Assembly: GCF_001467585.1 (NCBI RefSeq)
Contig: NZ_LNXY01000031.1
Coordinates: 16,669 to 80,668, forward strand
Length of the DNA stretch: 64,000 nucleotides
Reading direction: 5' to 3'
Source: Legionella drozanskii LLAP-1
GTDB lineage: Bacteria > Pseudomonadota > Gammaproteobacteria > Legionellales > Legionellaceae
In this document: in pieces, positions 1-64,000 of the stretch
How positions within the stretch are numbered: the first letter of the stretch is position 1
Layout: each line of letters starts with the position of its first letter
Position numbers and translations under genes: made by a program
The notes under the pieces: model-generated
Database searches by the model: none
Told to the model about the DNA's origin: nothing
Seen by the model: only the letters and a program-made list of their open reading frames with translations

Positions 1-1761
1 ATATACTCTTTCTATTGGTTTCAATGGGTCTACAAAATTGGGTTTCATATTGACAGGACGATATTTAACCTTTTCATCTAAAAAAACAGCTATGTGTTTT
101 AACCAATGCTGATCATCGCGTTTAGGGTAATCTTCACGACTGTGTGCTCCTCTACTTTCCTTACGTGTTAATGCTGCTGTAGCAGTCATTAAAGCGACGT
201 CCATCAAATTGTCTAATTCCAAGGCCTGGATTCGTGCAGTATTAAAAATTTTACTCGTGTCCGTTAAAGCAGCATGTTTAAGACGCTCACGTAATTCTTT
301 CAATTGTTTGAGCCCCTCTATCATGTGTTCTTCGATGCGAAATACGCCAAAGTTATTTTGCATTACTTTTTGCATTGCTTGTCGGATGAGTCTGTAATCT
401 TCTCCCTTTTTAGAATTATTCCAGTGATCTACTCGTGAACATGCTGTTTCAATGTCACTTTCAGTGATGGAGTGTAGAGGTAAACCTTCTTTAATTGCTT
501 TTTCAGCATGCAATCCCGAAGCTTTACCAAATACAACCAAATCTAACAAAGAATTACTGCCTAAGCGATTGGCACCATGAACAGAAACACAAGCACATTC
601 GCCTATTGCATAAAGTCCTTCTACGATTTGATCTTTATCAGTAGATCCAATAGTAATCACTTGGCCATGCACATTTGTTGGAATTCCACCCATCATATAA
701 TGACATGTAGGAGTTACTGGAATGGGGTCAATAATCGGATCAGTGTGTGCGAAAGTGATAGCTAACTCTCGTATTCCAGGCAATCGTGAATTGATAACAT
801 CAGCGCTTAAATGATCGAGTTTAAGTTTTACATAATCAACACCTGCTGGATTAAAACCATTACCTGCGCGAAGTTCTAAAGCAATTGCCCGAGAAACAAC
901 ATCACGCGAAGCAAGATCTTTGGCGTGTGGCGCATAGCGCTCCATAAACCGTTCACCGTTTTTATTGATAAGATAGCCACCTTCACCCCGAACAGCTTCA
1001 GTAATTAAGATGCCAACACCGGGCAAACCTGTCGGATGAAATTGCCACATTTCAATATCTTGCAAAGGAAGCCCAGCCCGTAATGACATTCCTAATCCGT
1101 CACCAGTATTAATCAATGCATTTGTTGAAGTTTCAAAAATCCGGCCTGCTCCGCCTGTTGCAAGAATAGTAGCTTTGGCATTAAAAAATGCTTTTTCACC
1201 TGTCTCAATGCAAAGGGCAATGACACCTGCAATTTTATTTTGAGAATTTTTTACAAGATCAATAGCAAACCATTCATTGAAAAAATGCGTTTTGGCTTTG
1301 ATATTATTCTGAAATAAAGTATGTAGTAATGCATGTCCGGTGCGATCTGCAACTGCGCAAGTACGATGAGCAACTCCTTTTCCATAATCTATCGTCTGAC
1401 CACCGAAAGCACGTTGATAAATCTTTCCATTATCAAGGCGTGAGAATGGCATGCCCATATGTTCTAAATCATACATCGCACCAGGTGCCATTTTACACAT
1501 ATATTCAATGCTGTCTTGATCCCCTAAGTAATCCGATCCTTTAACGGTATCAAACATATGCCAACGCCAATCATCAGTATGAACATTACCTAATGCGGCA
1601 GCAATTCCACCTTGCGCAGAAACAGTATGCGAACGTGTGGGATACACTTTCGAAATTACGGCAACCTTTAATCCTGAATGAGCAAGTTGTAATGAAGCGG
1701 TCATCCCTGCACCACCAGCGCCTACAATCACCGCATCGAATGTATAATTTACCAAGTTCAT
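1..1761 (-). CDS. sdhA: Succinate dehydrogenase flavoprotein subunit, lacking only the stop codon at the window edge
   Basis: This is the catalytic subunit of respiratory complex II, which oxidises succinate to fumarate with covalently bound FAD on the cytoplasmic side of the inner membrane. The start gives [11 protein letters not shown] followed by the FAD-binding run GAGGAGM. The histidine of the SHTVSAQGG segment is the usual flavin attachment site. The substrate and active-site region HPTGLPG and GEGGYLIN is intact, as are HTDPI and the late [17 protein letters not shown] block. The frame is open for 587 codons down to base 1 and ends RVY, like the RTY end of the E. coli protein, so only the stop is missing. 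It is the last gene of the operon, 13 bases after sdhD. Identity is secure. Confidence 0.96.
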
Positions 1762-1774
1762 TTTTAATACTCCA

Positions 1775-2134
1775 TTAAACTATTTTCCACAAAATTTCGA
1801 CGCCCCAAAAAAAATAAATAATCAAGGTGAAAATGACTAATACCTGGATGATTAATCGCATGGCAATAGGATTGATGTAATCGGTGATGACCGTCCAAAT
1901 GCCAACCCAGGCATGCAAAAATAAGCTTAACAATGCTGTTAGTGAAAACACTTGCATCCAGGTGACAGAGAAAAAATATCGTAAAGTAATATAATCAAGC
2001 TTTGGGTGGAGAAGAAAAAATCCTAATAAGACTAAAAAATAAATTGCGATTATGAGAGAGGAAAAACGTTGCGCTAACCAATCTCGCAAACCATTCCCAG
2101 TCAAACTCATACTAACTATTAATTTGTTTACCAT
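1775..2134 (-). CDS. sdhD: Succinate dehydrogenase membrane anchor subunit SdhD
   Basis: This small anchor subunit of complex II, with SdhC, binds heme b and the quinone site. The protein is 119 residues from the ATG that gives [12 protein letters not shown] longer frame upstream only overlaps sdhC and is not needed. Three hydrophobic segments are visible, at about residues 22-42, 55-75 and 92-112. The LHAWVGIW segment carries the expected heme-ligand histidine, and the following DY pair matches the quinone-site Asp-Tyr of the family. It overlaps the end of sdhC by 7 bases, which suggests translational coupling. Sequence conservation in this subunit is low, so the call rests on topology, these residues and position. 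Confidence 0.9.
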
Positions 2135-2502
2135 AACCAACTCCCTAATAATATTGCCATAAGGACGGTAATGATTAAGGATATTCCTCCACTTATGCGT
2201 GCACTTCTGAGACTTTCTCCTATCCCAATATCCATCAATAGATGGCGTATCCCAGCAATGAGGTGATAAAATAACGCTACTAAAAAAAGCCACAATATCA
2301 ATTTAGCAGGTAGATTTGTTAATAGGGTCTTTACACGTTCAAATCCTCCTGTTGAACCTGTAGCAATATCTAGCATCCATAATAGAAAAGGAATCAATAA
2401 AAAGACAAAAATGCCTGATAATCGATGTAATAGAGAAATAATAGCAGTGAATGGATATCGAATAGTGAATAAATTTAAATTACGAAATTGCTGCTTAATC
2501 AT
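2128..2502 (-). CDS. sdhC: Succinate dehydrogenase cytochrome b556 subunit SdhC
   Basis: This is the other membrane anchor of complex II, 124 residues with three transmembrane segments. The HRLSGIFVF motif near residues 26-34 is the family signature, with the Ser and Arg that line the quinone site. The histidine in AGIRHLLMD fits the heme b ligand. I chose the ATG at 2502 because it lies downstream of the sdhB stop and follows an AAAAGGAATT ribosome-binding stretch. A longer frame running back into sdhB has no merit. The gene lies 29 bases after sdhB and overlaps sdhD. Confidence 0.92.
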   Translation of the reverse strand: MIKQQFRNLNLFTIRYPFTAIISLLHRLSGIFVFLLIPFLLWMLDIATGSTGGFERVKTLLTNLPAKLILWLFLVALFYHLIAGIRHLLMDIGIGESLRSARISGGISLIITVLMAILLGSWLW

Positions 2503-2531
2503 TTTTAATTCCTTTTGTTGAATCAGAAAAA

Positions 2532-3230
2532 TTAAGACTTTTTTTTCGTCATTATTCGACGAATATCTGCTATAGCTGCAGAAGGATTTAAATGTTTGGG
2601 GCATACCACAGTACAATTCATAATCGTGCGGCAGCGAAAAACACTAAATGGATCTTGTAAATCAGCTAAACGTTTATCCGTTGCTTTATCGCGGCTATCT
2701 TGAAGAAAACGATCAGCCCATAACAAACCTGCAGGACCAATAAATTTTTCCGGATTCCACCAAGATGAAGGGCAAAAACTAGTACAACAAGCACATAAAA
2801 TGCATTCGTATAACCCATCTAATTTGGCACGTTCTTCAGGTGTTTGTAGTCGTTCTGTAATAGGTGGCTGGGTGTCATTTTGTAAATAGGGCTGGACGCG
2901 TTCGTACTGCTCAAAAAATAATGTGAAATCTACCACTAAATCGCGAATAACGGGCATATTAACCAACGGCCTTATCACTATGGGAGGAGTCAAAGACGAA
3001 AGTGAAGTGATGCATGCTAAGCGATTCAATCCATTAATGTTCATGCCATCAGAACCGCATACACCTTCTCGGCAAGATGCACGAAATACCAGGGTCTCAT
3101 CTTGCTGGTTTATTAGCTGAAGTGCATCCAGCACCATCATGTCAGAACCTGGCGGAATTTCCAGCTCATAATCCTTCATATAAGGAGCCGAATCGGCCTC
3201 TGGATTGTAGCGGGAAATTGAAAATCGCAT
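2532..3230 (-). CDS. sdhB: Succinate dehydrogenase iron-sulfur subunit SdhB
   Basis: This subunit passes electrons from FAD to quinone through three iron-sulfur clusters. The 232-residue protein has the [2Fe-2S] motif SCREGVCGSDGM with its last cysteine in LNRLAC. The C-terminal half has the ferredoxin-like CILCACCTSFCP motif and later CRTIMNCTVVCPK, the ligands of the 4Fe and 3Fe clusters. A strong AGGAGGT site lies about 4 bases before the ATG. It is the first gene of the run, so the order is B-C-D-A rather than the usual C-D-A-B. Divergent norB starts 377 bases away. Confidence 0.96.
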   Translation of the reverse strand: MRFSISRYNPEADSAPYMKDYELEIPPGSDMMVLDALQLINQQDETLVFRASCREGVCGSDGMNINGLNRLACITSLSSLTPPIVIRPLVNMPVIRDLVVDFTLFFEQYERVQPYLQNDTQPPITERLQTPEERAKLDGLYECILCACCTSFCPSSWWNPEKFIGPAGLLWADRFLQDSRDKATDKRLADLQDPFSVFRCRTIMNCTVVCPKHLNPSAAIADIRRIMTKKKS

Positions 3231-3607
3231 TAAAGACCTCCTGTCTTTTAAGATACGAATACAACCATATATACTCAGTATCGCAAAAATAACAGTAGCA
3301 ATATTGGGGAATAATTAAATATGATATCAATATCTCACTTTATCCTATTATCAATAAAAACATAACTCCCCAGCTACCCTTCGATGATAAGGTCAATCCC
3401 ATTTTTTTTTGAGTTGATAAATCTAACTTCTTAATAAGTTGATAGAAATAGTAGTATCGTGTCATTTTGTTAAAGAGAATCATTTGGCCCAATTCAAACA
3501 TGACAGTTTCAATTTTTTTAATTGAGCACACATTTATTATTTGGCTACAAAATCGAAATAATACACAAATCATTGCAATACAAGATGAGTACTAAGGACG
3601 GAACTTA
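3231..3607. promoter_or_regulatory. Divergent intergenic region between sdhB and norB
   Basis: This 377-base AT-rich stretch must hold the promoters of the sdh operon (minus) and norB (plus). The sdhB ribosome-binding site AGGAGGT is clear, and norB has AAGGACGG before its ATG. I could not assign a convincing -35/-10 pair or an FNR, NsrR or NorR site on either strand. A 77-codon minus frame at 3340-3573 has no recognisable content and I do not call it a gene. Confidence 0.5.
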
Positions 3608-5914
3608 ATGATAAAGAGTAATACAATGGATAGTAAGCTTAATATGCCAGTTGATCCCGTTTCAAATGTCCTGAAATGGGTTCTCTTAATCACAGCAATA
3701 CTATGTTTCCTTGTCATAATTTGGGGAACGGTGAAAACCTATCAATTAGCACCACCCTTACCGCATCAATTCGTCTCGGCTTCAGGAACAATTCTCATGA
3801 CTGAAGAAGATATTGCTGCAGGAAAAGCAGGGTTTCAACGTGCGGATCTTATGGATTATGGCAGTATCTATGGAATGGGATCCTATTTTGGAGAAGATTA
3901 TACCGCTCAATATCTTGTAGAATTAGGGCGTAAAACCGAAGAAAATATTGCGAATCTAAAATTTAAAAACTCTTTTGCGAATTTATCAGAAGGTGATCAA
4001 TACATCACTCGAAAAGAAATGCAGCAGGCCCTGCAACAGGTCGATCTCAGCCATGATACTTCGATAATACCCGAAGTAATTGCAACAGCGATAACCCAAC
4101 TTCAGGAAGAAATAGCAAATAGGGTTCTTCATCACGATCCAATTAAGGGCTGGACAAAAGCGTACAGCTTAAACCAGAAAAGTGCTATTCAGGTAGCTGA
4201 TTTCCTGATTTACTCCTCATTAACCACTATTGCACATCGACCTGGAAAAGATTTTTCCTATACTAATAACTGGCCATATGAACCAACCATGGGTAATGTC
4301 CCTACTCCGGCAACCTTTTATTGGACATGGGTATCCTTTTGTTTCGTTTTTTTTGGTTTTGGCGTGATTATCTATATTTATCATCGTTATCTAAACGAAC
4401 CAGATAATGCACCTATGACGCCCATTTTGCTAACCTTTAAAGAACTAACAATCAGCCAGAAAAAGGTAGGTAAATATTTTTTAATCGTTGCAATCATTTT
4501 ATTAGTTCAAATTGCAGTAGGTGTCTTACTCGCACATTACTATACTGAGCGCACTGGATTTTATGGATTTAAAATCAACTCATTCTTGCCTTTTAATTTC
4601 TTACGCGACGTTCATACACAAACACCAATAGTTTGGATAACCCTTTCCTGGATTAGTTCTGCTGTTTTTCTAGCCCCTATCATTAGCGGCAAAGAGGCTA
4701 AAAGGCAGGGATTTTTTGTTGATTTATTGTTTTGGGTAACCCTGTTTATTGTAGCAGGCGCCATAATCGGCGATTACCTTGGCATTATGGGGGTTATTGA
4801 TACAGCATGGTTTTGGATTGGGAATCAAGGATTATCCTATCTTCAACTTGGAAGACTTTGGCAGATAGGGTTTTGTGTGGGTCTTTTTTTGTGGAGTTTT
4901 ATCGTTTTTCGAGGCATGTGGCCTACTTGGAACAGGGTAAAAACTGCAACTTTTGAGTTTTGGACAGGAAAAATTAAACTGGAACATTTGTTTTGGGCCA
5001 GCACCGTTAACATCGCCGTTTTGTATTGTTTCGGAATGATTCCATTAACGGGAATTGAAAAATCATTCACAATTACTGATTTTTGGCGCTGGTGGGTAGT
5101 ACATCTTTGGGTTGAGCAATCCTTTGAATTCTTTGCAGCTTGTGCCACTGCCTATCTATTAATGGGCGTTGGATTAGTATCAAGGCCTTTGGCAGAAAGA
5201 ACTATTTTTTTCGAAGCGATTCTAATTTTTCTAGGTGGCGTCATCGGGACAGGACATCATTGGTATTGGACAGGAGGTCCTGATATGTGGGTTCCACTAG
5301 GTTCAATGTTTTCATTTATTGAAGTACTACCCCTGGCTCTTCTAATCATCAATGCAATCCAGGAACAACAGAAAATTAAAAAAGATACGCATTTTCAACA
5401 CCATTTGGCTTATCTATATATCTTAGGGGCTGCTTTTTGGAATTTCGTTGGTGCAGGTGTATTTGGTGGTGGCACATTAAATGCGCCCTTAGTGAATTAT
5501 TATGAACACGGAACTTTTTTAACATTGAATCATGCACATACAGCTTTATTTGGAGCATTTGGATTACTTGCATTAGGAATGATCTATTTTTGCCTGCGTT
5601 ATGCAGCAGGAGATAAAGCCCAGTGGAGCGATCGATTAGGCACCTGGGCGTTTTGGTTATATAACCTAGGGGTGATTTTGTGGATTTTCCTGAATTTCTT
5701 CCCTATAGGCTGGCCACAATTACAAGCAGTTTATGAACGTGGGCTAACCTTTGCACGTAGTCTTGAGTTTTACAATACAACTCTATTATGGCAGTGGTTG
5801 CGTATACCTGGGGATATTGCATTTGCCATAGCTGCTTTGCTAATGGCATATGATTTTGTAATGAAGTTCAAACTCTTTTTTGTAAAAAATACCGAAAATC
5901 AGCAAAGAAGTTAA
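3608..5914 (+). CDS. norB: Quinol-dependent nitric oxide reductase (single-subunit qNOR)
   Basis: This enzyme reduces nitric oxide to nitrous oxide with electrons from quinol, in the inner membrane. At 768 residues it has the qNOR size. There is an N-terminal transmembrane helix (about 20-43), a long periplasmic domain with the YGSIYGMGSYFGEDYT segment near residues 83-98, then a 12-helix heme-copper-oxidase-like core. Core histidines typical of the heme b, b3 and non-heme iron sites appear in RDVHTQTP, WVVHLWVEQSFEFF, GTGHHWYW and NHAHTALFG. The ATG at 3608 follows AAGGACGGAACTTA. It is a lone gene divergent from sdh. No norR or nsrR neighbour is present. The likely role is defence against host or environmental NO, not full denitrification, since no other denitrification gene is in view. 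Confidence 0.95.
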   Translation: MIKSNTMDSKLNMPVDPVSNVLKWVLLITAILCFLVIIWGTVKTYQLAPPLPHQFVSASGTILMTEEDIAAGKAGFQRADLMDYGSIYGMGSYFGEDYTAQYLVELGRKTEENIANLKFKNSFANLSEGDQYITRKEMQQALQQVDLSHDTSIIPEVIATAITQLQEEIANRVLHHDPIKGWTKAYSLNQKSAIQVADFLIYSSLTTIAHRPGKDFSYTNNWPYEPTMGNVPTPATFYWTWVSFCFVFFGFGVIIYIYHRYLNEPDNAPMTPILLTFKELTISQKKVGKYFLIVAIILLVQIAVGVLLAHYYTERTGFYGFKINSFLPFNFLRDVHTQTPIVWITLSWISSAVFLAPIISGKEAKRQGFFVDLLFWVTLFIVAGAIIGDYLGIMGVIDTAWFWIGNQGLSYLQLGRLWQIGFCVGLFLWSFIVFRGMWPTWNRVKTATFEFWTGKIKLEHLFWASTVNIAVLYCFGMIPLTGIEKSFTITDFWRWWVVHLWVEQSFEFFAACATAYLLMGVGLVSRPLAERTIFFEAILIFLGGVIGTGHHWYWTGGPDMWVPLGSMFSFIEVLPLALLIINAIQEQQKIKKDTHFQHHLAYLYILGAAFWNFVGAGVFGGGTLNAPLVNYYEHGTFLTLNHAHTALFGAFGLLALGMIYFCLRYAAGDKAQWSDRLGTWAFWLYNLGVILWIFLNFFPIGWPQLQAVYERGLTFARSLEFYNTTLLWQWLRIPGDIAFAIAALLMAYDFVMKFKLFFVKNTENQQRS

Positions 5915-5959
5915 CAGTCAATCGCCAGAAATGGCAATTTGGCTGTTTCAACAAAAGTC

Positions 5960-6202
5960 TTACAGAAAAGGATCACTAGAATAAATATCATCTTTTATCT
6001 TCTTTGTCAGCTGATCTTTTAACCCAAGCTCTTCGATAATTTGTTGAATCATTAACGTTTTGATATAAGCCATTGATAATTGCAAAAGATGTAGGGACAT
6101 TACAGATAATGTTTGGGCCTTTTCATGGTTAGATGAAAATTTCCCCAGCGCGGCCATAGAATAGAATAAATTAACCGTTGGTTGTTCTATTTTATTAAAC
6201 CC
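5960..6202 (-). pseudogene. C-terminal remnant of a Tn3-family transposase (TnpA)
   Basis: The minus frame reads TVNLFYSMAALGKFSSN, then SVMSLHLLQLSMAYIKTLM and IQQIIEE. This matches the conserved tail of Tn3-family TnpA (pattern FF-x-GE-AxN, LSLHLLQ-CMVYINTLMIQQVL). The frame is closed by a TAG just above 6202 and ends at 5960, so about 80 codons of a roughly 1000-residue protein remain. I saw no 38-bp terminal inverted repeats or resolvase nearby. The recognition is by eye from the family pattern. It marks an old transposition event between norB and the repeat-protein gene. Confidence 0.65.
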
Positions 6203-6463
6203 CTAACTTAGATTGAGCATTGATTGCTTTGGTTTTCTTATTATACAAAATATCATTATAAAATATGGACTTGAATTTTATACATGGTATTTTAGTCGTT
6301 GGGATTTAAAATTCAGCTTATTCAATGAGAGCATAGAGGCTATTGACAATTCGCTTAACTTCTTAGATTCAGCAGCTTGTCCGCGGTGTCCCTTTCTTTC
6401 TTGATAAAACAAAACATCCTCTTATGTCCAAAATCCACAGATACCGTGGTATATCGACGCAGG
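6203..6463. other. AT-rich gap between the transposase remnant and the repeat-protein gene
   Basis: I see no gene, RNA or terminal inverted repeat here. The plus frame of the repeat protein is open back to a TTG at 6377 but lacks a ribosome-binding site there. The promoter of the repeat-protein gene probably lies in this stretch, but I could not single one out. Confidence 0.4.
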
Positions 6464-9052
6464 ATGAGTCGTCAACGACCTAACCTTAGCCAAAATCTGA
6501 ACGAGTTAGTTATGCCAAAAAAATATCCAAACACAGCAAAAAATCAACGTGTTAATGCTCAAAACCAACCTTATACTAGGGTATGGCAAGCCATCGATGA
6601 AAAAAAATTTATTCAGGGCCTAAAACTTCTGCAAACTATTCCCAAGGATAATCAGGCAAAATGGTTTCCTGCACAAGCAAGATGTTTGTTTGGACTTAAA
6701 CGATATGATGAGGCAATCAGGATCTATCAAGACATGCGCGGTTGGAGAACAAATCGCACCTCACTCCTCGGTATTGCCCGTTGCTATCAAGAACAGGGAT
6801 TGCATGAGCTTGCGCTAAAAACAATGAAGCAAATACCAAATTGGAAAACAGATAAGGATCTTCTAGTTAACCTTGCTTGTCTTCTTGAGGCCGCAAAAAA
6901 ATATAAGAAAGCTATTCAATTTTTCAAACGAATTCCTAATTGGGAATATGATAAACGGGCGCGTCTAGGTCTTGGTTATTGTTATGAAGGAATTGGCGAT
7001 TTTGAGCAAGCAAGAGTACAGTTTGAAAACGCTCCGAATTTAGCAAATGACAAAGAATCTTTATTATGTCTTGGATACTGTCATCAAAAGATGGGAAACT
7101 ATGAGCTAGCTATCTCTACTTTCAAACGGATCAGAAACTGGCGGCATGATAAACAAGCTTTATTAGGTATTGCTTTTTGTAATCAACACATGGGGAGTTA
7201 TGAGGAGGCTGTTGATACGTTAAATGAAATTGGAGCAACTGATGTTGATGCTGCAATAGCCCTTGCTCGTCGCTTGGAAGATGAGAGAAATTATAATAAG
7301 GCCTTAGAAACACTTCTGAATGTCCCAAGTAATGAGAGAACTAACGCATTTTACATCAGTCTTGCCCGTTGCTATGAAGAAATGGGAAATTATCCAGAGG
7401 CATTGGCGGCTTATGAGCAAATACCTAATTTAGACTATGAATCAGATGCCTTGCTAGGCCTTGCTATTTGTCATGAATTAATGGGGAATTTTTCTAAGGC
7501 ACTGACATTTTTTGATAAGCTTTTAAATTTAAAACGCGATCAGAATACCTTGTTAGGCCTTGCCCGTTGTTATGAAAAAATGGGCGATTATGCTCAGGCA
7601 CTTGGTATTTATGATGAACTCCTAAGTTGGCGATCCAATAAGACGACCTTATTAAGCCTCGCCCGCTGTTACGAAGCAATGGGGCTTTTTGATGAAGCAC
7701 TCAATAGTTATAAAAAAATCAACCATTGGAATCTTGATAAACAGGTCTTATTAGGACTTGCTATTTGTCATGAATTAATGGGGGATTATGATGAAGCTCA
7801 TAAATATTACCAACACATTAACAATTTTGAGAACGATAATGAAGTGAGCTTAAGTCGCGCTCATTGTTACCAAGCAATGGGCAACTACGATAAGGCATTG
7901 GAGATTATCGATACAATTCCAGCCTCAGAACGAACTAAACCCGTTTACATCTTTTATGCTCGCTGCCTTGCGGACATGTTGAATTTTCCTTCTGCACTGC
8001 AGGCCTATAAGCAAATTTTAAACTGGGAAAATGATAGACAGGTCTTGCAACACCTTGCAATTTGCAAAGCCGACATGGGACATTTTGATAAGGCAATTAC
8101 TATTTTTCATAAAATTCCACACTGGCAAATTGATAAGACGATTTTAATAAGCCTTGCTCATGCTTTTGTAAAAATGGGGGATTATAATCAAGCCCTAGCC
8201 ACTTATCAGCAAATTGCTTACTGGGAAACTGATAAAAAGGCCTTATTAAGTATTGGCCGTTGCTATGAAAAAATGGGTGAGTACACCAAGGCGCTTGAGA
8301 CTTACCAGAGCATTCCTAACTGGGAAAATGATAAACAAGCCTTATTAAGCATTGCTGTTTGTAATGGGCCCTATCATGACAATGTAAACGAGGCGTTGTG
8401 GACGCTCGAAACGTTTCTTAATCTTGACCATTCTTTTGCAGAGGAACAACCGAGCTCACTAATCAGTGAGGAGGCCGATTTGTTGAGCCTAAAACAACAG
8501 GTACAAAGAAACCCTCGCTTAGCGGATGTTGTTGTTGAGAGAAGTGAGCTAGAGGTAAAGGGATCGCGTATTGACGGCTTAGATTTGGCCTCAGCAAATC
8601 CAGATTTTCATCCAATAGGGCAACAACCAACTACCGAAGTAGAAACACCAAAGCACCCTTCATCTGTCGACTCACAAATACCCATTAATCCACCAGCTAG
8701 TAGGGCCTTATCACCAACAATGCATGACCACAAATCAAGTGCTTTGAATGCGATAAAAACCGACTGTAAGCCTAGTCTCTCTCAAGCGACGGAACAAAAA
8801 ACCAAACCGAAATCGACTGTTAGTGGGTCTAAGCAAGGGTTTTTCCAACCAGCAGCAGAGAGTTTATCTGACTTTAATCACCCTAATGAAACGGACTCAC
8901 CTGAGTCCAAAGTCCCGTCCTCGAAACGACTTTCAAAAAAAAGACGTACCGCCCTTCGGGCACACTCGAAAGCGTCTGAGGTCATGGATATTCCCTATGA
9001 TTGTTATGATTCAGGTCAAGCGGAGACTATTCCAAAATGCACTTTGTTTTAG
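6464..9052 (+). CDS. Large TPR-like repeat protein with 18 tandem 33-residue repeats
   Basis: The protein is about 860 residues from the ATG at 6464. An ATG at 6512 (MPKKYPN) is an alternative, and neither has a good ribosome-binding site. From about residue 50 to 680 there are 18 tandem helical repeats with the pattern LLGLARCYEEMGNYxxAL, then YxxIPNWxxDK. The motif positions fit tetratricopeptide repeats, but most units are 33 rather than 34 residues long, with a fixed IPNW in the inter-helix turn. The last 170 or so residues are polar, low in hydrophobics, and include a basic SKKRRTALR stretch. No signal peptide is seen. TPR arrays mediate protein-protein contacts. A Dot/Icm effector is possible in this genus but unproven. 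It is a single gene with no operon partners. Confidence 0.8.
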   Translation: MSRQRPNLSQNLNELVMPKKYPNTAKNQRVNAQNQPYTRVWQAIDEKKFIQGLKLLQTIPKDNQAKWFPAQARCLFGLKRYDEAIRIYQDMRGWRTNRTSLLGIARCYQEQGLHELALKTMKQIPNWKTDKDLLVNLACLLEAAKKYKKAIQFFKRIPNWEYDKRARLGLGYCYEGIGDFEQARVQFENAPNLANDKESLLCLGYCHQKMGNYELAISTFKRIRNWRHDKQALLGIAFCNQHMGSYEEAVDTLNEIGATDVDAAIALARRLEDERNYNKALETLLNVPSNERTNAFYISLARCYEEMGNYPEALAAYEQIPNLDYESDALLGLAICHELMGNFSKALTFFDKLLNLKRDQNTLLGLARCYEKMGDYAQALGIYDELLSWRSNKTTLLSLARCYEAMGLFDEALNSYKKINHWNLDKQVLLGLAICHELMGDYDEAHKYYQHINNFENDNEVSLSRAHCYQAMGNYDKALEIIDTIPASERTKPVYIFYARCLADMLNFPSALQAYKQILNWENDRQVLQHLAICKADMGHFDKAITIFHKIPHWQIDKTILISLAHAFVKMGDYNQALATYQQIAYWETDKKALLSIGRCYEKMGEYTKALETYQSIPNWENDKQALLSIAVCNGPYHDNVNEALWTLETFLNLDHSFAEEQPSSLISEEADLLSLKQQVQRNPRLADVVVERSELEVKGSRIDGLDLASANPDFHPIGQQPTTEVETPKHPSSVDSQIPINPPASRALSPTMHDHKSSALNAIKTDCKPSLSQATEQKTKPKSTVSGSKQGFFQPAAESLSDFNHPNETDSPESKVPSSKRLSKKRRTALRAHSKASEVMDIPYDCYDSGQAETIPKCTLF

Positions 9053-9227
9053 GCCTATTTTTTATTCTTTGGGAATTCTGCTGATTTTGATCCAACTTTG
9101 ATTATATTTTTCAACAGGCTGGAGGGTTTTGTTAACCGCACTGCTATTTATGCAAGCCCAACAAACAATTAATGCACATTGATAAAAAATAGGGTTGATT
9201 TACCTAAGGAACGGTTTAACTACTTGG

Positions 9228-10034
9228 TTAAGCTAAATTAAGCTTTGAACTTTCTTCACTGGAAGGATTTTGCTCACTTGTTAAAATGCTTTCGAGCAAC
9301 TTTCCAGTGCGGTTGCTGAAAAAACCTTTGTCAATTTGAGGATAGTTTTCTTTTACTTCCTTAATCGCATTTGGGACGTCCATGAATTTTGTAAGACGTA
9401 ATAATTCTTGCAAACCTGCAATTTTTTCCTCTTTTCTTTCTTTATGTATACATATATAAAAACTGCTTATTTCTGCATTAAGCTCGTCTATGCGTGCCTG
9501 TACTAAACCCACTTTTTCGGGACACAGTCTTGATGAGATGACATCATAAGAATAATGAGTACTTTTAGCATCCATTAGGCCGTGTACTTTTCTTCCATCA
9601 TATTCTGGTACTGCGTTTAACTCCGCAAAGTCATTTTGATATTGTTCAACTTGATTTTCATTAAGATAATCATTGGCTACTAATGATTTAAACAGGGGAT
9701 CTAAAGTTTCTTGCTCGATGTAAAAAATGCCGCGATACAACCGCATAATATTTTTTAACATTTCAAAGAAGTATGTTGCTTGGTGAGCAGGTACACCATG
9801 CATGCCTGAATCGGGAGAATAACTAACGGGTAATTGATAATGGCCCTGCAAAGAGTGAACCGCTCTTTCTATTCTGCTACGCAGGACGTAATTAACCTGA
9901 TACATAGAAAATCTAAACAAAATACTATCAGGATAGCTCGCAGTGTAATGAGTAAGCGGCGCTAAGCCGTATACTTCATAAGCGCCAATCACTGATTTTT
10001 TCTTTTCAAATTGCAACTCAATTTTGGATTTCAT
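9228..10034 (-). CDS. Unrecognised protein with effector-like C-terminus
   Basis: The protein has 268 residues, is soluble by appearance, and has no signal peptide or membrane helix. I do not recognise a catalytic domain. The N-terminal half is aromatic-rich (repeated Tyr, Phe, His), and residues about 180-210 are charged. The segment DVPNAIKEVKENYPQIDKG, followed by FFSNRTGKLLE, resembles a C-terminal element I associate with Legionella-specific proteins, though I cannot confirm this. The tail ends SSEESSKLNLA: a glutamate/serine cluster followed by small hydrophobics, as in many Dot/Icm substrates. The gene stands alone, outside the island, on the chromosomal side of the left junction. A Legionella-restricted hypothetical protein is the safe call. 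Confidence 0.6.
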   Translation of the reverse strand: MKSKIELQFEKKKSVIGAYEVYGLAPLTHYTASYPDSILFRFSMYQVNYVLRSRIERAVHSLQGHYQLPVSYSPDSGMHGVPAHQATYFFEMLKNIMRLYRGIFYIEQETLDPLFKSLVANDYLNENQVEQYQNDFAELNAVPEYDGRKVHGLMDAKSTHYSYDVISSRLCPEKVGLVQARIDELNAEISSFYICIHKERKEEKIAGLQELLRLTKFMDVPNAIKEVKENYPQIDKGFFSNRTGKLLESILTSEQNPSSEESSKLNLA

Positions 10035-10379
10035 TTTTTTTCTATCAACAAGTAATTACGGACAGCATTATATCAAAAATAATTACAGAGCCTATATAAA
10101 TACCAAGTTATGGTCATTGCGAGTACAATTATATTTAAATTAAGTCAAAATCAGAAAATAATAGCAGTTCTCAATCGATACATTTATTGTCTGTGAATCA
10201 TTCTCTTGAGGCAGTTAGGGTCATGGGGCCTCGTCTTTTTGCGATCACATAAAGCCCCTTAGGCCCCGCTTTTAGGTAGGCTCTTGGGGCTTTGATGAAT
10301 CTGTTGGACGAAAGATAAATAAAAAAGGCCTTTATATCAAGGCCTATCGGATGCTTTTGGATGTCTCGGGAAGTCAATA
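10035..10379. other. Chromosomal gap before the island's left junction, with two hairpins
   Basis: This 345-base stretch has no convincing gene. Two inverted repeats are visible. AAAGCCCC at 10251-10258 pairs with GGGGCTTT at 10286-10293, and AGGCC at 10326-10330 pairs with GGCCT at 10341-10345. They may be terminators or remnants of what once followed ssrA. Two short minus frames spanning 10198-10549 cross the island junction and look like chance. Confidence 0.4.
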
Positions 10380-10402
10380 TGGTGGAGGCGGCGGGAATTG
10401 AA
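10380..10402. repeat. Left attachment-site repeat (copy of the ssrA 3' end)
   Basis: Bases 10380-10398 are identical to 32607-32625, the CCA end and acceptor strand of the tmRNA. With one mismatch the match extends to 10402. To the right the sequence departs from tmRNA. This is the expected product of site-specific integration into ssrA: one end keeps the working gene and the other keeps a short duplicate. It sets the distal boundary of the island. Confidence 0.85.
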
Positions 10403-10439
10403 TTCAATTCCTGTGGTGTTGATTTTATTGATGAAATTA

Positions 10440-10476
10440 TTGGTATATTTTAAATATACCAACAAAAGTACCAACA
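10440..10476. repeat. Integrase arm-type site, left end
   Basis: TTGGTAT, ATACCAAC (10456-10463) and GTACCAACA (10468-10476) stand in the same order and orientation as at 32462-32494, just upstream of the integrase gene. Shared ACCAAC motifs inside both island ends fit arm-type binding sites for the tyrosine integrase. The function is inferred from position and repetition. Confidence 0.55.
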
Positions 10477-10660
10477 GATGTTTTTGAATCATCTTTGACG
10501 TTAAGAACCTAGATCTTCGAAATCTTGGCGCAGCATAACAACCCCGCAAATCCTTTTGAGATGATTAAGAGCCTTGTACTCTATGCTGTTCTTGATATTA
10601 CACTCTCATAATAATTGCCAATTTAGAACGTCATTTGTTACTGACAAAGTAAACCAATTT
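10477..10660. other. Left-end island spacer
   Basis: I see no gene or RNA in these 184 bases between the arm-type site and the last gene of the biosynthetic operon. A terminator for that operon would be expected here, but no stem followed by a T-run stands out on the minus strand. Confidence 0.35.
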
Positions 10661-10975
10661 TTAAATACTACCTGCTTTCTCTATAACAAGTATTCTTGCA
10701 GCCCCTTGTGGATGAGCTACGTGCTCACATCCTTCTTTCAAATAACATATATCTCCAGCCTTTAATTCTTTTTGATTTTCTACACCACCCTCAAGGTAGT
10801 GCATAATTACGTGCCCTTCCAGAACAACAAAAACTTCATCTCCATCATTTTTATGCCAGATGTATGGTTGATCTGTCCAATGAAGTCTAATAGTCGCACC
10901 GCCAGATATTTGAGCAATATCCAGTGCTTGCCAAGCAAAATCGCCAGTAAATAATGATGATTTGATTATTTGCAT
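10661..10975 (-). CDS. Small cupin-domain protein
   Basis: This is a 104-residue single-domain cupin. Cupin motif 1 is visible as YIWHKNDGDEVFVVLEG and motif 2 as LKEGCEHVAHPQG. The metal-binding pattern is weaker than classical G(X)5HXH(X)3-4E(X)6G: one histidine before DGDE, the Glu, and a later histidine. It may be a metal-poor or accessory cupin, such as an isomerase, a cyclisation helper or a binding protein. It is the last gene of the minus-strand operon, 71 bases after the ATP-grasp gene, and next to the island's left end. Its position suggests a role in making or handling the operon's product. Confidence 0.75.
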   Translation of the reverse strand: MQIIKSSLFTGDFAWQALDIAQISGGATIRLHWTDQPYIWHKNDGDEVFVVLEGHVIMHYLEGGVENQKELKAGDICYLKEGCEHVAHPQGAARILVIEKAGSI

Positions 10976-11046
10976 AATGCCCCAAGTATTCCGATAAAAA
11001 TTTTTAGTATAATACCGAAATTCAAAAATTTCTCCAGGTTATTCGA

Positions 11047-12315
11047 TTATGCAGCAGCCAGAATAAATAACCCATTTTGTTCTAATTGTCTGATTGAAAG
11101 ATAATCACTTTCAACTTGCTCTCTTGATTCATGACTTAGAATTAATAAACCTGGCATGGAAAAGAGGTCGACAGTTTTCTTAAGGTAAGTCCCAGGTCGG
11201 ACGTTAAGTTTAAGTGTTACAAAACTATTTAATTTTTTAATATATTCCATATTTTGATGCTCATCTGATATATAGCTTTCAAAATGAGAGATTAAAAAGA
11301 CTATCCTGGTATGTTTTATGAGTTTAAATCCAATTTTATTTTCCGATATTTTAGATTTGTTTAATATCGAGTCTAGTGTTACGTCCAGATGACTATTTCC
11401 AGTAGCTAATCTACATGCAGGAATAGCAACACCTCCATGAGGGCGAATTCCTGTTTCAATTAATTGTGGTCCTTTATCTGTAAGCATAATTTCTGAATGG
11501 GCCGGACCGTATTTAATTCCTAAACCATCAAGTACTTTGTATGCATATTCAGCAAGTGTATGCTGTATATTTCCTGTTTCAGGTAAAAAATCTAAATAGT
11601 CATAAACAAATTTTGAATTATTAGCATTGGTTTTTTTATAACAACAAATATTCGTTATTATATGATTACCTGCAATACTTGTAGAATCTACTACATATTC
11701 TGTGCCGGTTAAGTATTCCTGAGCTATTAAATCGTCATTTTTAAAATTAAGCTGATTAACTTTGCCTAAATTCTGTTTGACGGCGTCAATTAACTCATCT
11801 TCATTAAAGCAAACAAGTACGCTATCAGTTCCTGCACTTTTTAATGGTTTAATGACAACACCGCAGTCAAACAAATTATTACTATTAACCCAAGCTAAGA
11901 ATTCACCAGGCAAGTTACTTTTAATTGCCCTGGGAACATCTACATGAAGTTGACTTAATTGTTGCGCCATTTCATATTTATTTCTTCTACAGCTGCTTAA
12001 GGCTGTCCCATTTGAATACTCGGTGCAAAATCTTTCAGATATCTTATCCGCTAATTCTACCCCAGACTCAGCACCGGCTAGAACCATCGTTAGATCTTTT
12101 TCTTTTAAGAACTCATTTAATTCGCAAAAAAATTCTGAATTTTCAGAATAAGTAAAAATATATTTAAAATCAGAAGGTTTAAAAGAGTCCCTATATACTT
12201 CAATAATTGGATAATGTGACAAAATGGCAACGGGAATAATGTCTCGTTTTATTAGTGCTTCAGCATATAAAGCTCCTGAAGAAAAAGGGTCAACAATTAA
12301 TGCATATTTATTCAT
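11047..12315 (-). CDS. ATP-grasp ligase, amino acid/carboxylate ligase type
   Basis: ATP-grasp enzymes activate a carboxylate as acyl phosphate and join it to an amine. This 422-residue protein has an N-terminal Rossmann-like domain. Its ATP-grasp core has GVVIKPLKSAGTDSV near residue 165 (nucleotide lysine and glycine loop), LIAQEYLTGTEYVVD near 205, and the metal-binding end GPAHSEIMLT then LIETGIRPHGG near 275-300. The overall plan matches L-amino acid ligases such as BacD. Lying between an MFS exporter and a small cupin, downstream of the SznF-like oxidase, it may add an amino acid or other carboxylate to an oxidised intermediate. The substrates cannot be read from sequence. It starts 33 bases after the MFS gene. 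Confidence 0.87.
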   Translation of the reverse strand: MNKYALIVDPFSSGALYAEALIKRDIIPVAILSHYPIIEVYRDSFKPSDFKYIFTYSENSEFFCELNEFLKEKDLTMVLAGAESGVELADKISERFCTEYSNGTALSSCRRNKYEMAQQLSQLHVDVPRAIKSNLPGEFLAWVNSNNLFDCGVVIKPLKSAGTDSVLVCFNEDELIDAVKQNLGKVNQLNFKNDDLIAQEYLTGTEYVVDSTSIAGNHIITNICCYKKTNANNSKFVYDYLDFLPETGNIQHTLAEYAYKVLDGLGIKYGPAHSEIMLTDKGPQLIETGIRPHGGVAIPACRLATGNSHLDVTLDSILNKSKISENKIGFKLIKHTRIVFLISHFESYISDEHQNMEYIKKLNSFVTLKLNVRPGTYLKKTVDLFSMPGLLILSHESREQVESDYLSIRQLEQNGLFILAAA

Positions 12316-12348
12316 ATCGATCTCACTTTTACGTAAATTAAATTATTA

Positions 12349-13560
12349 CTAAACCGCAACAGAATAGTTTGGTGTTTGTTGTTTTAGATTTTTATTTGTA
12401 TAGAAATATAATATAGTCTCTACTATTAACATTCCTGCGCTCACCCCAATTCCAATTACCATTAAATCAAAAGAAGGTTTGGAAACAAAAAAAGCTAGGC
12501 CAAGCGGTGCAAGAGCTTTTATAATTGCAGTCATCGCAGTTATGCGACCAGTCCATTCGAGTATTTCGTCGGTGTTTGATACGGCGTCATAAATAAATTC
12601 ACGTTGCTTTATACGAAAACAGCTGACCAAAAATCCAAGAAATAATGTAGCTGTGCTTATTAGGTATATATCCGTTATTGCAAAAAATAAAATATCGACC
12701 AATAAAATACCGAGGAAAGCTAATATCCATATCTTTGAAAAGGTTCCTTTTTCTAACATAATAAAAGTGGCTAAGAATCCACCAAACTCTGCCGCAGCAT
12801 CAATAAATCCATATTGTGATGCTGACCACATTTTTTCATGTTGAGCAATTAAAGGTACCAAAAAATTAAAAGCAGAAATTTGTGTCATTAGTAATGTTAG
12901 ACCGATAAATGCAAGTCTTAAAACTGGTAAATTAGTTTTTTGAGTCATTTTCTGATAAAAGGCATTTTTTTTATTTTGGCTTGTACTGATGCTTTGCTTG
13001 TTTACATCTGACTGCATTCTGAAAAACATTGCACCGATTAAATAAGTAACAATGCAAAAAAGCAAAACAGCAACCATATTCCCTAGCCCCAATATTAGCC
13101 CAAGCAAGGCAGCGCCAAGAAAAGACGAGCTAAGAGTAGCTATTTGTAGAATGCGAGAGGCTTTGTTCGAGCTTATTCTTTTTTCGAGTACTTCCTGAGC
13201 CATCATTGCTTCAAGAGTTATTGTGCTCAAAAAGTTAATCATTGTTGCTACCATACCTGCGAGATAAAGAAGCCAAATGGTTTCGTGCCATAATAACGGT
13301 AAGAATATAATAGAGAAACTAACCCCGATGACTCTTATCCACATAAAAGAACGACTAGGTGTTTTTTCTAGCATCCGTCTGAAACCAATGCTCGATTTTT
13401 GTAATGCAAAAGTTACGATAGTAATCAAACAAAGAAAAAGACCTAATGTTTTTGCTGAGCCATCTAACGTTAAAACTCTCCAGATAATAGCTAGTCCAAA
13501 TAATATGTCACCTGAGAGAGTAAGCGAGAGGGCGATCATAAGTTTTAAATAACGTATCAT
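12349..13560 (-). CDS. Major facilitator superfamily transporter
   Basis: This 403-residue protein has about 12 hydrophobic segments and no signal peptide, the layout of an MFS carrier. There is a long polar loop near the middle (about residues 187-208, including SDVNKQS). Of the known groups it looks most like drug/metabolite:proton exporters. Within the operon it is flanked by the Rieske gene (24 bases upstream) and the ATP-grasp gene, so export of, or self-protection from, the cluster's product is the natural inference. Import of a precursor cannot be excluded. Confidence 0.85.
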   Translation of the reverse strand: MIRYLKLMIALSLTLSGDILFGLAIIWRVLTLDGSAKTLGLFLCLITIVTFALQKSSIGFRRMLEKTPSRSFMWIRVIGVSFSIIFLPLLWHETIWLLYLAGMVATMINFLSTITLEAMMAQEVLEKRISSNKASRILQIATLSSSFLGAALLGLILGLGNMVAVLLFCIVTYLIGAMFFRMQSDVNKQSISTSQNKKNAFYQKMTQKTNLPVLRLAFIGLTLLMTQISAFNFLVPLIAQHEKMWSASQYGFIDAAAEFGGFLATFIMLEKGTFSKIWILAFLGILLVDILFFAITDIYLISTATLFLGFLVSCFRIKQREFIYDAVSNTDEILEWTGRITAMTAIIKALAPLGLAFFVSKPSFDLMVIGIGVSAGMLIVETILYFYTNKNLKQQTPNYSVAV

Positions 13561-13584
13561 AGTAATAATCCTAATTTTAAATAT

Positions 13585-13842
13585 TTAGAGATAAAAAATC
13601 TGATCTTTAACGCGAACAGCTGGGATTGAGTTTTTTAGTAAGGAAACAATCTTGAAGCGTCCATCATGCCAAGGACATTGAATCATTTGTGATTCTCGAC
13701 ATACCTTCCCTAGACTTAATGGACCACCTCGGTGAGGGCATTTATCAGGTATTGCGAAGCGTTTATTATTTGATTTTACGATAAAATAATTTTCATCGTT
13801 TTTACAGAACCTATCTTTTATGATGCGTTTTTTATTAATCAT
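13585..13842 (-). CDS. Small Rieske [2Fe-2S] ferredoxin
   Basis: The protein is 85 residues. The Rieske ligands are Cys35 and His37 in CPHRGG, and Cys56 and His59 in CPWHDGRF, spaced as in Rieske ferredoxins. It lacks a membrane anchor and a catalytic oxygenase domain, so it should be a soluble electron carrier. Its stop-start spacing to the upstream SznF-like gene is only 2 bases, which points to a functional pair in which the ferredoxin feeds electrons to the diiron or mononuclear iron centre. No ferredoxin reductase is in the operon, so a host reductase would be needed. Confidence 0.9.
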   Translation of the reverse strand: MINKKRIIKDRFCKNDENYFIVKSNNKRFAIPDKCPHRGGPLSLGKVCRESQMIQCPWHDGRFKIVSLLKNSIPAVRVKDQIFYL

Positions 13843-13844
13843 TT

Positions 13845-15206
13845 TTATGCTCCAGTTGAAATTGCAATTGGCTGAACTACATATTGAGTATTTTCTGATT
13901 GCGAGACCGTGGAGTGTAACCGACCTTTAGGTATCACAATTTTAGTGCTAGCTTTTAATGTAATGGGGCTTATGCTATTAGGATAGAAAATTAACTCCCC
14001 CCTGGTTACTTGAAACAATTCATCTTCTGTATGTAAGTGAGCGGTAGTGGTTTCAAGTTCGGTCTCATTAAATGTTAACTTTTCCTTAAGAGGAGCGTAA
14101 TTGCCAGGAAAATAGTTTTCATCTAATTGATCGCTGAACTGAATTTGCTGGATTAAATCGGTATCTGCCATGCTTTGCAGTAATCTGAATGCTTCAAATC
14201 CAAATAAAATATCCTCAATTACTTCTTCTCCATATTTATCGATACTTGTAGCTATTATTTTTTCAAGAACCATACGTCTATGATGTTTGTCTATATGGAC
14301 ATGTTCGTCAAAATATTTTGTATTAATATCAGGTAAAATGTTTTTTAAAATTCCACTAACTTGCTTGTTAAAATGGGGAATACTTGCTTCGGTGTAATAT
14401 AACGTCCCTATATATTTGAACCAATCAGATTTATTTTTGCATATACAATGAAAGTAATTAACTAACATAAGTGATGTAGTTAGATAATCATTATAGTAAT
14501 GATGTATAGCAGGGCTTAAATTAGCTGAAAGCATAGTAGCTTCAAATAGGGTAGAGTGTTTTGTTTCATGAATTCCATAACCATACTCATCTATGAATAC
14601 TTTCATTAATTCTGATTGTTCAGGCCCGAAGGAACCTGGTAATGCTCTTGCCATTGCTGAAGCTTCACTAAGGAAATCAGGAGCCATTTGAATAAGCAGC
14701 ATTTTGGCGGCTCGTATGGGATTTTTGGAATTAGATATAACAGAGCAAAGCTCACTAGCCTCTTTTTCTTGGCCATGAATAGTATTAGTTAGGTAATCTA
14801 ATAATTTTGGTTTAGTCCAATTACCTATTATTTCAATTTCATTTTTTAAAAAATTGAATACTAACATTTCAAGTTTAGGTAACATTGCTTTGCCAATAGC
14901 TACATAATATGGATCATAGAAGTTAGCGAAGTCTCTTTTGGCTTCGTTCAAGTTGTTATTGCCCAAAAATAAAAGATCTTGCTCGTAAATATTAAGCAAC
15001 AGCTTATTGATGATAAGGTTTTTATTAGTATTTACTTCAGATAGTGTAATTGCAGAATCATAGTTAATGTTTAATGCATCATTGGTTCTCAATGGTCGTA
15101 TATATGGATTTGGAGGGGTTAGAAATGGTGCATCACTAAAACAGGGGTTGAGCAGATATATATTTAACCACTCCTTAAAGTTTTGCTGAATGAGGTTGCC
15201 AGGCAT
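13845..15206 (-). CDS. SznF-like diiron oxidase-cupin fusion (candidate N-nitrosating enzyme)
   Basis: The protein has 453 residues: an N-terminal helical part, a central heme-oxygenase-like diiron oxidase (HDO) domain (about 150-350) and a C-terminal cupin (about 373-453). Candidate diiron ligands are E181, E207, H217, E273, H302, D306 and H309. SznF of streptozotocin biosynthesis, as I recall it, uses E189, E215, H225, E281, H311, D315 and H318, a constant offset of 8 then 9. The cupin has H390, H392 and H431, against SznF H407, H409 and H448, a constant offset of 17. In SznF the HDO N-hydroxylates a methylarginine guanidine and the cupin rearranges it to an N-nitrosourea. Here the substrate is unknown. 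It is the first gene of the operon, with AAGGAT before the ATG. Confidence 0.88.
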   Translation of the reverse strand: MPGNLIQQNFKEWLNIYLLNPCFSDAPFLTPPNPYIRPLRTNDALNINYDSAITLSEVNTNKNLIINKLLLNIYEQDLLFLGNNNLNEAKRDFANFYDPYYVAIGKAMLPKLEMLVFNFLKNEIEIIGNWTKPKLLDYLTNTIHGQEKEASELCSVISNSKNPIRAAKMLLIQMAPDFLSEASAMARALPGSFGPEQSELMKVFIDEYGYGIHETKHSTLFEATMLSANLSPAIHHYYNDYLTTSLMLVNYFHCICKNKSDWFKYIGTLYYTEASIPHFNKQVSGILKNILPDINTKYFDEHVHIDKHHRRMVLEKIIATSIDKYGEEVIEDILFGFEAFRLLQSMADTDLIQQIQFSDQLDENYFPGNYAPLKEKLTFNETELETTTAHLHTEDELFQVTRGELIFYPNSISPITLKASTKIVIPKGRLHSTVSQSENTQYVVQPIAISTGA

Positions 15207-15254
15207 ATAAGATCCTTATTATTATTTTAACAGACGACAAATTCCATAAAATGA

Positions 15255-15282
15255 AAAATACCATACAGTAAAAATATGTCAA
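15255..15282 (-). promoter_or_regulatory. Predicted promoter of the SznF-like operon
   Basis: On the minus strand, TTGACA (15282-15277) and TATTTT (15260-15255) are separated by 16 bases and lie about 50 bases upstream of the start codon at 15206. The spacer contains the partial dyad TACTGTATGGTA, a possible regulator site. Confidence 0.55.
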
Positions 15283-15330
15283 CAAATTTAGTGATTATTA
15301 ATTCTGAATATAGAAATATTTTACAAATAG

Positions 15331-15360
15331 TTGAGTTATCCGCGAAGACCAGGCTATAAT
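15331..15360 (+). promoter_or_regulatory. Predicted promoter of the regulator gene
   Basis: TTGAGT (15331-15336) and a perfect TATAAT (15355-15360) are separated by 18 bases. They lie about 67 bases before the regulator's ATG at 15427, in the divergent region shared with the SznF-like operon. Confidence 0.6.
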
Positions 15361-15384
15361 CTACAAATATTGTATAAAGTAGAT
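15359..15384. promoter_or_regulatory. Dyad overlapping the regulator promoter, candidate operator
   Basis: ATCTAC (15359-15364) and GTAGAT (15379-15384) are inverted, with 14 AT-rich bases between them. The left arm overlaps the -10 box and the centre lies near the expected transcription start. This placement fits autoregulation by the adjacent XRE-type protein. The function is inferred. Confidence 0.4.
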
Positions 15385-15426
15385 GACTAATATAAATACA
15401 TCTTTTTGGATTAGAGAAAGTAAAAA

Positions 15427-16155
15427 ATGATTAGAAGAAAAGTGAAAAAAATTGATTTTACAGTTCTTGGTGAAAATATTACTCGTCTAATGAACGCCTG
15501 TGGCATAGATGCAACTGAGCTTTCTCAACAAACAGGCTTACCATGCAGCACTATTAGTAGGTTGCGATCTAACTCCTGCGAGTTTAGTCCTAATATATCT
15601 TCTCTATTACCAATAGCTGAATATTTTTGTATCAATTTAAGTCAATTAATCGGGGAAGAGCCTATTAAGCAAGATATGTATGCCACCTTCAAACCGATTA
15701 AAGTTCGAAAATTACCAATTCCAATTTTGCAATCAGAAACTATTCTTACTTACTTAGATAGTATGGAGTTAGGTGATAATCCATTGCTAAACATTGATTT
15801 TCCATTAAGTGAAAGAGCATTTGCTTATTTACTACGTGGTAATTCAATGGAACCGCAATTCCCAGACAAAACGCTATTGATTATAGATCCTTATATTGAA
15901 GAAGAAAATTTAGACCATGTATTGGTACTTCCAGCAGGAAAAAAAATACCTCTATTTAGGCAAATTTTAATTGATGGTGAAGAAACATATATTAGAACTT
16001 TAAATCCGGCTTTTAACGAGTTCGTAAAACTGGATGATAACACCCATAAAATATTAGGTGTTATGGTGCAAGCACGAATGAATTTTAAAGAAGTTAGCAT
16101 GACCTCTTTGCAAAATGACATGGATAAGAAACTTAAAGTTTCAGAGAAAAGTTGA
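15427..16155 (+). CDS. XRE-family regulator with LexA/S24-like C-terminal domain
   Basis: The protein has 242 residues. The N-terminal helix-turn-helix spans about residues 12-78 (ATELSQQTGLPCSTISRLR is the recognition region). The C-terminal domain resembles S24 repressors, with the serine motif GNSMEP (S140). Where LexA-like proteins carry the catalytic lysine in a VKR-type strand, this protein reads IPLFRQI (about 175-180) with no lysine, so self-cleavage may be lost and the domain may sense or dimerise instead. The gene is divergent from the SznF-like operon and shares a 220-base promoter region with it, so it is the probable regulator of that operon. It is followed 7 bases later by a transporter gene. 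Confidence 0.85.
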   Translation: MIRRKVKKIDFTVLGENITRLMNACGIDATELSQQTGLPCSTISRLRSNSCEFSPNISSLLPIAEYFCINLSQLIGEEPIKQDMYATFKPIKVRKLPIPILQSETILTYLDSMELGDNPLLNIDFPLSERAFAYLLRGNSMEPQFPDKTLLIIDPYIEEENLDHVLVLPAGKKIPLFRQILIDGEETYIRTLNPAFNEFVKLDDNTHKILGVMVQARMNFKEVSMTSLQNDMDKKLKVSEKS

Positions 16156-16162
16156 GTGTAAT

Positions 16163-16864
16163 ATGAATTCCAATGCTGTACCTATAAAACCAATTGTTTT
16201 GCTTAGCATGCTTTACATGTCCTTATTTTTTGCATCAGTAACAGTGGGGTATAAGATTGTAGCTTTTGGCAATCAACTTTATTGTGCGTCGGTTTTAATA
16301 TTCCCATTATTATTCCCTTTCAGTGATGCTCTAACAGAAATTTACGGCGTACAGATTGCTAAAAGCATGGTTTGGTATACGGTAATTTGTGAAGCCGTCT
16401 TTGTCGGATTAACGAATGTTGCCATTAGACTCCCATCACCCCCAAATTGGCATCATCAAGCAAAATATGATTTCTTTATTGGTGGGTATACTCATATACT
16501 TTTGGCCAATGCCACTGCGTTAATAGTAAGCTTTTATTTAAATATTCTATTAGTAAATAAATGGCGGATACTATTAAAGGGCAAGCATTATTACATGCGT
16601 AGCCTTGGGGCCACTGCTGTGGGAGAGGTTACATACACGATTATTACTAACGCTATAACCTATTATGGTGTTTTGCGTTGGCAAGAGACCGCAAATATTA
16701 TTATTTCTGATTACCTTGTTAAGTTAGTTTATTCTGCAATTATAGCGTACCCTGCTGCGCTATTGGTGGTTTATCTCAAGGTTAAATATAAAATAGATAA
16801 TACCCAGGTGGTGTTTAATCCTTTTATGAAAAATAAAATAGTTAAAATAGCGGACTATAGATAA
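16163..16864 (+). CDS. VUT/YhhQ-family membrane transporter (queuosine precursor type)
   Basis: The protein is 233 residues with about six hydrophobic segments. FPFSDALTEIYG near residues 50-61 is the signature of the YhhQ/VUT family, whose characterised members import 7-deazaguanine precursors of queuosine. I chose the ATG at 16163 (MNSNAVP), just after the regulator's stop. A longer frame would overlap the regulator. It is probably co-transcribed with the regulator, since only 7 bases separate them. Why an island carries it is unclear: tRNA modification supply or uptake of a related heterocycle are options. Confidence 0.8.
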   Translation: MNSNAVPIKPIVLLSMLYMSLFFASVTVGYKIVAFGNQLYCASVLIFPLLFPFSDALTEIYGVQIAKSMVWYTVICEAVFVGLTNVAIRLPSPPNWHHQAKYDFFIGGYTHILLANATALIVSFYLNILLVNKWRILLKGKHYYMRSLGATAVGEVTYTIITNAITYYGVLRWQETANIIISDYLVKLVYSAIIAYPAALLVVYLKVKYKIDNTQVVFNPFMKNKIVKIADYR

Positions 16865-16868
16865 TTTT

Positions 16869-17609
16869 CTAAATGACTCTTCCCACCAATAGATTGATTT
16901 GCCATTTTATTATTTTTTTAACATTTATATCACCCCATGTAGAAATGAATTTTTCTTCCAGTTGAGAAAGTATATTTGCATGGGTGTTTTTTTCGTATTC
17001 TAATAATCCAGGCCACGTTGCAATGTATCCATATAATTCTTTTAAATTCCATTCTACGGATAGTTCAAAATTAGGTGTTGGGACCCGTTTAAATGGAAAT
17101 GGTATTGTTTCATAGTGGTCATAGACATATTGTCGCTGTATTGATCTATTTTCTGGGCTGCTAATCAAACTATAAATTTGATTTATTAAAGCATCTATTT
17201 TGGAATCAATTGTGCATTGGTTGTAGCACCATGCAGCAATAATACCGTTAGGCTTCACTATTCGATTAACTTCACTATAAAATTGATCTAAAGAAAACCA
17301 ATGAAGTGCTTGGCCAATAGTTACCATATCAACCGTATGAGACCGTATTGGCAAATATTCTGCTGCTGCTTGTACATATATCAAATTAGTTTTTTTCTGA
17401 GTCGTTTTTAATAAATCATAAGATAAATCAGTAGCAATAACATATTCAAAATGTTGTGTTAAATCACAAGCTACTTGTCCACTGCCAGTACCACAATCTA
17501 TTACTAATTTTGTTTGAGAGATTAGAGTCGTGAGATAATCATATAAATTTAAGGGATAGCGAGGCCGATTATCCGTATACTCTTGAGCATTATGTAAAAA
17601 TTTATTCAT
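16869..17609 (-). CDS. Class I SAM-dependent methyltransferase (UbiE/Methyltransf_11 type)
   Basis: The protein has 246 residues. SAM-binding motif I is VIDCGTGSGQVACDL (about 36-50), followed by the acidic motif II VIATDLS and the motif IV region MVTIGQALHWFSLDQF. This matches small-molecule methyltransferases of the trans-aconitate/UbiE group. Its start overlaps the end of the upstream 180-residue gene by 8 bases, so the two are coupled. It converges on the transporter gene with a 4-base gap. A role in the SznF-like pathway (SznE in that pathway is a methyltransferase) is tempting but not supported by sequence, as it lies in another transcription unit. Confidence 0.85.
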   Translation of the reverse strand: MNKFLHNAQEYTDNRPRYPLNLYDYLTTLISQTKLVIDCGTGSGQVACDLTQHFEYVIATDLSYDLLKTTQKKTNLIYVQAAAEYLPIRSHTVDMVTIGQALHWFSLDQFYSEVNRIVKPNGIIAAWCYNQCTIDSKIDALINQIYSLISSPENRSIQRQYVYDHYETIPFPFKRVPTPNFELSVEWNLKELYGYIATWPGLLEYEKNTHANILSQLEEKFISTWGDINVKKIIKWQINLLVGRVI

Positions 17610-18144
17610 GATTAGTTAGATCATGCTTTTTTATAACCTTCAAACGTAGTGAAGATAACCATGATTGCTCCTGCCCCGCCAGGTATCCCAATTTGTAGGC
17701 GTCGTGCGAGGTCAATTTCTCTATAATATCCAGGTCATTAAAATCTTTTAATGTTTTAATAATTATGTTACCAGTCTTTTTGTCTCTTAATTGGATCGAT
17801 TTATTACCATCTATATTTTTAGATCGGATAAGCTCAAGTGATTTTTTTACTTTTTCTTCCGCAAGAATAGCCTCGTATTTGTCACTTGTTGCCAAATAGA
17901 CGATTGTTCTAATGTCAGTAGAACAAAATCCCAAAAGAAAATTGTTATCTGAAGCAACTTCTTCAGCATAAAAATTTAAGTTTTGCCCTTTACCTGTAAC
18001 TTTAACCTCAACGCGATGTTTATTAGTAATAGTGCAGGGAGTAATGGCCTTTAGCTCATAAGCATATTGATTTTTAAATTGCCTGAAGGTAGCCTTAATA
18101 TTTTCTAATAAAGACTTGGCATGTGAGGTTAAAGCTTTATACAT
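17602..18144 (-). CDS. Unrecognised 180-residue protein coupled to the methyltransferase
   Basis: I do not recognise the family. The protein is soluble in appearance, mixed alpha/beta, with a basic N-terminus (KALTSHAKSLLENIKATFRQ, likely helical) and a C-terminal segment containing GYLAGQEQSWLSS. No signal peptide or membrane helix is seen. It is the first gene of a two-gene unit with the methyltransferase, overlapping it by 8 bases. Upstream (18145-18260) is a short gap separating it from the defence operon, where its promoter must lie. Confidence 0.65.
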   Translation of the reverse strand: MYKALTSHAKSLLENIKATFRQFKNQYAYELKAITPCTITNKHRVEVKVTGKGQNLNFYAEEVASDNNFLLGFCSTDIRTIVYLATSDKYEAILAEEKVKKSLELIRSKNIDGNKSIQLRDKKTGNIIIKTLKDFNDLDIIEKLTSHDAYKLGYLAGQEQSWLSSLRLKVIKKHDLTNHE

Positions 18145-18260
18145 TATGTGCCTAAACGTAAATTGATAGGATTATAGCCCTCATCGGAGATGTGAGCAAA
18201 TAAGAGCTTGTCATATATTAACCATGTTTGTAATAATTTTTAGGCAATGAAGAAACTAAC

Positions 18261-18971
18261 TTAAATCAGTGACATCTCCAATTTGTATTTTCGTTGCATC
18301 CAATCGGGCAAGGAAGCTTCTAAAAGCTTAAAAAAATCACGGCTATGGTTGTGATATACCAAATGGCACAGCTCATGAATAATAACGTATTCGATGCATT
18401 CTTTAGGAGTTTTAATTAGTTGTACATTTAAAGACAAAGTACCTGCTTTTGACAGGCTCCCCCAGCGCTTTTCCAGCGAGAGTATTTTACAAGCAGGTTT
18501 GGGATGCTCTTTATTCTTGAATTTCTCCCAACACTCATTAAAGATATTATGCAAATGGATGTGAGCTTTTTCTCGATACCATTTATTTAATAATAGCTTT
18601 ATTTGTTCTGGGTCGGTATTTTTCGTATCTATTAGAAAATATCCATTCTTTAAGCAAACTAGATTATTTTCGGCCTTTGAAATTTTCAGGCGGTATCTCT
18701 TGCCTAAGTACAAATGCGTTTCACCCCCAACATATTTTCGTGAAGGTGTCCGAGGATCGAACTGATCAAAATAATGAATCTGGCGTTTGATCCAGCGAGC
18801 ACGTTTTTGTACTCGTATTTCAATTTCATCAATATGTGTGCCAATAGGCGCTTTAACGAAAATAGACTTGTCAGGGTGTACCGCTATTTCAAGCGATTTT
18901 CGTGAAGAAAAACTGACTTGAAAAGGAATAATACTCTCTCCATATGTGATGCTATGAGTCCTTTCGAGCAT
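18261..18971 (-). CDS. YgjP/DUF45-type zinc metallopeptidase of the hsd locus
   Basis: The protein has 236 residues. The zinc motif HELCH (H199-E200-x2-H203) is followed by NHS (H209), the YgjP/WLM pattern. Upstream there is the conserved WGSLSKAGTLSLNVQL segment typical of the family. Genes of this family often sit next to hsdR. Their function there is unknown, perhaps turnover of the restriction complex. The start codon overlaps the hsdR stop by one base, so it is the last gene of the defence operon. Confidence 0.87.
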   Translation of the reverse strand: MLERTHSITYGESIIPFQVSFSSRKSLEIAVHPDKSIFVKAPIGTHIDEIEIRVQKRARWIKRQIHYFDQFDPRTPSRKYVGGETHLYLGKRYRLKISKAENNLVCLKNGYFLIDTKNTDPEQIKLLLNKWYREKAHIHLHNIFNECWEKFKNKEHPKPACKILSLEKRWGSLSKAGTLSLNVQLIKTPKECIEYVIIHELCHLVYHNHSRDFFKLLEASLPDWMQRKYKLEMSLI

Positions 18972-21900
18972 TAATCACGCCTCCTATGCCTTGCAATTTG
19001 CATCGCTTTTTCAATTATTTCATCCATATGTTCTAAGCTTAATGACACCCCACATTCCTCTTTAACTTTATCATAGAGAAAATCATCAATATCATTTTCG
19101 GTTTTTCTTTGCGCATCGGTATCATCCCAAAAATCAACCTTCCAATGTACATCAATAATTTTCTGAACAGCTAGGGAGGTTGCAGCAGAAACAGAATCAA
19201 TTAACTGCTCTTCTAAATTATGCTGCATGAAATAGGGTTTAATTAAACCAAAATAAGCACAGGCTTCATCATTTGTTCGGATGCTCTCAGGCACGTCATC
19301 ATGCTGCCGTGTAGCCACCTTATCACGTAGATCAACCACACGGTTAAGATAGTCTAAATCTGAGATTCGCTTCGCTCTAAAGTCCTCTATAGCGGCTTGA
19401 ATTAGCTTTGAGAATTTCTCATAGAAAGCAGGATCTTGATCCATATTTTCTGTGATTGTGCGTTTAGTAGCATGGGCAATAGTATCTGCTTTAGATGCCG
19501 TGGTCTGCGTTTGATAAACACCTTGATTCTCTTTAACCATGTTAAATGTTTTTTCATCAAAAATGTTCACAGGCTCATTAAGCTGCGTGACTTCATTCGC
19601 TTGAATATGAGTATCAAGTAGTTTTTTAATCTTGGGGGCATAATCCCGATAATCAATCGCCTCAGCGTAACGTAATTTCACTGCAGCTTTTAGATTTTGG
19701 AAGCGCCTTAAGTCGGATTTATAGTTTTGTAATTTTTTCTCGTCTGTTCCCATAATGAACTGTTCAGATGAAAGAGCAATTCCTAGTGTCTTGCTGTAGG
19801 CTGATAGGCATTCATAAAACTCATCTCGCAGTTCCTCGTTCGCTAATAATGCCTCATAGGCTTCTTCATCTTTGGAATTTTTAACCGATTTGAATAAATC
19901 CCACAACTCAGAATATCGCTGGGGTAATTTAGCGACTTCCACATTAATTGATGTTAGTGTACCCGCTAGATCTTCCTCATCATAACCTTCAAATGCTTCA
20001 TACATAGTTAGTGCTTTATCAAGCTCACCTAAAACACTTGCATAGTCGATAATATAACCAAAGTCTTTGCCTTCGTATAAACGGTTAACACGCGCTATTG
20101 TTTGTAATAGGGTATGCTCCGTCAATGTTCGGCAAAGATAGAGCACTGTATTACGTGGAGCATCAAAACCTGTAAGCAATTTATCAACAACAATTAAAAT
20201 TTCCGGTTCATCACCATGTTTGAATTGATTGATAATTTGCTTGGTATATTCTTCTTCCGAACCAAAACGCTTCATCATTTTGATCCAGAATTTACCGACT
20301 TCATCCGAAGGACCAGCATCTACTTCGTCATGCCCTTCGCGTGTATCTGGACCGGAAATAATAACTTCTGAACTTACTATCCCAATTGTGTTTAGAAACT
20401 CATGGTATTTAAGGGCAACTTCTTTTCGAGGAGCGACTAACTGTGCTTTAAAGCCAGTGCCTTGCCAATTTTCTCTATAATGTTCGCTAATATCGAAAGC
20501 TTGCATATAGACCACTTGATCGGTTTTATTTAGCATTTCAGCACGCGCATATTTTTTCTTTAGATCCGCTTTTTGCTCTTTATTGAGATCGGCTGTGTGT
20601 CGATCAAACCACAAATCGATAGCTGCTTTATTTTGCTCCATTTCCACAAGTCTACCTTCATATAGCAAAGGTAACACGGCTTCATCAGCAACTGCTTGCT
20701 TAATAGAATAATGAGGCTCTATAAGTCCACCAAATTTAGCAAAATTGTTTTTTTCTTTTTTGAGTAACGGTGTTCCAGTAAAGCCCAAATAACAAGCATT
20801 GGGTAACATTTGACGCATACGCGCAGCAAGAGAACCAAAGTTAGTACGATGGCTTTCATCTACCAGTACATAGATATCAGGAGATTCATCGACATATTTT
20901 TCAGCAGTCCAACCTTTGTCAAACTTATGAATTAGAGTAGTGATGATGCCTACTTTATTTTTTAGATGCCTCACCAAATTACGCCCAGAAGTCGCTCGCT
21001 CTTTGCTAAGCCCACAGGCGGTGAACGTATTCCCTAATTGCTTATCAAGATCATCACGATCTGTTACCAAAATAATTCTAGGGTTAATTAGCTCTGAATC
21101 TAAAACCATAGCACGAGCAAGCATAACCATTGTTAATGATTTTCCTGAGCCTTGTGTGTGCCAAATGACACCCCCTTGACGTGTTCCATGCGTTTCTATT
21201 CTTTTGATACGAGCAAGTGTTGAACGAATCACAAAAAATTGTTGATAGCGCGCGATCTTTTTTATACCACCATCAAAAATAGTAAATTGATATACTAAAT
21301 TAAGCAGACGCTCAGGACTGCATAAACTAAAAATAGATTGATCTTGTTCTGTTGCAAGCCGTTCACCTTCTTGCTCAAGTGTATCAAAATATTTGCGAGC
21401 AATTGAAAATTCACCTGAATAAAGAAGATCTTTGTTTGTTTCACTTAGAGGAGTATTGATACTTAGATCAACTTCATTTTTATGTTCCTCTAGCTCTTTC
21501 CAAACACTCCAAAACTTTTTAGGCGTTCCGGCAGTAGCGTAAAGTGCTGCATTTTTATTAACTGCTAAAACCAGTTGAATATATGTAAACATCCGTGGAA
21601 TATAATCATCTCCCTGATTACGAATACTCTGAGAAATTGCTTGATCAACTTCAATTTTTGGCGATTTACATTCAATGATGCAAAGAGGAATACCATTCAC
21701 AAAAAGAACAATATCAGGCCGTGTTGTATCAGTACTACGAGAGCGTTCAACGGAGAACTCAGCAGCAACATGAAAAACATTATTTTTTGGATTTTTCCAA
21801 TCAATATAATTCAGTGTGAAACTTTTAGAATCACCCTCAATCGTTTGATCCATTGCTGTGCCTAGAGTGATTAGATCATAAACAGCTTCGTTGGTTTTTT

Positions 21901-22207
21901 GTAGACCATCATATTTCACGTTTTTAAGCTTTTGAATAGCTGTTTGAATATTTTCTTCACTGAATAGATAGATATTATCTTTATATTGAATACGATTAAT
22001 CTCTTTTAGTTGCTGGCGAAGAATATTTTCCAGTAATACATTAGATATTCGACCACTTCGTTCAACAAGGATCTGCTCCGGTTTCAGATATTGATAGCCT
22101 AAATTAATTAATTGTTGAAGTGCGGGTATTTGGGAAATATATTTTTCATTAAAGCGAAAGCTTTCATCCTTAGTGTCGCAATTTTCAATTTTCATATCAT
22201 CTTTCAT
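18971..22207 (-). CDS. hsdR: Type I restriction enzyme HsdR (motor-nuclease) subunit
   Basis: HsdR cuts unmodified DNA after ATP-driven translocation, in complex with HsdM and HsdS. The protein has 1078 residues. The N-terminal nuclease motif is D165 in RPDIV, then E179 and K181 in IIECK. Walker A is TQGSGKS (about 351-357), the Walker B/DEAD-like box is DESH (450-453), and later helicase motifs include GFTGTPL and ARVNRLYEGKDFG. All core motifs look intact. Its ATG overlaps the stop of the nucleotidyltransferase gene by 4 bases, so translation is coupled to the CBASS-like pair instead of directly to hsdS. Confidence 0.96.
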   Translation of the reverse strand: MKDDMKIENCDTKDESFRFNEKYISQIPALQQLINLGYQYLKPEQILVERSGRISNVLLENILRQQLKEINRIQYKDNIYLFSEENIQTAIQKLKNVKYDGLQKTNEAVYDLITLGTAMDQTIEGDSKSFTLNYIDWKNPKNNVFHVAAEFSVERSRSTDTTRPDIVLFVNGIPLCIIECKSPKIEVDQAISQSIRNQGDDYIPRMFTYIQLVLAVNKNAALYATAGTPKKFWSVWKELEEHKNEVDLSINTPLSETNKDLLYSGEFSIARKYFDTLEQEGERLATEQDQSIFSLCSPERLLNLVYQFTIFDGGIKKIARYQQFFVIRSTLARIKRIETHGTRQGGVIWHTQGSGKSLTMVMLARAMVLDSELINPRIILVTDRDDLDKQLGNTFTACGLSKERATSGRNLVRHLKNKVGIITTLIHKFDKGWTAEKYVDESPDIYVLVDESHRTNFGSLAARMRQMLPNACYLGFTGTPLLKKEKNNFAKFGGLIEPHYSIKQAVADEAVLPLLYEGRLVEMEQNKAAIDLWFDRHTADLNKEQKADLKKKYARAEMLNKTDQVVYMQAFDISEHYRENWQGTGFKAQLVAPRKEVALKYHEFLNTIGIVSSEVIISGPDTREGHDEVDAGPSDEVGKFWIKMMKRFGSEEEYTKQIINQFKHGDEPEILIVVDKLLTGFDAPRNTVLYLCRTLTEHTLLQTIARVNRLYEGKDFGYIIDYASVLGELDKALTMYEAFEGYDEEDLAGTLTSINVEVAKLPQRYSELWDLFKSVKNSKDEEAYEALLANEELRDEFYECLSAYSKTLGIALSSEQFIMGTDEKKLQNYKSDLRRFQNLKAAVKLRYAEAIDYRDYAPKIKKLLDTHIQANEVTQLNEPVNIFDEKTFNMVKENQGVYQTQTTASKADTIAHATKRTITENMDQDPAFYEKFSKLIQAAIEDFRAKRISDLDYLNRVVDLRDKVATRQHDDVPESIRTNDEACAYFGLIKPYFMQHNLEEQLIDSVSAATSLAVQKIIDVHWKVDFWDDTDAQRKTENDIDDFLYDKVKEECGVSLSLEHMDEIIEKAMQIARHRRRD

Positions 22208-23019
22208 GATGTATATCCTGATATTCTTGGTAAAAATTGCGCAATAGTTTCTTCTGCCGTAGCAGGGTATCCATCCCTATCAAGCTCTTTTGCTTCTTTA
22301 ATAATTTTTTTTGCTTTATTCAATGTATCCTGTTTCCACTGGGGTGCTAAATAACAAACCTCCAAGCCTTCCATAAAACTAAAAAAATAATTTTTAAGTT
22401 GTGGATTACCAAACAAACCTATTAAGGAAAATTTATGCTGTACTATGCGCTGCTCCAAATCGAACGACTCGAAAGGATAATTATTTCGGGCATTCCAATA
22501 CTTTACTAAACGTATTAATGGTTTTATTAGGCTTTGATTTGACTGATTTGTTGAGGAAAGTACTTGATTAAATCCAGTTGGGTCAGTTTGCATCCAATTT
22601 TGATAATTATTGACTTTTCCTGGAATTTGAAGACCTCCTAAATAACTTTCAATAGCAGGGACTAATTCAAAACGTATGTGGTTCATCGTCAATACCATGG
22701 TTGGATTAGATTGTGTTATTTCCGAACGACTATAATGATATTCAGCAAATGATCGAAGCTTGTTCAGGTAAGTTTGCGGTTGGTATTGTGTGTCTGAAAA
22801 AACTATCATGTAGTCTACATCAGAAAGGATATCCATAACTCTTGGCAATATAGTGCCTCGACTATAAGACCCAAAAACAAATTGTTTTTTAATGTCTCCT
22901 GAAAAATAGGTGCTTAATCGAGTCTGTATGGCAATGAGTGAACGTTCAATACTGAGTTTTTCCGAATCTTTAAGTATTGCCTCATTAGCTAATTGTGTAA
23001 GGTAGCTGTTAATAGTCAC
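22204..23019 (-). CDS. SMODS/CD-NTase-type nucleotidyltransferase
   Basis: The protein has 271 residues. The nucleotidyltransferase motif is GSYSRGT (50-56) followed by SDVDYMIVF, with D67 and D69 as metal ligands. The third acidic position is E118 in IRFELVPAI, where many family members have Asp. The helical C-terminal part has KPLIRLVKYWNARN, typical of the cGAS/DncV-like synthetases that make cyclic di- or oligonucleotides in CBASS anti-phage systems. It overlaps the SLATT gene by 4 bases and hsdR by 4 bases. A cyclic nucleotide product acting on the SLATT protein is the family-based expectation, not shown here. Confidence 0.85.
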   Translation of the reverse strand: MTINSYLTQLANEAILKDSEKLSIERSLIAIQTRLSTYFSGDIKKQFVFGSYSRGTILPRVMDILSDVDYMIVFSDTQYQPQTYLNKLRSFAEYHYSRSEITQSNPTMVLTMNHIRFELVPAIESYLGGLQIPGKVNNYQNWMQTDPTGFNQVLSSTNQSNQSLIKPLIRLVKYWNARNNYPFESFDLEQRIVQHKFSLIGLFGNPQLKNYFFSFMEGLEVCYLAPQWKQDTLNKAKKIIKEAKELDRDGYPATAEETIAQFLPRISGYTS

Positions 23020-23519
23020 TTGCCCTCCTTATCAGCCTTATATTGACTAAAACCAGCCTCAATATCGGATCTTGCTAACTCATAGTCTTTTCGATTAGGA
23101 CTTGGTGAGGATAGATTTAAATCATCACGATGTTTCGCCAACTCTATAAGCCTATTTTTCGTTTCATCATTGTAACCAACTTCGATTAATTCAATCTCTC
23201 GAAAGAGACGAGTTTGATTTCTTAACGCCAGATATTGGCCCGCAATCGCTTTATGGTTTTCAGCATGCTCTGAGGGTTTAAGAAAGGTCAGAACAGTGGT
23301 TAAAGCAGTTGCCAAAATTGCTAAAACACCAGCAGTTTCTGGCATGTTATTAAATGCAGTTCCACTAGCGATAGCAGCTAAAATAGCTGCTGGGAGTCCT
23401 ATAGCTAGATGATAGCGCTTCCAACGATCAGCAGTGTTATAATGTCCTTTTGCGCTGTGCTCGCTATCTTCTTCAATGCGCAAAGCTTCTTTTTCTAACT
23501 GAACAGTTAAATTATTCAA
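23016..23519 (-). CDS. SLATT-type two-helix membrane effector
   Basis: The protein has 167 residues with two adjacent transmembrane helices at about 38-55 and 62-80, flanked by charged helices. The C-terminal half is cytosolic and charged, with no enzyme motif. This is the architecture of SLATT proteins, which comparative genomics predicts to be pore-forming effectors partnered with SMODS nucleotidyltransferases. The partner gene overlaps its stop by 4 bases. It starts one base after the hsdS stop. The predicted role is membrane disruption when the second messenger is made during phage infection. Confidence 0.83.
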   Translation of the reverse strand: MNNLTVQLEKEALRIEEDSEHSAKGHYNTADRWKRYHLAIGLPAAILAAIASGTAFNNMPETAGVLAILATALTTVLTFLKPSEHAENHKAIAGQYLALRNQTRLFREIELIEVGYNDETKNRLIELAKHRDDLNLSSPSPNRKDYELARSDIEAGFSQYKADKEGK

Positions 23520-24674
23520 TTAAGCGACCTCCTCTTGTAGCTTCAGAACTTGCCATGCACCTGTTAATAATTTTTGCATCAAACCACGTTTTTGATGAAT
23601 ATATTTATCAGTCAGTAACTTAAGTATAGAAATTTCTTTTTGTGCTTCGCTTAGAATTCGGACAATTTTTCTTTGTTCAGATAATTGTGGGTATGCAATT
23701 TCTAATTTTTCGATATCTCGTCGCTGGATATTAGGCAGACCTGATCCAACACGTAAGCTCATAATTTGTTTTTCATGTGCTTTTAAAAAATAAAAGAGAA
23801 ATTCAGGGTCTATTTCATGACTAATTTCAAGAAGCGCATAACAATGCCCCCCGCACCAGAACTTCTCCTTGCAGTAATTCACAAATCCACATGAATTTCC
23901 TCCTTCACTAATGGTGACAGTACCTTCTGGTGTGTTCCATGTATCTGTATAACCTGATGGTGTAATACCCCCATTCCATGCGGGAAATAAATCTGTTTTA
24001 GTAAGTAATATGCGATTTAATTGTTGACCTTTTTTGAGTTTAGATAGATTTGATAATTTTCTTGAGCTCAAGAGGTTATTGGATGGTTTAATTATTAAAT
24101 TATTCATCAACCATTCAAACTGGCGCTCCTTAACTGTAATTAAGGCTTTAGTTTTGTTTATGGTTTTGTCCCATACATTTAAAGTATCCACAATAATGTG
24201 TTGTATCTTTAACGGAGGAATAACAATTGGCATTTCTTTCAAATCGACTAGATGAAGGTGTTTTACTGCTATTCCTGAAGTTATGGACCAAAAATACCGT
24301 TTAGAAAATGGCGAATTAAGATACTGATTTAAAAAAGAAGGCATTAATATATCTTTTTTTATTTTTAATAGGGCTAAGCTTTCAAAGATGCTAAAAACAA
24401 ACTCTAACTTTGGTATTACAACAGCATCACCTAATGAACCACTTTTAGACAATAACACATCGCCTTCCTCTGGCTTACATCTCCTAGTGAGATCATTATG
24501 CTCTTTTTCAGAAATAAATTTATGGTTAGAAAAGCATAAAGCCCCATTTTTAATGTTTCTTGCTGACAAAAAGACGATACCATTATCTTGATAAATCGGA
24601 GTTTTATGCGTTCCATCAGTAATTTTATGACAAACATCTTTTAATTTCGCTGAAGACCAAGGCTTATTCATCAT
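23520..24674 (-). CDS. hsdS: Type I restriction enzyme specificity subunit HsdS
   Basis: HsdS reads the bipartite DNA target for the HsdM/HsdR complex. At 384 residues it has two target-recognition domains. The first starts KLKDVCHKITDGTHKTP and ends near residue 150. The second covers about 205-330, with GNSCGFVNYC and GLPNIQRRDIEKL. Each is followed by a helical spacer (PLKIQHIIVDTLNVWD and PQLSEQRKIVRILSEAQKEI). The start overlaps dinD by 11 bases. The two recognition halves differ, so the target should be asymmetric. The sequence recognised cannot be inferred. Confidence 0.92.
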   Translation of the reverse strand: MMNKPWSSAKLKDVCHKITDGTHKTPIYQDNGIVFLSARNIKNGALCFSNHKFISEKEHNDLTRRCKPEEGDVLLSKSGSLGDAVVIPKLEFVFSIFESLALLKIKKDILMPSFLNQYLNSPFSKRYFWSITSGIAVKHLHLVDLKEMPIVIPPLKIQHIIVDTLNVWDKTINKTKALITVKERQFEWLMNNLIIKPSNNLLSSRKLSNLSKLKKGQQLNRILLTKTDLFPAWNGGITPSGYTDTWNTPEGTVTISEGGNSCGFVNYCKEKFWCGGHCYALLEISHEIDPEFLFYFLKAHEKQIMSLRVGSGLPNIQRRDIEKLEIAYPQLSEQRKIVRILSEAQKEISILKLLTDKYIHQKRGLMQKLLTGAWQVLKLQEEVA

Positions 24675-25518
24675 AACCCTCTTCTTTTCTTATAGTTTGA
24701 ATTCTAAGTTGTTTTTCTAATGCCCTAACGCTTTCTTCAGGATTAGGTAAATTTTCAGGCATAGTTCCACCTAACTCTTCAATCGTTTGTCGTACTTTCT
24801 GTCCAACAACAAAATGAGCATTATTTGCATGATGCTTGCCTTGTATATTTTCTCGTCGTAGTTTTTCTTCAGCTTGCGTGGCACGAAATAGGTTTGCAGC
24901 CAATTCTGTACTACCCATGTGGTCCAAAATTTGCTGACTTTTCTTCAAGCCTTTTTTACGATGAATGCCTTTAGCATCAAGACCACCGTATAGTCCTTGG
25001 TATCCATGGTTTTGGAATATAGCGAAGTCAATACTTGTTTCAACACCAGCCTCGGATGCAGCAGCAACTAGTTGTTTATTATGTTCTTTTAACTCATGCC
25101 GTAATAATACTCGTTTTTTTGCTTCATCCAGTTCTTGAAAACTTGTGTTATCAGCCAGCTCCTGGCGACGTGTTTGAATTGCAAAATAGGTTTGCCCATT
25201 AGCAACAATTTCTTTCGATGGATCAGCATTTTGAATAATTAAGTAGCACGCATATCTTGAGAAATGATAGTTTTGTGTGCTTCGTTTCGCACCAGAGCCT
25301 ATTTCAACCATTTCGAGGATCTCCTCGAAATGGTCTTCAGGATCTTTTCCACTGTTTTTACAAGCGTTTTTCGCCCGCTCAATTACAGGCAAGAAATGTC
25401 TGTATTCAGAATATTGTAATGCTTTTGCCAAATCTCGTGCAGACCAAAACTCATCCCCATCTTGCTCTTGTCTAATTTTTTCAAAAATTGAATGATGCTG
25501 ATTAATTAGCTGACTCAT
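24664..25518 (-). CDS. dinD: DinD-like DNA damage-inducible protein
   Basis: The protein has 284 residues from the ATG giving MSQLINQHHSIF, which has a GGGAG site about 10 bases upstream. A longer frame from 25590 lacks one. The N-terminal part (about 20-110) has the BRO-N/antirepressor-like pattern EFWSARDLAKALQYSEYRHF and the NYHFSRYACYLI segment typical of DinD. In E. coli, DinD is SOS-induced and inhibits RecA strand exchange. DinD-like genes are frequent inside type I restriction loci, with unknown role. Here it is between hsdM (105 bases upstream) and hsdS (overlapping). Confidence 0.87.
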   Translation of the reverse strand: MSQLINQHHSIFEKIRQEQDGDEFWSARDLAKALQYSEYRHFLPVIERAKNACKNSGKDPEDHFEEILEMVEIGSGAKRSTQNYHFSRYACYLIIQNADPSKEIVANGQTYFAIQTRRQELADNTSFQELDEAKKRVLLRHELKEHNKQLVAAASEAGVETSIDFAIFQNHGYQGLYGGLDAKGIHRKKGLKKSQQILDHMGSTELAANLFRATQAEEKLRRENIQGKHHANNAHFVVGQKVRQTIEELGGTMPENLPNPEESVRALEKQLRIQTIRKEEGYDE

Positions 25519-25622
25519 TGTCTCTTTCTCCCTTCCATTATTTATGTTCACCCATATGTTCCAAAATGGAACTTGTGCATTTTTTGGCAAATTTTTTCGA
25601 GAGGTATTTCACGAAAAGAGGT

Positions 25623-27137
25623 TTATGCATAAACAATATCCTTTAATAAAATAGCCATTTGGCTACGCACCTCTGCAAGCTCTTTTTCAAGCGTATCTAT
25701 TTCCAGCTGTACAGCGTGAATATCAATTTCGGTTTCTTCTTCAAATGTATCCACATAGCGGGGGATATTGAGATTAAAATCGTTTTCTTTCATCTCATCA
25801 AAACTGGCAAGATGAGCATATTTTTCTATGGCTTGGCGTTGCTGATAAACATTAACAATTTTATCGAGATGTTCATTTAACAAGGTATTTTGATTTTTCC
25901 CTGCCTGATAGTCATTGCTAGCATCTATAAATAAAACATCTTTGCGGTTTTCGTTCGCCCCACCTTTTTCACGCGAGCGATCAAATAATAAAATTGCTAC
26001 TGGAATACTAGTTGTTGGAAATAGATTGTTAGGTAATCCAATGACTGCATCGAGTAAGTTATCTTCTATCAATTTTTGGCGAATTCGACCTTCTGCAGCG
26101 CCTCGGAAAAGAACACCATGAGGGACAACAACCGCGACACGTCCTTCTTTTTCAATAGCCGCTTCAACCATATGACTAATAAAGGCAAAATCAGCTTTTG
26201 ACTTAGGTGGCATGCCTCGCCAAAATCTGTTATAAATGTCGCTTTCAACATCATCAGAACCCCATTTATCAAGAGAAAATGGGGGATTGGCGACCACATT
26301 ATCAAACTTCATCAATCGGTCATTCTCTACCAATGCGGGCGACGTTAGGGTATTACACCATTCGATGCGAGCAGAGTCCGCACCATGAAGAAACATATTC
26401 ATGCGAGCTAATGCCCACGTGCTTCCGTTAACCTCCATTCCATACAATGAGAAATTCCGATCACCGACTTGTTTCGCTGCTTCGATAAGTAGGCCTGCTG
26501 AACCGCAAGCGGGATCACAGATACGAGCACCGGATTTGGGGGCGCATAATCGTGCGACAAGCTCTGAAACTTTAAAGGGAGTATAGAATTCACCAGCCTT
26601 TTTCCCCGCATCTGAAGCAAAGCGTTCAATTAAATAAATGTAGGTATTACCAATCACATCCTCTGAAACACGACTCGGGCGCATATCAAGTTCGGCTTTA
26701 TTAAAATCTTCCAGCAATGTTTTTAGGCGTCTATTCCTATCTTTCGTTTTGCCTAGGCTAGATTCGCTATTAAAATTAATATTCCGAAACACGCCCTCTA
26801 ATTTAGTTTTATTCGTTGTTTCAATTGCATCTAAAGCAATATTGATTAATTCTCCAATATTAGGTTCTGAACGCTTATCATAGAGGTCATAAAAACTGCT
26901 CCCTTCAGGTAATACAAAACGCTCACGATCCAATTTTCTACGAATGCGCGTGTCATCATCACCATATTGTTTACGATATTCTTCATAATGGTCATTCCAA
27001 ACATCTGAAATATATTTCACAAATAGCATAACAAGGATGTAGTCTTTGTATTGTGCTGGATCAACTACGCCACGGAACGTATCACAAGCAGCCCAAGCCG
27101 CGTTGTTGATATCTTTTTGGTGAATTTGAGTTGTCAT
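25623..27137 (-). CDS. hsdM: Type I restriction enzyme methyltransferase subunit HsdM
   Basis: HsdM is an N6-adenine methyltransferase that protects host DNA at the HsdS target. It has 504 residues. An N-terminal HsdM helical domain is followed by YTPFKVSELVARL. The SAM motif is DPACGSAG (208-215) and the catalytic motif is NPPF (284-287). The C-terminus is coiled-coil-like (LEIDTLEKELAEVRSQ). All motifs are intact. It lies 23 bases after the half-size specificity gene and 104 bases before dinD. Confidence 0.96.
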   Translation of the reverse strand: MTTQIHQKDINNAAWAACDTFRGVVDPAQYKDYILVMLFVKYISDVWNDHYEEYRKQYGDDDTRIRRKLDRERFVLPEGSSFYDLYDKRSEPNIGELINIALDAIETTNKTKLEGVFRNINFNSESSLGKTKDRNRRLKTLLEDFNKAELDMRPSRVSEDVIGNTYIYLIERFASDAGKKAGEFYTPFKVSELVARLCAPKSGARICDPACGSAGLLIEAAKQVGDRNFSLYGMEVNGSTWALARMNMFLHGADSARIEWCNTLTSPALVENDRLMKFDNVVANPPFSLDKWGSDDVESDIYNRFWRGMPPKSKADFAFISHMVEAAIEKEGRVAVVVPHGVLFRGAAEGRIRQKLIEDNLLDAVIGLPNNLFPTTSIPVAILLFDRSREKGGANENRKDVLFIDASNDYQAGKNQNTLLNEHLDKIVNVYQQRQAIEKYAHLASFDEMKENDFNLNIPRYVDTFEEETEIDIHAVQLEIDTLEKELAEVRSQMAILLKDIVYA

Positions 27138-27160
27138 GTATTAATCCTTAGTATCAATAA

Positions 27161-27739
27161 TCATTGAATTGTTGTTGCAAGTTCTAACAGAACTTTATTC
27201 ATTATTTGGCGCTTTTTATCGCATAATTTACTCATTAAGTACTGTTCTTGAGAAGATAACTTCTCTAACGTCACAATACGCTGTTGAATCTCAATGGATG
27301 GTAATACGACCTCCAAATCCTCAAGAACAGATTTCCCCGTCATTCTCATTGCTGCACTATTTGATTTACTCTGAATGAATATTTGAGAAGATCGCTGATT
27401 AATAAACCAACACAAATAAGCGGGAAGTACCGAGTCTTTTTCTATACGAATACGTAGCAAAGGAGCAGCAACAACAGAAGGGCCGATGTTTTCATCAATT
27501 AAAGCAGCAGTATTTATTTGGCCCCTAGAGCGAAATACCAAATCATTTAGTTCTGCTCTGTGGTGCTCTTTAAAATCAGTTAATTTAACCAGGATCAGAT
27601 TTTGATGATCGACAAAATTATCTTCAGTTAGATTTTTCATTTGAATAACAGCTATGTTACCTTTTTGATCAGGTTCTAGTCGGGAACGAAATGAATAGCC
27701 CATCTGAACAGAAGCAATATTTTTTAATTTTATTTTCAT
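27161..27739 (-). CDS. Half-size HsdS-like specificity protein
   Basis: The protein has 192 residues from the ATG at 27739 (MKIKLKNIASVQMGYSF). This start fits the promoter at 27774-27802, and a TTG further up would lie inside it. It holds one target-recognition domain and one conserved helical region (LPSIEIQQRIVTLEKL), half of a normal HsdS. It is not an obvious fragment of the full hsdS 3 kb away, because its own start and stop are clean. Half-size S proteins can dimerise to recognise symmetric sites. It may give the locus a second specificity, or regulate it. It is the first gene of the operon. Confidence 0.8.
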   Translation of the reverse strand: MKIKLKNIASVQMGYSFRSRLEPDQKGNIAVIQMKNLTEDNFVDHQNLILVKLTDFKEHHRAELNDLVFRSRGQINTAALIDENIGPSVVAAPLLRIRIEKDSVLPAYLCWFINQRSSQIFIQSKSNSAAMRMTGKSVLEDLEVVLPSIEIQQRIVTLEKLSSQEQYLMSKLCDKKRQIMNKVLLELATTIQ

Positions 27740-27757
27740 TTTTTGTGCTGTAAAGGG

Positions 27758-27802
27758 ATTACTGTAGTAATGAATATTAGGTGGGTTATCATCGTCTGTC
27801 AA
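27758..27802 (-). promoter_or_regulatory. Predicted promoter of the defence operon with a dyad at the start site
   Basis: On the minus strand, a consensus TTGACA (27802-27797) and TAATAT (27779-27774) are separated by 17 bases. The 14-base dyad ATTACTGTAGTAAT (27758-27771; two unpaired centre bases) lies at the expected transcription start, a typical repressor position. Which protein would bind it is unknown. Confidence 0.65.
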
Positions 27803-27835
27803 TATAAAATTGCAAAAAACTTATTACTACAAAAT

Positions 27836-28093
27836 TTACTTATTTTTAGCTCTTCTTTTATTACTCGCACTTATAGCAGCACGCCCTTTTTCTGTGCGAG
27901 GTCCAGTAGACATACCACCGTGCAATTTACATCGCCCATTTTTGGGCTCATTATTAATTGATACAGGGGGAGCTTGACATCGGGTACCTTTTCGCGTCGT
28001 AGCATTACAGACTACACGATTTGCTCTTGATTTTTGGGGTATCTCAGAAAGTAAAGACTTCTTGCCGCAAATGTAACCAACTAATAATGGCAT
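27836..28093 (-). CDS. Small HGGXSTG-motif protein of mobile elements
   Basis: The protein has 85 residues from the ATG at 28093, with AAGGAGA about 6 bases upstream. It contains CNATTRKGTRCQAPP and the signature CKLHGGMSTGPRTEKG. The cysteines and histidine (C-x-C-type pairs around RKGTRC and GRCKLHGG) suggest a small zinc-binding fold. Proteins with this motif are common in phages and integrated elements, with no known function. It lies downstream of the primase, on the other side of the palindrome region. Confidence 0.8.
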   Translation of the reverse strand: MPLLVGYICGKKSLLSEIPQKSRANRVVCNATTRKGTRCQAPPVSINNEPKNGRCKLHGGMSTGPRTEKGRAAISASNKRRAKNK

Positions 28094-28189
28094 TATTGTC
28101 TCCTTAATAAATGAAATTTTCTTATCATTATAAATAACCCATACCCCATGACGCACGCGCGCGTTAATAATATGAAGTAATTATTACCA

Positions 28190-28285
28190 TGCTACCTACA
28201 TTACATCTTATAGAGTGATGTAATGTAGGTAGCAATCCTGGCGTGCTACATATGCTATTTGTAGCTGAAATGTAGAGAATGTAGC
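28190..28285. repeat. Perfect 18-bp-arm palindrome plus GTAGC/CTACA repeats, candidate replication origin
   Basis: Arms at 28190-28207 and 28217-28234 are perfect inverted repeats of 18 bp around a 9-base loop. The following 51 bases hold further copies of the same core in both orientations: GCTACAT (28244-28250), TGTAGC (28260-28265), ATGTAG (28270-28275) and ATGTAGC (28279-28285). No T-run follows the hairpin on either strand, so it is not a simple terminator. P4-like elements have iterons and an origin close to the primase gene, and this region abuts the primase stop. The origin role is inferred. Confidence 0.5.
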
Positions 28286-28287
28286 CA

Positions 28288-30210
28288 TCATGGAGCAGCA
28301 GGTGGTAATTCTTGTAATTCCCATGAAATATACCCATCACTTTCTTTGTAATAGCCACTTTTAATTAATCCCTTCAACGCTCTGGAAATACAGGCTTTTC
28401 TTTGATCTCGCTTTTCATTGTCTGAACTTTGAACATCGTACTTGATAACTAATTCAATCAATTCTCTTTTGGGAATACTACTTTGAACCGTTGAGAGTTT
28501 TTGAATCGCATCAGCAATCATTTTCCGCCATCTTCCTTGTGGTTCTGATCTACCCTGATTAGCTGGGTCATATCGGATCACGACACAACTAGTTATTGGA
28601 TCCCCATCATCATCTTCTCCAAGCTCAATTTGTAATATGTTAAAATCGAGAGAACCGTTTGTCTCTCCATCTTTAAGTTTAGTAATACTCATCTTAAACC
28701 CATAGTCCGCAGACTTAAGCTCCATTTCAGCATCAACAGCAGCTCGAATACCTGACCATCCACGTGCGCCTTTGCTCTCATTCTTGCCCATATGATGAAC
28801 AATCATAACTACTGCACCTGTTAATTGATGCAGTAATTTACAATTCCCAATAACTTTACCCATATCAGCACTTGAGTTTTCATCTGCTCCTGCAGCTACA
28901 CACGCTAGTGTATCTACAATAATCAAGCTGGCCTCACCAATTGCCTCGCTGACCTGCACAACATCATCGTCATTAAGGAAGTTAGGTGCTGCAGGGATAA
29001 TGCCCAATGGAACCTCATCCAGATCAATATCATGGTGAACGGCATAGGCTAATAATCGCTTTCGAACTCCCGCTCCGGCCTCTGCAGCAATGTATACAAC
29101 CCGGCCCTGTGATGCTTTAAAAGCTTGCCATTCAATTCCTTGTGCAATTGCAAAAGCAATATCCAATACAAAAAATGATTTACCAGATCCGGAGGGACCA
29201 TAAACCATAACTAATTCTGCTTTGGGAAGAATATTCTTTATGAGCCATGGAGAATGATTTAAGCCTGCGTACTCTGATACTGGAATAATGGGAAATTTTT
29301 CGGTGCAGTTCGTTTTTATGTCATTTTTCAGAGATGGTTGTGATTCAAGTGTGGCGCGCTCTATTCTTTTGGCAGGATTTATCCAGCCATTTTGCTGAGC
29401 CGTTGCAAATATGGTCTTATAACTCGTTCGCTCACCACTAAAAGTATCCCAACGTGCCAGATCTTCCTTACCTTTGAACTTAGGGCTAGTTGTGCTCCAT
29501 TCACTCCAAAGTTTAAACCCTACAATCCCCAAAGGCTTAAGTCCTTGACCAACAGAAATCCATGTATGGTAATCATCAGGTGAAATACAATGTAAAGCGG
29601 CTCGTAATTCATCAATTAACTTTGAATTTATATTTGTATTATTTGTTTCGAGAGTATCTGGTTTATTACCAATTGCTTTTTTATGCAATGGATTTAAAAT
29701 TTGTTCAATAACACCTGCAAGATCTTGAACATTATCTATTATAGGATAAAAAGCGTTATCGCCGGTTACTGTAAAAAATCGGCCTGAGCAATACGCCTCG
29801 ATACCACTTTTATTACTCCCCAGTGGATTGAAACGCCGTCCATAACCAATGGCATGTATTCCATTTTTGCTGGGGCTGGTTTCAATATATCCTGGTAATG
29901 ATGTTATAAGAGACTGTAATTCAGGCTTATTATGAATGTCATCAAAATCTATACCTTGCCAATAACCACCATGATTATCTGAGCCAAGCGCAAACCCTAA
30001 ACCAGTGTATTTACCTTGCAAAAATATAGCATGAGCCTCTTCAAACGATACTAACCGTCCTATATCTTCAGGGCTATCAAGTTTACCACCACGTCGTTGA
30101 CCATTGGCATAATAAGGCACTTTTTTTGGTTTGGAGTTGCCTTGAGATTCTGATTTCCATAATAACCAACGTCGGCAATCTTTATTGATCATATAAGGAG
30201 GTAATTTCAT
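28288..30210 (-). CDS. Primase-helicase (PrimPol-like, PriCT and RecA-like ATPase domains)
   Basis: The protein has 640 residues from the ATG at 30210, preceded by AGGAGG at 7 bases. A longer frame upstream has no such site. The N-terminal part (about 40-170) has a PrimPol-like active site, QGIDFDDI. The middle part, LHCISPDDYHTWISVGQGL, is PriCT-2-like. The C-terminal RecA-like ATPase has Walker A YGPSGSGKSFF and Walker B SLIIVDTLACVA. This is the autonomous replication protein type found in satellites and plasmids. It would initiate replication of the excised island, probably at the adjacent repeats. Confidence 0.9.
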   Translation of the reverse strand: MKLPPYMINKDCRRWLLWKSESQGNSKPKKVPYYANGQRRGGKLDSPEDIGRLVSFEEAHAIFLQGKYTGLGFALGSDNHGGYWQGIDFDDIHNKPELQSLITSLPGYIETSPSKNGIHAIGYGRRFNPLGSNKSGIEAYCSGRFFTVTGDNAFYPIIDNVQDLAGVIEQILNPLHKKAIGNKPDTLETNNTNINSKLIDELRAALHCISPDDYHTWISVGQGLKPLGIVGFKLWSEWSTTSPKFKGKEDLARWDTFSGERTSYKTIFATAQQNGWINPAKRIERATLESQPSLKNDIKTNCTEKFPIIPVSEYAGLNHSPWLIKNILPKAELVMVYGPSGSGKSFFVLDIAFAIAQGIEWQAFKASQGRVVYIAAEAGAGVRKRLLAYAVHHDIDLDEVPLGIIPAAPNFLNDDDVVQVSEAIGEASLIIVDTLACVAAGADENSSADMGKVIGNCKLLHQLTGAVVMIVHHMGKNESKGARGWSGIRAAVDAEMELKSADYGFKMSITKLKDGETNGSLDFNILQIELGEDDDGDPITSCVVIRYDPANQGRSEPQGRWRKMIADAIQKLSTVQSSIPKRELIELVIKYDVQSSDNEKRDQRKACISRALKGLIKSGYYKESDGYISWELQELPPAAP

Positions 30211-30334
30211 AGTTTGCCTCCTGCCTGATTCACTTTGGTATTTTTTGTTTTTTGAATATTCAATTGATGCAGGGTATAATAAAGCTGTCTTGTGTAGCCT
30301 GTTTTGTCGATAGATGGAATGGGCTTTTTCATTT

Positions 30335-30550
30335 CTAGCCCTCACTTGATTTGCGAAAATCAGCAATACGAGTGGCAACCCATTCTTGCACTTCTGACTC
30401 AACCCAAGCTACTGACATTGGGCCAAGATGTATACAATCAGGAAAAAGACCTTCTTGCATCAATGCATAAATTCTTGATCGGGATAGGGATGTTTGCCGC
30501 TCAACTTCTTTTCGACGAATCAGGATTTTTGGTGCGTCCGGGTGTGGCAT
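30335..30550 (-). CDS. AlpA-family excisionase/regulator
   Basis: The protein has 71 residues with a winged helix: ILIRRKEVERQTSLSRSRIYALMQEGLFP, then WVESEVQEW. This is the AlpA/MerR-like fold of P4-type islands. AlpA activates integrase and excision in the prototype. It lies 124 bases before the primase gene on the same strand. Confidence 0.88.
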   Translation of the reverse strand: MPHPDAPKILIRRKEVERQTSLSRSRIYALMQEGLFPDCIHLGPMSVAWVESEVQEWVATRIADFRKSSEG

Positions 30551-30657
30551 TGGTATTCCTTAGGTATTTTAGGGAATACGTATTTAATAACTTCTTTTAG
30601 CCAACAAACACCAATGTACTAAGTAGAATAAGGATCCTGGCCAGCAAAATAACCATT

Positions 30658-31224
30658 CTACTTGGTAACGATTCCACTATTTTTATTTTTTCTCCATTCT
30701 CTACACCAACTCTCTATTGTATTTGGATTAGTTAATACGGGAAATTTTTCTAGCATATCCAATGCAAACGCTATCTGAGTATCATACAGGGTTATTGTTT
30801 CTTGCCATTTGTCCCAATATTCTTTTACCGAACTTTTAGCTGCCTGTTTTTTCTCTGAATCCTTATTGCGTTTTGTTTCACCACCTTTCCTTCCATTTTG
30901 AATTCTTTTATTTTTTTGATGAACATTGAGTTCATTCACCACCTCAGTAGCATTAAATTGAAATGCTGCAACTGTATTTTGAGTAATAATTTCTTGGTAT
31001 TGAGGAAATTGATTCGAAGCAAATTTCGTTTTTAGATTGGCATTTTCCGCCTCTAAATATTGAACTGTTTCATTTAATATTTCTGCAGTAGCCGTTGCTT
31101 CTGCTGCATAATTGATTAACTTCTCATATGGAATATTTAATGAGAGCAAAGATTCTTTATGTAATTTAATTTTTTCTGCCTGATATTTTTCATAATATTC
31201 CATCTCATCTGAAAAAGTGCTCAT
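30658..31224 (-). CDS. Coiled-coil protein of unknown function coupled to the integrase
   Basis: The protein has 188 residues and I do not recognise the family. There is a predicted coiled coil at about 45-70 (AEATATAEILNETVQYLEAE), a basic middle (RKGGETKRNKDSEKKQAAK, about 115-133) and a helical C-terminus. Its ATG overlaps the integrase stop by 4 bases, so it is translated with the integrase. A DNA-binding or replication accessory role is plausible but unsupported. Confidence 0.7.
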   Translation of the reverse strand: MSTFSDEMEYYEKYQAEKIKLHKESLLSLNIPYEKLINYAAEATATAEILNETVQYLEAENANLKTKFASNQFPQYQEIITQNTVAAFQFNATEVVNELNVHQKNKRIQNGRKGGETKRNKDSEKKQAAKSSVKEYWDKWQETITLYDTQIAFALDMLEKFPVLTNPNTIESWCREWRKNKNSGIVTK

Positions 31225-32441
31225 TCTGTCTCTCTCATTGTACTGTTAATTGAAGTTCGTTTTAATTCATTCAGATAATCCGCCCATTTCTGCATCATCT
31301 CCCTTCGCTCTGGTAAATGTGTAGTACGGTTATAAGCACGTCCATTAGGATCACGGACAGCATGTGCAAGTTGGTGTTCAATATAATCTGGTCTGATATG
31401 CAAGATTTCATCAATAAGCGTTCTGGCCATTGCACGAAATCCATGCGCACTAATTTCACTCTTGGCAAATCCCATACGACGCAAAGCGAAATTCAGGGTA
31501 TTTTCACTCATTGGGCGAATGCTGGTCTGTTCACTGGAAAATAAATATTTCCCTCGCCCAGTAAGCGGATGGAGTTCTTTTAATATAGCTATAGCTTGTT
31601 TCGACAAAGGCACTAAGTGTGCAACACGCATTTTCATCCGTTCAGCTTTGATATTCCATTCCGCTGCATCCAGATCAATTTCAGCCCATTCAGCGGCTCT
31701 TAACTCTCCCGGACGGACAAATACTAACGGCGCAAGCTGTAAAGCGCATTTTGTTATAAAGCTCCCGTGGTATTCATCAATTGCTCGTAAGAGCTCACCG
31801 ATAGCCTTAGGATCGGTCATCGTTGCAAAGTGTGTTGTTTTTGCAGGTTGAAGTGCACCCTTTAAATCAGGTACAGGATCGCGTTCGGCTCGACCAGTTG
31901 CTATGGCATATCGAAATACTTGGCTACAATTTAACAAGGCTCGGCGAGCTGTTTCCTTTACGCCACGCTCTTCAATACGCCGTGCAGCAATTAATAGTTG
32001 CTGCGCGGTAATCGATACAATAGGACTGCTTCCAAGCCAAGGAAAAATATCTCGCTCAAGACGGCGAATGATTTTATCTGCATGGGTAGGAACCCAAATA
32101 GGGGATTGATTGGCAAACCATTCCCGAGCCACAACTTCAAAGCTATCCATATCCTGACTGGTCTGTGATTGTTTTAAGGCTTTGCGATGCTCACTCGGAT
32201 CGACTTTCGTCTTCTTTAACAAGGCACGGGCTTCTTCTCGTAAATCTCGTGCTTCCGCTAAACTTACTTCTGGGAAAACCCCCAATGCGAGCGTTTTCTG
32301 CTTTCCATCAAAGCGATAGGAATAGCGCCAATATTTTTTCCCGTTTGGTTGGATCAGTAAAAATAATCCTTGGCCATCAGAAAGCTTTAACGGTTTATCC
32401 AACTCTCGCTTTTTCTTAACATCTAGAACAGATAATTTCAT
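31221..32441 (-). CDS. int: P4-like tyrosine integrase of the ssrA island
   Basis: The protein has 406 residues from the ATG giving MKLSVLDVKKKREL. The N-terminal arm-binding domain (DUF4102-like: LSDGQGLFLLIQPNGKKYWRYSYR) is followed by a core-binding domain and a catalytic domain. Catalytic residues are seen as Arg in VRPGELRAAEW, His-x-x-Arg in HGFRAM, a later His in QLAHAV, and the tyrosine in RAYNRT. It ends 380 or so bases from the ssrA 3' end, which is its attachment site. Upstream sequence to 32495 is open but contains the arm-type sites, so I prefer the shorter start. Confidence 0.93.
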   Translation of the reverse strand: MKLSVLDVKKKRELDKPLKLSDGQGLFLLIQPNGKKYWRYSYRFDGKQKTLALGVFPEVSLAEARDLREEARALLKKTKVDPSEHRKALKQSQTSQDMDSFEVVAREWFANQSPIWVPTHADKIIRRLERDIFPWLGSSPIVSITAQQLLIAARRIEERGVKETARRALLNCSQVFRYAIATGRAERDPVPDLKGALQPAKTTHFATMTDPKAIGELLRAIDEYHGSFITKCALQLAPLVFVRPGELRAAEWAEIDLDAAEWNIKAERMKMRVAHLVPLSKQAIAILKELHPLTGRGKYLFSSEQTSIRPMSENTLNFALRRMGFAKSEISAHGFRAMARTLIDEILHIRPDYIEHQLAHAVRDPNGRAYNRTTHLPERREMMQKWADYLNELKRTSINSTMRETE

Positions 32442-32444
32442 TTT

Positions 32445-32494
32445 GTTGGTATCACATAGTGTTGGTATCGAAAATACCAACGATAGTACCAACA
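32445..32494. repeat. Integrase arm-type sites, right end
   Basis: GTTGGTAT occurs at 32445-32452 and 32461-32468, and inverted copies ATACCAAC and GTACCAACA at 32474-32481 and 32486-32494. The same TTGGTAT, ATACCAAC, GTACCAACA series stands at 10440-10476. The repeats sit directly upstream of the integrase start, where they could also autoregulate it. Confidence 0.55.
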
Positions 32495-32606
32495 CATAGC
32501 GCAGGACATCAGGGAATTATTGGGAATAGCTAGGAAGCCAAACCTCGTAAAACCTAGTGTTTACAAGGCTTAAAAGGACTTTTCAGGAACATCTAAGATT
32601 AGTAAG

Positions 32607-32629
32607 TGGTGGAGGCGGCGGGAATCGAA
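32607..32629. repeat. Right attachment-site repeat within the ssrA 3' end
   Basis: Bases 32607-32625 match 10380-10398 exactly, and the match continues to 32629 with one mismatch. They encode the CCA end, acceptor strand and part of the T-arm of tmRNA. This is the junction that keeps ssrA whole. Confidence 0.85.
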
Positions 32630-33007
32630 CCCGCGTCCGCAAATCCTCTGCCGTCAGCTCTACATGCGTAGCCTTGTCTATTAAGTTAACCGTATCCCCT
32701 CCGACAGGCAGGATGGTTTACGGCGATTCCCTTGATTTAACAACTTGATGCGGGACGTATCAAGATGCGAGCTTATCTCTTATGACCGTTGATTCGATAC
32801 CGATAAGCGGGCTCGGTCAACGGGGCGCTGGTTTTAAAGCAGCGCACGGTGCGGTGAAAAAACTATCAGAGCTTACGCAGCGATAGAGCCTTCACCTGCA
32901 AAGTTTTCTTCGTTTGCATTTATGTTTAGTGAGTCTGATTTACGAGAGTTCTCATTCTCGGCATGCACTTCAGGTTTCGCAACCCACGTCGAAACCAGGT
33001 CGCCCCC
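32607..33007 (-). ncRNA. ssrA: Transfer-messenger RNA
   Basis: tmRNA rescues stalled ribosomes and tags the unfinished protein. The 5' end GGGGGCG pairs with CGCCTCC before the ACCA end, forming the tRNA-like acceptor, and the T-arm GCGGGTTCGATTCCCGC is intact. The tag frame reads ANEENFAGEGSIAA then TAA (minus strand, about 32917 to 32873). Length is about 401 nt including CCA. A TATAAT (33029-33024) lies 17-22 bases upstream of the mature 5' end. The 3' end is the island's attachment site, and the element restores it fully. Confidence 0.95.
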
Positions 33008-33112
33008 TTTGTCGTACACTTTAATTATAACACATCTTTATGCTGAACTATACCGACAAAATTTCTGGTTTTTGGTATTTGCGTGGATTAGGTCTCTGAA
33101 TTTTTATCGCTC

Positions 33113-33142
33113 TTATCCCTCCGACAAAAATCGGAGGGATAA
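33113..33142. terminator. 12-bp-arm inverted repeat after oligopeptidase A
   Basis: TTATCCCTCCGA (33113-33124) and its complement (33131-33142) form a perfect stem with a 6-base loop, 10 bases beyond the oligopeptidase A stop. On the minus strand a T-run precedes rather than follows the stem, so termination is probable but not of textbook form. Confidence 0.45.
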
Positions 33143-33151
33143 AAAAATGTC

Positions 33152-35164
33152 CTATTTAATCCCGTTATGCCTCAATAAAGCATCTACTTTCGCTGGGCGG
33201 CCTCTGAACTGCAAATAAGCATTTGCTGCTTTCTTTGAGCCGCCTATTTCTAAAATTGAATGTAAGAAATCACGCCCGGTTTGAGCGTTAAAAATTCCTT
33301 CTTCTTCAAACCGAGAAAAAGCATCACTAGAAAGCACTTCTGCCCATTTATAGCTGTAGTAACCCGCCGCATAGCCTCCCGCAAAAATATGAGAAAAGCT
33401 ATGTTGGAAACGATTATATGGGGCGATAGGAACAACCGTAGTTTGTTTTCTTACTTCATTGAGTATCTTTGTCACTAAACCTGAACTTTGCGGCTTAAAC
33501 TCTTGATGGATACGGAAATCAAATAGAGAAAACTCCAGTTGGCGCATCATTGCCATGGCAGATTGGAAATTTTTAGCAGCAAGCAATTTTTTAAATAGCT
33601 CGTCAGGTAATACCTCTCCACTATCTATATGTTGAGTGAGTAATTGGAGCGCATCTTGTTCCCAGCACCAATTTTCGAAAAATTGACTGGGTAACTCAAC
33701 AGCATCCCACTCGACGCCATTGATCCCAGAGGCATTCAGATAATCGACCTTTGTCAACACATGATGTAAGCAGTGGCCAAGTTCATGAAATAAAGTTAAC
33801 ACCTCATCATGTGACAAAGCAGCCATTTTTTTGGCTGACGGCTTTGCAAAATTGCATGTTAAGGTTGCGATAGGCAATTGAGTATCACCATTAGCTAAAA
33901 TTCGTCGACCTTGCAAAGAATCCATCCATGCCCCGCCGCGTTTGTGTTGCCGAGCAAACAAATCAGCGTAAATATAGCCGCGTAATTGTCTATTCTCGTC
34001 CAAAATACGATAACATTTTACATCGGGATGCCAGGTATCAACGTCTTTGGTTTCTTCCATATTCATACCGTAGAGTTTATTCACTATGGTAAATAACCCT
34101 TCCATGACTTTATTGAGAGAAAAATAAGGACGTAATTCTTCCTGCGAGATAGCGTATTCTTTTTGGCTTTTTTTCTCAGAAACAAAGGCTAAATCCCAGG
34201 GAGCTAATTCATCTAGATCATATTCTTTAGTAGCGAATTCCTGCAAAGATTTAAATTCCGTTTCTGCTTGATGGTGCCCGCGTTTAGATAAATCTTGTAA
34301 AAAACCTACAACTTGTGATGTTGATTCCGCCATTTTAGTCGCTAAGGATAATTCTGCATAATTAGCAAAGCCAAGCAATTCCGCTTTTTCTTGTCGAAGA
34401 GTTAACATTTCATCGATTAAGCTTGTATTGTCATATTTTCCTGCGCTGGGCCCTTGATCGGAGGCACGAGTGACATAGGCCTGATACATTTCCTCACGCA
34501 AAGCCCTATCTTCTGCATAAGAGATCACAGCGAGATAGCAAGGAAATTCGAGATTTAGCATCCAACCTGGCAACTCTTTTTCTGCAGCTAACTCGCGTGC
34601 CGTGTGAATAGCATGCTCGGGTAAACTAGCTATTCGTTTTTCGTCGGTGATGTGCAAACTAAAGGCCTGGCTTGCGTCCAAAACATTATTGTCAAATTGA
34701 TTCGCCAACTGAGATAAATGAGTTTGAATTTCCTCAAAACGGTGTTTCTTCTCAGACGATAAGGCAACGCCAGACAATTCAAAATCACGAACGCTGTCTT
34801 CAATGATCTTTCGCTGGGTTTCATTCAAAACTGTTTTATCTAAGGATTTAATCGCATTGTAGAGCTCTTGATTATGACCAATTGCAGAGTCATAAGCCGA
34901 TAACTTCGGCAGACAAGCCTGATAACAATCGCGTAATTTTTTTGTATTAACTACCGCATGCAAATGCGATAATGGGGACCAAAAACGCTCAAGTGCATCA
35001 TCCATCTCTTCTAATGGTCGCATGAGATTGTTCCAAGTAAACTGCTCATTCTCTCTAAGAATTACTGCTATTTGAGCTAAGTTATCTTGTAAAAGTTTAG
35101 CGAGATGCTCGACAAAATGATCCGTATCTATAGAAGTAAACTGCGGTAGGCTAACTGCTGACAT
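33152..35164 (-). CDS. prlC: Oligopeptidase A (M3 zinc metallopeptidase)
   Basis: This cytoplasmic peptidase degrades oligopeptides, including cleaved signal peptides. It has 670 residues, the usual size. The zinc motif HELGHCLHH near residue 460 carries HExxH, with the third ligand in the following EWDAVELPSQFFENW segment. The closing region GYYSYKWAEVLSSDAF is characteristic of the M3A family. The start MSAVSLPQFTSID has no strong ribosome-binding site nearby, and the downstream gene order gives no operon partner. E. coli calls this gene prlC or opdA. Confidence 0.93.
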   Translation of the reverse strand: MSAVSLPQFTSIDTDHFVEHLAKLLQDNLAQIAVILRENEQFTWNNLMRPLEEMDDALERFWSPLSHLHAVVNTKKLRDCYQACLPKLSAYDSAIGHNQELYNAIKSLDKTVLNETQRKIIEDSVRDFELSGVALSSEKKHRFEEIQTHLSQLANQFDNNVLDASQAFSLHITDEKRIASLPEHAIHTARELAAEKELPGWMLNLEFPCYLAVISYAEDRALREEMYQAYVTRASDQGPSAGKYDNTSLIDEMLTLRQEKAELLGFANYAELSLATKMAESTSQVVGFLQDLSKRGHHQAETEFKSLQEFATKEYDLDELAPWDLAFVSEKKSQKEYAISQEELRPYFSLNKVMEGLFTIVNKLYGMNMEETKDVDTWHPDVKCYRILDENRQLRGYIYADLFARQHKRGGAWMDSLQGRRILANGDTQLPIATLTCNFAKPSAKKMAALSHDEVLTLFHELGHCLHHVLTKVDYLNASGINGVEWDAVELPSQFFENWCWEQDALQLLTQHIDSGEVLPDELFKKLLAAKNFQSAMAMMRQLEFSLFDFRIHQEFKPQSSGLVTKILNEVRKQTTVVPIAPYNRFQHSFSHIFAGGYAAGYYSYKWAEVLSSDAFSRFEEEGIFNAQTGRDFLHSILEIGGSKKAANAYLQFRGRPAKVDALLRHNGIK

Positions 35165-35222
35165 AATTCCTCTCAGTCATAACAAATTCTTTAAGAATAT
35201 CATTGAATTGATATCTACTCTA

Positions 35223-36605
35223 TTATAGCGGTGTATTTGAATACATAAGATCGGAAAGTGGACCTGGCTCGCTCGAGACGTGTAAAATTTTTCGTCGTTG
35301 CTTCTCATCCATACTAGACATATTAGCTTGAAAAAAAGCCGAGCTACTTTCAAATAATGACTTACCAGGCGTTTCAATTTTTTCTACATTGTTTCTGGGA
35401 ACGTGACTATCTATCCAACGGTTAGCAAGAAAGGTAGCGAAAGTTATGGTAACAACCAAGATTGCACCAATAAGCGGAATAATTGGCATACTAGCTAGAG
35501 CTGGCATAGCGAAACACATTGCTAAAAACAAAGCGCTTGTGCTAATAACGCCCAACATTACTCTTTGTTGCTCACAAGTAAACTGCTCCTCCAACTGTCG
35601 TTGATATTCTTCTATTTCATCAATTTCTTCTTTTGAAGCCCCAGAGCTGCGTAATTTTTTTGCAACATTATTATATTGTTCACGGATTTCGTTGATGCGG
35701 CGAAGCTCAATAAGAGCTCGGATAGTCGCCATTATTACGTCAAAGAAAAAGATGGAGATAGTGATATACATACCAACCGGCGCTAGACTGCCAGTCAATA
35801 CAAAGCAAGCCAAGATACCACAAATGAACCAAGCCGTATCGTTACCTAAGAAAAACCAGCGTCGTTGCAACTGGGCTTCGACACGAATCAACCAATATAG
35901 GTCCTTTTCTTTTGCCCCCATCCCTGCCCATTCAGTAAGAAAAAGATGCTTTAGCAACATAAAAAGATTAAGTGCTAATCTAGGAACATAAAATAGCCAG
36001 GCCACGTAATTTAAGGTCGGTCCAAGAATGAGGTCTATACCATTTATCGAATCAGTCAGATGATTCCAATCTAAGATAAAAGGAAGTAAGGTGATAAAGA
36101 CTCGTCGTATGCGGATAGTAAATAATCGGTGCCAGTTATATTGTCGCGTGGTGTCTCTCACATATTGAGAAAAAGACCCCATAGGATCATTTTCCAATTT
36201 CTCAGTATTGGGAAAATCATAACCGCGTAGCCTCAATAACTCTCGGTAATATTTTTGCTCTTTCTGCAAGCGTAATACTTCGTAGGGCACATCCAAATAA
36301 TAATGATAAATATGTGCCAAAAGCTCTGCCATTGTTAAAGCAGCGACTAATTGATCGGTAAGTACATTGAGTTCGTCTTCAGTGACTTCTTGTTGCTTGG
36401 ATTTATCCGCAAAGCTATGCATCAGATGTACGCAGTGCACATTGTATTCGAGAGTCAATAATTGATGAATACGTACCAGTGGCTGAAAAAGTTCAACACC
36501 TTTCTCTTCCAATTTATCTCGAAACACCCAAGTTTTTGTCCCTTCTTCACATGGTTCGAGAGTATCACCTATAAGAGACTGTAATCGCTGCGAAACTGCT
36601 GACAT
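35223..36605 (-). CDS. Unrecognised 460-residue membrane protein with coiled coil
   Basis: I do not recognise a family. Hydrophobic segments appear at about residues 165-180, 190-225, 260-300 and 355-395, so there are probably four to six membrane helices. Between them is a charged coiled coil (RELIELRRINEIREQYNN, then EEIDEIEEYQRQLEEQ). The N-terminal 150 residues are soluble and helical. No enzyme motif is seen. Proteins of this kind (helical, large loops, no homologues outside the genus that I can name) include Legionella effectors, but it could be an ordinary inner-membrane protein. Confidence 0.65.
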   Translation of the reverse strand: MSAVSQRLQSLIGDTLEPCEEGTKTWVFRDKLEEKGVELFQPLVRIHQLLTLEYNVHCVHLMHSFADKSKQQEVTEDELNVLTDQLVAALTMAELLAHIYHYYLDVPYEVLRLQKEQKYYRELLRLRGYDFPNTEKLENDPMGSFSQYVRDTTRQYNWHRLFTIRIRRVFITLLPFILDWNHLTDSINGIDLILGPTLNYVAWLFYVPRLALNLFMLLKHLFLTEWAGMGAKEKDLYWLIRVEAQLQRRWFFLGNDTAWFICGILACFVLTGSLAPVGMYITISIFFFDVIMATIRALIELRRINEIREQYNNVAKKLRSSGASKEEIDEIEEYQRQLEEQFTCEQQRVMLGVISTSALFLAMCFAMPALASMPIIPLIGAILVVTITFATFLANRWIDSHVPRNNVEKIETPGKSLFESSSAFFQANMSSMDEKQRRKILHVSSEPGPLSDLMYSNTPL

Positions 36606-36789
36606 ACAACCTTAGATTAGTTGAAGCTGGTAAATCATCCCAAAAAATAGTCAAGAAGTAAATTTTTCAAGACGGATTTTATCCAAAAAAAAATATTTGA
36701 ACATTATTGCTACAATAAATAGAGAGCTAACTTGCTGATTAATAGCTTCTGAGCGACAATAGTGCCCCTGATGACAGCAGAAGAGAACG

Positions 36790-38787
36790 ATGAGCCTTTC
36801 CAATGATTTAGCCAACGCTATCCGCTTTTTAAGTATTGATGCCGTTGAGCAAGCACAGTCTGGACATCCGGGCATGCCCCTGGGCATGGCGGATATTGCG
36901 ACCGTACTTTGGAAAAAATTTTTAAAGTACAGCCCCAAAAATCCCAACTGGTTTGACCGGGATCGCTTTGTGGTGTCCAATGGTCATGGCTCGATGCTAC
37001 TTTATTCTTTATTGCATTTAACGGGTTATAACCTAAGCATCGATGAGCTAAAGCATTTTCGTCAACTTCACTCAAAAACGCCTGGTCATCCAGAATATTC
37101 AGACACTCCTGGAGTTGAAACGACCACAGGACCTTTGGGGCAAGGTTTAGCTAATGCAGTAGGTATGGCGATTGCCGAAAAGCAATTAGCCACTCTTTTT
37201 AATCGTCCTAACTCAAAACTCATTAACCATTTTACTTATGTCTTCGTTGGAGATGGTTGCCTCATGGAAGGCCTTTCTCATGAAGTTAGTTCTTTAGCAG
37301 GCACACTAGGTCTCGGAAAACTCATTGTTTTTTACGACGATAACGGGATTTCCATTGATGGTAAGGTGGAATCTTGGTTCACCGATGATACCGCTTTACG
37401 TTTCAAAGCTTATAATTGGCAAGTGATTGGTCCCATTGATGGCCATGATCCACAAGCGATTGAAAAAGCCATTGTGCAAGCTCAGCAAGAAACAGCTAAG
37501 CCTAGTATGATTATCTGCAAAACGGTGATTGGTTTTGGCTCACCCGTCGCAGGCAGTGAAAAAGCACATGGAGCGCCACTTGGTGCAGAGGGTGTCGCAA
37601 AGGTACGGGAAACCTTTAATTGGCCATATGAGCCTTTTGTCATTCCTGAGACCATTTATGCCGAATGGAATCATATTGAGCAGGGACAACATGATGAAAA
37701 TCAGTGGTTAGCTCTCTGTAATAATTACCAACAACAGTATCAAAGCGATTATCATGAGTTTTTACGCCGTATCAATCATGACTTACCTGATAACTGGAAC
37801 AATTTTTCAGAGCATTTTATCGAACAATGTCGGCACAATGACAAAGCCTTAGCGACTCGCAAAAGCTCGCAGCTTTGTCTTCAACAATTTGCTCATCTGC
37901 TGCCCGAAATGTTAGGCGGCTCAGCTGATTTAACAGGCTCGAACAATACGGATTGGTCTGGCACGAAAGCAATAAAATCAACTGATTTTTCTGGTAATTA
38001 TCTTTTCTATGGTGTGCGTGAATTTGGTATGGCAGCCATCATGAATGGTTTAGCCCTCCACGGTGGTTTTATCCCTTATGGTGGAACTTTCCTAGTATTC
38101 GCAGATTACGCCAGAAATGCCATCCGCTTGAGTGCGCTCATGAAGCAGCGGGTTATCTATGTCTTCACCCATGATTCAATCGGTTTGGGCGAAGATGGCC
38201 CGACTCATCAACCGATAGAACATGCTGCGATGTTGCGCATGACCCCGAATATGCAAGTATGGCGACCAGCTGACTTATTTGAAACAGCGATTGCCTGGCA
38301 ACAAGCACTCGAACATCATACAGGACCTTCTTCCCTGTTATTATCAAGGCAAAATTTACCGGAGCTCACTCACGCCCCGGATAGTGCAAAAAATATTAAA
38401 AAAGGAGGATATATTCTCAGTGATTGTCAAGGACAACCAGAGGCTATACTCCTAGCAACCGGTTCAGAGGTTCAATTAGCCCTTGCTGCGGCAACTCAAT
38501 TGCAAGCAGCCGGGAAAAGGATTCGCGTCGTTTCAATGCCTTGTTGTGAGCGTTTCCTAGCTCAAGATAATGCCTATCAAGAGCAGGTTTTACCAAAGGC
38601 CATACGCAAACGGGTCGCTGTTGAAGCGGCCACTACCGCTTATTGGTATCGTTTTGTAGGCTTAGACGGAGCAGTGATTGGTATTGATCGCTTTGGTGTT
38701 TCTGCACCAGCTGCTCAAGCATATAATTATTTAGGCATCACTGTTGAAAATATAGTCATGACCTTAGAGCACATCTTGAATTGCTAA
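36790..38787 (+). CDS. tkt: Transketolase
   Basis: Transketolase moves two-carbon units between sugar phosphates with thiamine diphosphate, in the non-oxidative pentose phosphate pathway. It has 665 residues. The segment GHPGMPLGMAD near residue 25, the TPP/Mg motif GDGCLMEG (about 156-163), and THDSIGLGEDGPTHQP (about 458-473) are all intact. A GAAGAGAACG stretch precedes the ATG. It is the first gene of the tkt-gap-pgk run, 66 bases before gap. Confidence 0.97.
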   Translation: MSLSNDLANAIRFLSIDAVEQAQSGHPGMPLGMADIATVLWKKFLKYSPKNPNWFDRDRFVVSNGHGSMLLYSLLHLTGYNLSIDELKHFRQLHSKTPGHPEYSDTPGVETTTGPLGQGLANAVGMAIAEKQLATLFNRPNSKLINHFTYVFVGDGCLMEGLSHEVSSLAGTLGLGKLIVFYDDNGISIDGKVESWFTDDTALRFKAYNWQVIGPIDGHDPQAIEKAIVQAQQETAKPSMIICKTVIGFGSPVAGSEKAHGAPLGAEGVAKVRETFNWPYEPFVIPETIYAEWNHIEQGQHDENQWLALCNNYQQQYQSDYHEFLRRINHDLPDNWNNFSEHFIEQCRHNDKALATRKSSQLCLQQFAHLLPEMLGGSADLTGSNNTDWSGTKAIKSTDFSGNYLFYGVREFGMAAIMNGLALHGGFIPYGGTFLVFADYARNAIRLSALMKQRVIYVFTHDSIGLGEDGPTHQPIEHAAMLRMTPNMQVWRPADLFETAIAWQQALEHHTGPSSLLLSRQNLPELTHAPDSAKNIKKGGYILSDCQGQPEAILLATGSEVQLALAAATQLQAAGKRIRVVSMPCCERFLAQDNAYQEQVLPKAIRKRVAVEAATTAYWYRFVGLDGAVIGIDRFGVSAPAAQAYNYLGITVENIVMTLEHILNC

Positions 38788-38853
38788 AGAGCCTCTTAAA
38801 CGTAATTTTAAAAACTGACTCAAGAAGAGTCCCTGTAATTTCGGAGAAGTAGT

Positions 38854-39846
38854 ATGACGATACGAGTCGCAATAAATGGTTACGGTCGCATTGGCCGCTG
38901 TGTCTTACGATCCATTTTTGAATACAAGCGCCAAAATCTATTCAACGTGGTTGCCATCAATGATGTATCGGGTATAGAAACCACTGCGCATTTAACTCGC
39001 TATGATTCAACGCATGGTCGATTTGGCAGTGAAGTACGCGTTGAGGGAAACAATTTAATTATTGATGGACACCCGATTCGGGTCACTTCCGAGCGCGACC
39101 CTTCCTTACTTCCTTGGAGTAGCTTGGATGTGGATATCGTTTTTGAGTGCACTGGACATTTCACTCATCGTGAAGGAGCAATGAAGCATATTCAGGCCGG
39201 AGCTAAAAAAGTTTTAATCTCCGCCCCCGGTAAAAATGCTGATGCAACTATAGTGTATGGAGTTAACCATCAAATACTGCAAGCAACTGATGTTATTGTA
39301 TCCAATGCTTCCTGTACAACCAATTGCTTAGCTCCAGTGGTAAAACCGCTTAACGACGCATTGGGAATTTCTTCCGGCTTATTAAACACCGTGCATGCCT
39401 ACACTAAAGATCAAATGTTATTAGATGCTAGTCATATCGATCTTCGTCGCGCACGCTCAGCAACACAATCCATTATTCCAACTAAAACAGGTGCTGCACA
39501 AGCGGTTGGTTTAGTACTCCCAGAATTGGCTGGCAAGCTCGATGGCTTTGCTATGCGAGTTCCCACACTGAATGTTTCTGTTATTGATCTCACGTTTATT
39601 GCTCTACGTGAAACCACGGCAGCCGAAGTTAATGACATCATGCGTAAAGCAAAATCTGAAGTTCTCCATATCAACGAAGAACCCTTAGTCTCTTGTGATT
39701 TCAATCACTATCCTGCTTCAGCTGTTTTTGATACTGCCCTGACGAAAGTGCTCGGCAATTTAGTGAAAGTAGTGGCTTGGTATGACAATGAGTGGGGTTT
39801 CTCTAATCGTATGTTAGATACCGCAAACTGTATGATGAATCGTTAA
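38854..39846 (+). CDS. gap: Glyceraldehyde-3-phosphate dehydrogenase
   Basis: The enzyme oxidises glyceraldehyde 3-phosphate to 1,3-bisphosphoglycerate with NAD. It has 330 residues: the nucleotide-binding start [12 protein letters not shown], the catalytic cysteine in [12 protein letters not shown] (about 150-161), and the closing [19 protein letters not shown] lies 5-6 bases before the ATG. It lies between tkt and pgk, 11 bases before pgk, so it is co-transcribed. The gammaproteobacterial epd/gap pair differs in detail, but the glycolytic role fits the pgk neighbour. Confidence 0.95.
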
Positions 39847-39857
39847 GGACAGTATAA

Positions 39858-41045
39858 ATGAATCTAGTTCAAATGAGCGAGCTCAGTCTTCGTGGTAAAC
39901 GAATATTGATTCGTGAAGATTTAAATGTTCCGATAAAAGATGGCATTATCACGAGCGATCAACGCCTACAAGCCGCTTTACCCACGTTACAAGCAGCTCT
40001 TGATGAAGGAGCGGCTGTAATGGTGTTATCGCATTTGGGCAGACCAGAAGAAGGTAAATTTGAAAAACGTTTTTCTTTAAAACCAATTGCTGACTACTTG
40101 GAAGCTAATCTTGAATACCCTGTTCGCTTTGAAACCAATTATTTAAATGGCATCGAGGTCAATCCCGGTGAATTAGTAATTTGTGAAAATGTAAGATTCA
40201 ATCCGGGTGAGAAAGCAAATGATGACGACCTGGCAAAAAAACTTGCAAACCTATGCGATATCTTTGTGATGGATGCTTTTGGCACTGCCCATCGCGCCCA
40301 AGCTTCTACCTATGGCGTAGCAAAATATGCGACGGTAGCTGCAGCAGGTCCACTGCTTGTTCGCGAATTAGAGGCCTTACAACATGTACTTAAAGAACCT
40401 GCAAAACCGATTGTGGCTATTGTTGGTGGTGCCAAAGTATCATCCAAATTAACTTTACTGAAGCAACTAGTAGGGCGAGTTGATTATCTAATCCCCGGCG
40501 GTGGGATTGCCAACACTTTTCTTCGCGCTCAAGGCTATGAAATTGGCGTATCGCTTTGTGAAGAAAATTTACTGGATGATGCTCGGGAGATCTTGGCTTT
40601 AGCTAAAGAAAGTGGTTGCCAAATCCCGCTACCTTCCGATGTCGTTGTGGGTAAAACTTTTTCAGACAGCTGCCCGGCGTTTAATAAAACACTTAGTAAT
40701 GTAGCCAGTGACGACATGATCATGGACATAGGCCCAGAAACAGTGAGTCGCTATGTCGACATCGTTAACCAAGCCAATACAATTATTTGGAATGGCCCCG
40801 TCGGTGTTTTTGAATTCCCGCAATTTGCTTATGGCACGAGAGCATTAGCGATAGCGATTGCTGATAGTGACGCCTTTTCTATTGCTGGCGGTGGAGATAC
40901 ACTTGCTGCGGTCGATCAATATGATCTAACCCATCAAATTTCTTATATATCCACAGGAGGTGGTGCTTTTCTTGAATTTCTAGAAGGTAAAACCTTACCT
41001 GCCGTAGCGATTTTAGAAGAGCGTGCCAATGCGTCGCCGCACTAA
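39858..41045 (+). CDS. pgk: Phosphoglycerate kinase
   Basis: The enzyme transfers phosphate from 1,3-bisphosphoglycerate to ADP. It has 395 residues: the substrate segment REDLNVPI (about 20-27), [11 protein letters not shown], the nucleotide region KVSSKLTLL, and the hinge and ATP motif [10 protein letters not shown], closing with [14 protein letters not shown]. It is the last gene of the tkt-gap-pgk unit. No pyruvate kinase gene follows, as it often does in related bacteria. A lipoprotein gene on the other strand comes next. Confidence 0.97.
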
Positions 41046-41075
41046 ATAATTGCAACACTATTACTTTAGCGGATT

Positions 41076-41396
41076 TCAACCGTTACTGCCGCAACTTGTC
41101 GTGCGACTACTACAGCTAAAAGTATTTGGGCAGGGTAGGAAGACTCCGGGTGCGGCAGTGCCTTGGCTGAAGGTTTGAGTTCCTTGAGAGCAGGTAGAGA
41201 GAACGCCACCACCGGAGCATCGGCAGGTTATATTGCTAGCTAATATACACTGCCCATTTAGCGTTATAAGAGATACGGCAAGAGGCGAGCTGGAGGATGT
41301 ACAATTATCACATCCGGCTAGCTGCATTCCGCTGGCTGAGAGGATAACAAGTAATGTAAGTTTTTGCGCCATTGTTGATTTATTTAACCAAATCAT
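41076..41396 (-). CDS. Small cysteine-rich lipoprotein
   Basis: The protein has 106 residues. A signal peptide ends in the lipobox MQLAGC (cysteine about 29), so the mature protein should be lipid-anchored. The mature part is rich in Cys, Ser and Thr (CRCSGGG, CPNTFSCSS) and probably disulfide-bonded in the periplasm or at the outer membrane. I chose the ATG at 41396 because AAGGAG lies 7 bases upstream. An inner ATG at 41372 also leaves a full signal peptide. I do not recognise the family. Confidence 0.7.
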   Translation of the reverse strand: MIWLNKSTMAQKLTLLVILSASGMQLAGCDNCTSSSSPLAVSLITLNGQCILASNITCRCSGGGVLSTCSQGTQTFSQGTAAPGVFLPCPNTFSCSSRTTSCGSNG

Positions 41397-41485
41397 CCTT
41401 GTACTCCTTTCCTGAAATCGTTTGTTTTTATAAAAAAATGCTGTGTTTATATCTAAATTATTATCGGTGTATAGCGTGGTTAATT

Positions 41486-42796
41486 TTATTCCACAGTCGC
41501 ATCAGAAATCCCTGGGTTTTCTAAACTTAAGATTCCAGTATTAAAATCATAAGCAAAAAGTTCGGCGTAGCGTCCCCAGTCAATCATCGTGCGTAACACA
41601 CGCTCAGCTTCTTTTTCGCTTAAATAGTCTTCAAGTTTAGATAAAAATCGTTCTTCAGAAACACGATGACCCACTTTCTCATCTAAGACGCGGCGAATAT
41701 AACGTGCCAAAGGCACTTTTTCTAAAAGTCGTCCTGCGAATAATTGCTTACGTGCTTGTAAATCGGCCTCTGAAAATTGTTTTCCTAATTCACTGAGTTG
41801 AATATCGCCATCGGATACTTTAGCAAATCCTAAAATCTCCAAGGTTTCTAAAATGGGAAATAAATCATCAATATTCATCATCAATTCATCAGCTAACTCT
41901 GGAAGATCAATCTGTTCCTTGAATGACTTCATAGTCTCAATCAATCCAGATAACTCTGAAGGCTCCACATCTGGTAAACGATAACCCAACCCAATTTGGC
42001 GCTCACGTTGCGCACCTTTTGCTTTTTCCTTAGGGCCTGTGGTCATCAAGGTATAGATTTTATCAACTAACGCACGAAACTCAGGCGCTTCTGAATCACG
42101 AGGTTGCTCCAGTGCAACTTGTAATTCTGCGCGAATATAGCCAGGATCACTGCCAAAAATAATGATTCGATCAGCTAGAGTTGCTGCTTCCTCAATATTA
42201 TGAGTAACTAATAAGATCCCATTGGTGTTGGTTTTCTTTTCTTGCCATAATTTCAACATATCTGATTTTAAGTTTTCAGCCGTTAATACATCGAGAGCAG
42301 AAAAAGGTTCATCCATTAGCAACACGTCTGGATTAATAACTAAAGCTCGAGCAAAGCCAACCCGTTGACGCATTCCGCCGGATAATTCTTTGGGGAAAGC
42401 TGATTCAAATCCATCAAGACCGATAGTATCAATTGCTTCAATTGCACGGTGTCGCCTTTCTTCGCGTCCGACACCTTGGGCTTCTAAACCTAGCTCCACA
42501 TTTTCGAGCACAGTTAACCATGGCATCAGCGCGAAAGATTGAAAAACCATCGCTATACCGGGCACCGGACCTGTCACGGGCTGACCACGATAAGTCACTT
42601 TTCCTGCTGAGGGCGGAACTAGACCTGCAATAATACGCAAAAGGGTGGATTTGCCCGAGCCAGATTTACCAAGTAAGGCAACAATTTCACCTTCTTGTAG
42701 ACGAAAATTAACATCTTCGAGCACTAACAAATCTTGAGCAGATGCTTTTTTAAAGGATTTACGACAATTTTCAATAGCAATAATAGTTTCTGACAT
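41486..42796 (-). CDS. ABC transporter ATPase with C-terminal AAA-associated domain
   Basis: This is the energy subunit of an importer of the nitrate/sulfonate/taurine type. It has 436 residues: Walker A GKSGSGKST (about 43-51), signature LSGGMRQRVG, and Walker B LLMDEPFSALD. The extra 170 residues after the ATPase domain match the AAA-associated domain found on one subgroup of these ATPases, possibly regulatory. It lies 7 bases after the permease gene. No periplasmic binding protein gene is in view, so the substrate is not known. Confidence 0.9.
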   Translation of the reverse strand: MSETIIAIENCRKSFKKASAQDLLVLEDVNFRLQEGEIVALLGKSGSGKSTLLRIIAGLVPPSAGKVTYRGQPVTGPVPGIAMVFQSFALMPWLTVLENVELGLEAQGVGREERRHRAIEAIDTIGLDGFESAFPKELSGGMRQRVGFARALVINPDVLLMDEPFSALDVLTAENLKSDMLKLWQEKKTNTNGILLVTHNIEEAATLADRIIIFGSDPGYIRAELQVALEQPRDSEAPEFRALVDKIYTLMTTGPKEKAKGAQRERQIGLGYRLPDVEPSELSGLIETMKSFKEQIDLPELADELMMNIDDLFPILETLEILGFAKVSDGDIQLSELGKQFSEADLQARKQLFAGRLLEKVPLARYIRRVLDEKVGHRVSEERFLSKLEDYLSEKEAERVLRTMIDWGRYAELFAYDFNTGILSLENPGISDATVE

Positions 42797-42803
42797 AGCA
42801 TCC

Positions 42804-44543
42804 TCAATTGAAATGGAATCGCTCTTCCGCCAATCGATAAAGCGGACGCCAAATTAAATGATTAAATGCCAGGACATAAGTACACATCATCGCAGTACCT
42901 AAGGCTATTTTTGGGAAATCACCTGCTATCGTACTTGCATGAATATACTCCCCCAAGCCTGTCGCTTCCAAGGTGGTGTTTCCCCAACTAACCCACTCTG
43001 CCACAATACTGGCATTCCATGCTCCGCCGGCAGCAGTAATGGCTCCAGTAATATAAAATGGGAAGATTCCTGGCAATGCCAAGCGCTTCCACCATTGCCA
43101 TCCTTTGACACCGAAATTATCCGCTGCCAAATAAAGGTCGCGTGGGATTGTTGAAGCACCGGCAATCACATTAAATAAAATATACCACTGAGTCCCCAAA
43201 ATCATTAGTGGAGTGACCCAGATTTCGACACTCAGATGAAATTGTACAATAGCAATTACAAACAAAGGATAGAACAAATTGGCGGGAAAAGCGGCAACAA
43301 ATTGAATAATTGGTTGAATTTTCTGTGCCAATCGTGGTCTTAACCCAATCCAAACGCCGACAGGAATCCAAATCAAAGAACTAAAAATAATTAATACAAT
43401 AACTCGTGTACCCGTAGCTGCACCAAGAAGAAAGACATGCAAAACTTCTTTCAACTTAAGTTCAGTTAAAATAAAATTCATAAGCAGCCAACCACCGCCA
43501 AAAATTGCAAGGAGTACCACGGTATTCCATGTCCAATCGAGATGTTTTTGTCGGCGTAAATCGATTTCTTTTGCGACTTTAATACTCCGACGAGATAACC
43601 AACGCGCATTCACAAAATTATCTTTTACAACGGCTGCCATTTTACCAAAATGTTTGGTTAATCGACTCCCGCGAATTAAATCAATTAACCAGGATTGATA
43701 TTCTTCCTCATCCGGTGAGGGTTCCATTTTAAATTTTTCTGACCAGGCAATGAGGGGTCTAAACAAAATCTGATCGTAGAGAAAAATAACGATAACCATG
43801 GACAAGATGGCATAGCCCACTGCATGCAGATCACGCTGCTCTATGGCTAGAGCAATATAAGAACCTACCCCAGGTAGGAGAATGTCCTGGTGAGAAACGG
43901 AGATAGCCTCGGATAATACGACGAAAAACCAACTAGCTGACATCGACATCATCAAATTCCACAGCAAACTCGACATCGAAAAGGGAACTTCAACCTTCCA
44001 AAATCGTTGCCAAGCAGATAATTGGAACATCGCCGACGCCTCTTTTAAATCTTCAGGCAAGGTTTTTAAAGCTTGATAAAATCCAAAAGTAATATTCCAT
44101 ACCTGAGCAGTAAAAATAGCAAAAATAGAAGCACATTCAGGCCCCAATAAACTGCCAGGGAATAAGCGAATGAATCCAGTTACGGTAATCGATAAAAAAC
44201 TCAGAACGGGAACCGACTGTAAAACGTCAATCGCTGGAATAATCACTTGTTCAGCTCGCCGATTCTTCGCAGCCAACGCGCCTACAGCAAAGGTGAACAG
44301 CAATGATAAACCCAGAGCAATAAACATTCTTAACACGGTGCGCAATGCGTAAAAAGGCAGTTTGCTCGGATCTAAAGAAATGACTAAGGGCTCTCCTAAT
44401 TGATAAGGACTCGCCATTTGTTTTCCCGCCCAACCGAGAAAAAACAGAACAAAAAAAATCAGTATCAGTAATAAAATATCCAAACGATTGATATAACGAC
44501 TTACATTTTCACGGTTGGCAAAGTAAAAACGACTGTTGCGCAC
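42804..44543 (-). CDS. ABC transporter permease with two fused permease domains
   Basis: The protein has 579 residues with two BPD_transp_1 domains in tandem, about residues 60-260 and 370-570, each with the EAA-like loop (LPEDLKEASAMFQLS in the first, IPRDLYLAADNFGVKGW in the second). Fusion of the two permease halves makes one chain do what two usually do. The start is GTG at 44543, preceded by AGGGGGC at about 4 bases; I saw no better ATG. Together with the ATPase it forms an inner-membrane importer of unknown substrate. Confidence 0.87.
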   Translation of the reverse strand: MRNSRFYFANRENVSRYINRLDILLLILIFFVLFFLGWAGKQMASPYQLGEPLVISLDPSKLPFYALRTVLRMFIALGLSLLFTFAVGALAAKNRRAEQVIIPAIDVLQSVPVLSFLSITVTGFIRLFPGSLLGPECASIFAIFTAQVWNITFGFYQALKTLPEDLKEASAMFQLSAWQRFWKVEVPFSMSSLLWNLMMSMSASWFFVVLSEAISVSHQDILLPGVGSYIALAIEQRDLHAVGYAILSMVIVIFLYDQILFRPLIAWSEKFKMEPSPDEEEYQSWLIDLIRGSRLTKHFGKMAAVVKDNFVNARWLSRRSIKVAKEIDLRRQKHLDWTWNTVVLLAIFGGGWLLMNFILTELKLKEVLHVFLLGAATGTRVIVLIIFSSLIWIPVGVWIGLRPRLAQKIQPIIQFVAAFPANLFYPLFVIAIVQFHLSVEIWVTPLMILGTQWYILFNVIAGASTIPRDLYLAADNFGVKGWQWWKRLALPGIFPFYITGAITAAGGAWNASIVAEWVSWGNTTLEATGLGEYIHASTIAGDFPKIALGTAMMCTYVLAFNHLIWRPLYRLAEERFHFN

Positions 44544-44833
44544 AATGCCCCCTATTTTTTACCTGGTTACGCCGATGGAATATTTGACTGGCCTTTGCTT
44601 AAACAAGTATTAGACCCCTTGACTTTGCTAAAGCTCAAGATCGCATAAAATAACATAAATTATGAGGGCTGTCGCCGAGGAATCAGAGTTTTCCTAGCGT
44701 CAATTCGGTTTTATTTGAACAAGATAGGCCTCCAAATCCTTTTCAGCCTGCGAGGGAATAAAATTAATCAGCAAAATTGAACTTTTTTTGACCACGCGTG
44801 TCTAATGATATGAGCATAAATTATAATGCTCTG

Positions 44834-44921
44834 CTCCGCGCTCCCCTCTTTACGCGGAGTAGTGTCATTACTAATTAAAGTAGGACACAATCACTTCCCC
44901 GGTTTAGGCCGGGGTTTTTTT
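44834..44921 (+). ncRNA. Possible small RNA with two hairpins
   Basis: TATAAT at 44822-44827 is followed by a stem CTCCGCG (44834-44840) with CGCGGAG (44853-44859), then a second hairpin with a T-run that ends the unit at 44921. No open frame is inside. Base composition is clearly higher in GC than the surroundings. No good -35 box is seen (TTGACC is too far upstream). It might instead be a leader for the IcmL-like gene that starts at 44983. Confidence 0.35.
44897..44921 (+). terminator. Rho-independent terminator
   Basis: CCCCGG (44897-44902) pairs with CCGGGG (44909-44914) around a 6-base loop and is followed by seven T. It is the clearest intrinsic terminator in the window, ending whatever is transcribed rightward before the IcmL-like gene. 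The rest of the gap 44544-44833 shows no gene. Confidence 0.85.
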
Positions 44922-44982
44922 CACCTTGAAAACGACTACAATTAGAATATATTTCGCTATGATGACTTTGAGGATAAATTCC

Positions 44983-45513
44983 ATGAGGAAAATCAATATT
45001 TGTGCTGCTTTCATGCTATTTGCTTTATCCTTATCAGCTAAAGCACTACCTCCTGATAATACTCAACTTGCAGTTTGGGCTAATGAAGCCATTATTGCTA
45101 CCTATACTTTTGATTATAAAAACTTCCTCGAAAACCAAAAAGGAATTGCTAAATATTTTACTGCAGGTGGATGGACTGCTTATAGTACGGCAATGACTAG
45201 TTCTAAACTTCCTGAAGCAGTGCAAACCAACTCTTATTATGTGAGCGCCGTAGCCACTTTACCCCCGGAAATTAAGACCCTCGCCCCTAATCAATGGCAA
45301 GCCAAAATGCCGATATTAGTGGTTTATAAAAATCCTCAATATCAACAAAAACAAAATTTGGACGTTACTATCCATTTCACACAAGCTCCTGCTGGACAAG
45401 GAGTTCGCGGTTTTGCGATTCTGAGTTTACAATCCAAGGTCAGTACGCCTCCTTGTCAGTGTTCTGATAAAACTAATGAGACTAATACCACTAGCACAGC
45501 AACACCAAGGTGA
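44983..45513 (+). CDS. IcmL/DotI-like secreted protein
   Basis: The protein has 176 residues from the ATG giving MRKINICAAFML, which has GAGGA about 8 bases upstream; longer starts upstream lack this. An N-terminal signal peptide ends near SAKA. The IcmL-like domain has NTQLAVWANEAIIATYTFDY, then YFTAGGWTAYSTAM and NSYYVSAVA, the pattern of the periplasmic domain of DotI/IcmL of the Dot/Icm secretion system. It lacks the membrane anchor of true IcmL, so it is a soluble periplasmic paralogue, as occur several times in Legionella. It ends in a Thr-rich tail with CQC. Confidence 0.82.
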   Translation: MRKINICAAFMLFALSLSAKALPPDNTQLAVWANEAIIATYTFDYKNFLENQKGIAKYFTAGGWTAYSTAMTSSKLPEAVQTNSYYVSAVATLPPEIKTLAPNQWQAKMPILVVYKNPQYQQKQNLDVTIHFTQAPAGQGVRGFAILSLQSKVSTPPCQCSDKTNETNTTSTATPR

Positions 45514-45520
45514 TGAATTT

Positions 45521-45991
45521 TTACAATAAACGGCTAATCACCACCACCAGATGCAAAATAACTAATGCAATCAATAAAGCAACAATTAGATTTAATTTCC
45601 GGGGGAGGGTGATATCCAGAGCCGCTTGATTGGGATCATTCGGATTATAAAAAACATCAATTTCGGCATCCTTTTCGTAAGCAACTGCAGCTTTGTAGGC
45701 GACTCTTCGAGCATATTTACTATTAGGATTATTATGAGCGGTATCTAGAAAAAGGTATTCGCCCTGGAAATCCTGATCAAAGACCTGATAAGTATATTGA
45801 ATTCTTGGCCATAAGCGCGGACCCGCGCGAGTCCATTCAAAGGTAGTGATACGACCTTTAGTTATTAACCAAGAACGAGCTTGGGCAAGCGCTGTTCTAT
45901 CACGCCAAAAATGCCTTAGCATGAACAATAAAAATAACAGCCATGCTAAATCAAGCAGACTTTGCCCAGATAATAGTCGACTTAACACCAA
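45521..45991 (-). CDS. DUF3592-type membrane protein
   Basis: The protein has 156 residues with an N-terminal transmembrane helix (about 11-27), a middle soluble part containing the DUF3592 pattern RIQYTYQVFDQDFQGEY and DVFYNPNDPNQAALD, and a C-terminal helix (about 135-155). This is the usual layout of the family, whose function is unknown. It converges with the IcmL-like gene, 7 bases apart. Confidence 0.8.
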   Translation of the reverse strand: MVLSRLLSGQSLLDLAWLLFLLFMLRHFWRDRTALAQARSWLITKGRITTFEWTRAGPRLWPRIQYTYQVFDQDFQGEYLFLDTAHNNPNSKYARRVAYKAAVAYEKDAEIDVFYNPNDPNQAALDITLPRKLNLIVALLIALVILHLVVVISRLL

Positions 45992-46093
45992 GGGATCCTT
46001 TTGCCAGTTAATATCTTATCCTAATGCAAATAGCCCTCGTTTCCAATTCCTGTTGAAAACAAGGGCTATCACTGAATTCTGCGCGGTCAAAGA

Positions 46094-46387
46094 TTACCAG
46101 CAAGCTCTATGTCTGGGTATCCAGTAGCCATTTTGCCAGTAGCCTCCGACCCGTCCACAATTATAATAAACAGGGCTCGGTCCTATATAGACTCCACCGC
46201 CACGATAGAAACCGCCATAACCCCAACCTGGGCCCCAACCAACGCCTGGCCCCCAACCCATACCACCACCTCTCCAGCCTCCCCAATGCCCCCCACCCCA
46301 ATGGGCATCACTAGGAGCAGAGGCGAATAAACACAAACCCAAAAGCATGGCACCGAGTAGTTTATGGCCTTTAACATTAACGTTCAT
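46094..46387 (-). CDS. Small glycine/tryptophan-rich secreted protein
   Basis: The protein has 97 residues from the ATG at 46387 (MNVNVKGHKL), with GGGGAG about 6 bases upstream. A signal peptide ends near SDAHWG. The mature part is built of Gly, Trp and Tyr repeats (GGGHWGGWRGGG, GPGVGWGPGWGYGG), ending YWIPRHRACW. Such proteins are exported and often surface-associated. No function is known. Confidence 0.75.
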   Translation of the reverse strand: MNVNVKGHKLLGAMLLGLCLFASAPSDAHWGGGHWGGWRGGGMGWGPGVGWGPGWGYGGFYRGGGVYIGPSPVYYNCGRVGGYWQNGYWIPRHRACW

Positions 46388-46575
46388 AAGAATCTCCCCT
46401 TTAGACCATTTGCCCCTTTTATAATTATAGACTTTGGGCAAATTTTATTCAGAGATAGTTGGTCGATTTTTCAGGGAAATACGGGAATGTATTGGGTGGC
46501 AACTGTCATGGCTCCCGCGGTCAAGCGGGGATTCGCAAACCGACTATTAAACTTCCACAACAGCTCAATTTCAGC

Positions 46576-46959
46576 TTATTTCTCTTTTGATTCCCAGAAT
46601 GCGATATGTGCTCCTGTGGGGTCAACAACAACGATAAAACGACCCATGTCACCGACTGGAGTCACGGGCATTTTTATTGTCGCACCAAGACTTTTTGCTT
46701 TTTCTAAGGTTTGTTCAATATCATCAACTAAGATATATCCCATCCAATGAGGAGGAATTTGGTCCTTTTGCTCGGTAGGAATTTGCCAAATACCACCGAA
46801 TTCATGTTCTCCGGCATTAATCATGGTATAAGTCATGTCCCCTGCCTCGTGTTCAATAAATTTCCATCCGAGTAATTTACCATAAAAATCTTTGGCAGCT
46901 TTAATATTCGTTGTAGCTAACTCATTCCAACAGAACTCTCCTTGCTTTGGTCTATTCAT
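46576..46959 (-). CDS. VOC-family (glyoxalase/bleomycin-resistance-like) protein
   Basis: The protein has 127 residues from the ATG giving MNRPKQGEFCWNELAT, the usual start of this subgroup; GGGA lies about 10 bases upstream. The beta-alpha-beta repeats of the vicinal oxygen chelate fold are visible: AAKDFYGKLLGWKF in the first half, PHWMGYILVDDIEQTLEKAK in the second, and DPTGAHIAFWE near the end. It may be a metal-dependent lyase or a binding protein. No substrate can be given. Confidence 0.85.
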   Translation of the reverse strand: MNRPKQGEFCWNELATTNIKAAKDFYGKLLGWKFIEHEAGDMTYTMINAGEHEFGGIWQIPTEQKDQIPPHWMGYILVDDIEQTLEKAKSLGATIKMPVTPVGDMGRFIVVVDPTGAHIAFWESKEK

Positions 46960-46974
46960 TACTTTAATTCCCAT

Positions 46975-47160
46975 GATATTTATACTTATCCAGAAAGAAA
47001 TTAACTCCTTTCCCCTACGCCTCTTAAAGGCTACAACAATTCAAAATGAGAAAATAGATTAACTAAGCTAAAGTTTAGATAAAGATGTGACAGCACTCTT
47101 GTCGTAATGACTCATCTCGGTATAATCATCAGCACCAACGCGCGAAATGAGGGAATCGCA
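46975..47160 (+). promoter_or_regulatory. Leader region upstream of the gcv operon
   Basis: This 186-base region should hold the gcv promoter. I looked for a glycine riboswitch (tandem aptamers with conserved GGAGAG/ACCG cores) and did not find it. AAAGTTTAGATAAAGATG-like AT-rich sequence is present but no convincing promoter pair. Confidence 0.35.
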
Positions 47161-48243
47161 ATGATCGCAAAAACACCACTCTATGCCAGTCATTTGGCAA
47201 TTGGTGGAAAAATGGTAGATTTTCATGGCTGGGAAATGCCTTTACACTATGGTTCACAATTGGATGAACACCACAGTGTTCGTCAGCATGCGGGAATGTT
47301 TGACGTCTCGCATATGACCGTCGTCGATGTGCTTGGAGCCGGCGGCAGACAATTTTTACGCAAATTACTTAGCAACGATGTTGACCTGCTTGAGCATACA
47401 GGACGTGCACTATACAGCTGCCTGTGTAATGAGCATGGAGGCATCATCGATGATTTGATTGCTTATCAACGCGCCTCAGATAATTACCGTCTTGTTTTAA
47501 ACTCTGCAACTCGTACTCGTGACCTGGCTTGGATTCGCAGTAAAAGCGAAGGTTTTGCTGTTGGATTACAGGAAAGAAATGAACTTGCCATGTTAGCAGT
47601 TCAAGGCCCCGAAGCAGTCGCAAAAACTATGAGTGTTCTTACACCGGCTCAAATCGATGCCGTATCAACTCTCACGAACTTTGAGTGTGTCGATGTTGAA
47701 AACTGGTTTTTTGCCCGCACAGGTTATACAGGTGAAGATGGTTTAGAAATCATTTTACCTACAGAAGCAATTACTCAATTATGGTCCTCTCTATTAGCAG
47801 CTGGCGTTAAACCTTGTGGTTTAGCAGCGCGCGATACTCTTCGCCTTGAAGCCGGAATGTTGTTGTATGGACAAGATATGGATGAGTCGACCACTCCTTT
47901 GGAATCAGCTCTTGAATGGACCGTAAAATGGCAGCCCGAAGAACGAGATTTTATCGGCATGGGAGCTCTTTTATCGCAAAAACAACAAGGTGTTCGGCGC
48001 AAATTAGTCGGTTTAATTTTGCAAGATAAAGGCATCATGCGTAGTGGCCAGCGCGTTATCGTTGAAGGCCATGCCGATGGCCTTATCACTAGTGGAACTT
48101 ATTCGCCAACGTTGGGTAAATCAATTGCTTTAGCGCGAGTACCTACGAAAATCGGTGAGCAAGTTATGGTTGAGATTCGCGGAAAACTCATTCCCGCTCA
48201 AGTCGGTAAACCAAGATTTGTTAAACGAGGACAAATATTATAA
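47161..48243 (+). CDS. gcvT: Glycine cleavage system T-protein (aminomethyltransferase)
   Basis: GcvT moves the methylene group from lipoyl-bound aminomethyl onto tetrahydrofolate. The protein has 360 residues from [17 protein letters not shown] longer frame from 47107 is open but has no better start. The motif [18 protein letters not shown] near the N-terminus, [13 protein letters not shown] and [12 protein letters not shown] (about 235-246) mark the folate-binding GcvT fold. It is the first gene of gcvT-H-PA-YciI-PB. Confidence 0.96.
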
Positions 48244-48316
48244 CGATCAAATAAATTTGAAATTTAGCAACTTAATAAAAAGCCCTGATTATAATTATAA
48301 GAAGAGGACAAGAATA

Positions 48317-48697
48317 ATGGCAGATTTAAAATTTACTCGAACCCACGAATGGTTGGAAAGCAGCGCTGATGGGATAATGACAATTGGTATCACTGAGCAT
48401 GCTCAACAATTATTAGGGGATATGGTGTTTGTCGAGTTACCTGAAGAAGGTGATGAAGTAAAGATTGGACAGGAATTAGGCGTTGTTGAGTCTGTTAAAG
48501 CTGCTTCTGATTTTTATGCACCCATTAGTGGAGTCGTTGTCGCTGTCAATCAAAATGTGAACGAAGATCCTGCCCTTGTTAATAGCGATCCTTATGGAGC
48601 AGGTTGGTTAGTTAAAATAAAAGCGCACAACCTCGCTGAATTAAACGATTTATTAAATGCAGATCAATATCAAAACGAGATAGCTGAGGAACATTAA
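48317..48697 (+). CDS. gcvH: Glycine cleavage system H-protein
   Basis: This lipoylated carrier shuttles the aminomethyl intermediate among P, T and L proteins. It has 126 residues from [14 protein letters not shown], with GAAGAGG upstream. The lipoyl-lysine motif is [14 protein letters not shown] (Lys about 64). Its stop lies one base before gcvPA, so they are tightly linked. Confidence 0.97.
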
Positions 48698-48698
48698 T

Positions 48699-50069
48699 AT
48701 GCCTTATATTCCACATACTGCCGAAGACATAGAAACTATGCTGGCTCAAATCGGAGTCAGCAAAACCCAAGATTTATTTGATGAAATTCCATCTTCACTA
48801 CTCTATGGTGAACTTAAAAATATCCCTACCGGGTTGAGTGAAATGGCGATGCTTAAGGAAGCTCAACATCTCGCGAATAAAAATCAAAATGGACTTTGCT
48901 TTATGGGTGCTGGTAGCTATGAGCACCATATTCCGGCCGCGGTGTGGGATATTGCCTCTCGTGGGGAATTTTTAACAGCCTATACACCTTATCAAGCAGA
49001 AGCAAGTCAGGGCACTTTGCAGCTACTTTATGAATTTCAGACCATGATTGCTGAATTGACCGGCATGGATGTAGCGAATGCTTCGATGTACGATGGAGCA
49101 ACGGCCTTGGCGGAAGCTGTCCTGATGGCTGTACGCGTCAATAAAAGGAGCAAAACCAATCGTGTTTTAGTGGCAGGTACTATTCACCCCCTTTACCGTG
49201 AAACCTTGGAAACCATTGTTCGCAATCAGCATATTGAGGTTATTACCTTAGCTTTTGACGAAAAGCAGGGGATTACAGCCGTCTCCGCGTTGGATAAATA
49301 CCAAGGCGAAGATATTACTGCTTTAGTTATTGCGCAACCTAATTTCTTTGGCTGTTTAGAGTCGGTTAATGAACTTACTGATTGGGCACGTGCGAATCAA
49401 ACAATTAGTATCGCTTGCGTTAACCCTATATCATTAGCGCTTTTAACACCACCAGGACAATGGGGTGAGCAGGGGGTTGATATCGTGTGTGGCGAGGGAC
49501 AACCCCTGGGCTCACCCATGGCCTCTGGCGGACCGTATTTTGGTTTCTTTAGTACGCGCATGGAGCATGTGCGACAAATGCCGGGACGTTTGATTGGACG
49601 TACTTTAGATAAAGACGGTAAAACGGGCTACAGCCTCACTCTGCAGGCTCGAGAACAACACATTCGACGCGGTAAAGCCACTTCCAATATTTGCACTAAC
49701 CAGGGTTTATTGGTCACGGCGGCAACTATTCACATGAGTTTATTAGGCGCTGAAGGGATGCTACAAGTTGCCCGTCAATGCCATCGTAATACTCAGGCCC
49801 TTGTATCTGCGCTAACACAAATTGATGGTGTAGAGGCTGTTTTTTCAGCACCTACTTTCCATGAGTCACTTCTACGTCTTGCTCAACCGGTTGATGAAGT
49901 ACTCAGGCGCTTACGTGATGAAGGACTCATCGGTGGATACGCCATCGAATCACATTATCCACAATTAGCAAATACCTTACTCGTTTGTGCCACTGAAATG
50001 CGTACGGATGAGGACATTGCTCATTATGCCAATGCATTGAAGCGAATTTTAGCGAAGCGAGGTAGCTGA
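48699..50069 (+). CDS. gcvPA: Glycine dehydrogenase (decarboxylating) subunit 1
   Basis: This is the N-terminal half of the P-protein in its split form. It has 456 residues: MPYIPHTAEDIETMLAQIG, FMGAGSYEHHIPAAVW, YTPYQAEASQGTLQ and ASMYDGATALAEA, all conserved in GcvPA. The pyridoxal-phosphate lysine lies in the other subunit. Its last base is the first base of the YciI-like gene. Confidence 0.96.
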   Translation: MPYIPHTAEDIETMLAQIGVSKTQDLFDEIPSSLLYGELKNIPTGLSEMAMLKEAQHLANKNQNGLCFMGAGSYEHHIPAAVWDIASRGEFLTAYTPYQAEASQGTLQLLYEFQTMIAELTGMDVANASMYDGATALAEAVLMAVRVNKRSKTNRVLVAGTIHPLYRETLETIVRNQHIEVITLAFDEKQGITAVSALDKYQGEDITALVIAQPNFFGCLESVNELTDWARANQTISIACVNPISLALLTPPGQWGEQGVDIVCGEGQPLGSPMASGGPYFGFFSTRMEHVRQMPGRLIGRTLDKDGKTGYSLTLQAREQHIRRGKATSNICTNQGLLVTAATIHMSLLGAEGMLQVARQCHRNTQALVSALTQIDGVEAVFSAPTFHESLLRLAQPVDEVLRRLRDEGLIGGYAIESHYPQLANTLLVCATEMRTDEDIAHYANALKRILAKRGS

Positions 50070-50377
50070 TGTTTATAATACAGTTAACTTATAAAGCACC
50101 GATTAACGAAGTAGATAAGTATTTACAAGCTCATCGTGAGTTTCTCGAATACTATTACAAGCAGGGGCTACTCATCGTTTCAGGACCAATGAAGCCTCGA
50201 ACTGGTGGAATTATCATTGCAGCAACCAACGATAAATCTAAGCTGGAAGAAATTTTTAAGCAGGATCCTTATTACCTCGCTGAGATTGCAGATTATCAAA
50301 TTATCGAATTTACACCCGTTAAACACTGTAAAGAACTCAAAGATCTGATTCAAAGAACGGAGGGGGAATTATGCTAA
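50069..50377 (+). CDS. YciI-like protein inside the gcv operon
   Basis: The protein has 102 residues with the YciI/YCII ferredoxin-like fold pattern: an N-terminal strand [33 protein letters not shown] with the His of the family, then [26 protein letters not shown]. It overlaps gcvPA by one base and gcvPB by 7, so it is translated as part of the glycine cleavage operon. YciI-family proteins act as small hydrolases or detoxifying enzymes in a few cases. Its role here is unknown. Confidence 0.88.
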
Positions 50378-51825
50378 TCTTTGAACGCTCCAAACCTACC
50401 CGTCAAGCGACCGCACAGGCTCCGGATAATACAGCAGGGAAATTAGCAATTCCTGAGCAGTTTTTACGCTCCAAACCACCGCGATTGCCGGCTTGCTCTG
50501 AATTACAAGTGGTCCGTCATTATACAAAGCTTTCGCAAAAGAATTTTGCTATTGATACCAATTTTTACCCTTTAGGCTCCTGCACAATGAAATACAATCC
50601 GCGTGGAGTGCATAAAGCAGCCTCTATTGCCGATTTTATTAACCGTCATCCTTTGGCTCCAGAAGAGGCAAGCCAAGGCTTTTTGCAAATTATTCATGAT
50701 CTGCAAACTAATTTGGCTGAAATTACTGGCATGCAAGCAGTGTCATTAACACCTATGGCGGGTTCTCAGGGTGAATTTGCCGGCGTCGCTATGATTAAGG
50801 CTTATCATCAATCACGTGGCGATAGCCTGCGTGATGAAATACTGATTCCTGATGCCGCTCATGGTACTAATCCCGCCTCCGCAGTGATGTGTGGTTTTAA
50901 AGTGGTTGAAATTGCCACAGCCAATGATGGTGACATTGATTTAGAAGAACTACGTCGCAAAGTCGGTCCTAAAACAGCAGGAATTATGCTCACCAACCCA
51001 TCCACACTTGGGTTGTTTATGCGTCAAATTAAAGAAATAGCGCAGATCGTGCATCAGGCTGGCGGACTTCTTTATTATGACGGCGCCAATTTAAATGCTA
51101 TTTTGGGTAAGGTAAGACCAGGCGATATGGGTTTTGATGTCATGCATTTAAATTTACATAAAACCTTTGCAACGCCTCATGGTGGCGGAGGACCTGGAGC
51201 AGGGCCAGTAGCCGTTGGAAAACGTTTACTGCCTTACATCCCACTGCCTAATGTTATCAAAGAAAATAACGCCTATCGTTGGGCTACTAGCAGTGATTTT
51301 CCTCAAAGCATTGGCCGTCTATCTTGCTTTATGGGTAATGCTGGTATTTTACTTCGCGCTTATTTTTATATTCGTGTTTTAGGTAAAGAAGGGCTACTGC
51401 GTGTTTCTGAGTTTGCCACACTTAATGCGAATTATTTACTGACTAAACTTGAGAAAGCAGGCTTTAATCCCGCTTATCCTGGACGGCGTGCAAGCCATGA
51501 GTTTATTCTTTCTCTGAACCAAGAGAAAAAAAAGCATGGCATTAATGCGATGGATTTAGCAAAACGATTGCTGGATTATGGCTTTCATGCACCAACCACC
51601 TACTTCCCATTGCTGGTTCCCGAATGTTTACTTATCGAACCGACGGAAACAGAAAGCAAAGAAGAATTGGATGGTTTTATTAGCGCTATGCAAGCCATCC
51701 TTCATGAGGCGGAAACCAATCCGAATCTTTTGCGGGAAGCGCCGCATACTTTGCCAGTGAAGCGTTTAGATGATGTAAGAGCGGCAAGGGAATTAGATTT
51801 AAATTATTTTAGTCATCAAGATTAA
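50371..51825 (+). CDS. gcvPB: Glycine dehydrogenase (decarboxylating) subunit 2
   Basis: This is the pyridoxal-phosphate-carrying half of the P-protein. It has 484 residues: the cofactor lysine in [20 protein letters not shown] (about 263-282), [15 protein letters not shown] near residue 65, and [12 protein letters not shown]. Split gcvPA/gcvPB is normal for many bacteria. It completes the gcv operon. lpd (L-protein) is not in view. Confidence 0.97.
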
Positions 51826-51955
51826 TCAGACTCAGCCCTACTCCCTCAGTTTACTCTGCCCTTTAGTCGAAAAAGACTACTAGGTCAGGGTTCTACGGGA
51901 TCGCTGGGGCTGTTTGCGTTATACTTAGATTACCTCTTTCTATGATCTGATTAAA

Positions 51956-53191
51956 TTGAAAAAACAAATCTTACCTGCAATATTCGCCAGACAGGCAATT
52001 TATGATACGCAAGGCTCTGTATGCGCTTATGAACTTCTCTACCGAGCAGGTGATCTCAATCGTGCGAATATTGATGCCACAGATGAGCAAGCTGGAGACA
52101 GTGCAACTGCCCACGTACTTTCCAATCTTTTCAGACACCTCGATCTCAATATGATCATCGGACATCATCCCGCCTTCATTAACTTTACTCGTAATCATTT
52201 GCTACAAGAGATTCCGGCTTTGCTTCCCACAGATCGAATTGTGATTGAGTTATTAGAAAATATTCCTATCGATGAGCTGTTATTGGAAAATATAAAAACA
52301 TTTTCTAAACAGGGTTATAAAATCGCACTCGATGATTTTATTTTTAGCGAGGATTTAATCCCATTGATTAATCTTGCTGATATCATAAAAATTGAGGTGT
52401 TAGGCTTAGCGAAGCAAGAAATTAACAAACAGCTAACCTTACTTAGCGCATCTGGATTTAAAGGTAAATTATTAGCTGAAAAAATTGAAAATCGCGAACA
52501 ATTAATTGTATGCCGCGATTTAGGCTTTGATTTTTTTCAAGGCTTCTTTTTAAATCACCCCAATCTAGTCCAAAACCAGACGCTCTCAAAAGATAAAATC
52601 CTTCTACTCGAATTATTCGCTGAGCTTTATAACTCCGAAACCCAGATTGCCCGAGTTGAGGAAATAATTTTGCAAATACCCAAGTTGGGTGAGCGCATCC
52701 TAAAACTATCCAACTCCGCTTCAATGTATCAAGGTAAAATGATTGACTCTCTAATCGAGGCTATCCAACGCTTAGGACTTTCAGAAATCCGAAATTGGAT
52801 GAGCCTACTTTTAATAGCGGAGCTCAACGATGTGAAGGATGATTTACTCGAAAGAACACTCATTAGAGCCAAAATGTGTCAAGTCCTTACCGGTCATTTT
52901 GATGTAAGTAATTCTCATCAAGCATTTACGGTAGGTATGTTTTCTACTTTAGATGCTGTACTAAATGAGCCTATGCCTTTTTTATTATCTAAAATCCAAT
53001 TAGACGATGAAATTAACGCTGCTTTATTAACTCGTCGAGGTACTCTTGGTTATTTAATAGACATGACCCAAGCTTATGAGCAAGCCAATTTTAATAAACT
53101 AGAGTACTCGAAATTTAGTGCGCAAGATTACACGGATGCTTACTTACAAGGGATTTCTTATGCTAACAATACCATGGCCTTAATTCGTTAA
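51956..53191 (+). CDS. EAL-HDOD (YuxH-type) signalling protein
   Basis: The protein has 411 residues with an N-terminal EAL domain (about 1-200) and a C-terminal HDOD domain (about 205-395). EAL motifs are partly kept: YELLYR, FINFTR, IELLEN, ALDDF, AEKIEN and FFQGFF. The GTGYSS-type stretch after DDF is absent (DDFIFSEDLIPL) and the usual K-x-D is KIE, so phosphodiesterase activity is doubtful, as in other YuxH proteins. The best start is a TTG at 51956 (MKKQILPAIFARQ), because the frame has no ATG near the conserved N-terminus. No ribosome-binding site is obvious. Confidence 0.87.
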   Translation: MKKQILPAIFARQAIYDTQGSVCAYELLYRAGDLNRANIDATDEQAGDSATAHVLSNLFRHLDLNMIIGHHPAFINFTRNHLLQEIPALLPTDRIVIELLENIPIDELLLENIKTFSKQGYKIALDDFIFSEDLIPLINLADIIKIEVLGLAKQEINKQLTLLSASGFKGKLLAEKIENREQLIVCRDLGFDFFQGFFLNHPNLVQNQTLSKDKILLLELFAELYNSETQIARVEEIILQIPKLGERILKLSNSASMYQGKMIDSLIEAIQRLGLSEIRNWMSLLLIAELNDVKDDLLERTLIRAKMCQVLTGHFDVSNSHQAFTVGMFSTLDAVLNEPMPFLLSKIQLDDEINAALLTRRGTLGYLIDMTQAYEQANFNKLEYSKFSAQDYTDAYLQGISYANNTMALIR

Positions 53192-53598
53192 GATTAAGCA
53201 GGATAACTGATTGTTTTTAAAAATAAATAGAAAAATACTTTGCTATGGAAAGAAAATAAGTTATAACAGACATACCTGTATCAAGGATAGATAGGTATAG
53301 GTTCAAGTTCAAATTCTAGCCGGGTTAAACCATTCATTTTCAGTGCCGCAACGGAGTCGCTATTACCCATCTTCAGATAGGAGGGGTATGTGCAAATGCG
53401 AGCAGATCTGCAGAAAATCTTGCGTCTGGCCTGCGATAGTATTGAGTAACTGAACCAAAAAATGGTAATGGATTCAATCCTACAATCTGTGGCTCAAGTC
53501 TGACCGTTTACAGAAATTTTATTTTATGGATCTTTGGCTATTACCCAATAAGCTGTCAGTCTAAGCTGACAAAATTATTTTTTTCATGGAGTGAAAAA
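53192..53598. other. 407-base gap with a short translated-looking frame and a hairpin
   Basis: Inside, AGGAGG is followed at 5-6 bases by GTG (53390) and then an in-frame ATG (53396), opening 18-20 codons ending at 53449 (MRADLQKILRLACDSIE). Later TGTCAG (53554-53559) and CTGACA (53566-53571) form a hairpin followed by AAAATTATTTTTTT, a possible terminator just before the next gene. It could be a leader peptide region, a small gene or the remains of a larger one. No recognised RNA is seen. Confidence 0.3.
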
Positions 53599-53868
53599 AT
53601 GAACAGTAAAGTATTTTCACAACGATTCAATCGTGAGTTGTCATTGTTAGGGTTCCCAGAAGAATTGTCTGATAAGATTAAGGCAGTTTCCAAAGTATTT
53701 GGCGTTACTCGTCATTTAGCAAACGCTATGATCTTTGGCCATATGCTGCCCTCTCCAGAACAACTAGACAAGATAGCAAAAGTGTTGGAAGTCTGTCCCC
53801 AATGGCTGAGTGGCGCGACAGATAGGAAAAAAGCTTACCCCGGCCAAGAAACCGCTGATAGCGTATAA
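53599..53868 (+). CDS. Small helix-turn-helix protein
   Basis: The protein has 89 residues. The middle part, LSDKIKAVSKVFGVTRHLANAMIFGHMLPSPEQLDKIAKVLEVCPQWL in outline, has the spacing of an XRE-like helix-turn-helix with an extended last helix, as in small Cro-like or bacteriophage-type regulators. TGGAGTG lies about 8 bases before the ATG. There is no neighbour on the same strand close by except the RMD1 gene 99 bases on. The target is unknown. Confidence 0.68.
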   Translation: MNSKVFSQRFNRELSLLGFPEELSDKIKAVSKVFGVTRHLANAMIFGHMLPSPEQLDKIAKVLEVCPQWLSGATDRKKAYPGQETADSV

Positions 53869-53967
53869 GTTGACTGCTAATTAGGATATACTTACACTAA
53901 TTGAGCCACTCGCAATACAATAAAGAAAGTATTGCGAGTCTAATATTGTGCAAGGATTATTTTTACC

Positions 53968-54777
53968 ATGGAATGCTTAAGTTATTGCATTGCCAACGCG
54001 ATTGATTTGTCACGCCTAGATACCTACTTCAAAACCAGCTTACCTGGTTATAGTTCTATCCGATCTCGAGACGTCTTAAAATTAAACCGCTCTGATAAAA
54101 ATAACACCTTAATTTTTGTTTTCAAAAATGGCACGGTGGTTTCCTGGGGTGTTAAACGTTATCAAGTTAAACACTATCTTGATATCATTAAACAATTTGC
54201 GGATAAACCCATCTCCTTTTTAGTACGTGATGAATTCAGTTATAAGCTTGGAGATAAAACCGCCATAGAGCCTCATGGTTTCTTTGATGTAGACTGTTTA
54301 GTTATGGACGATGAGGATAGTGAGGACTTGAAGCTGAGTTTTTCTTACGGATTTTCGCAATCTGTAAAGTTACAGTACTTTGAAACTATTATTGATGCCC
54401 TCATCGATAAATATAACCCAATGATTCAAAGCCTTTCTCATAAAGGCCATATGCCTATTAGTCGTAATCAAATTCGTCAAGTTATCGGTGAAATTCTTGG
54501 TTCTAAAAGCGAAATGAACTTGATTTCTAATTTTCTTTATCATCCAAAATATTTTTGGCAACACCCTAGCTTGGAAGAATACTACACGATGCTTGAGCGT
54601 TATTTACACATTCAACGACGGGTAAATGCCATTAATCATCGCTTAGATACTCTCAATGAAATCTTCGATATGTTTAATGGTTACCTTGAAACTCGTCATT
54701 CTCATAGCTTGGAAATCATTATCATTGCGTTGATTACAGTCGAAATTGTTTTTGACGTTCTTAACTTTATTTTTTAG
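53968..54777 (+). CDS. RMD1/DUF155-family protein
   Basis: The protein has 269 residues. The family pattern is NNTLIFVFKNGTVVSWGV near residues 45-62, then FSYGFSQSVKLQYFE near 115-130, with the C-terminal helices HIQRRVNAINHRLDTLNEIFDMF. It ends in one hydrophobic segment (about 247-267), so it is a tail-anchored membrane protein. Eukaryotic members (RMD1/RMND1) are mitochondrial membrane proteins. The bacterial function is unknown. It ends 9 bases before the purine permease gene. Confidence 0.83.
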   Translation: MECLSYCIANAIDLSRLDTYFKTSLPGYSSIRSRDVLKLNRSDKNNTLIFVFKNGTVVSWGVKRYQVKHYLDIIKQFADKPISFLVRDEFSYKLGDKTAIEPHGFFDVDCLVMDDEDSEDLKLSFSYGFSQSVKLQYFETIIDALIDKYNPMIQSLSHKGHMPISRNQIRQVIGEILGSKSEMNLISNFLYHPKYFWQHPSLEEYYTMLERYLHIQRRVNAINHRLDTLNEIFDMFNGYLETRHSHSLEIIIIALITVEIVFDVLNFIF

Positions 54778-54786
54778 CCCTATAAC

Positions 54787-56067
54787 ATGAATAACCTCAA
54801 ATCTTGGTTGTCTAATCATTCTTCTTTTAAAACGGAAGTTTTAGCAGGGATTACGTCTTTTCTAACGATGGCCTACATCGCGTTTGTCAATCCAAGCATT
54901 TTACATGAAGCAGGGATGGATCAAGGGGCAGTTTTTACGGCAACTTGTTTAGTCACTGCGTTTGGCTGTGCTTTAACAGGATTTTTAGCTAATACGCCTA
55001 TTGGGATAGCGCCTGGAATGGCTCTCAATATTTATTTTGCGTATTCTGTCGTTCTTACCATGGGCATTGATTGGCAACATGCTCTCGCGATGGTATTTAT
55101 TTCAGGCTTATTATTTTTTCTTATTAGCCTTACAAGATTGCGACGCTTATTGATCGAAGCGATTCCTCATAATTTGCAAATCGCTATCTTAATTGGAATC
55201 AGCTTACTTATTGCAATGATTGCTTTGCAATCTAATCAATTGATTGTCAGTGATAATCACACCATGATCCGCTTAGGCGATCTTAGTCGACCGCAGAGTG
55301 GCTTGTTTTTTTTGGGGTTCCTAATGATCTTAGTACTTGATTATTACCTTGTTCCTGCTGCGATTATTTTAGGGATCCTGAGCGTCAGTGTATTAAGTTT
55401 ATTATTAGGTTTGACAACTTGGCAGGGTTTGGTGGCCTTACCACCCTCCATGGCACCGAGCTTTTTAAAGCTCGACTTTTCTGGTCTTGCTAGTATTCCC
55501 TCACTTAAAGCAATTTTTACCTTCTTCTTAATTGCTGTTTTTGATGCGACAGGGACGCTTGTTGGGCTTCTTAATCAATCTGTCTTTAGAGATAACCCCC
55601 ATTATCAACAACGTCTAAGTAGAAGTTTAACCGCTGATGCAGCCGCATCTACCTTAGCCGGTCTTTTGGGCTCAGCAAGTACTTCTCCTTACATTGAATC
55701 AGCCGCAGGAATTCAAGCAGGAGGGCGTACTGGCTTAACCGCTTACGTCATTGCAATAGGCTTTGTGTTGATGTTATTTCTCTTTCCTCTTGCGCAAATG
55801 ATTCCCAGTTATGCAGTTGGTCCCGCTTTGCTCTATGTCGCTTGTTGCATGATGAAACATTTAGGGGAGTTAAAATTAGAAGACATCAGCGAGACGGCAC
55901 CTTGCATGGTCACTATTATGTTAATTCCTTTTACCTCATCCATTGCTGATGGAATTGGGGCTGGAATTCTACTTTACAGTTTACTCAAATTATTCACGCG
56001 TCAAACCATTAATCCGCTATTAATGACCTTAAGTTTCATCTTTGTTGTATTTTTCCTTATTCGCTAG
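54787..56067 (+). CDS. NCS2-family purine permease (AzgA/PbuG type)
   Basis: This inner-membrane importer is for adenine, guanine or hypoxanthine, driven by protons. It has 426 residues with about 12 to 14 hydrophobic segments. Signature segments are EVLAGITSFLTMAYIAFVNP near the N-terminus, IGIAPGMALNIYFAYSV, and LGSASTSPYIESAAGIQAGGRTGL near residue 290. The size and these motifs fit the AzgA-like group, not the uracil/xanthine group. It probably shares a transcript with the RMD1 gene. Confidence 0.92.
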   Translation: MNNLKSWLSNHSSFKTEVLAGITSFLTMAYIAFVNPSILHEAGMDQGAVFTATCLVTAFGCALTGFLANTPIGIAPGMALNIYFAYSVVLTMGIDWQHALAMVFISGLLFFLISLTRLRRLLIEAIPHNLQIAILIGISLLIAMIALQSNQLIVSDNHTMIRLGDLSRPQSGLFFLGFLMILVLDYYLVPAAIILGILSVSVLSLLLGLTTWQGLVALPPSMAPSFLKLDFSGLASIPSLKAIFTFFLIAVFDATGTLVGLLNQSVFRDNPHYQQRLSRSLTADAAASTLAGLLGSASTSPYIESAAGIQAGGRTGLTAYVIAIGFVLMLFLFPLAQMIPSYAVGPALLYVACCMMKHLGELKLEDISETAPCMVTIMLIPFTSSIADGIGAGILLYSLLKLFTRQTINPLLMTLSFIFVVFFLIR

Positions 56068-56172
56068 ATTGTGTTTTTTTTGTACTTTATGCCCTTATTG
56101 GTTGCTTCTTGTTTAATAAAATGGTTTACTATAAGCTAAAATAGAGATAATTCGTTTTTTCTTGGCTAAAAT

Positions 56173-58467
56173 ATGTGCCCTCCAAACCCAGAAATTGCTA
56201 GCTTTTTTTTCCTTGGTACAGGTCAACATAGAGTGACCAATAAGAATGTTATAAAAACCTTTTATGAGGCAACTGAGGACTATTATGCAAACACTGATTC
56301 CGACGAACTCAGTAAAACTCATGTTTGCCTTTTCGATGGAGTAGGCTCTAATCCAAATGGGATGAGCTCTGATCTTAAATATTCGCAGCAGGATAGAGAA
56401 GAGCATCCTATCCCAGGAAGCTATATTTTCAATCCTGAAAACAACAAAAAAATACCAATAGAAACAACGATATTACCCCAAAACATTAAAGAATTAATGA
56501 GGCGTCTTAATGGCACGGTGGCTGGCGAAGGGATAGATGAAATACTATTTGAAGCCATTTTGCGTTTGGAACAGTTAAGAAAAGAGAATAAATTCCCCAA
56601 GGAAATCAATCTTCATGGCTTTAGTCGCGGGGCAGACACCTGTGTCAGACTCGCAAATCTTTTAGATGCCCTTTATCCCCAAGCTCCCGAGCTCAAAGTT
56701 AATCTTTTCCTCATCGACCATGTGTCCGGTCCAAGACATAGTGAAGATCCTCAAGCTTATACAATCCCCGCTAATGTTCAACATTTTGAATCAGTGACTA
56801 TGCTGCATGAATACAGGCCCTATTTTAATCCCCAGGATAAATCCAGATATGTTTTTGCCAGTCCAGGTACCACTCAAACAACCTTTAAGGTTTACCCAGG
56901 TGGACATGGTAAGGGAATGAACCTCGGTATTAATGACGCATCCAATCAAGTAGCCCAACTTCTGCATGATGATCTGTTCCGTTTTGCTAAAAAGACTGGC
57001 AGTCTTCCTGACGATGAACAAGATCCTCCAGACATCAATAAAGAAGTTCAATTTCATGTGTATGAAACTAAGCCAACTCACGCCCTTGAGGACGCAGAGC
57101 GCTTTACACTTTATAATGAAATCCTAGAAAATTGGCCGCATTATTCAGCAGGAGTTCGCCTTAATAACCGTGACATCTTGCAGCAGTACGAACTTAATCC
57201 TCAGCATCATTTATTTGTTAACCAAGAACATGCTGAGTTATTCGAAGCTCTGTATCCTAGAACTTATAATTGGTTTTACAAAAATTCTGGAAACTCCCCC
57301 GGGCTGCATAAAAAAGAAATCGAAGAGCTTGAAAAAGAACTAGCTCAACTAAAAGAGTTGGAAAATACCTCTAAAACAGGTGCTCTTTTTTATAAGCGAT
57401 TTTGTGGATATTACAAAATAAAAGATAATTCTTTCGGTCCCTCTCGCTTCTCGCCTGCTTATGACGATCATAGATCGGGAACACCGTTAGTTACAGACGA
57501 ATTATCTTATTTAAAGCATGCAATAACTTCTATTATTAACTATGAAACCCATCATCGAAAATACCATTCGTTTGAGAACAATGTAACCTTAAAACTATTA
57601 AATAATTCTCTTAAAAAGGCAGAATTTCTTCCTCGAGATCAAGCCTGCAATATCATAAAAAACTCGATAAATAGTTCACTTAACTACTTAAAAAGCGAGG
57701 ATCATAAAAAATATTTATATCAGCAACTTTTTAAATTAAAATTAGAGATTGGTCCTAGAAAATTTGAATTCGATAATCTTATTAAAAGATATTCTGAGCA
57801 TATTAGTAATCAGCAAAAAATACATCTTGATAAAGCGAGTCAAGATCTAGCGCTGATAGAAAAAACGGAGTTACCTTATTTACAAAAATTTGCAGAGTCA
57901 AAAATAATAATAATCAATGCTATTCTCCATTTACAAAAACAAAATGAGAAAGAAGATGAAGAACCTTCTCCACAGGTGAAAGAATTAATTAGCGAGCTCA
58001 ATCAACTAACCACTTCAAGTTTTGCTGCGCCCAGCCTAGCTTCTGAGACTGCCAATTTGTTTGTAGCGTACAGCAAACGTAATCTGTTTTGGGAGATGGC
58101 TTACCAGATTTTATCGAAGATTATTCCAATCGAATCACCTTTTGTGTCACGAAAAAAATCTCTCATTTCAAAAGAAATTTCAGATCGCTTGGAAAATTTA
58201 GATTCGCAAGGTGAAGGTAATAATTTAAATAAAATATACGAAATTTTAGCGCTTGGCGAAAGACTATTGCATAAGCATCAACAAAATTACTTTAATAAAA
58301 ATCATTATTTGAACAAAGGAGATTTTGATAAGATACTTATGGTTGCTAAAAAAAGAGTGATTGAACAAATGACTGGCTTTGGCCTTGCAAACAATACTGA
58401 TATTATTGAGTCTGGCGCGGATTTTGATGAGAATGATAACAAGCCTAATCCTCTTAGCTTTTCATGA
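56173..58467 (+). CDS. Large lipase-like hydrolase, candidate Dot/Icm effector
   Basis: The protein has 764 residues. The N-terminal 300 residues look like an alpha/beta hydrolase of the DUF2235/Tle1 kind: VCLFDGVGSNPNG near the start, nucleophile motif GFSRG with Ser151, Asp182 in LIDHVSG, and His245 in VYPGGHGKGMN, a plausible triad. The remaining 450 residues are helical and partly coiled-coil (KKEIEELEKELAQLKELEN), with no known domain. No signal peptide is seen. The end is acidic then small (DFDENDNKPNPLSFS), compatible with a Dot/Icm signal. The catalytic class (phospholipase or other esterase) is inferred from the motif order only. It is a single gene. Confidence 0.72.
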   Translation: MCPPNPEIASFFFLGTGQHRVTNKNVIKTFYEATEDYYANTDSDELSKTHVCLFDGVGSNPNGMSSDLKYSQQDREEHPIPGSYIFNPENNKKIPIETTILPQNIKELMRRLNGTVAGEGIDEILFEAILRLEQLRKENKFPKEINLHGFSRGADTCVRLANLLDALYPQAPELKVNLFLIDHVSGPRHSEDPQAYTIPANVQHFESVTMLHEYRPYFNPQDKSRYVFASPGTTQTTFKVYPGGHGKGMNLGINDASNQVAQLLHDDLFRFAKKTGSLPDDEQDPPDINKEVQFHVYETKPTHALEDAERFTLYNEILENWPHYSAGVRLNNRDILQQYELNPQHHLFVNQEHAELFEALYPRTYNWFYKNSGNSPGLHKKEIEELEKELAQLKELENTSKTGALFYKRFCGYYKIKDNSFGPSRFSPAYDDHRSGTPLVTDELSYLKHAITSIINYETHHRKYHSFENNVTLKLLNNSLKKAEFLPRDQACNIIKNSINSSLNYLKSEDHKKYLYQQLFKLKLEIGPRKFEFDNLIKRYSEHISNQQKIHLDKASQDLALIEKTELPYLQKFAESKIIIINAILHLQKQNEKEDEEPSPQVKELISELNQLTTSSFAAPSLASETANLFVAYSKRNLFWEMAYQILSKIIPIESPFVSRKKSLISKEISDRLENLDSQGEGNNLNKIYEILALGERLLHKHQQNYFNKNHYLNKGDFDKILMVAKKRVIEQMTGFGLANNTDIIESGADFDENDNKPNPLSFS

Positions 58468-58621
58468 CCAATTTCCACGCAACCCATTCATGATGTTCAT
58501 TACCGTAAAATAAAAAACTATTTATAATTTTTTCCTGAAAATCATACTTTAGGACAAACGAATTTATTCTGCTAATTATTACTATAATAATGAAAGTATG
58601 TAAGGAATTTTGGAGTACATT

Positions 58622-58804
58622 ATGAATGGTAAAGATAATCAGAATGATAGCGTTAGTATTATCGCAATTATTGTTATTGTTATTTTAGCTGCTATTGGCC
58701 TCTACTTTTTTTTCTCTTCTCATCGTCCCCCTACGGCTTTGACAACAGATAATAGTTTACCCCTAGAAGCTCCTGCTCCAGTATCTGGAAATACAGGCAA
58801 CTAG
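58622..58804 (+). CDS. Small single-helix membrane protein
   Basis: The protein has 60 residues from the ATG at 58622, with GGAG 7 bases upstream; a TTG 12 bases earlier would put that site inside the gene. It has a hydrophilic start (MNGKDNQND), one transmembrane helix (about 11-32), and a Pro/Thr/Ala-rich tail (PLEAPAPVSG) outside. No family is recognised. Confidence 0.6.
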   Translation: MNGKDNQNDSVSIIAIIVIVILAAIGLYFFFSSHRPPTALTTDNSLPLEAPAPVSGNTGN

Positions 58805-58913
58805 TATTAAGAGCAAAAAAATCTAAAAAAAGAGGCTAACAAAACTTTTCTAGACACTAACTGCATAAAATGTGAGATACTAATTTTTATTTTAAATAAT
58901 TTTAAACAAGATT

Positions 58914-59789
58914 ATGCTCATTTTTAATAGCCAACTAAATCAAACCCAGTTACGTGAAGTGCAGGAACTAACTGCTTCATGCCGAGAAACTGATGGCAGT
59001 TCTCCTCCTTTATATCCTCATATTCTTGAACAAAAAAGAGCCAATGATTCTAATCTACTTTTTTTTGAAGAGGACAAGCTTTTAGGCTTTTTAAGTGTTT
59101 ACTTCTTCTATGCAAACGCTTGTGAGGTAACTGTTATCATAGCGCCTTCTCATCGTCGGCAGGGCATAGCCAAACGCTTACTTCAAACAGTCATGCCTTT
59201 ATTGTTAGCCAAACAAATGGATACGCTGCTTTTTGCTACGCCCACAGCGGTTAATGAGCGCTGGCTTTCGCAGCTTGGATTTAGCTACCATAACAGCGAA
59301 TATCAAATGCAGCGCCATAGCTACGAACCCATTTTAATAACAAAACAAAGACTGCAAATTCGCAAAGCTAGCGAAAAAGATATTTTCGATCTCTGCACCA
59401 TCGATGAACTTTGTTTCCCTGAAGAACAAGACGATATGCTCACACGATTTAACAGTTTACTCGAGGAAAACAATTACACCATTCTGCTCGCTTTCTATCA
59501 AGGAAGAGCCATTGGAAAAGCACATATTCGTTGGCAAACTGACAGTGCTATTCTATCGGATATTGCTATTCTCCCGCATAGTCAAGGTCAAGGTTTGGGG
59601 AGTGAGTTATTATCTTTTTGTATCAATCATGCCTTATCATTAGGCACGACTAAATTGATATTAGATGTGGAAACTTCTAACCACAATGCCCTTAACCTTT
59701 ACATGCGCCATGATTTTAAAACAATCAATGCAACCGACTACTGGGCTATTTCTACCGATAAGTTACATGCTCTTTTGGAAGCACAATAA
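58914..59789 (+). CDS. Protein with two GNAT acetyltransferase domains
   Basis: The protein has 291 residues. The first GNAT-like domain (about 1-140) has the acetyl-CoA motif VIIAPSHRRQGIAKRLL, and the second (about 150-285) has SDIAILPHSQGQGLGSELL. Both have the QGxGxG/A-type loop (RRQGIA and QGQGLG), so both may bind acetyl-CoA. Its layout recalls double-GNAT enzymes such as MshD, but I cannot assign a substrate. It is a single gene. Confidence 0.85.
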   Translation: MLIFNSQLNQTQLREVQELTASCRETDGSSPPLYPHILEQKRANDSNLLFFEEDKLLGFLSVYFFYANACEVTVIIAPSHRRQGIAKRLLQTVMPLLLAKQMDTLLFATPTAVNERWLSQLGFSYHNSEYQMQRHSYEPILITKQRLQIRKASEKDIFDLCTIDELCFPEEQDDMLTRFNSLLEENNYTILLAFYQGRAIGKAHIRWQTDSAILSDIAILPHSQGQGLGSELLSFCINHALSLGTTKLILDVETSNHNALNLYMRHDFKTINATDYWAISTDKLHALLEAQ

Positions 59790-60003
59790 TTTAAAGTCGA
59801 ATTTGATCGTCAATTCAATGAGTTAGAATGTAACTCTTGGATGTTGTACAATCTATTCTATCTACCCGGTAATCAGGTTATCATTAGCGGTTTGGTTAAG
59901 AGCGTTGCCAATTCATTCTGGTGAATTGTTATTATCTTTGCCTGCATTTAAACAAGATAACACGCTAATTTCAAACAAAATACCTCAATACAGTGAATTC
60001 GGC

Positions 60004-60033
60004 TTGACAGCTTTTCTACTGCACATTTAGTAT
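60004..60033 (+). promoter_or_regulatory. Predicted promoter of the ketosynthase gene
   Basis: TTGACA (60004-60009) and TAGTAT (60028-60033) are separated by 18 bases and lie about 40 bases before the ATG at 60074, which has GGGGATAAGGA upstream. The preceding gap from 59790 shows no gene. Confidence 0.6.
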
Positions 60034-60073
60034 TGCGTTTTACTGCGGAAGGAAAGCGCTACGGGGATAAGGA

Positions 60074-61297
60074 ATGAAGAAACGGGTTGTAATAACTGGG
60101 ATGGAGATAGTCTCTTCCATCGGCAATGGGCTTGAGACTTTCTGGCAGGCCGCGATAAAAGGGCAGTGCGGTATTAAACGGGTTGAAAGCTATGACCCAA
60201 CACCCTATCCTACTCAAATTGGTGGCGAAATTACTAATTTATCGCTCGCCCACCTACCTGAGTTTGATAAAAGCAAACGCTACCCCCGTGTTGCGCAGTA
60301 TGCACTTTTCTGCGCCCACCATGCGATTGAACGCTCAGGTTTGACTGCTGAAGAATTAGCAAAAACCGGAACCTATATCGGCACAAGCCTAGGCGGCACG
60401 CCTGAACTTGAATCTGCCTATGAATCCTTTTTTAAAGAAAGTTGGAAAAAAATTCCTGCCTTAAGTGTGATTCGTGGGATGCCTAATTCGGTCGCCAATC
60501 ATATTGCAATCGCTTTTGGTTTAGGTGGACCCAATTCAACCACTTCAAATGCCTGCGTATCCTCTGCTGAGGCCATTGGGAATGCCTATCAGCAGATCGC
60601 TTACGGCAAACTCACCACCGCTTTATGCGGTGGCACAGAATCACTGCTATGGGAAACTCTCATGGCCGCTTGGTGTAAGCTTCGCGTAATGTCGACTCAA
60701 AATGAAAACCCGACTTTGTCATGTCGACCTTTTGATAAAAATCGAGACGGTATGGTCATGGCTGATGGAGCTGGCATTCTAATTCTTGAGGAATTACAAC
60801 AAGCTAAAGCAAGAGGGGCTAAGATTTATGCCGAAATCATTGGATTCGGTGCTAGCTGTGATTCATACCATGTAACCGCACCTACTGTACAAGGCCAAGT
60901 ACGCGCTATTCATTCCGCTTTAGATGATGCTAAGCTCGCTGTCAGTGATGTTCAATATATCAACGCTCATGGTACAGGCACCCAGTTAAATGATGTCACT
61001 GAAACGGAAACAATAAAAGCAATTTTCGGCCAACGTGCTTATGAGATCCCAATTACCGCGCAAAAGGCAATGACTGGTCATGCTATTGGTGCAGCAGGAG
61101 CCATGGAAATTATTGCAACCACATTATGCTTGCAACATGATATTTTACTCCCGACAATTAACCTGCATGACCCTGATCCAGCTTGCGACTTAGATTACGT
61201 GGCAAATTACGCTCGACCCAAGCAAATCGATATCGCTTTATCTAATCATTTTGCCTTTGGTGGTGCAAATGCCGCTATATTGTTACGTCGGCTTTGA
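60074..61297 (+). CDS. FabF-like beta-ketoacyl-ACP synthase
   Basis: This enzyme condenses malonyl-ACP with an acyl-ACP in fatty acid or related synthesis. It has 407 residues with the Cys-His-His triad: C161 in TSNACVSSAEA, H299 in NAHGTGTQLND and H336 in AMTGHAIGAAG, plus the supporting Lys331. The ending SNHFAFGGANAAILL is typical. It stands apart from any fab cluster (fabG, acpP, fabD are absent here), so it may serve a special acyl chain, for example for lipid A; lpxD is the next gene. The exact role is open. Confidence 0.9.
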   Translation: MKKRVVITGMEIVSSIGNGLETFWQAAIKGQCGIKRVESYDPTPYPTQIGGEITNLSLAHLPEFDKSKRYPRVAQYALFCAHHAIERSGLTAEELAKTGTYIGTSLGGTPELESAYESFFKESWKKIPALSVIRGMPNSVANHIAIAFGLGGPNSTTSNACVSSAEAIGNAYQQIAYGKLTTALCGGTESLLWETLMAAWCKLRVMSTQNENPTLSCRPFDKNRDGMVMADGAGILILEELQQAKARGAKIYAEIIGFGASCDSYHVTAPTVQGQVRAIHSALDDAKLAVSDVQYINAHGTGTQLNDVTETETIKAIFGQRAYEIPITAQKAMTGHAIGAAGAMEIIATTLCLQHDILLPTINLHDPDPACDLDYVANYARPKQIDIALSNHFAFGGANAAILLRRL

Positions 61298-61304
61298 TTT
61301 CCGA

Positions 61305-61331
61305 TGTAGGTTGGACGTTGGCCAACCTACA
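61305..61331. terminator. 10-bp-arm inverted repeat after the ketosynthase gene
   Basis: TGTAGGTTGG (61305-61314) and CCAACCTACA (61322-61331) form a perfect stem with a 7-base loop, followed by TTTTACCCC. It lies just after the stop and is likely a terminator. The same core (GTAGGTTGG) is often part of dispersed intergenic repeats. Confidence 0.6.
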
Positions 61332-61482
61332 TTTTACCCCTCTCATTCGTCGCTCACAGCTATTTAATTCCTATATAAATCAAAGGGTTAAGTGGTTGAC
61401 TCTATGGAAATTCAAGAAAAATCTAAGTTTTATCATTCCATTCAAAATAATGTAAAATTTCTGCATAATCTTCTAAACATAG

Positions 61483-61512
61483 TTCGCAACTGAAGCTACA
61501 TCGCGCTATAAT
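61483..61512 (+). promoter_or_regulatory. Predicted promoter of lpxD
   Basis: TTCGCA (61483-61488) and a perfect TATAAT (61507-61512) are separated by 18 bases, with the ATG of lpxD 34 bases further on and AAGGT as ribosome-binding site. Confidence 0.55.
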
Positions 61513-61545
61513 CGCCCTATTTTGCATGATTTTATAAGGTCAATA

Positions 61546-62598
61546 ATGAATGCTTCGTTGTATGAGATAGCCAATTTAGTGCAAGGGCTGGTTGTTGGTA
61601 ACGAGAAGATTATAGTTTCGTCACTATCACCTATTGATAACATAGTGGCTGGAGCTCTTGTTTTTGCCGACGGACCAGAAAATCTGCGGTTAGCAGAACA
61701 TTCTCAAGCTGCAGCGATTTTAGTGTGCAGCAGCGCAAAAAGTGAAATTAAACCGGTTATCCAGGTTTCCAATCCATTTAAGTCATTTATTCAACTCCTT
61801 AGTTATTTTTATCCGAGTAGAAAACCTACTCCTGGCATTCATCCCACAGCGTCTGTTGCTGACGATGTAACCTTCGGTAAAAATGTTTTCGTCGGCCCTT
61901 ACACTATTATCGAACCTGGTGTAAGCATTGGAGACAACTGTATTATCAAAGGTCATGCAAGTATTGGTGCAGATGTTTCTATCGGCTCAGATACTGTTTT
62001 ACATCCTCATGTGACAATTTATGACCGCTGCCAAATTGGGAAACGAGTTTGCATTCACGCTTCCTCAGTGATTGGCTCAGATGGTTTTGGTTATACTTTT
62101 ATTGATGGTCAACACATGAAAGTTCCCCACGTAGGACATGTGGTAATCGAGGATGATGTAGAAATTGGTGCTAATACAACGATTGATAGAGCAACCTTAG
62201 GCGCAACAATTATTGGCGCCGGGACCAAGATCGACAATTTAGTGCAAATTGCTCATTCAGTGAAATTAGGTAAACATAATATTCTCTGCGCTTTTACAGG
62301 TGTAGCAGGGAGCACCACGAGTGGTGATAATGTGATTTTTGCCGCGAATGTGGGCGTGAGTGATCACGTACGAATTGACGATGGCGTTATTTTAGGCGCA
62401 CGCGCTGGAGTGCCCCCAAAAAAGCATCTTAAACAAGGCAATATCTATTTAGGCAGTCCAGCTCGTCCTAAAGATAAAGCAATTGAACACGAATTGTCCG
62501 TCACGCGAATACCTATTATGCGTAAAAATTTAAAAGCATTAAGTGAAAAAGTAGATGACTTGAATCGACGGCTAGCGCAATACGAGGCCCAAAAATAA
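61546..62598 (+). CDS. lpxD: UDP-3-O-acylglucosamine N-acyltransferase
   Basis: LpxD adds the second acyl chain to UDP-glucosamine in lipid A synthesis. It has 350 residues from the ATG at 61546 ([14 protein letters not shown]); an earlier start in the same frame lacks a good site. The N-terminal uridine-binding domain is followed by a left-handed beta helix made of hexapeptide repeats ([42 protein letters not shown]), with the catalytic histidine in [13 protein letters not shown]. The C-terminus is a helical extension. It lies outside the usual lpxD-fabZ-lpxA cluster. Its stop overlaps the polA start. Confidence 0.95.
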
Positions 62599-64000
62599 TG
62601 TCTGGCCCTTTAATTCTGATTGATGGATCCTCTTATTTTTTTCGGGCTTTTCATGCATTGCCCCCTCTTACCAACTCCAAAGGCCTGCCAACCGGAGCAG
62701 TCTACGGAGTAGCTAATATGGTAAGAAAAATAATGAAGGATTTTCAACCAGAAGAAATTGCCGTCATTTTTGATAGCAAAGGCAAGACATTTAGAGACGA
62801 ATGGTATCCCGAATATAAAGCCCATCGTCCTCCAATGCCTAACGATCTTCATTGTCAATTTCAACCGCTAATGGAGTTATTGGCCGCAATGGGCTTACCC
62901 TTGCTTATCGTTGACGGTGTAGAAGCGGATGATGTTATTGGTACACTTGCTCATTTAGCAACTGAAAAAGGACAGGCAGTACTCGTTTCGACCAGTGATA
63001 AAGACATGGCTCAATTAGTCAACGAGCATGTCACCCTCATTAACACCATGACGAATAAAACCCTCGACATCGCTGGTGTTATTGAGAAATTTGGCGTTCA
63101 TCCTAAGCAAATCATTGATTACCTAGCTTTGATTGGCGATAGCGTCGATAATGTTCCGGGGGTCACTAAATGCGGACCTAAAACAGCAGCAAAATGGCTG
63201 CAAGAATATCAAAACCTAGACAACTTGATGGCCAATGCTCAGGCAATTAGCGGTAAAATCGGCGAATATTTCCGCGCTAGTCTTGCGCATCTCCCTTTAT
63301 CAAAAAAATTAGTGACGATTAAAATCGATGTCGAACTCCCCTTAACTTTAGCGGATCTAAAACATAAAGCGCCTGATCGCGAAAAACTAATTGCGCTGCT
63401 GCGTGAATTAGAGTTTAAAACCTGGTTAAAGGAACAGTTAGAGCAGCAGTCGACACAAGAGGCAGGCTCCGCTGAAGAAACAACCCCCATTGAAGAAAAC
63501 CATTTTGTCGTTATTAATACCGACGCTCAACTCGATGAGTTGTTAAAACAATTAGCGTCTTGCCAAAGCTTCTCCATCAATGTAGAAACGACGAATTCTA
63601 ACGTCATGGAAGCTGAAATTGTTGGTATTGCTTTTGCTATTGCAGAAGGAGACTCAGTTTATATTCCTTTGGCTCACAAAGATAATAGTCAACAATTACC
63701 CCGAGACATCGTATTAAAGGCCTTAAAACCTATTCTTGAAAATGAGGAAATAGGGAAAATAGGCCAAAATTTAAAATACGATTACAACGCATTTAAGCAC
63801 TACGGTATTCATGCTCAAGGCCTAGTTTTCGATCCCATGCTGGAATCTTACGTTTTAAACTCCAACGCTAGCCAACATGATCTAGACTCGCTCTCGTTAA
63901 AATACCTCGGCCATAAACCGATTAGCCCGGAGACCATTGTCGGCAAAGGGGCAAAACAATTATGCTTTGATGAAGTACCTGTCATTAAAGCAGCAGCCTA
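62598..64000 (+). CDS. polA: DNA polymerase I, N-terminal half, cut by the window edge
   Basis: The frame is open for 467 codons to the window end. It has the 5'-3' exonuclease domain (about 1-290: LILIDGSSYFFRAFHA, VEADDVIGTLA, STSDKDMAQLV, LIGDSVDNVPG) and the beginning of the 3'-5' exonuclease domain. The proofreading motif Exo I reads SINVETT, where E. coli has FDTET: the first Asp is replaced by Asn, while the Exo II Asp in QNLKYDYNAF is kept. Whether the proofreading site works is therefore uncertain. The polymerase domain is beyond the window. The start overlaps the lpxD stop by one base. Confidence 0.95.
   Translation, partial: MSGPLILIDGSSYFFRAFHALPPLTNSKGLPTGAVYGVANMVRKIMKDFQPEEIAVIFDSKGKTFRDEWYPEYKAHRPPMPNDLHCQFQPLMELLAAMGLPLLIVDGVEADDVIGTLAHLATEKGQAVLVSTSDKDMAQLVNEHVTLINTMTNKTLDIAGVIEKFGVHPKQIIDYLALIGDSVDNVPGVTKCGPKTAAKWLQEYQNLDNLMANAQAISGKIGEYFRASLAHLPLSKKLVTIKIDVELPLTLADLKHKAPDREKLIALLRELEFKTWLKEQLEQQSTQEAGSAEETTPIEENHFVVINTDAQLDELLKQLASCQSFSINVETTNSNVMEAEIVGIAFAIAEGDSVYIPLAHKDNSQQLPRDIVLKALKPILENEEIGKIGQNLKYDYNAFKHYGIHAQGLVFDPMLESYVLNSNASQHDLDSLSLKYLGHKPISPETIVGKGAKQLCFDEVPVIKAAA

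What the first reader, a model, noticed from the sequence alone, without database searches (positions are those of the whole stretch)
13845..15206. SznF-like N-N bond enzyme: all diiron and cupin ligands match SznF spacing
The 453-residue protein joins a heme-oxygenase-like diiron domain to a cupin. Candidate ligands E181, E207, H217, E273, H302, D306 and H309 line up with the seven SznF diiron ligands as I recall them (E189, E215, H225, E281, H311, D315, H318). Cupin H390, H392 and H431 line up with H407, H409 and H448. Ten of ten ligands at nearly constant offset is hard to get by chance. It suggests an enzyme that hydroxylates and rearranges a guanidine or amine to an N-nitroso or related N-N product, in a Legionella-like island.
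Basis: partly seen in the sequence, partly recalled or inferred. Interest (0 to 1): 0.92.

Follow-up and report, generated by a model that had tools for sequence, protein, structure and literature searches.

The report
N–N bond-forming enzyme on genomic island
A bacterium that looks like a Legionella carries, on a mobile DNA island, a relative of the enzyme that builds the reactive nitrogen–nitrogen group of the drug streptozotocin, but without the partner gene that adds the methyl group, so it probably makes a different nitrogen–nitrogen compound.

Summary
The 453-aa minus-strand ORF matches SznF over nearly its full length (phmmer E about 1e-90); its model superposes on SznF 6vzy at 1.8 Å over 442 residues. 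All seven diiron and three cupin ligands align, and Y442 with catalytic Tyr459. It heads an operon: HDO-cupin enzyme, Rieske ferredoxin, MFS-like transporter, ATP-grasp amino-acid ligase. The operon lies on a 22-kb island at the tmRNA gene; the enzyme is in 1 of 143 genomes of the family.

New here: the homologues fall into two halves. SznF's half has a PRMT-like methyltransferase next door (36 of 38 loci) and often Ada repair (14 of 25); the window's half has neither (0 of 42; 0 of 39), and 14 of 14 genomes of that half searched have no orthologue elsewhere. Many of its loci add Lrp regulators and a stand-alone PheRS-type B3/4 domain; the window has neither.

Best reading: an SznF-type N-oxygenase/N–N synthase acting on an unmethylated guanidino amino acid, probably arginine, its product ligated and exported. 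Activity and product are inferred. SznF homologues are well known; I did not see the methyltransferase-free branch described, but the founding papers are not held.

The parts
13845..15206 (-). SznF-type HDO-cupin enzyme, 453 aa; diiron ligands E181 E207 H217 E273 H302 D306 H309, cupin ligands H390 H392 H431, Y442
13585..13842 (-). Rieske [2Fe-2S] ferredoxin, 85 aa, both C-x-H / C-x-x-H motifs; probable electron donor (inferred)
   Evidence: Rieske gene near 82 of 84 homologues
12349..13560 (-). MFS-like transporter, probable exporter (weak: Pfam and NCBIfam scores under the curated cut-offs)
11047..12315 (-). ATP-grasp L-amino acid ligase-like protein (PRK07206 subfamily)
10661..10975 (-). small cupin protein, 104 aa, 71 bp after the ligase; membership of the operon uncertain; no match at the other loci
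10380..10402 (.). left attachment-site-like repeat (22 of 23 identical to the tmRNA 3' end)
32607..32629 (.). right attachment-site-like repeat, the 3' end of the tmRNA gene 32607-33007 (minus strand)
31221..32495 (-). tyrosine integrase of the island
15255..15282 (-). sigma-70-like promoter (TTGACA, 16, TATTTT, extended TG) before the operon; consensus match only
15427..16155 (+). divergent HTH / S24-peptidase-like regulator; link to the operon not shown

Best explanation
An SznF-type two-site metalloenzyme of a branch that works without the arginine methyltransferase. Shown: full-length homology, all ligands of both metal sites, the fold, a tight operon with a Rieske ferredoxin, an MFS-like protein and an amino-acid-ligase-like protein, carriage on a tmRNA-integrated island, and membership of a methyltransferase-free half of the family. 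Inferred: the Rieske protein reduces the diiron site; the diiron (HDO) site hydroxylates the guanidine of a free, unmethylated guanidino amino acid (most likely L-arginine) twice; the cupin iron site rearranges the dihydroxyguanidine into an N-N bonded product; the ligase couples that amino acid to a partner and the MFS-like protein exports it. With no methyl group installed, the product should not be a DNA-methylating N-methyl-N-nitrosourea.
Against: No activity was measured. Positions that differ consistently between the halves are not significantly nearer in sequence to the ligands than chance (5 of 9 within 8 residues, p 0.075; 3 of 9 within 4, p 0.18; 5 of 9 within 12, p 0.24), so altered pockets are not shown. 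The window's ligase is 35-37% identical to ligases of methyltransferase-bearing clusters but 29-31% to those of its own SznF half, and groups with the former. Its MFS-like protein is at best 25% identical to theirs, without a match at several loci. It lacks the B3/4 gene that 26 of 30 loci of its half with ligase and transporter have, and the Lrp gene. The ligase is not special to this half (21 of 36 in the other). Its sister group includes myxobacterial proteins without cupin histidines. The substrate could be another guanidine or amine, or a guanidine modified by an unrelated enzyme. ChmM, the homologue thought to act on dihydroxyarginine, has shown no activity in vitro.
Confidence: 0.6

Rival explanations
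1. Same reaction as SznF on Nω-methylarginine, which is taken up rather than made: a host-associated bacterium could use methylarginine freed from methylated eukaryotic proteins.
For: All residues named for SznF catalysis are kept; the genome suggests a type IVB-secretion, host-associated lifestyle; the window's ligase resembles those of methyltransferase-bearing clusters.
Against: The trait is shared by free-living Pseudomonas, Azospirillum and cyanobacteria: 0 of 42 loci with the methyltransferase and 0 of 14 genomes with an orthologue. No Ada gene near any of 39 loci.
Confidence: 0.12
2. The enzyme stops at an N-hydroxylated guanidine; the cupin domain is structural.
For: The nearest clades include homologues without cupin histidines.
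Against: The window protein keeps H390, H392, H431 and Y442, which in SznF are needed for the rearrangement (PMC11705231 passages).
Confidence: 0.1
3. Different chemistry on another substrate: the scaffold is reused for an amine, oxime or other N-oxidation outside guanidines.
For: Other HDO enzymes (HrmI, RohS, FlcD, UndA) share the fold and do other reactions (PMC13108848 passages); many positions differ between the two halves.
Against: Full-length similarity and all cupin and diiron residues of SznF are kept; no other family matches as closely.
Confidence: 0.15

Closest known systems
SznF/StzF, streptozotocin biosynthesis, Streptomyces achromogenes
   Same: Domain layout, seven diiron and three cupin ligands, Tyr459, fold at 1.8 Å.
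   Different: About 37% identical; other half of the tree; no methyltransferase orthologue in the cluster or genome.
ChmM-type SznF homologues (chalkophomycin; L-graminine pathway)
   Same: Cupin domain with three histidines; arginine, not methylarginine, is the precursor (PMC10849742, sections 6 and 11).
   Different: ChmM lacks HDO iron ligands and works beside a heme N-oxygenase and NRPS/PKS genes; the window protein keeps the diiron ligands and I saw no NRPS among the ORFs listed around it.
Methyltransferase-free HDO-cupin clusters of Pseudomonas, Chitiniphilus, Photobacterium, Reinekea, Gloeothece (assembled here)
   Same: Gene order enzyme, Rieske, transporter, ATP-grasp ligase; same half of the enzyme tree.
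   Different: 26 of 30 add a B3/4 gene and most an Lrp regulator; the window has neither; its ligase groups with the other subfamily.
HrmI and RohS, single-domain HDO N-oxygenases
   Same: HDO fold, N-oxygenation.

Membership tests
SznF-type HDO-cupin enzyme | HDO domain and C-terminal cupin in one chain with SznF's N-terminal region | tested here: met
   (Pfam: HDO family over its cut-off, cupin under it)
SznF-type HDO-cupin enzyme | Seven diiron ligands (3H/4C) | tested here: met
   metal binding itself not tested
SznF-type HDO-cupin enzyme | Three cupin histidines and the catalytic tyrosine | tested here: met
   H390, H392, H431, Y442
[quoted passage not shown]
   needs an assay
szn-type (streptozotocin-like) pathway | Arginine guanidino-methyltransferase (SznE type) with the enzyme | tested here: not met
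   none at the locus; no orthologue in the genome. The query was the PRMT-like gene next to SznF's close homologues, not SznE itself
szn-type (streptozotocin-like) pathway | DNA-alkylation repair gene in the cluster (frequent: 14 of 25) | tested here: not met
   no Ada match in window 5001-26000; 0 of 39 in its half
ChmM-type homologue | HDO iron ligands missing, cupin histidines kept | tested here: not met
   all seven HDO ligands present
ChmM-type homologue | Partner heme guanidine N-oxygenase (YqcI/YcgG) | not tested
   genome not searched for it

The most novel reading that the evidence does not exclude
The methyltransferase-free half is a family of self-sufficient enzymes that turn L-arginine directly into an unmethylated N-N amino acid (L-graminine or Nδ-hydroxy-Nω-nitrosocitrulline) without a heme N-oxygenase. 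Free or as a dipeptide, that amino acid acts as a metal ligand or as an antimetabolite that can be mischarged onto tRNA, and the stand-alone PheRS-type B3/4 editing domain in 26 of 40 of these loci protects the producer. The window shows the trait moving into a Legionella-like bacterium on a tmRNA-integrated island.
Probability: 0.25. Interest if true: 0.75.

Novelty: new variant of a known kind. Interest (0 to 1): 0.52.

Why it matters
SznF/StzF is called the only enzyme identified that constructs the N-nitrosourea group (PMC11705231 passage). A whole half of the family with both metal sites in place but no methylating partner would separate the N-N chemistry from the DNA-methylating outcome. 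It predicts unmethylated N-N amino acids in soil and plant Pseudomonas and in Azospirillum, where this can be tested. The near-universal Rieske neighbour names a natural electron donor to try in vitro, and the B3/4 genes suggest a self-protection mechanism to look for.

Tried and rejected
Rejected: chance match (E about 1e-90). Rejected: single-domain HDO (RohS, HrmI) as closest kin. Rejected: the methyltransferase gene 16869-17609 as a stand-in for SznE: Methyltransf_11 type, outside the operon, no match at the other loci. Rejected: the nitric oxide reductase-like gene 3608-5914 as part of the system: it lies outside the island and matches in 12 of 22 genus genomes, the own included.

Negative or inconclusive: residues that differ between the halves are not significantly near the ligands in sequence; distances in space were not measured, because no model coordinates reach the Python box. 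No relative in viral contigs. No megablast match of window 9000-27500 in plasmids. The empty island site was not shown: the flanking gene 9228-10034 shares only a domain with many genus proteins. GrbD/ChmM homologues could not be collected for a comparison of cupin residues.

Caveats on counts: the search for related loci kept 80 of 152 confirmed relatives; four plasmid loci and the window were added. L072 (frame broken by stops; methyltransferase and Ada nearby) was left out of the tree and the tallies. L009 and L043 are cut by contig ends. SznF itself is in the tree, in no tally. Twenty-one of the 44 rows of the window's half are Pseudomonas by title, so counts are not independent; B3/4 genes also occur in Chitiniphilus, Jeongeupia, Reinekea and, in the other half, Oscillatoria. 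My 'MFS' query set wrongly held one amino acid permease (Azospirillum L006), so raw MFS tallies include the permease loci; only loci that also have the ligase are quoted (30). In the ligase tree three rows were skipped as too short. The methyltransferase was checked for a PRMT_C domain in two proteins only, one of them a shade under the cut-off.

Literature: ten searches answered: SznF+Legionella; SznF; N-nitroso+Legionella+biosynthetic gene cluster; nitrosourea+Rieske+ATP-grasp; SznF+Pseudomonas+methyltransferase; diazeniumdiolate+ATP-grasp; two or more of streptozotocin biosynthesis, homolog, methylarginine, Rieske; mARC+hydroxy-L-arginine+MOSC; trans-editing+PheRS+free-standing; SznF+SznE. 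In the listings, passages and sections that I saw, none described a methyltransferase-free branch. The founding papers (PMC6369591, PMC7848743) are not held and were not read, so an earlier description cannot be excluded; I recall that the abstract of the first mentions homologues in human pathogens.

Full report

Operon. On the same strand follow a Rieske ferredoxin (13585-13842, two bases after the enzyme gene, intact CPH and CPWH motifs), an MFS-like transporter (12349-13560), an ATP-grasp protein (11047-12315; NCBIfam PRK07206 subfamily E 1.1e-153; dapdiamide synthase DdaF E 2.3e-48, under its cut-off; PDB 30vh L-amino acid ligase E 3.3e-45) and perhaps a small cupin (10661-10975). An extended sigma-70-like promoter at 15282-15255 fits the start of the operon, but promoter-like sites in the region (31) exceed shuffles (mean 25.3, sd 4.7) only slightly.

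Island. The 23 bases at 10380-10402 repeat the 3' end of the tmRNA gene (32607-32629) with one mismatch. A tyrosine integrase lies at 31221-32495. The operon sits at the far end of this 22-kb island; its G+C is 0.33-0.34, against 0.37-0.41 to the left of the island and 0.40-0.44 to its right. The enzyme is in 1 of 143 genomes of the family. The ligase matches in 5 of 22 genus genomes, the other four at 25-31% identity. The genome has DotI/IcmL of type IVB secretion and the nearest homologue (57% over residues 11-417) is in a Legionellales MAG, so a Legionella-like host is likely; no call names it.

Two halves. A scan of one genome per species confirmed 152 relatives and kept 80; four plasmid loci were added. 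In maximum-likelihood trees SznF and 40 others form one half, the window and 43 others the second. In SznF's half 36 of 38 loci with enough flank have a PRMT-like methyltransferase within 2.5 kb (misses: L052, L060); in the window's half 0 of 42. The PRMT_C domain was seen in the two proteins tested, one slightly under the cut-off. That this gene is SznE's counterpart is inferred from its place beside close SznF homologues and from SznE's described role (PMC11705231). Two changes explain its distribution over 80 rows. Ada-type repair lies within 6.5 kb in 14 of 25 loci against 0 of 39. A profile of the methyltransferase finds 4 of 4 positive-control genomes at E 2.7e-129 or better; in 14 genomes of the window's half the best is 2.0e-12 over half of the profile, and the rest are mostly stretches of about 50 residues. 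So no SznE-like orthologue supplies a methyl group in this half, and the absence of Ada fits a product that does not methylate DNA.

What the half makes. Apart from the Rieske gene the accompanying genes vary, but they point to an amino acid: ATP-grasp ligase in 30 of 40 loci with 4.5 kb downstream (21 of 36 in the other half), amino acid permease in 5 of 40 (1 of 36), a FeeM-type N-acyl amino acid synthase in 1 of 40 (0 of 36), Lrp/AsnC regulators in 32 of 40 (0 of 36). Twenty-six of 40 have, just after the ligase, a protein with the B3/4 domain of the PheRS beta chain (Pfam B3_4 E 9.2e-18 in L058; PheRS beta in the PDB E 2.3e-4), against 1 of 36 (L011, at the edge of the other half). That B3/4 is the PheRS editing domain is established knowledge, from no call; protection from mischarging is inference. 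Two cyanobacterial loci, one in each half, carry MOSC_N/MOSC proteins; the related human mARC enzymes reduce Nω-hydroxyarginine to arginine (PMC10637980 passages).

What the window has and lacks. No stand-alone B3/4 (the genome's only match is in a 792-residue frame, pheT by its size) and no Lrp gene nearby. Its ligase groups with those of the methyltransferase-bearing clusters, on a long branch. The smallest well-supported group around it and L009 holds Nannocystis L010 and six myxobacterial proteins without cupin histidines; one of these has an NRPS gene next door (L063). The window is thus a mosaic, and extrapolation from Pseudomonas needs care.

Mechanism proposed. Electron transfer from the Rieske protein to the diiron site; two N-hydroxylations of the guanidine there; rearrangement at the cupin iron to an N-N bond; ligation; export. 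Only the anatomy is shown. From arginine the intermediate would be Nδ,Nω-dihydroxyarginine, which ChmN makes in vitro in the chalkophomycin pathway towards L-graminine; ChmM itself has shown no activity yet (PMC10849742, section 11). Whether the product is a nitroso-citrulline or graminine cannot be decided here. My crude test for altered pockets was negative.

Known or new. One paper counts SznF and 135 others in szn-type clusters, 118 proteins in a diazeniumdiolate-type cluster and 426 homologues in all (PMC10849742, section 6). The window enzyme is a further member of that enzyme family; its half is a variant of the pathway that I did not see described in the library searched. The founding papers are not held there.

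Noticed in passing
10380-32629: 22-kb element integrated at the tmRNA gene: att-like repeats, integrase, PriCT_2/AAA_25 protein, type I restriction system and the SznF-type operon.
   Followed up: partly
22204-23519: CD-NTase (SMODS) and SLATT two-TM effector, a CBASS-like pair, lie between the S and R genes of the type I restriction operon; a BRO-N / PDC-S13-like gene (24664-25590) lies between M and S.
   Followed up: partly
3608-5914: Nitric oxide reductase-like gene (by my reading of the sequence, no family search) outside the island; a second copy in the genome is 94% identical.
   Followed up: partly
about 45058-45423: A second DotI/IcmL-family match lies in the window itself (G000:C31:61726-62091).
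   Followed up: no
L043, L047, L049, L050, L063, L074, L075, L076, L080, L085: HDO-cupin homologues with all diiron ligands but without the three cupin histidines (L043 cut by the contig end): the reverse of ChmM, perhaps stopping at an N-hydroxylated product.
   Followed up: partly
L010:9733-10293: FeeM-type N-acyl amino acid synthase directly after the SznF-like and Rieske genes in Nannocystis.
   Followed up: partly
L058:12136-12831 and 25 similar loci: Stand-alone PheRS-type B3/4 domain gene after the ligase in methyltransferase-free SznF-like clusters.
   Followed up: partly
L005:16381-17208; L011:3172-4029: MOSC_N/MOSC (YcbX/mARC-like) gene downstream of the cluster in two cyanobacteria.
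   Followed up: partly
L002 (own genome, C3:5057-5575): A second, distant HDO-like frame in the same genome (23% identity over residues 165-336).
   Followed up: no
L040: One Pseudomonas homologue shows Lys at the position of diiron ligand E273.
   Followed up: no
6377-9052: Long TPR-repeat protein beside the island.
   Followed up: no
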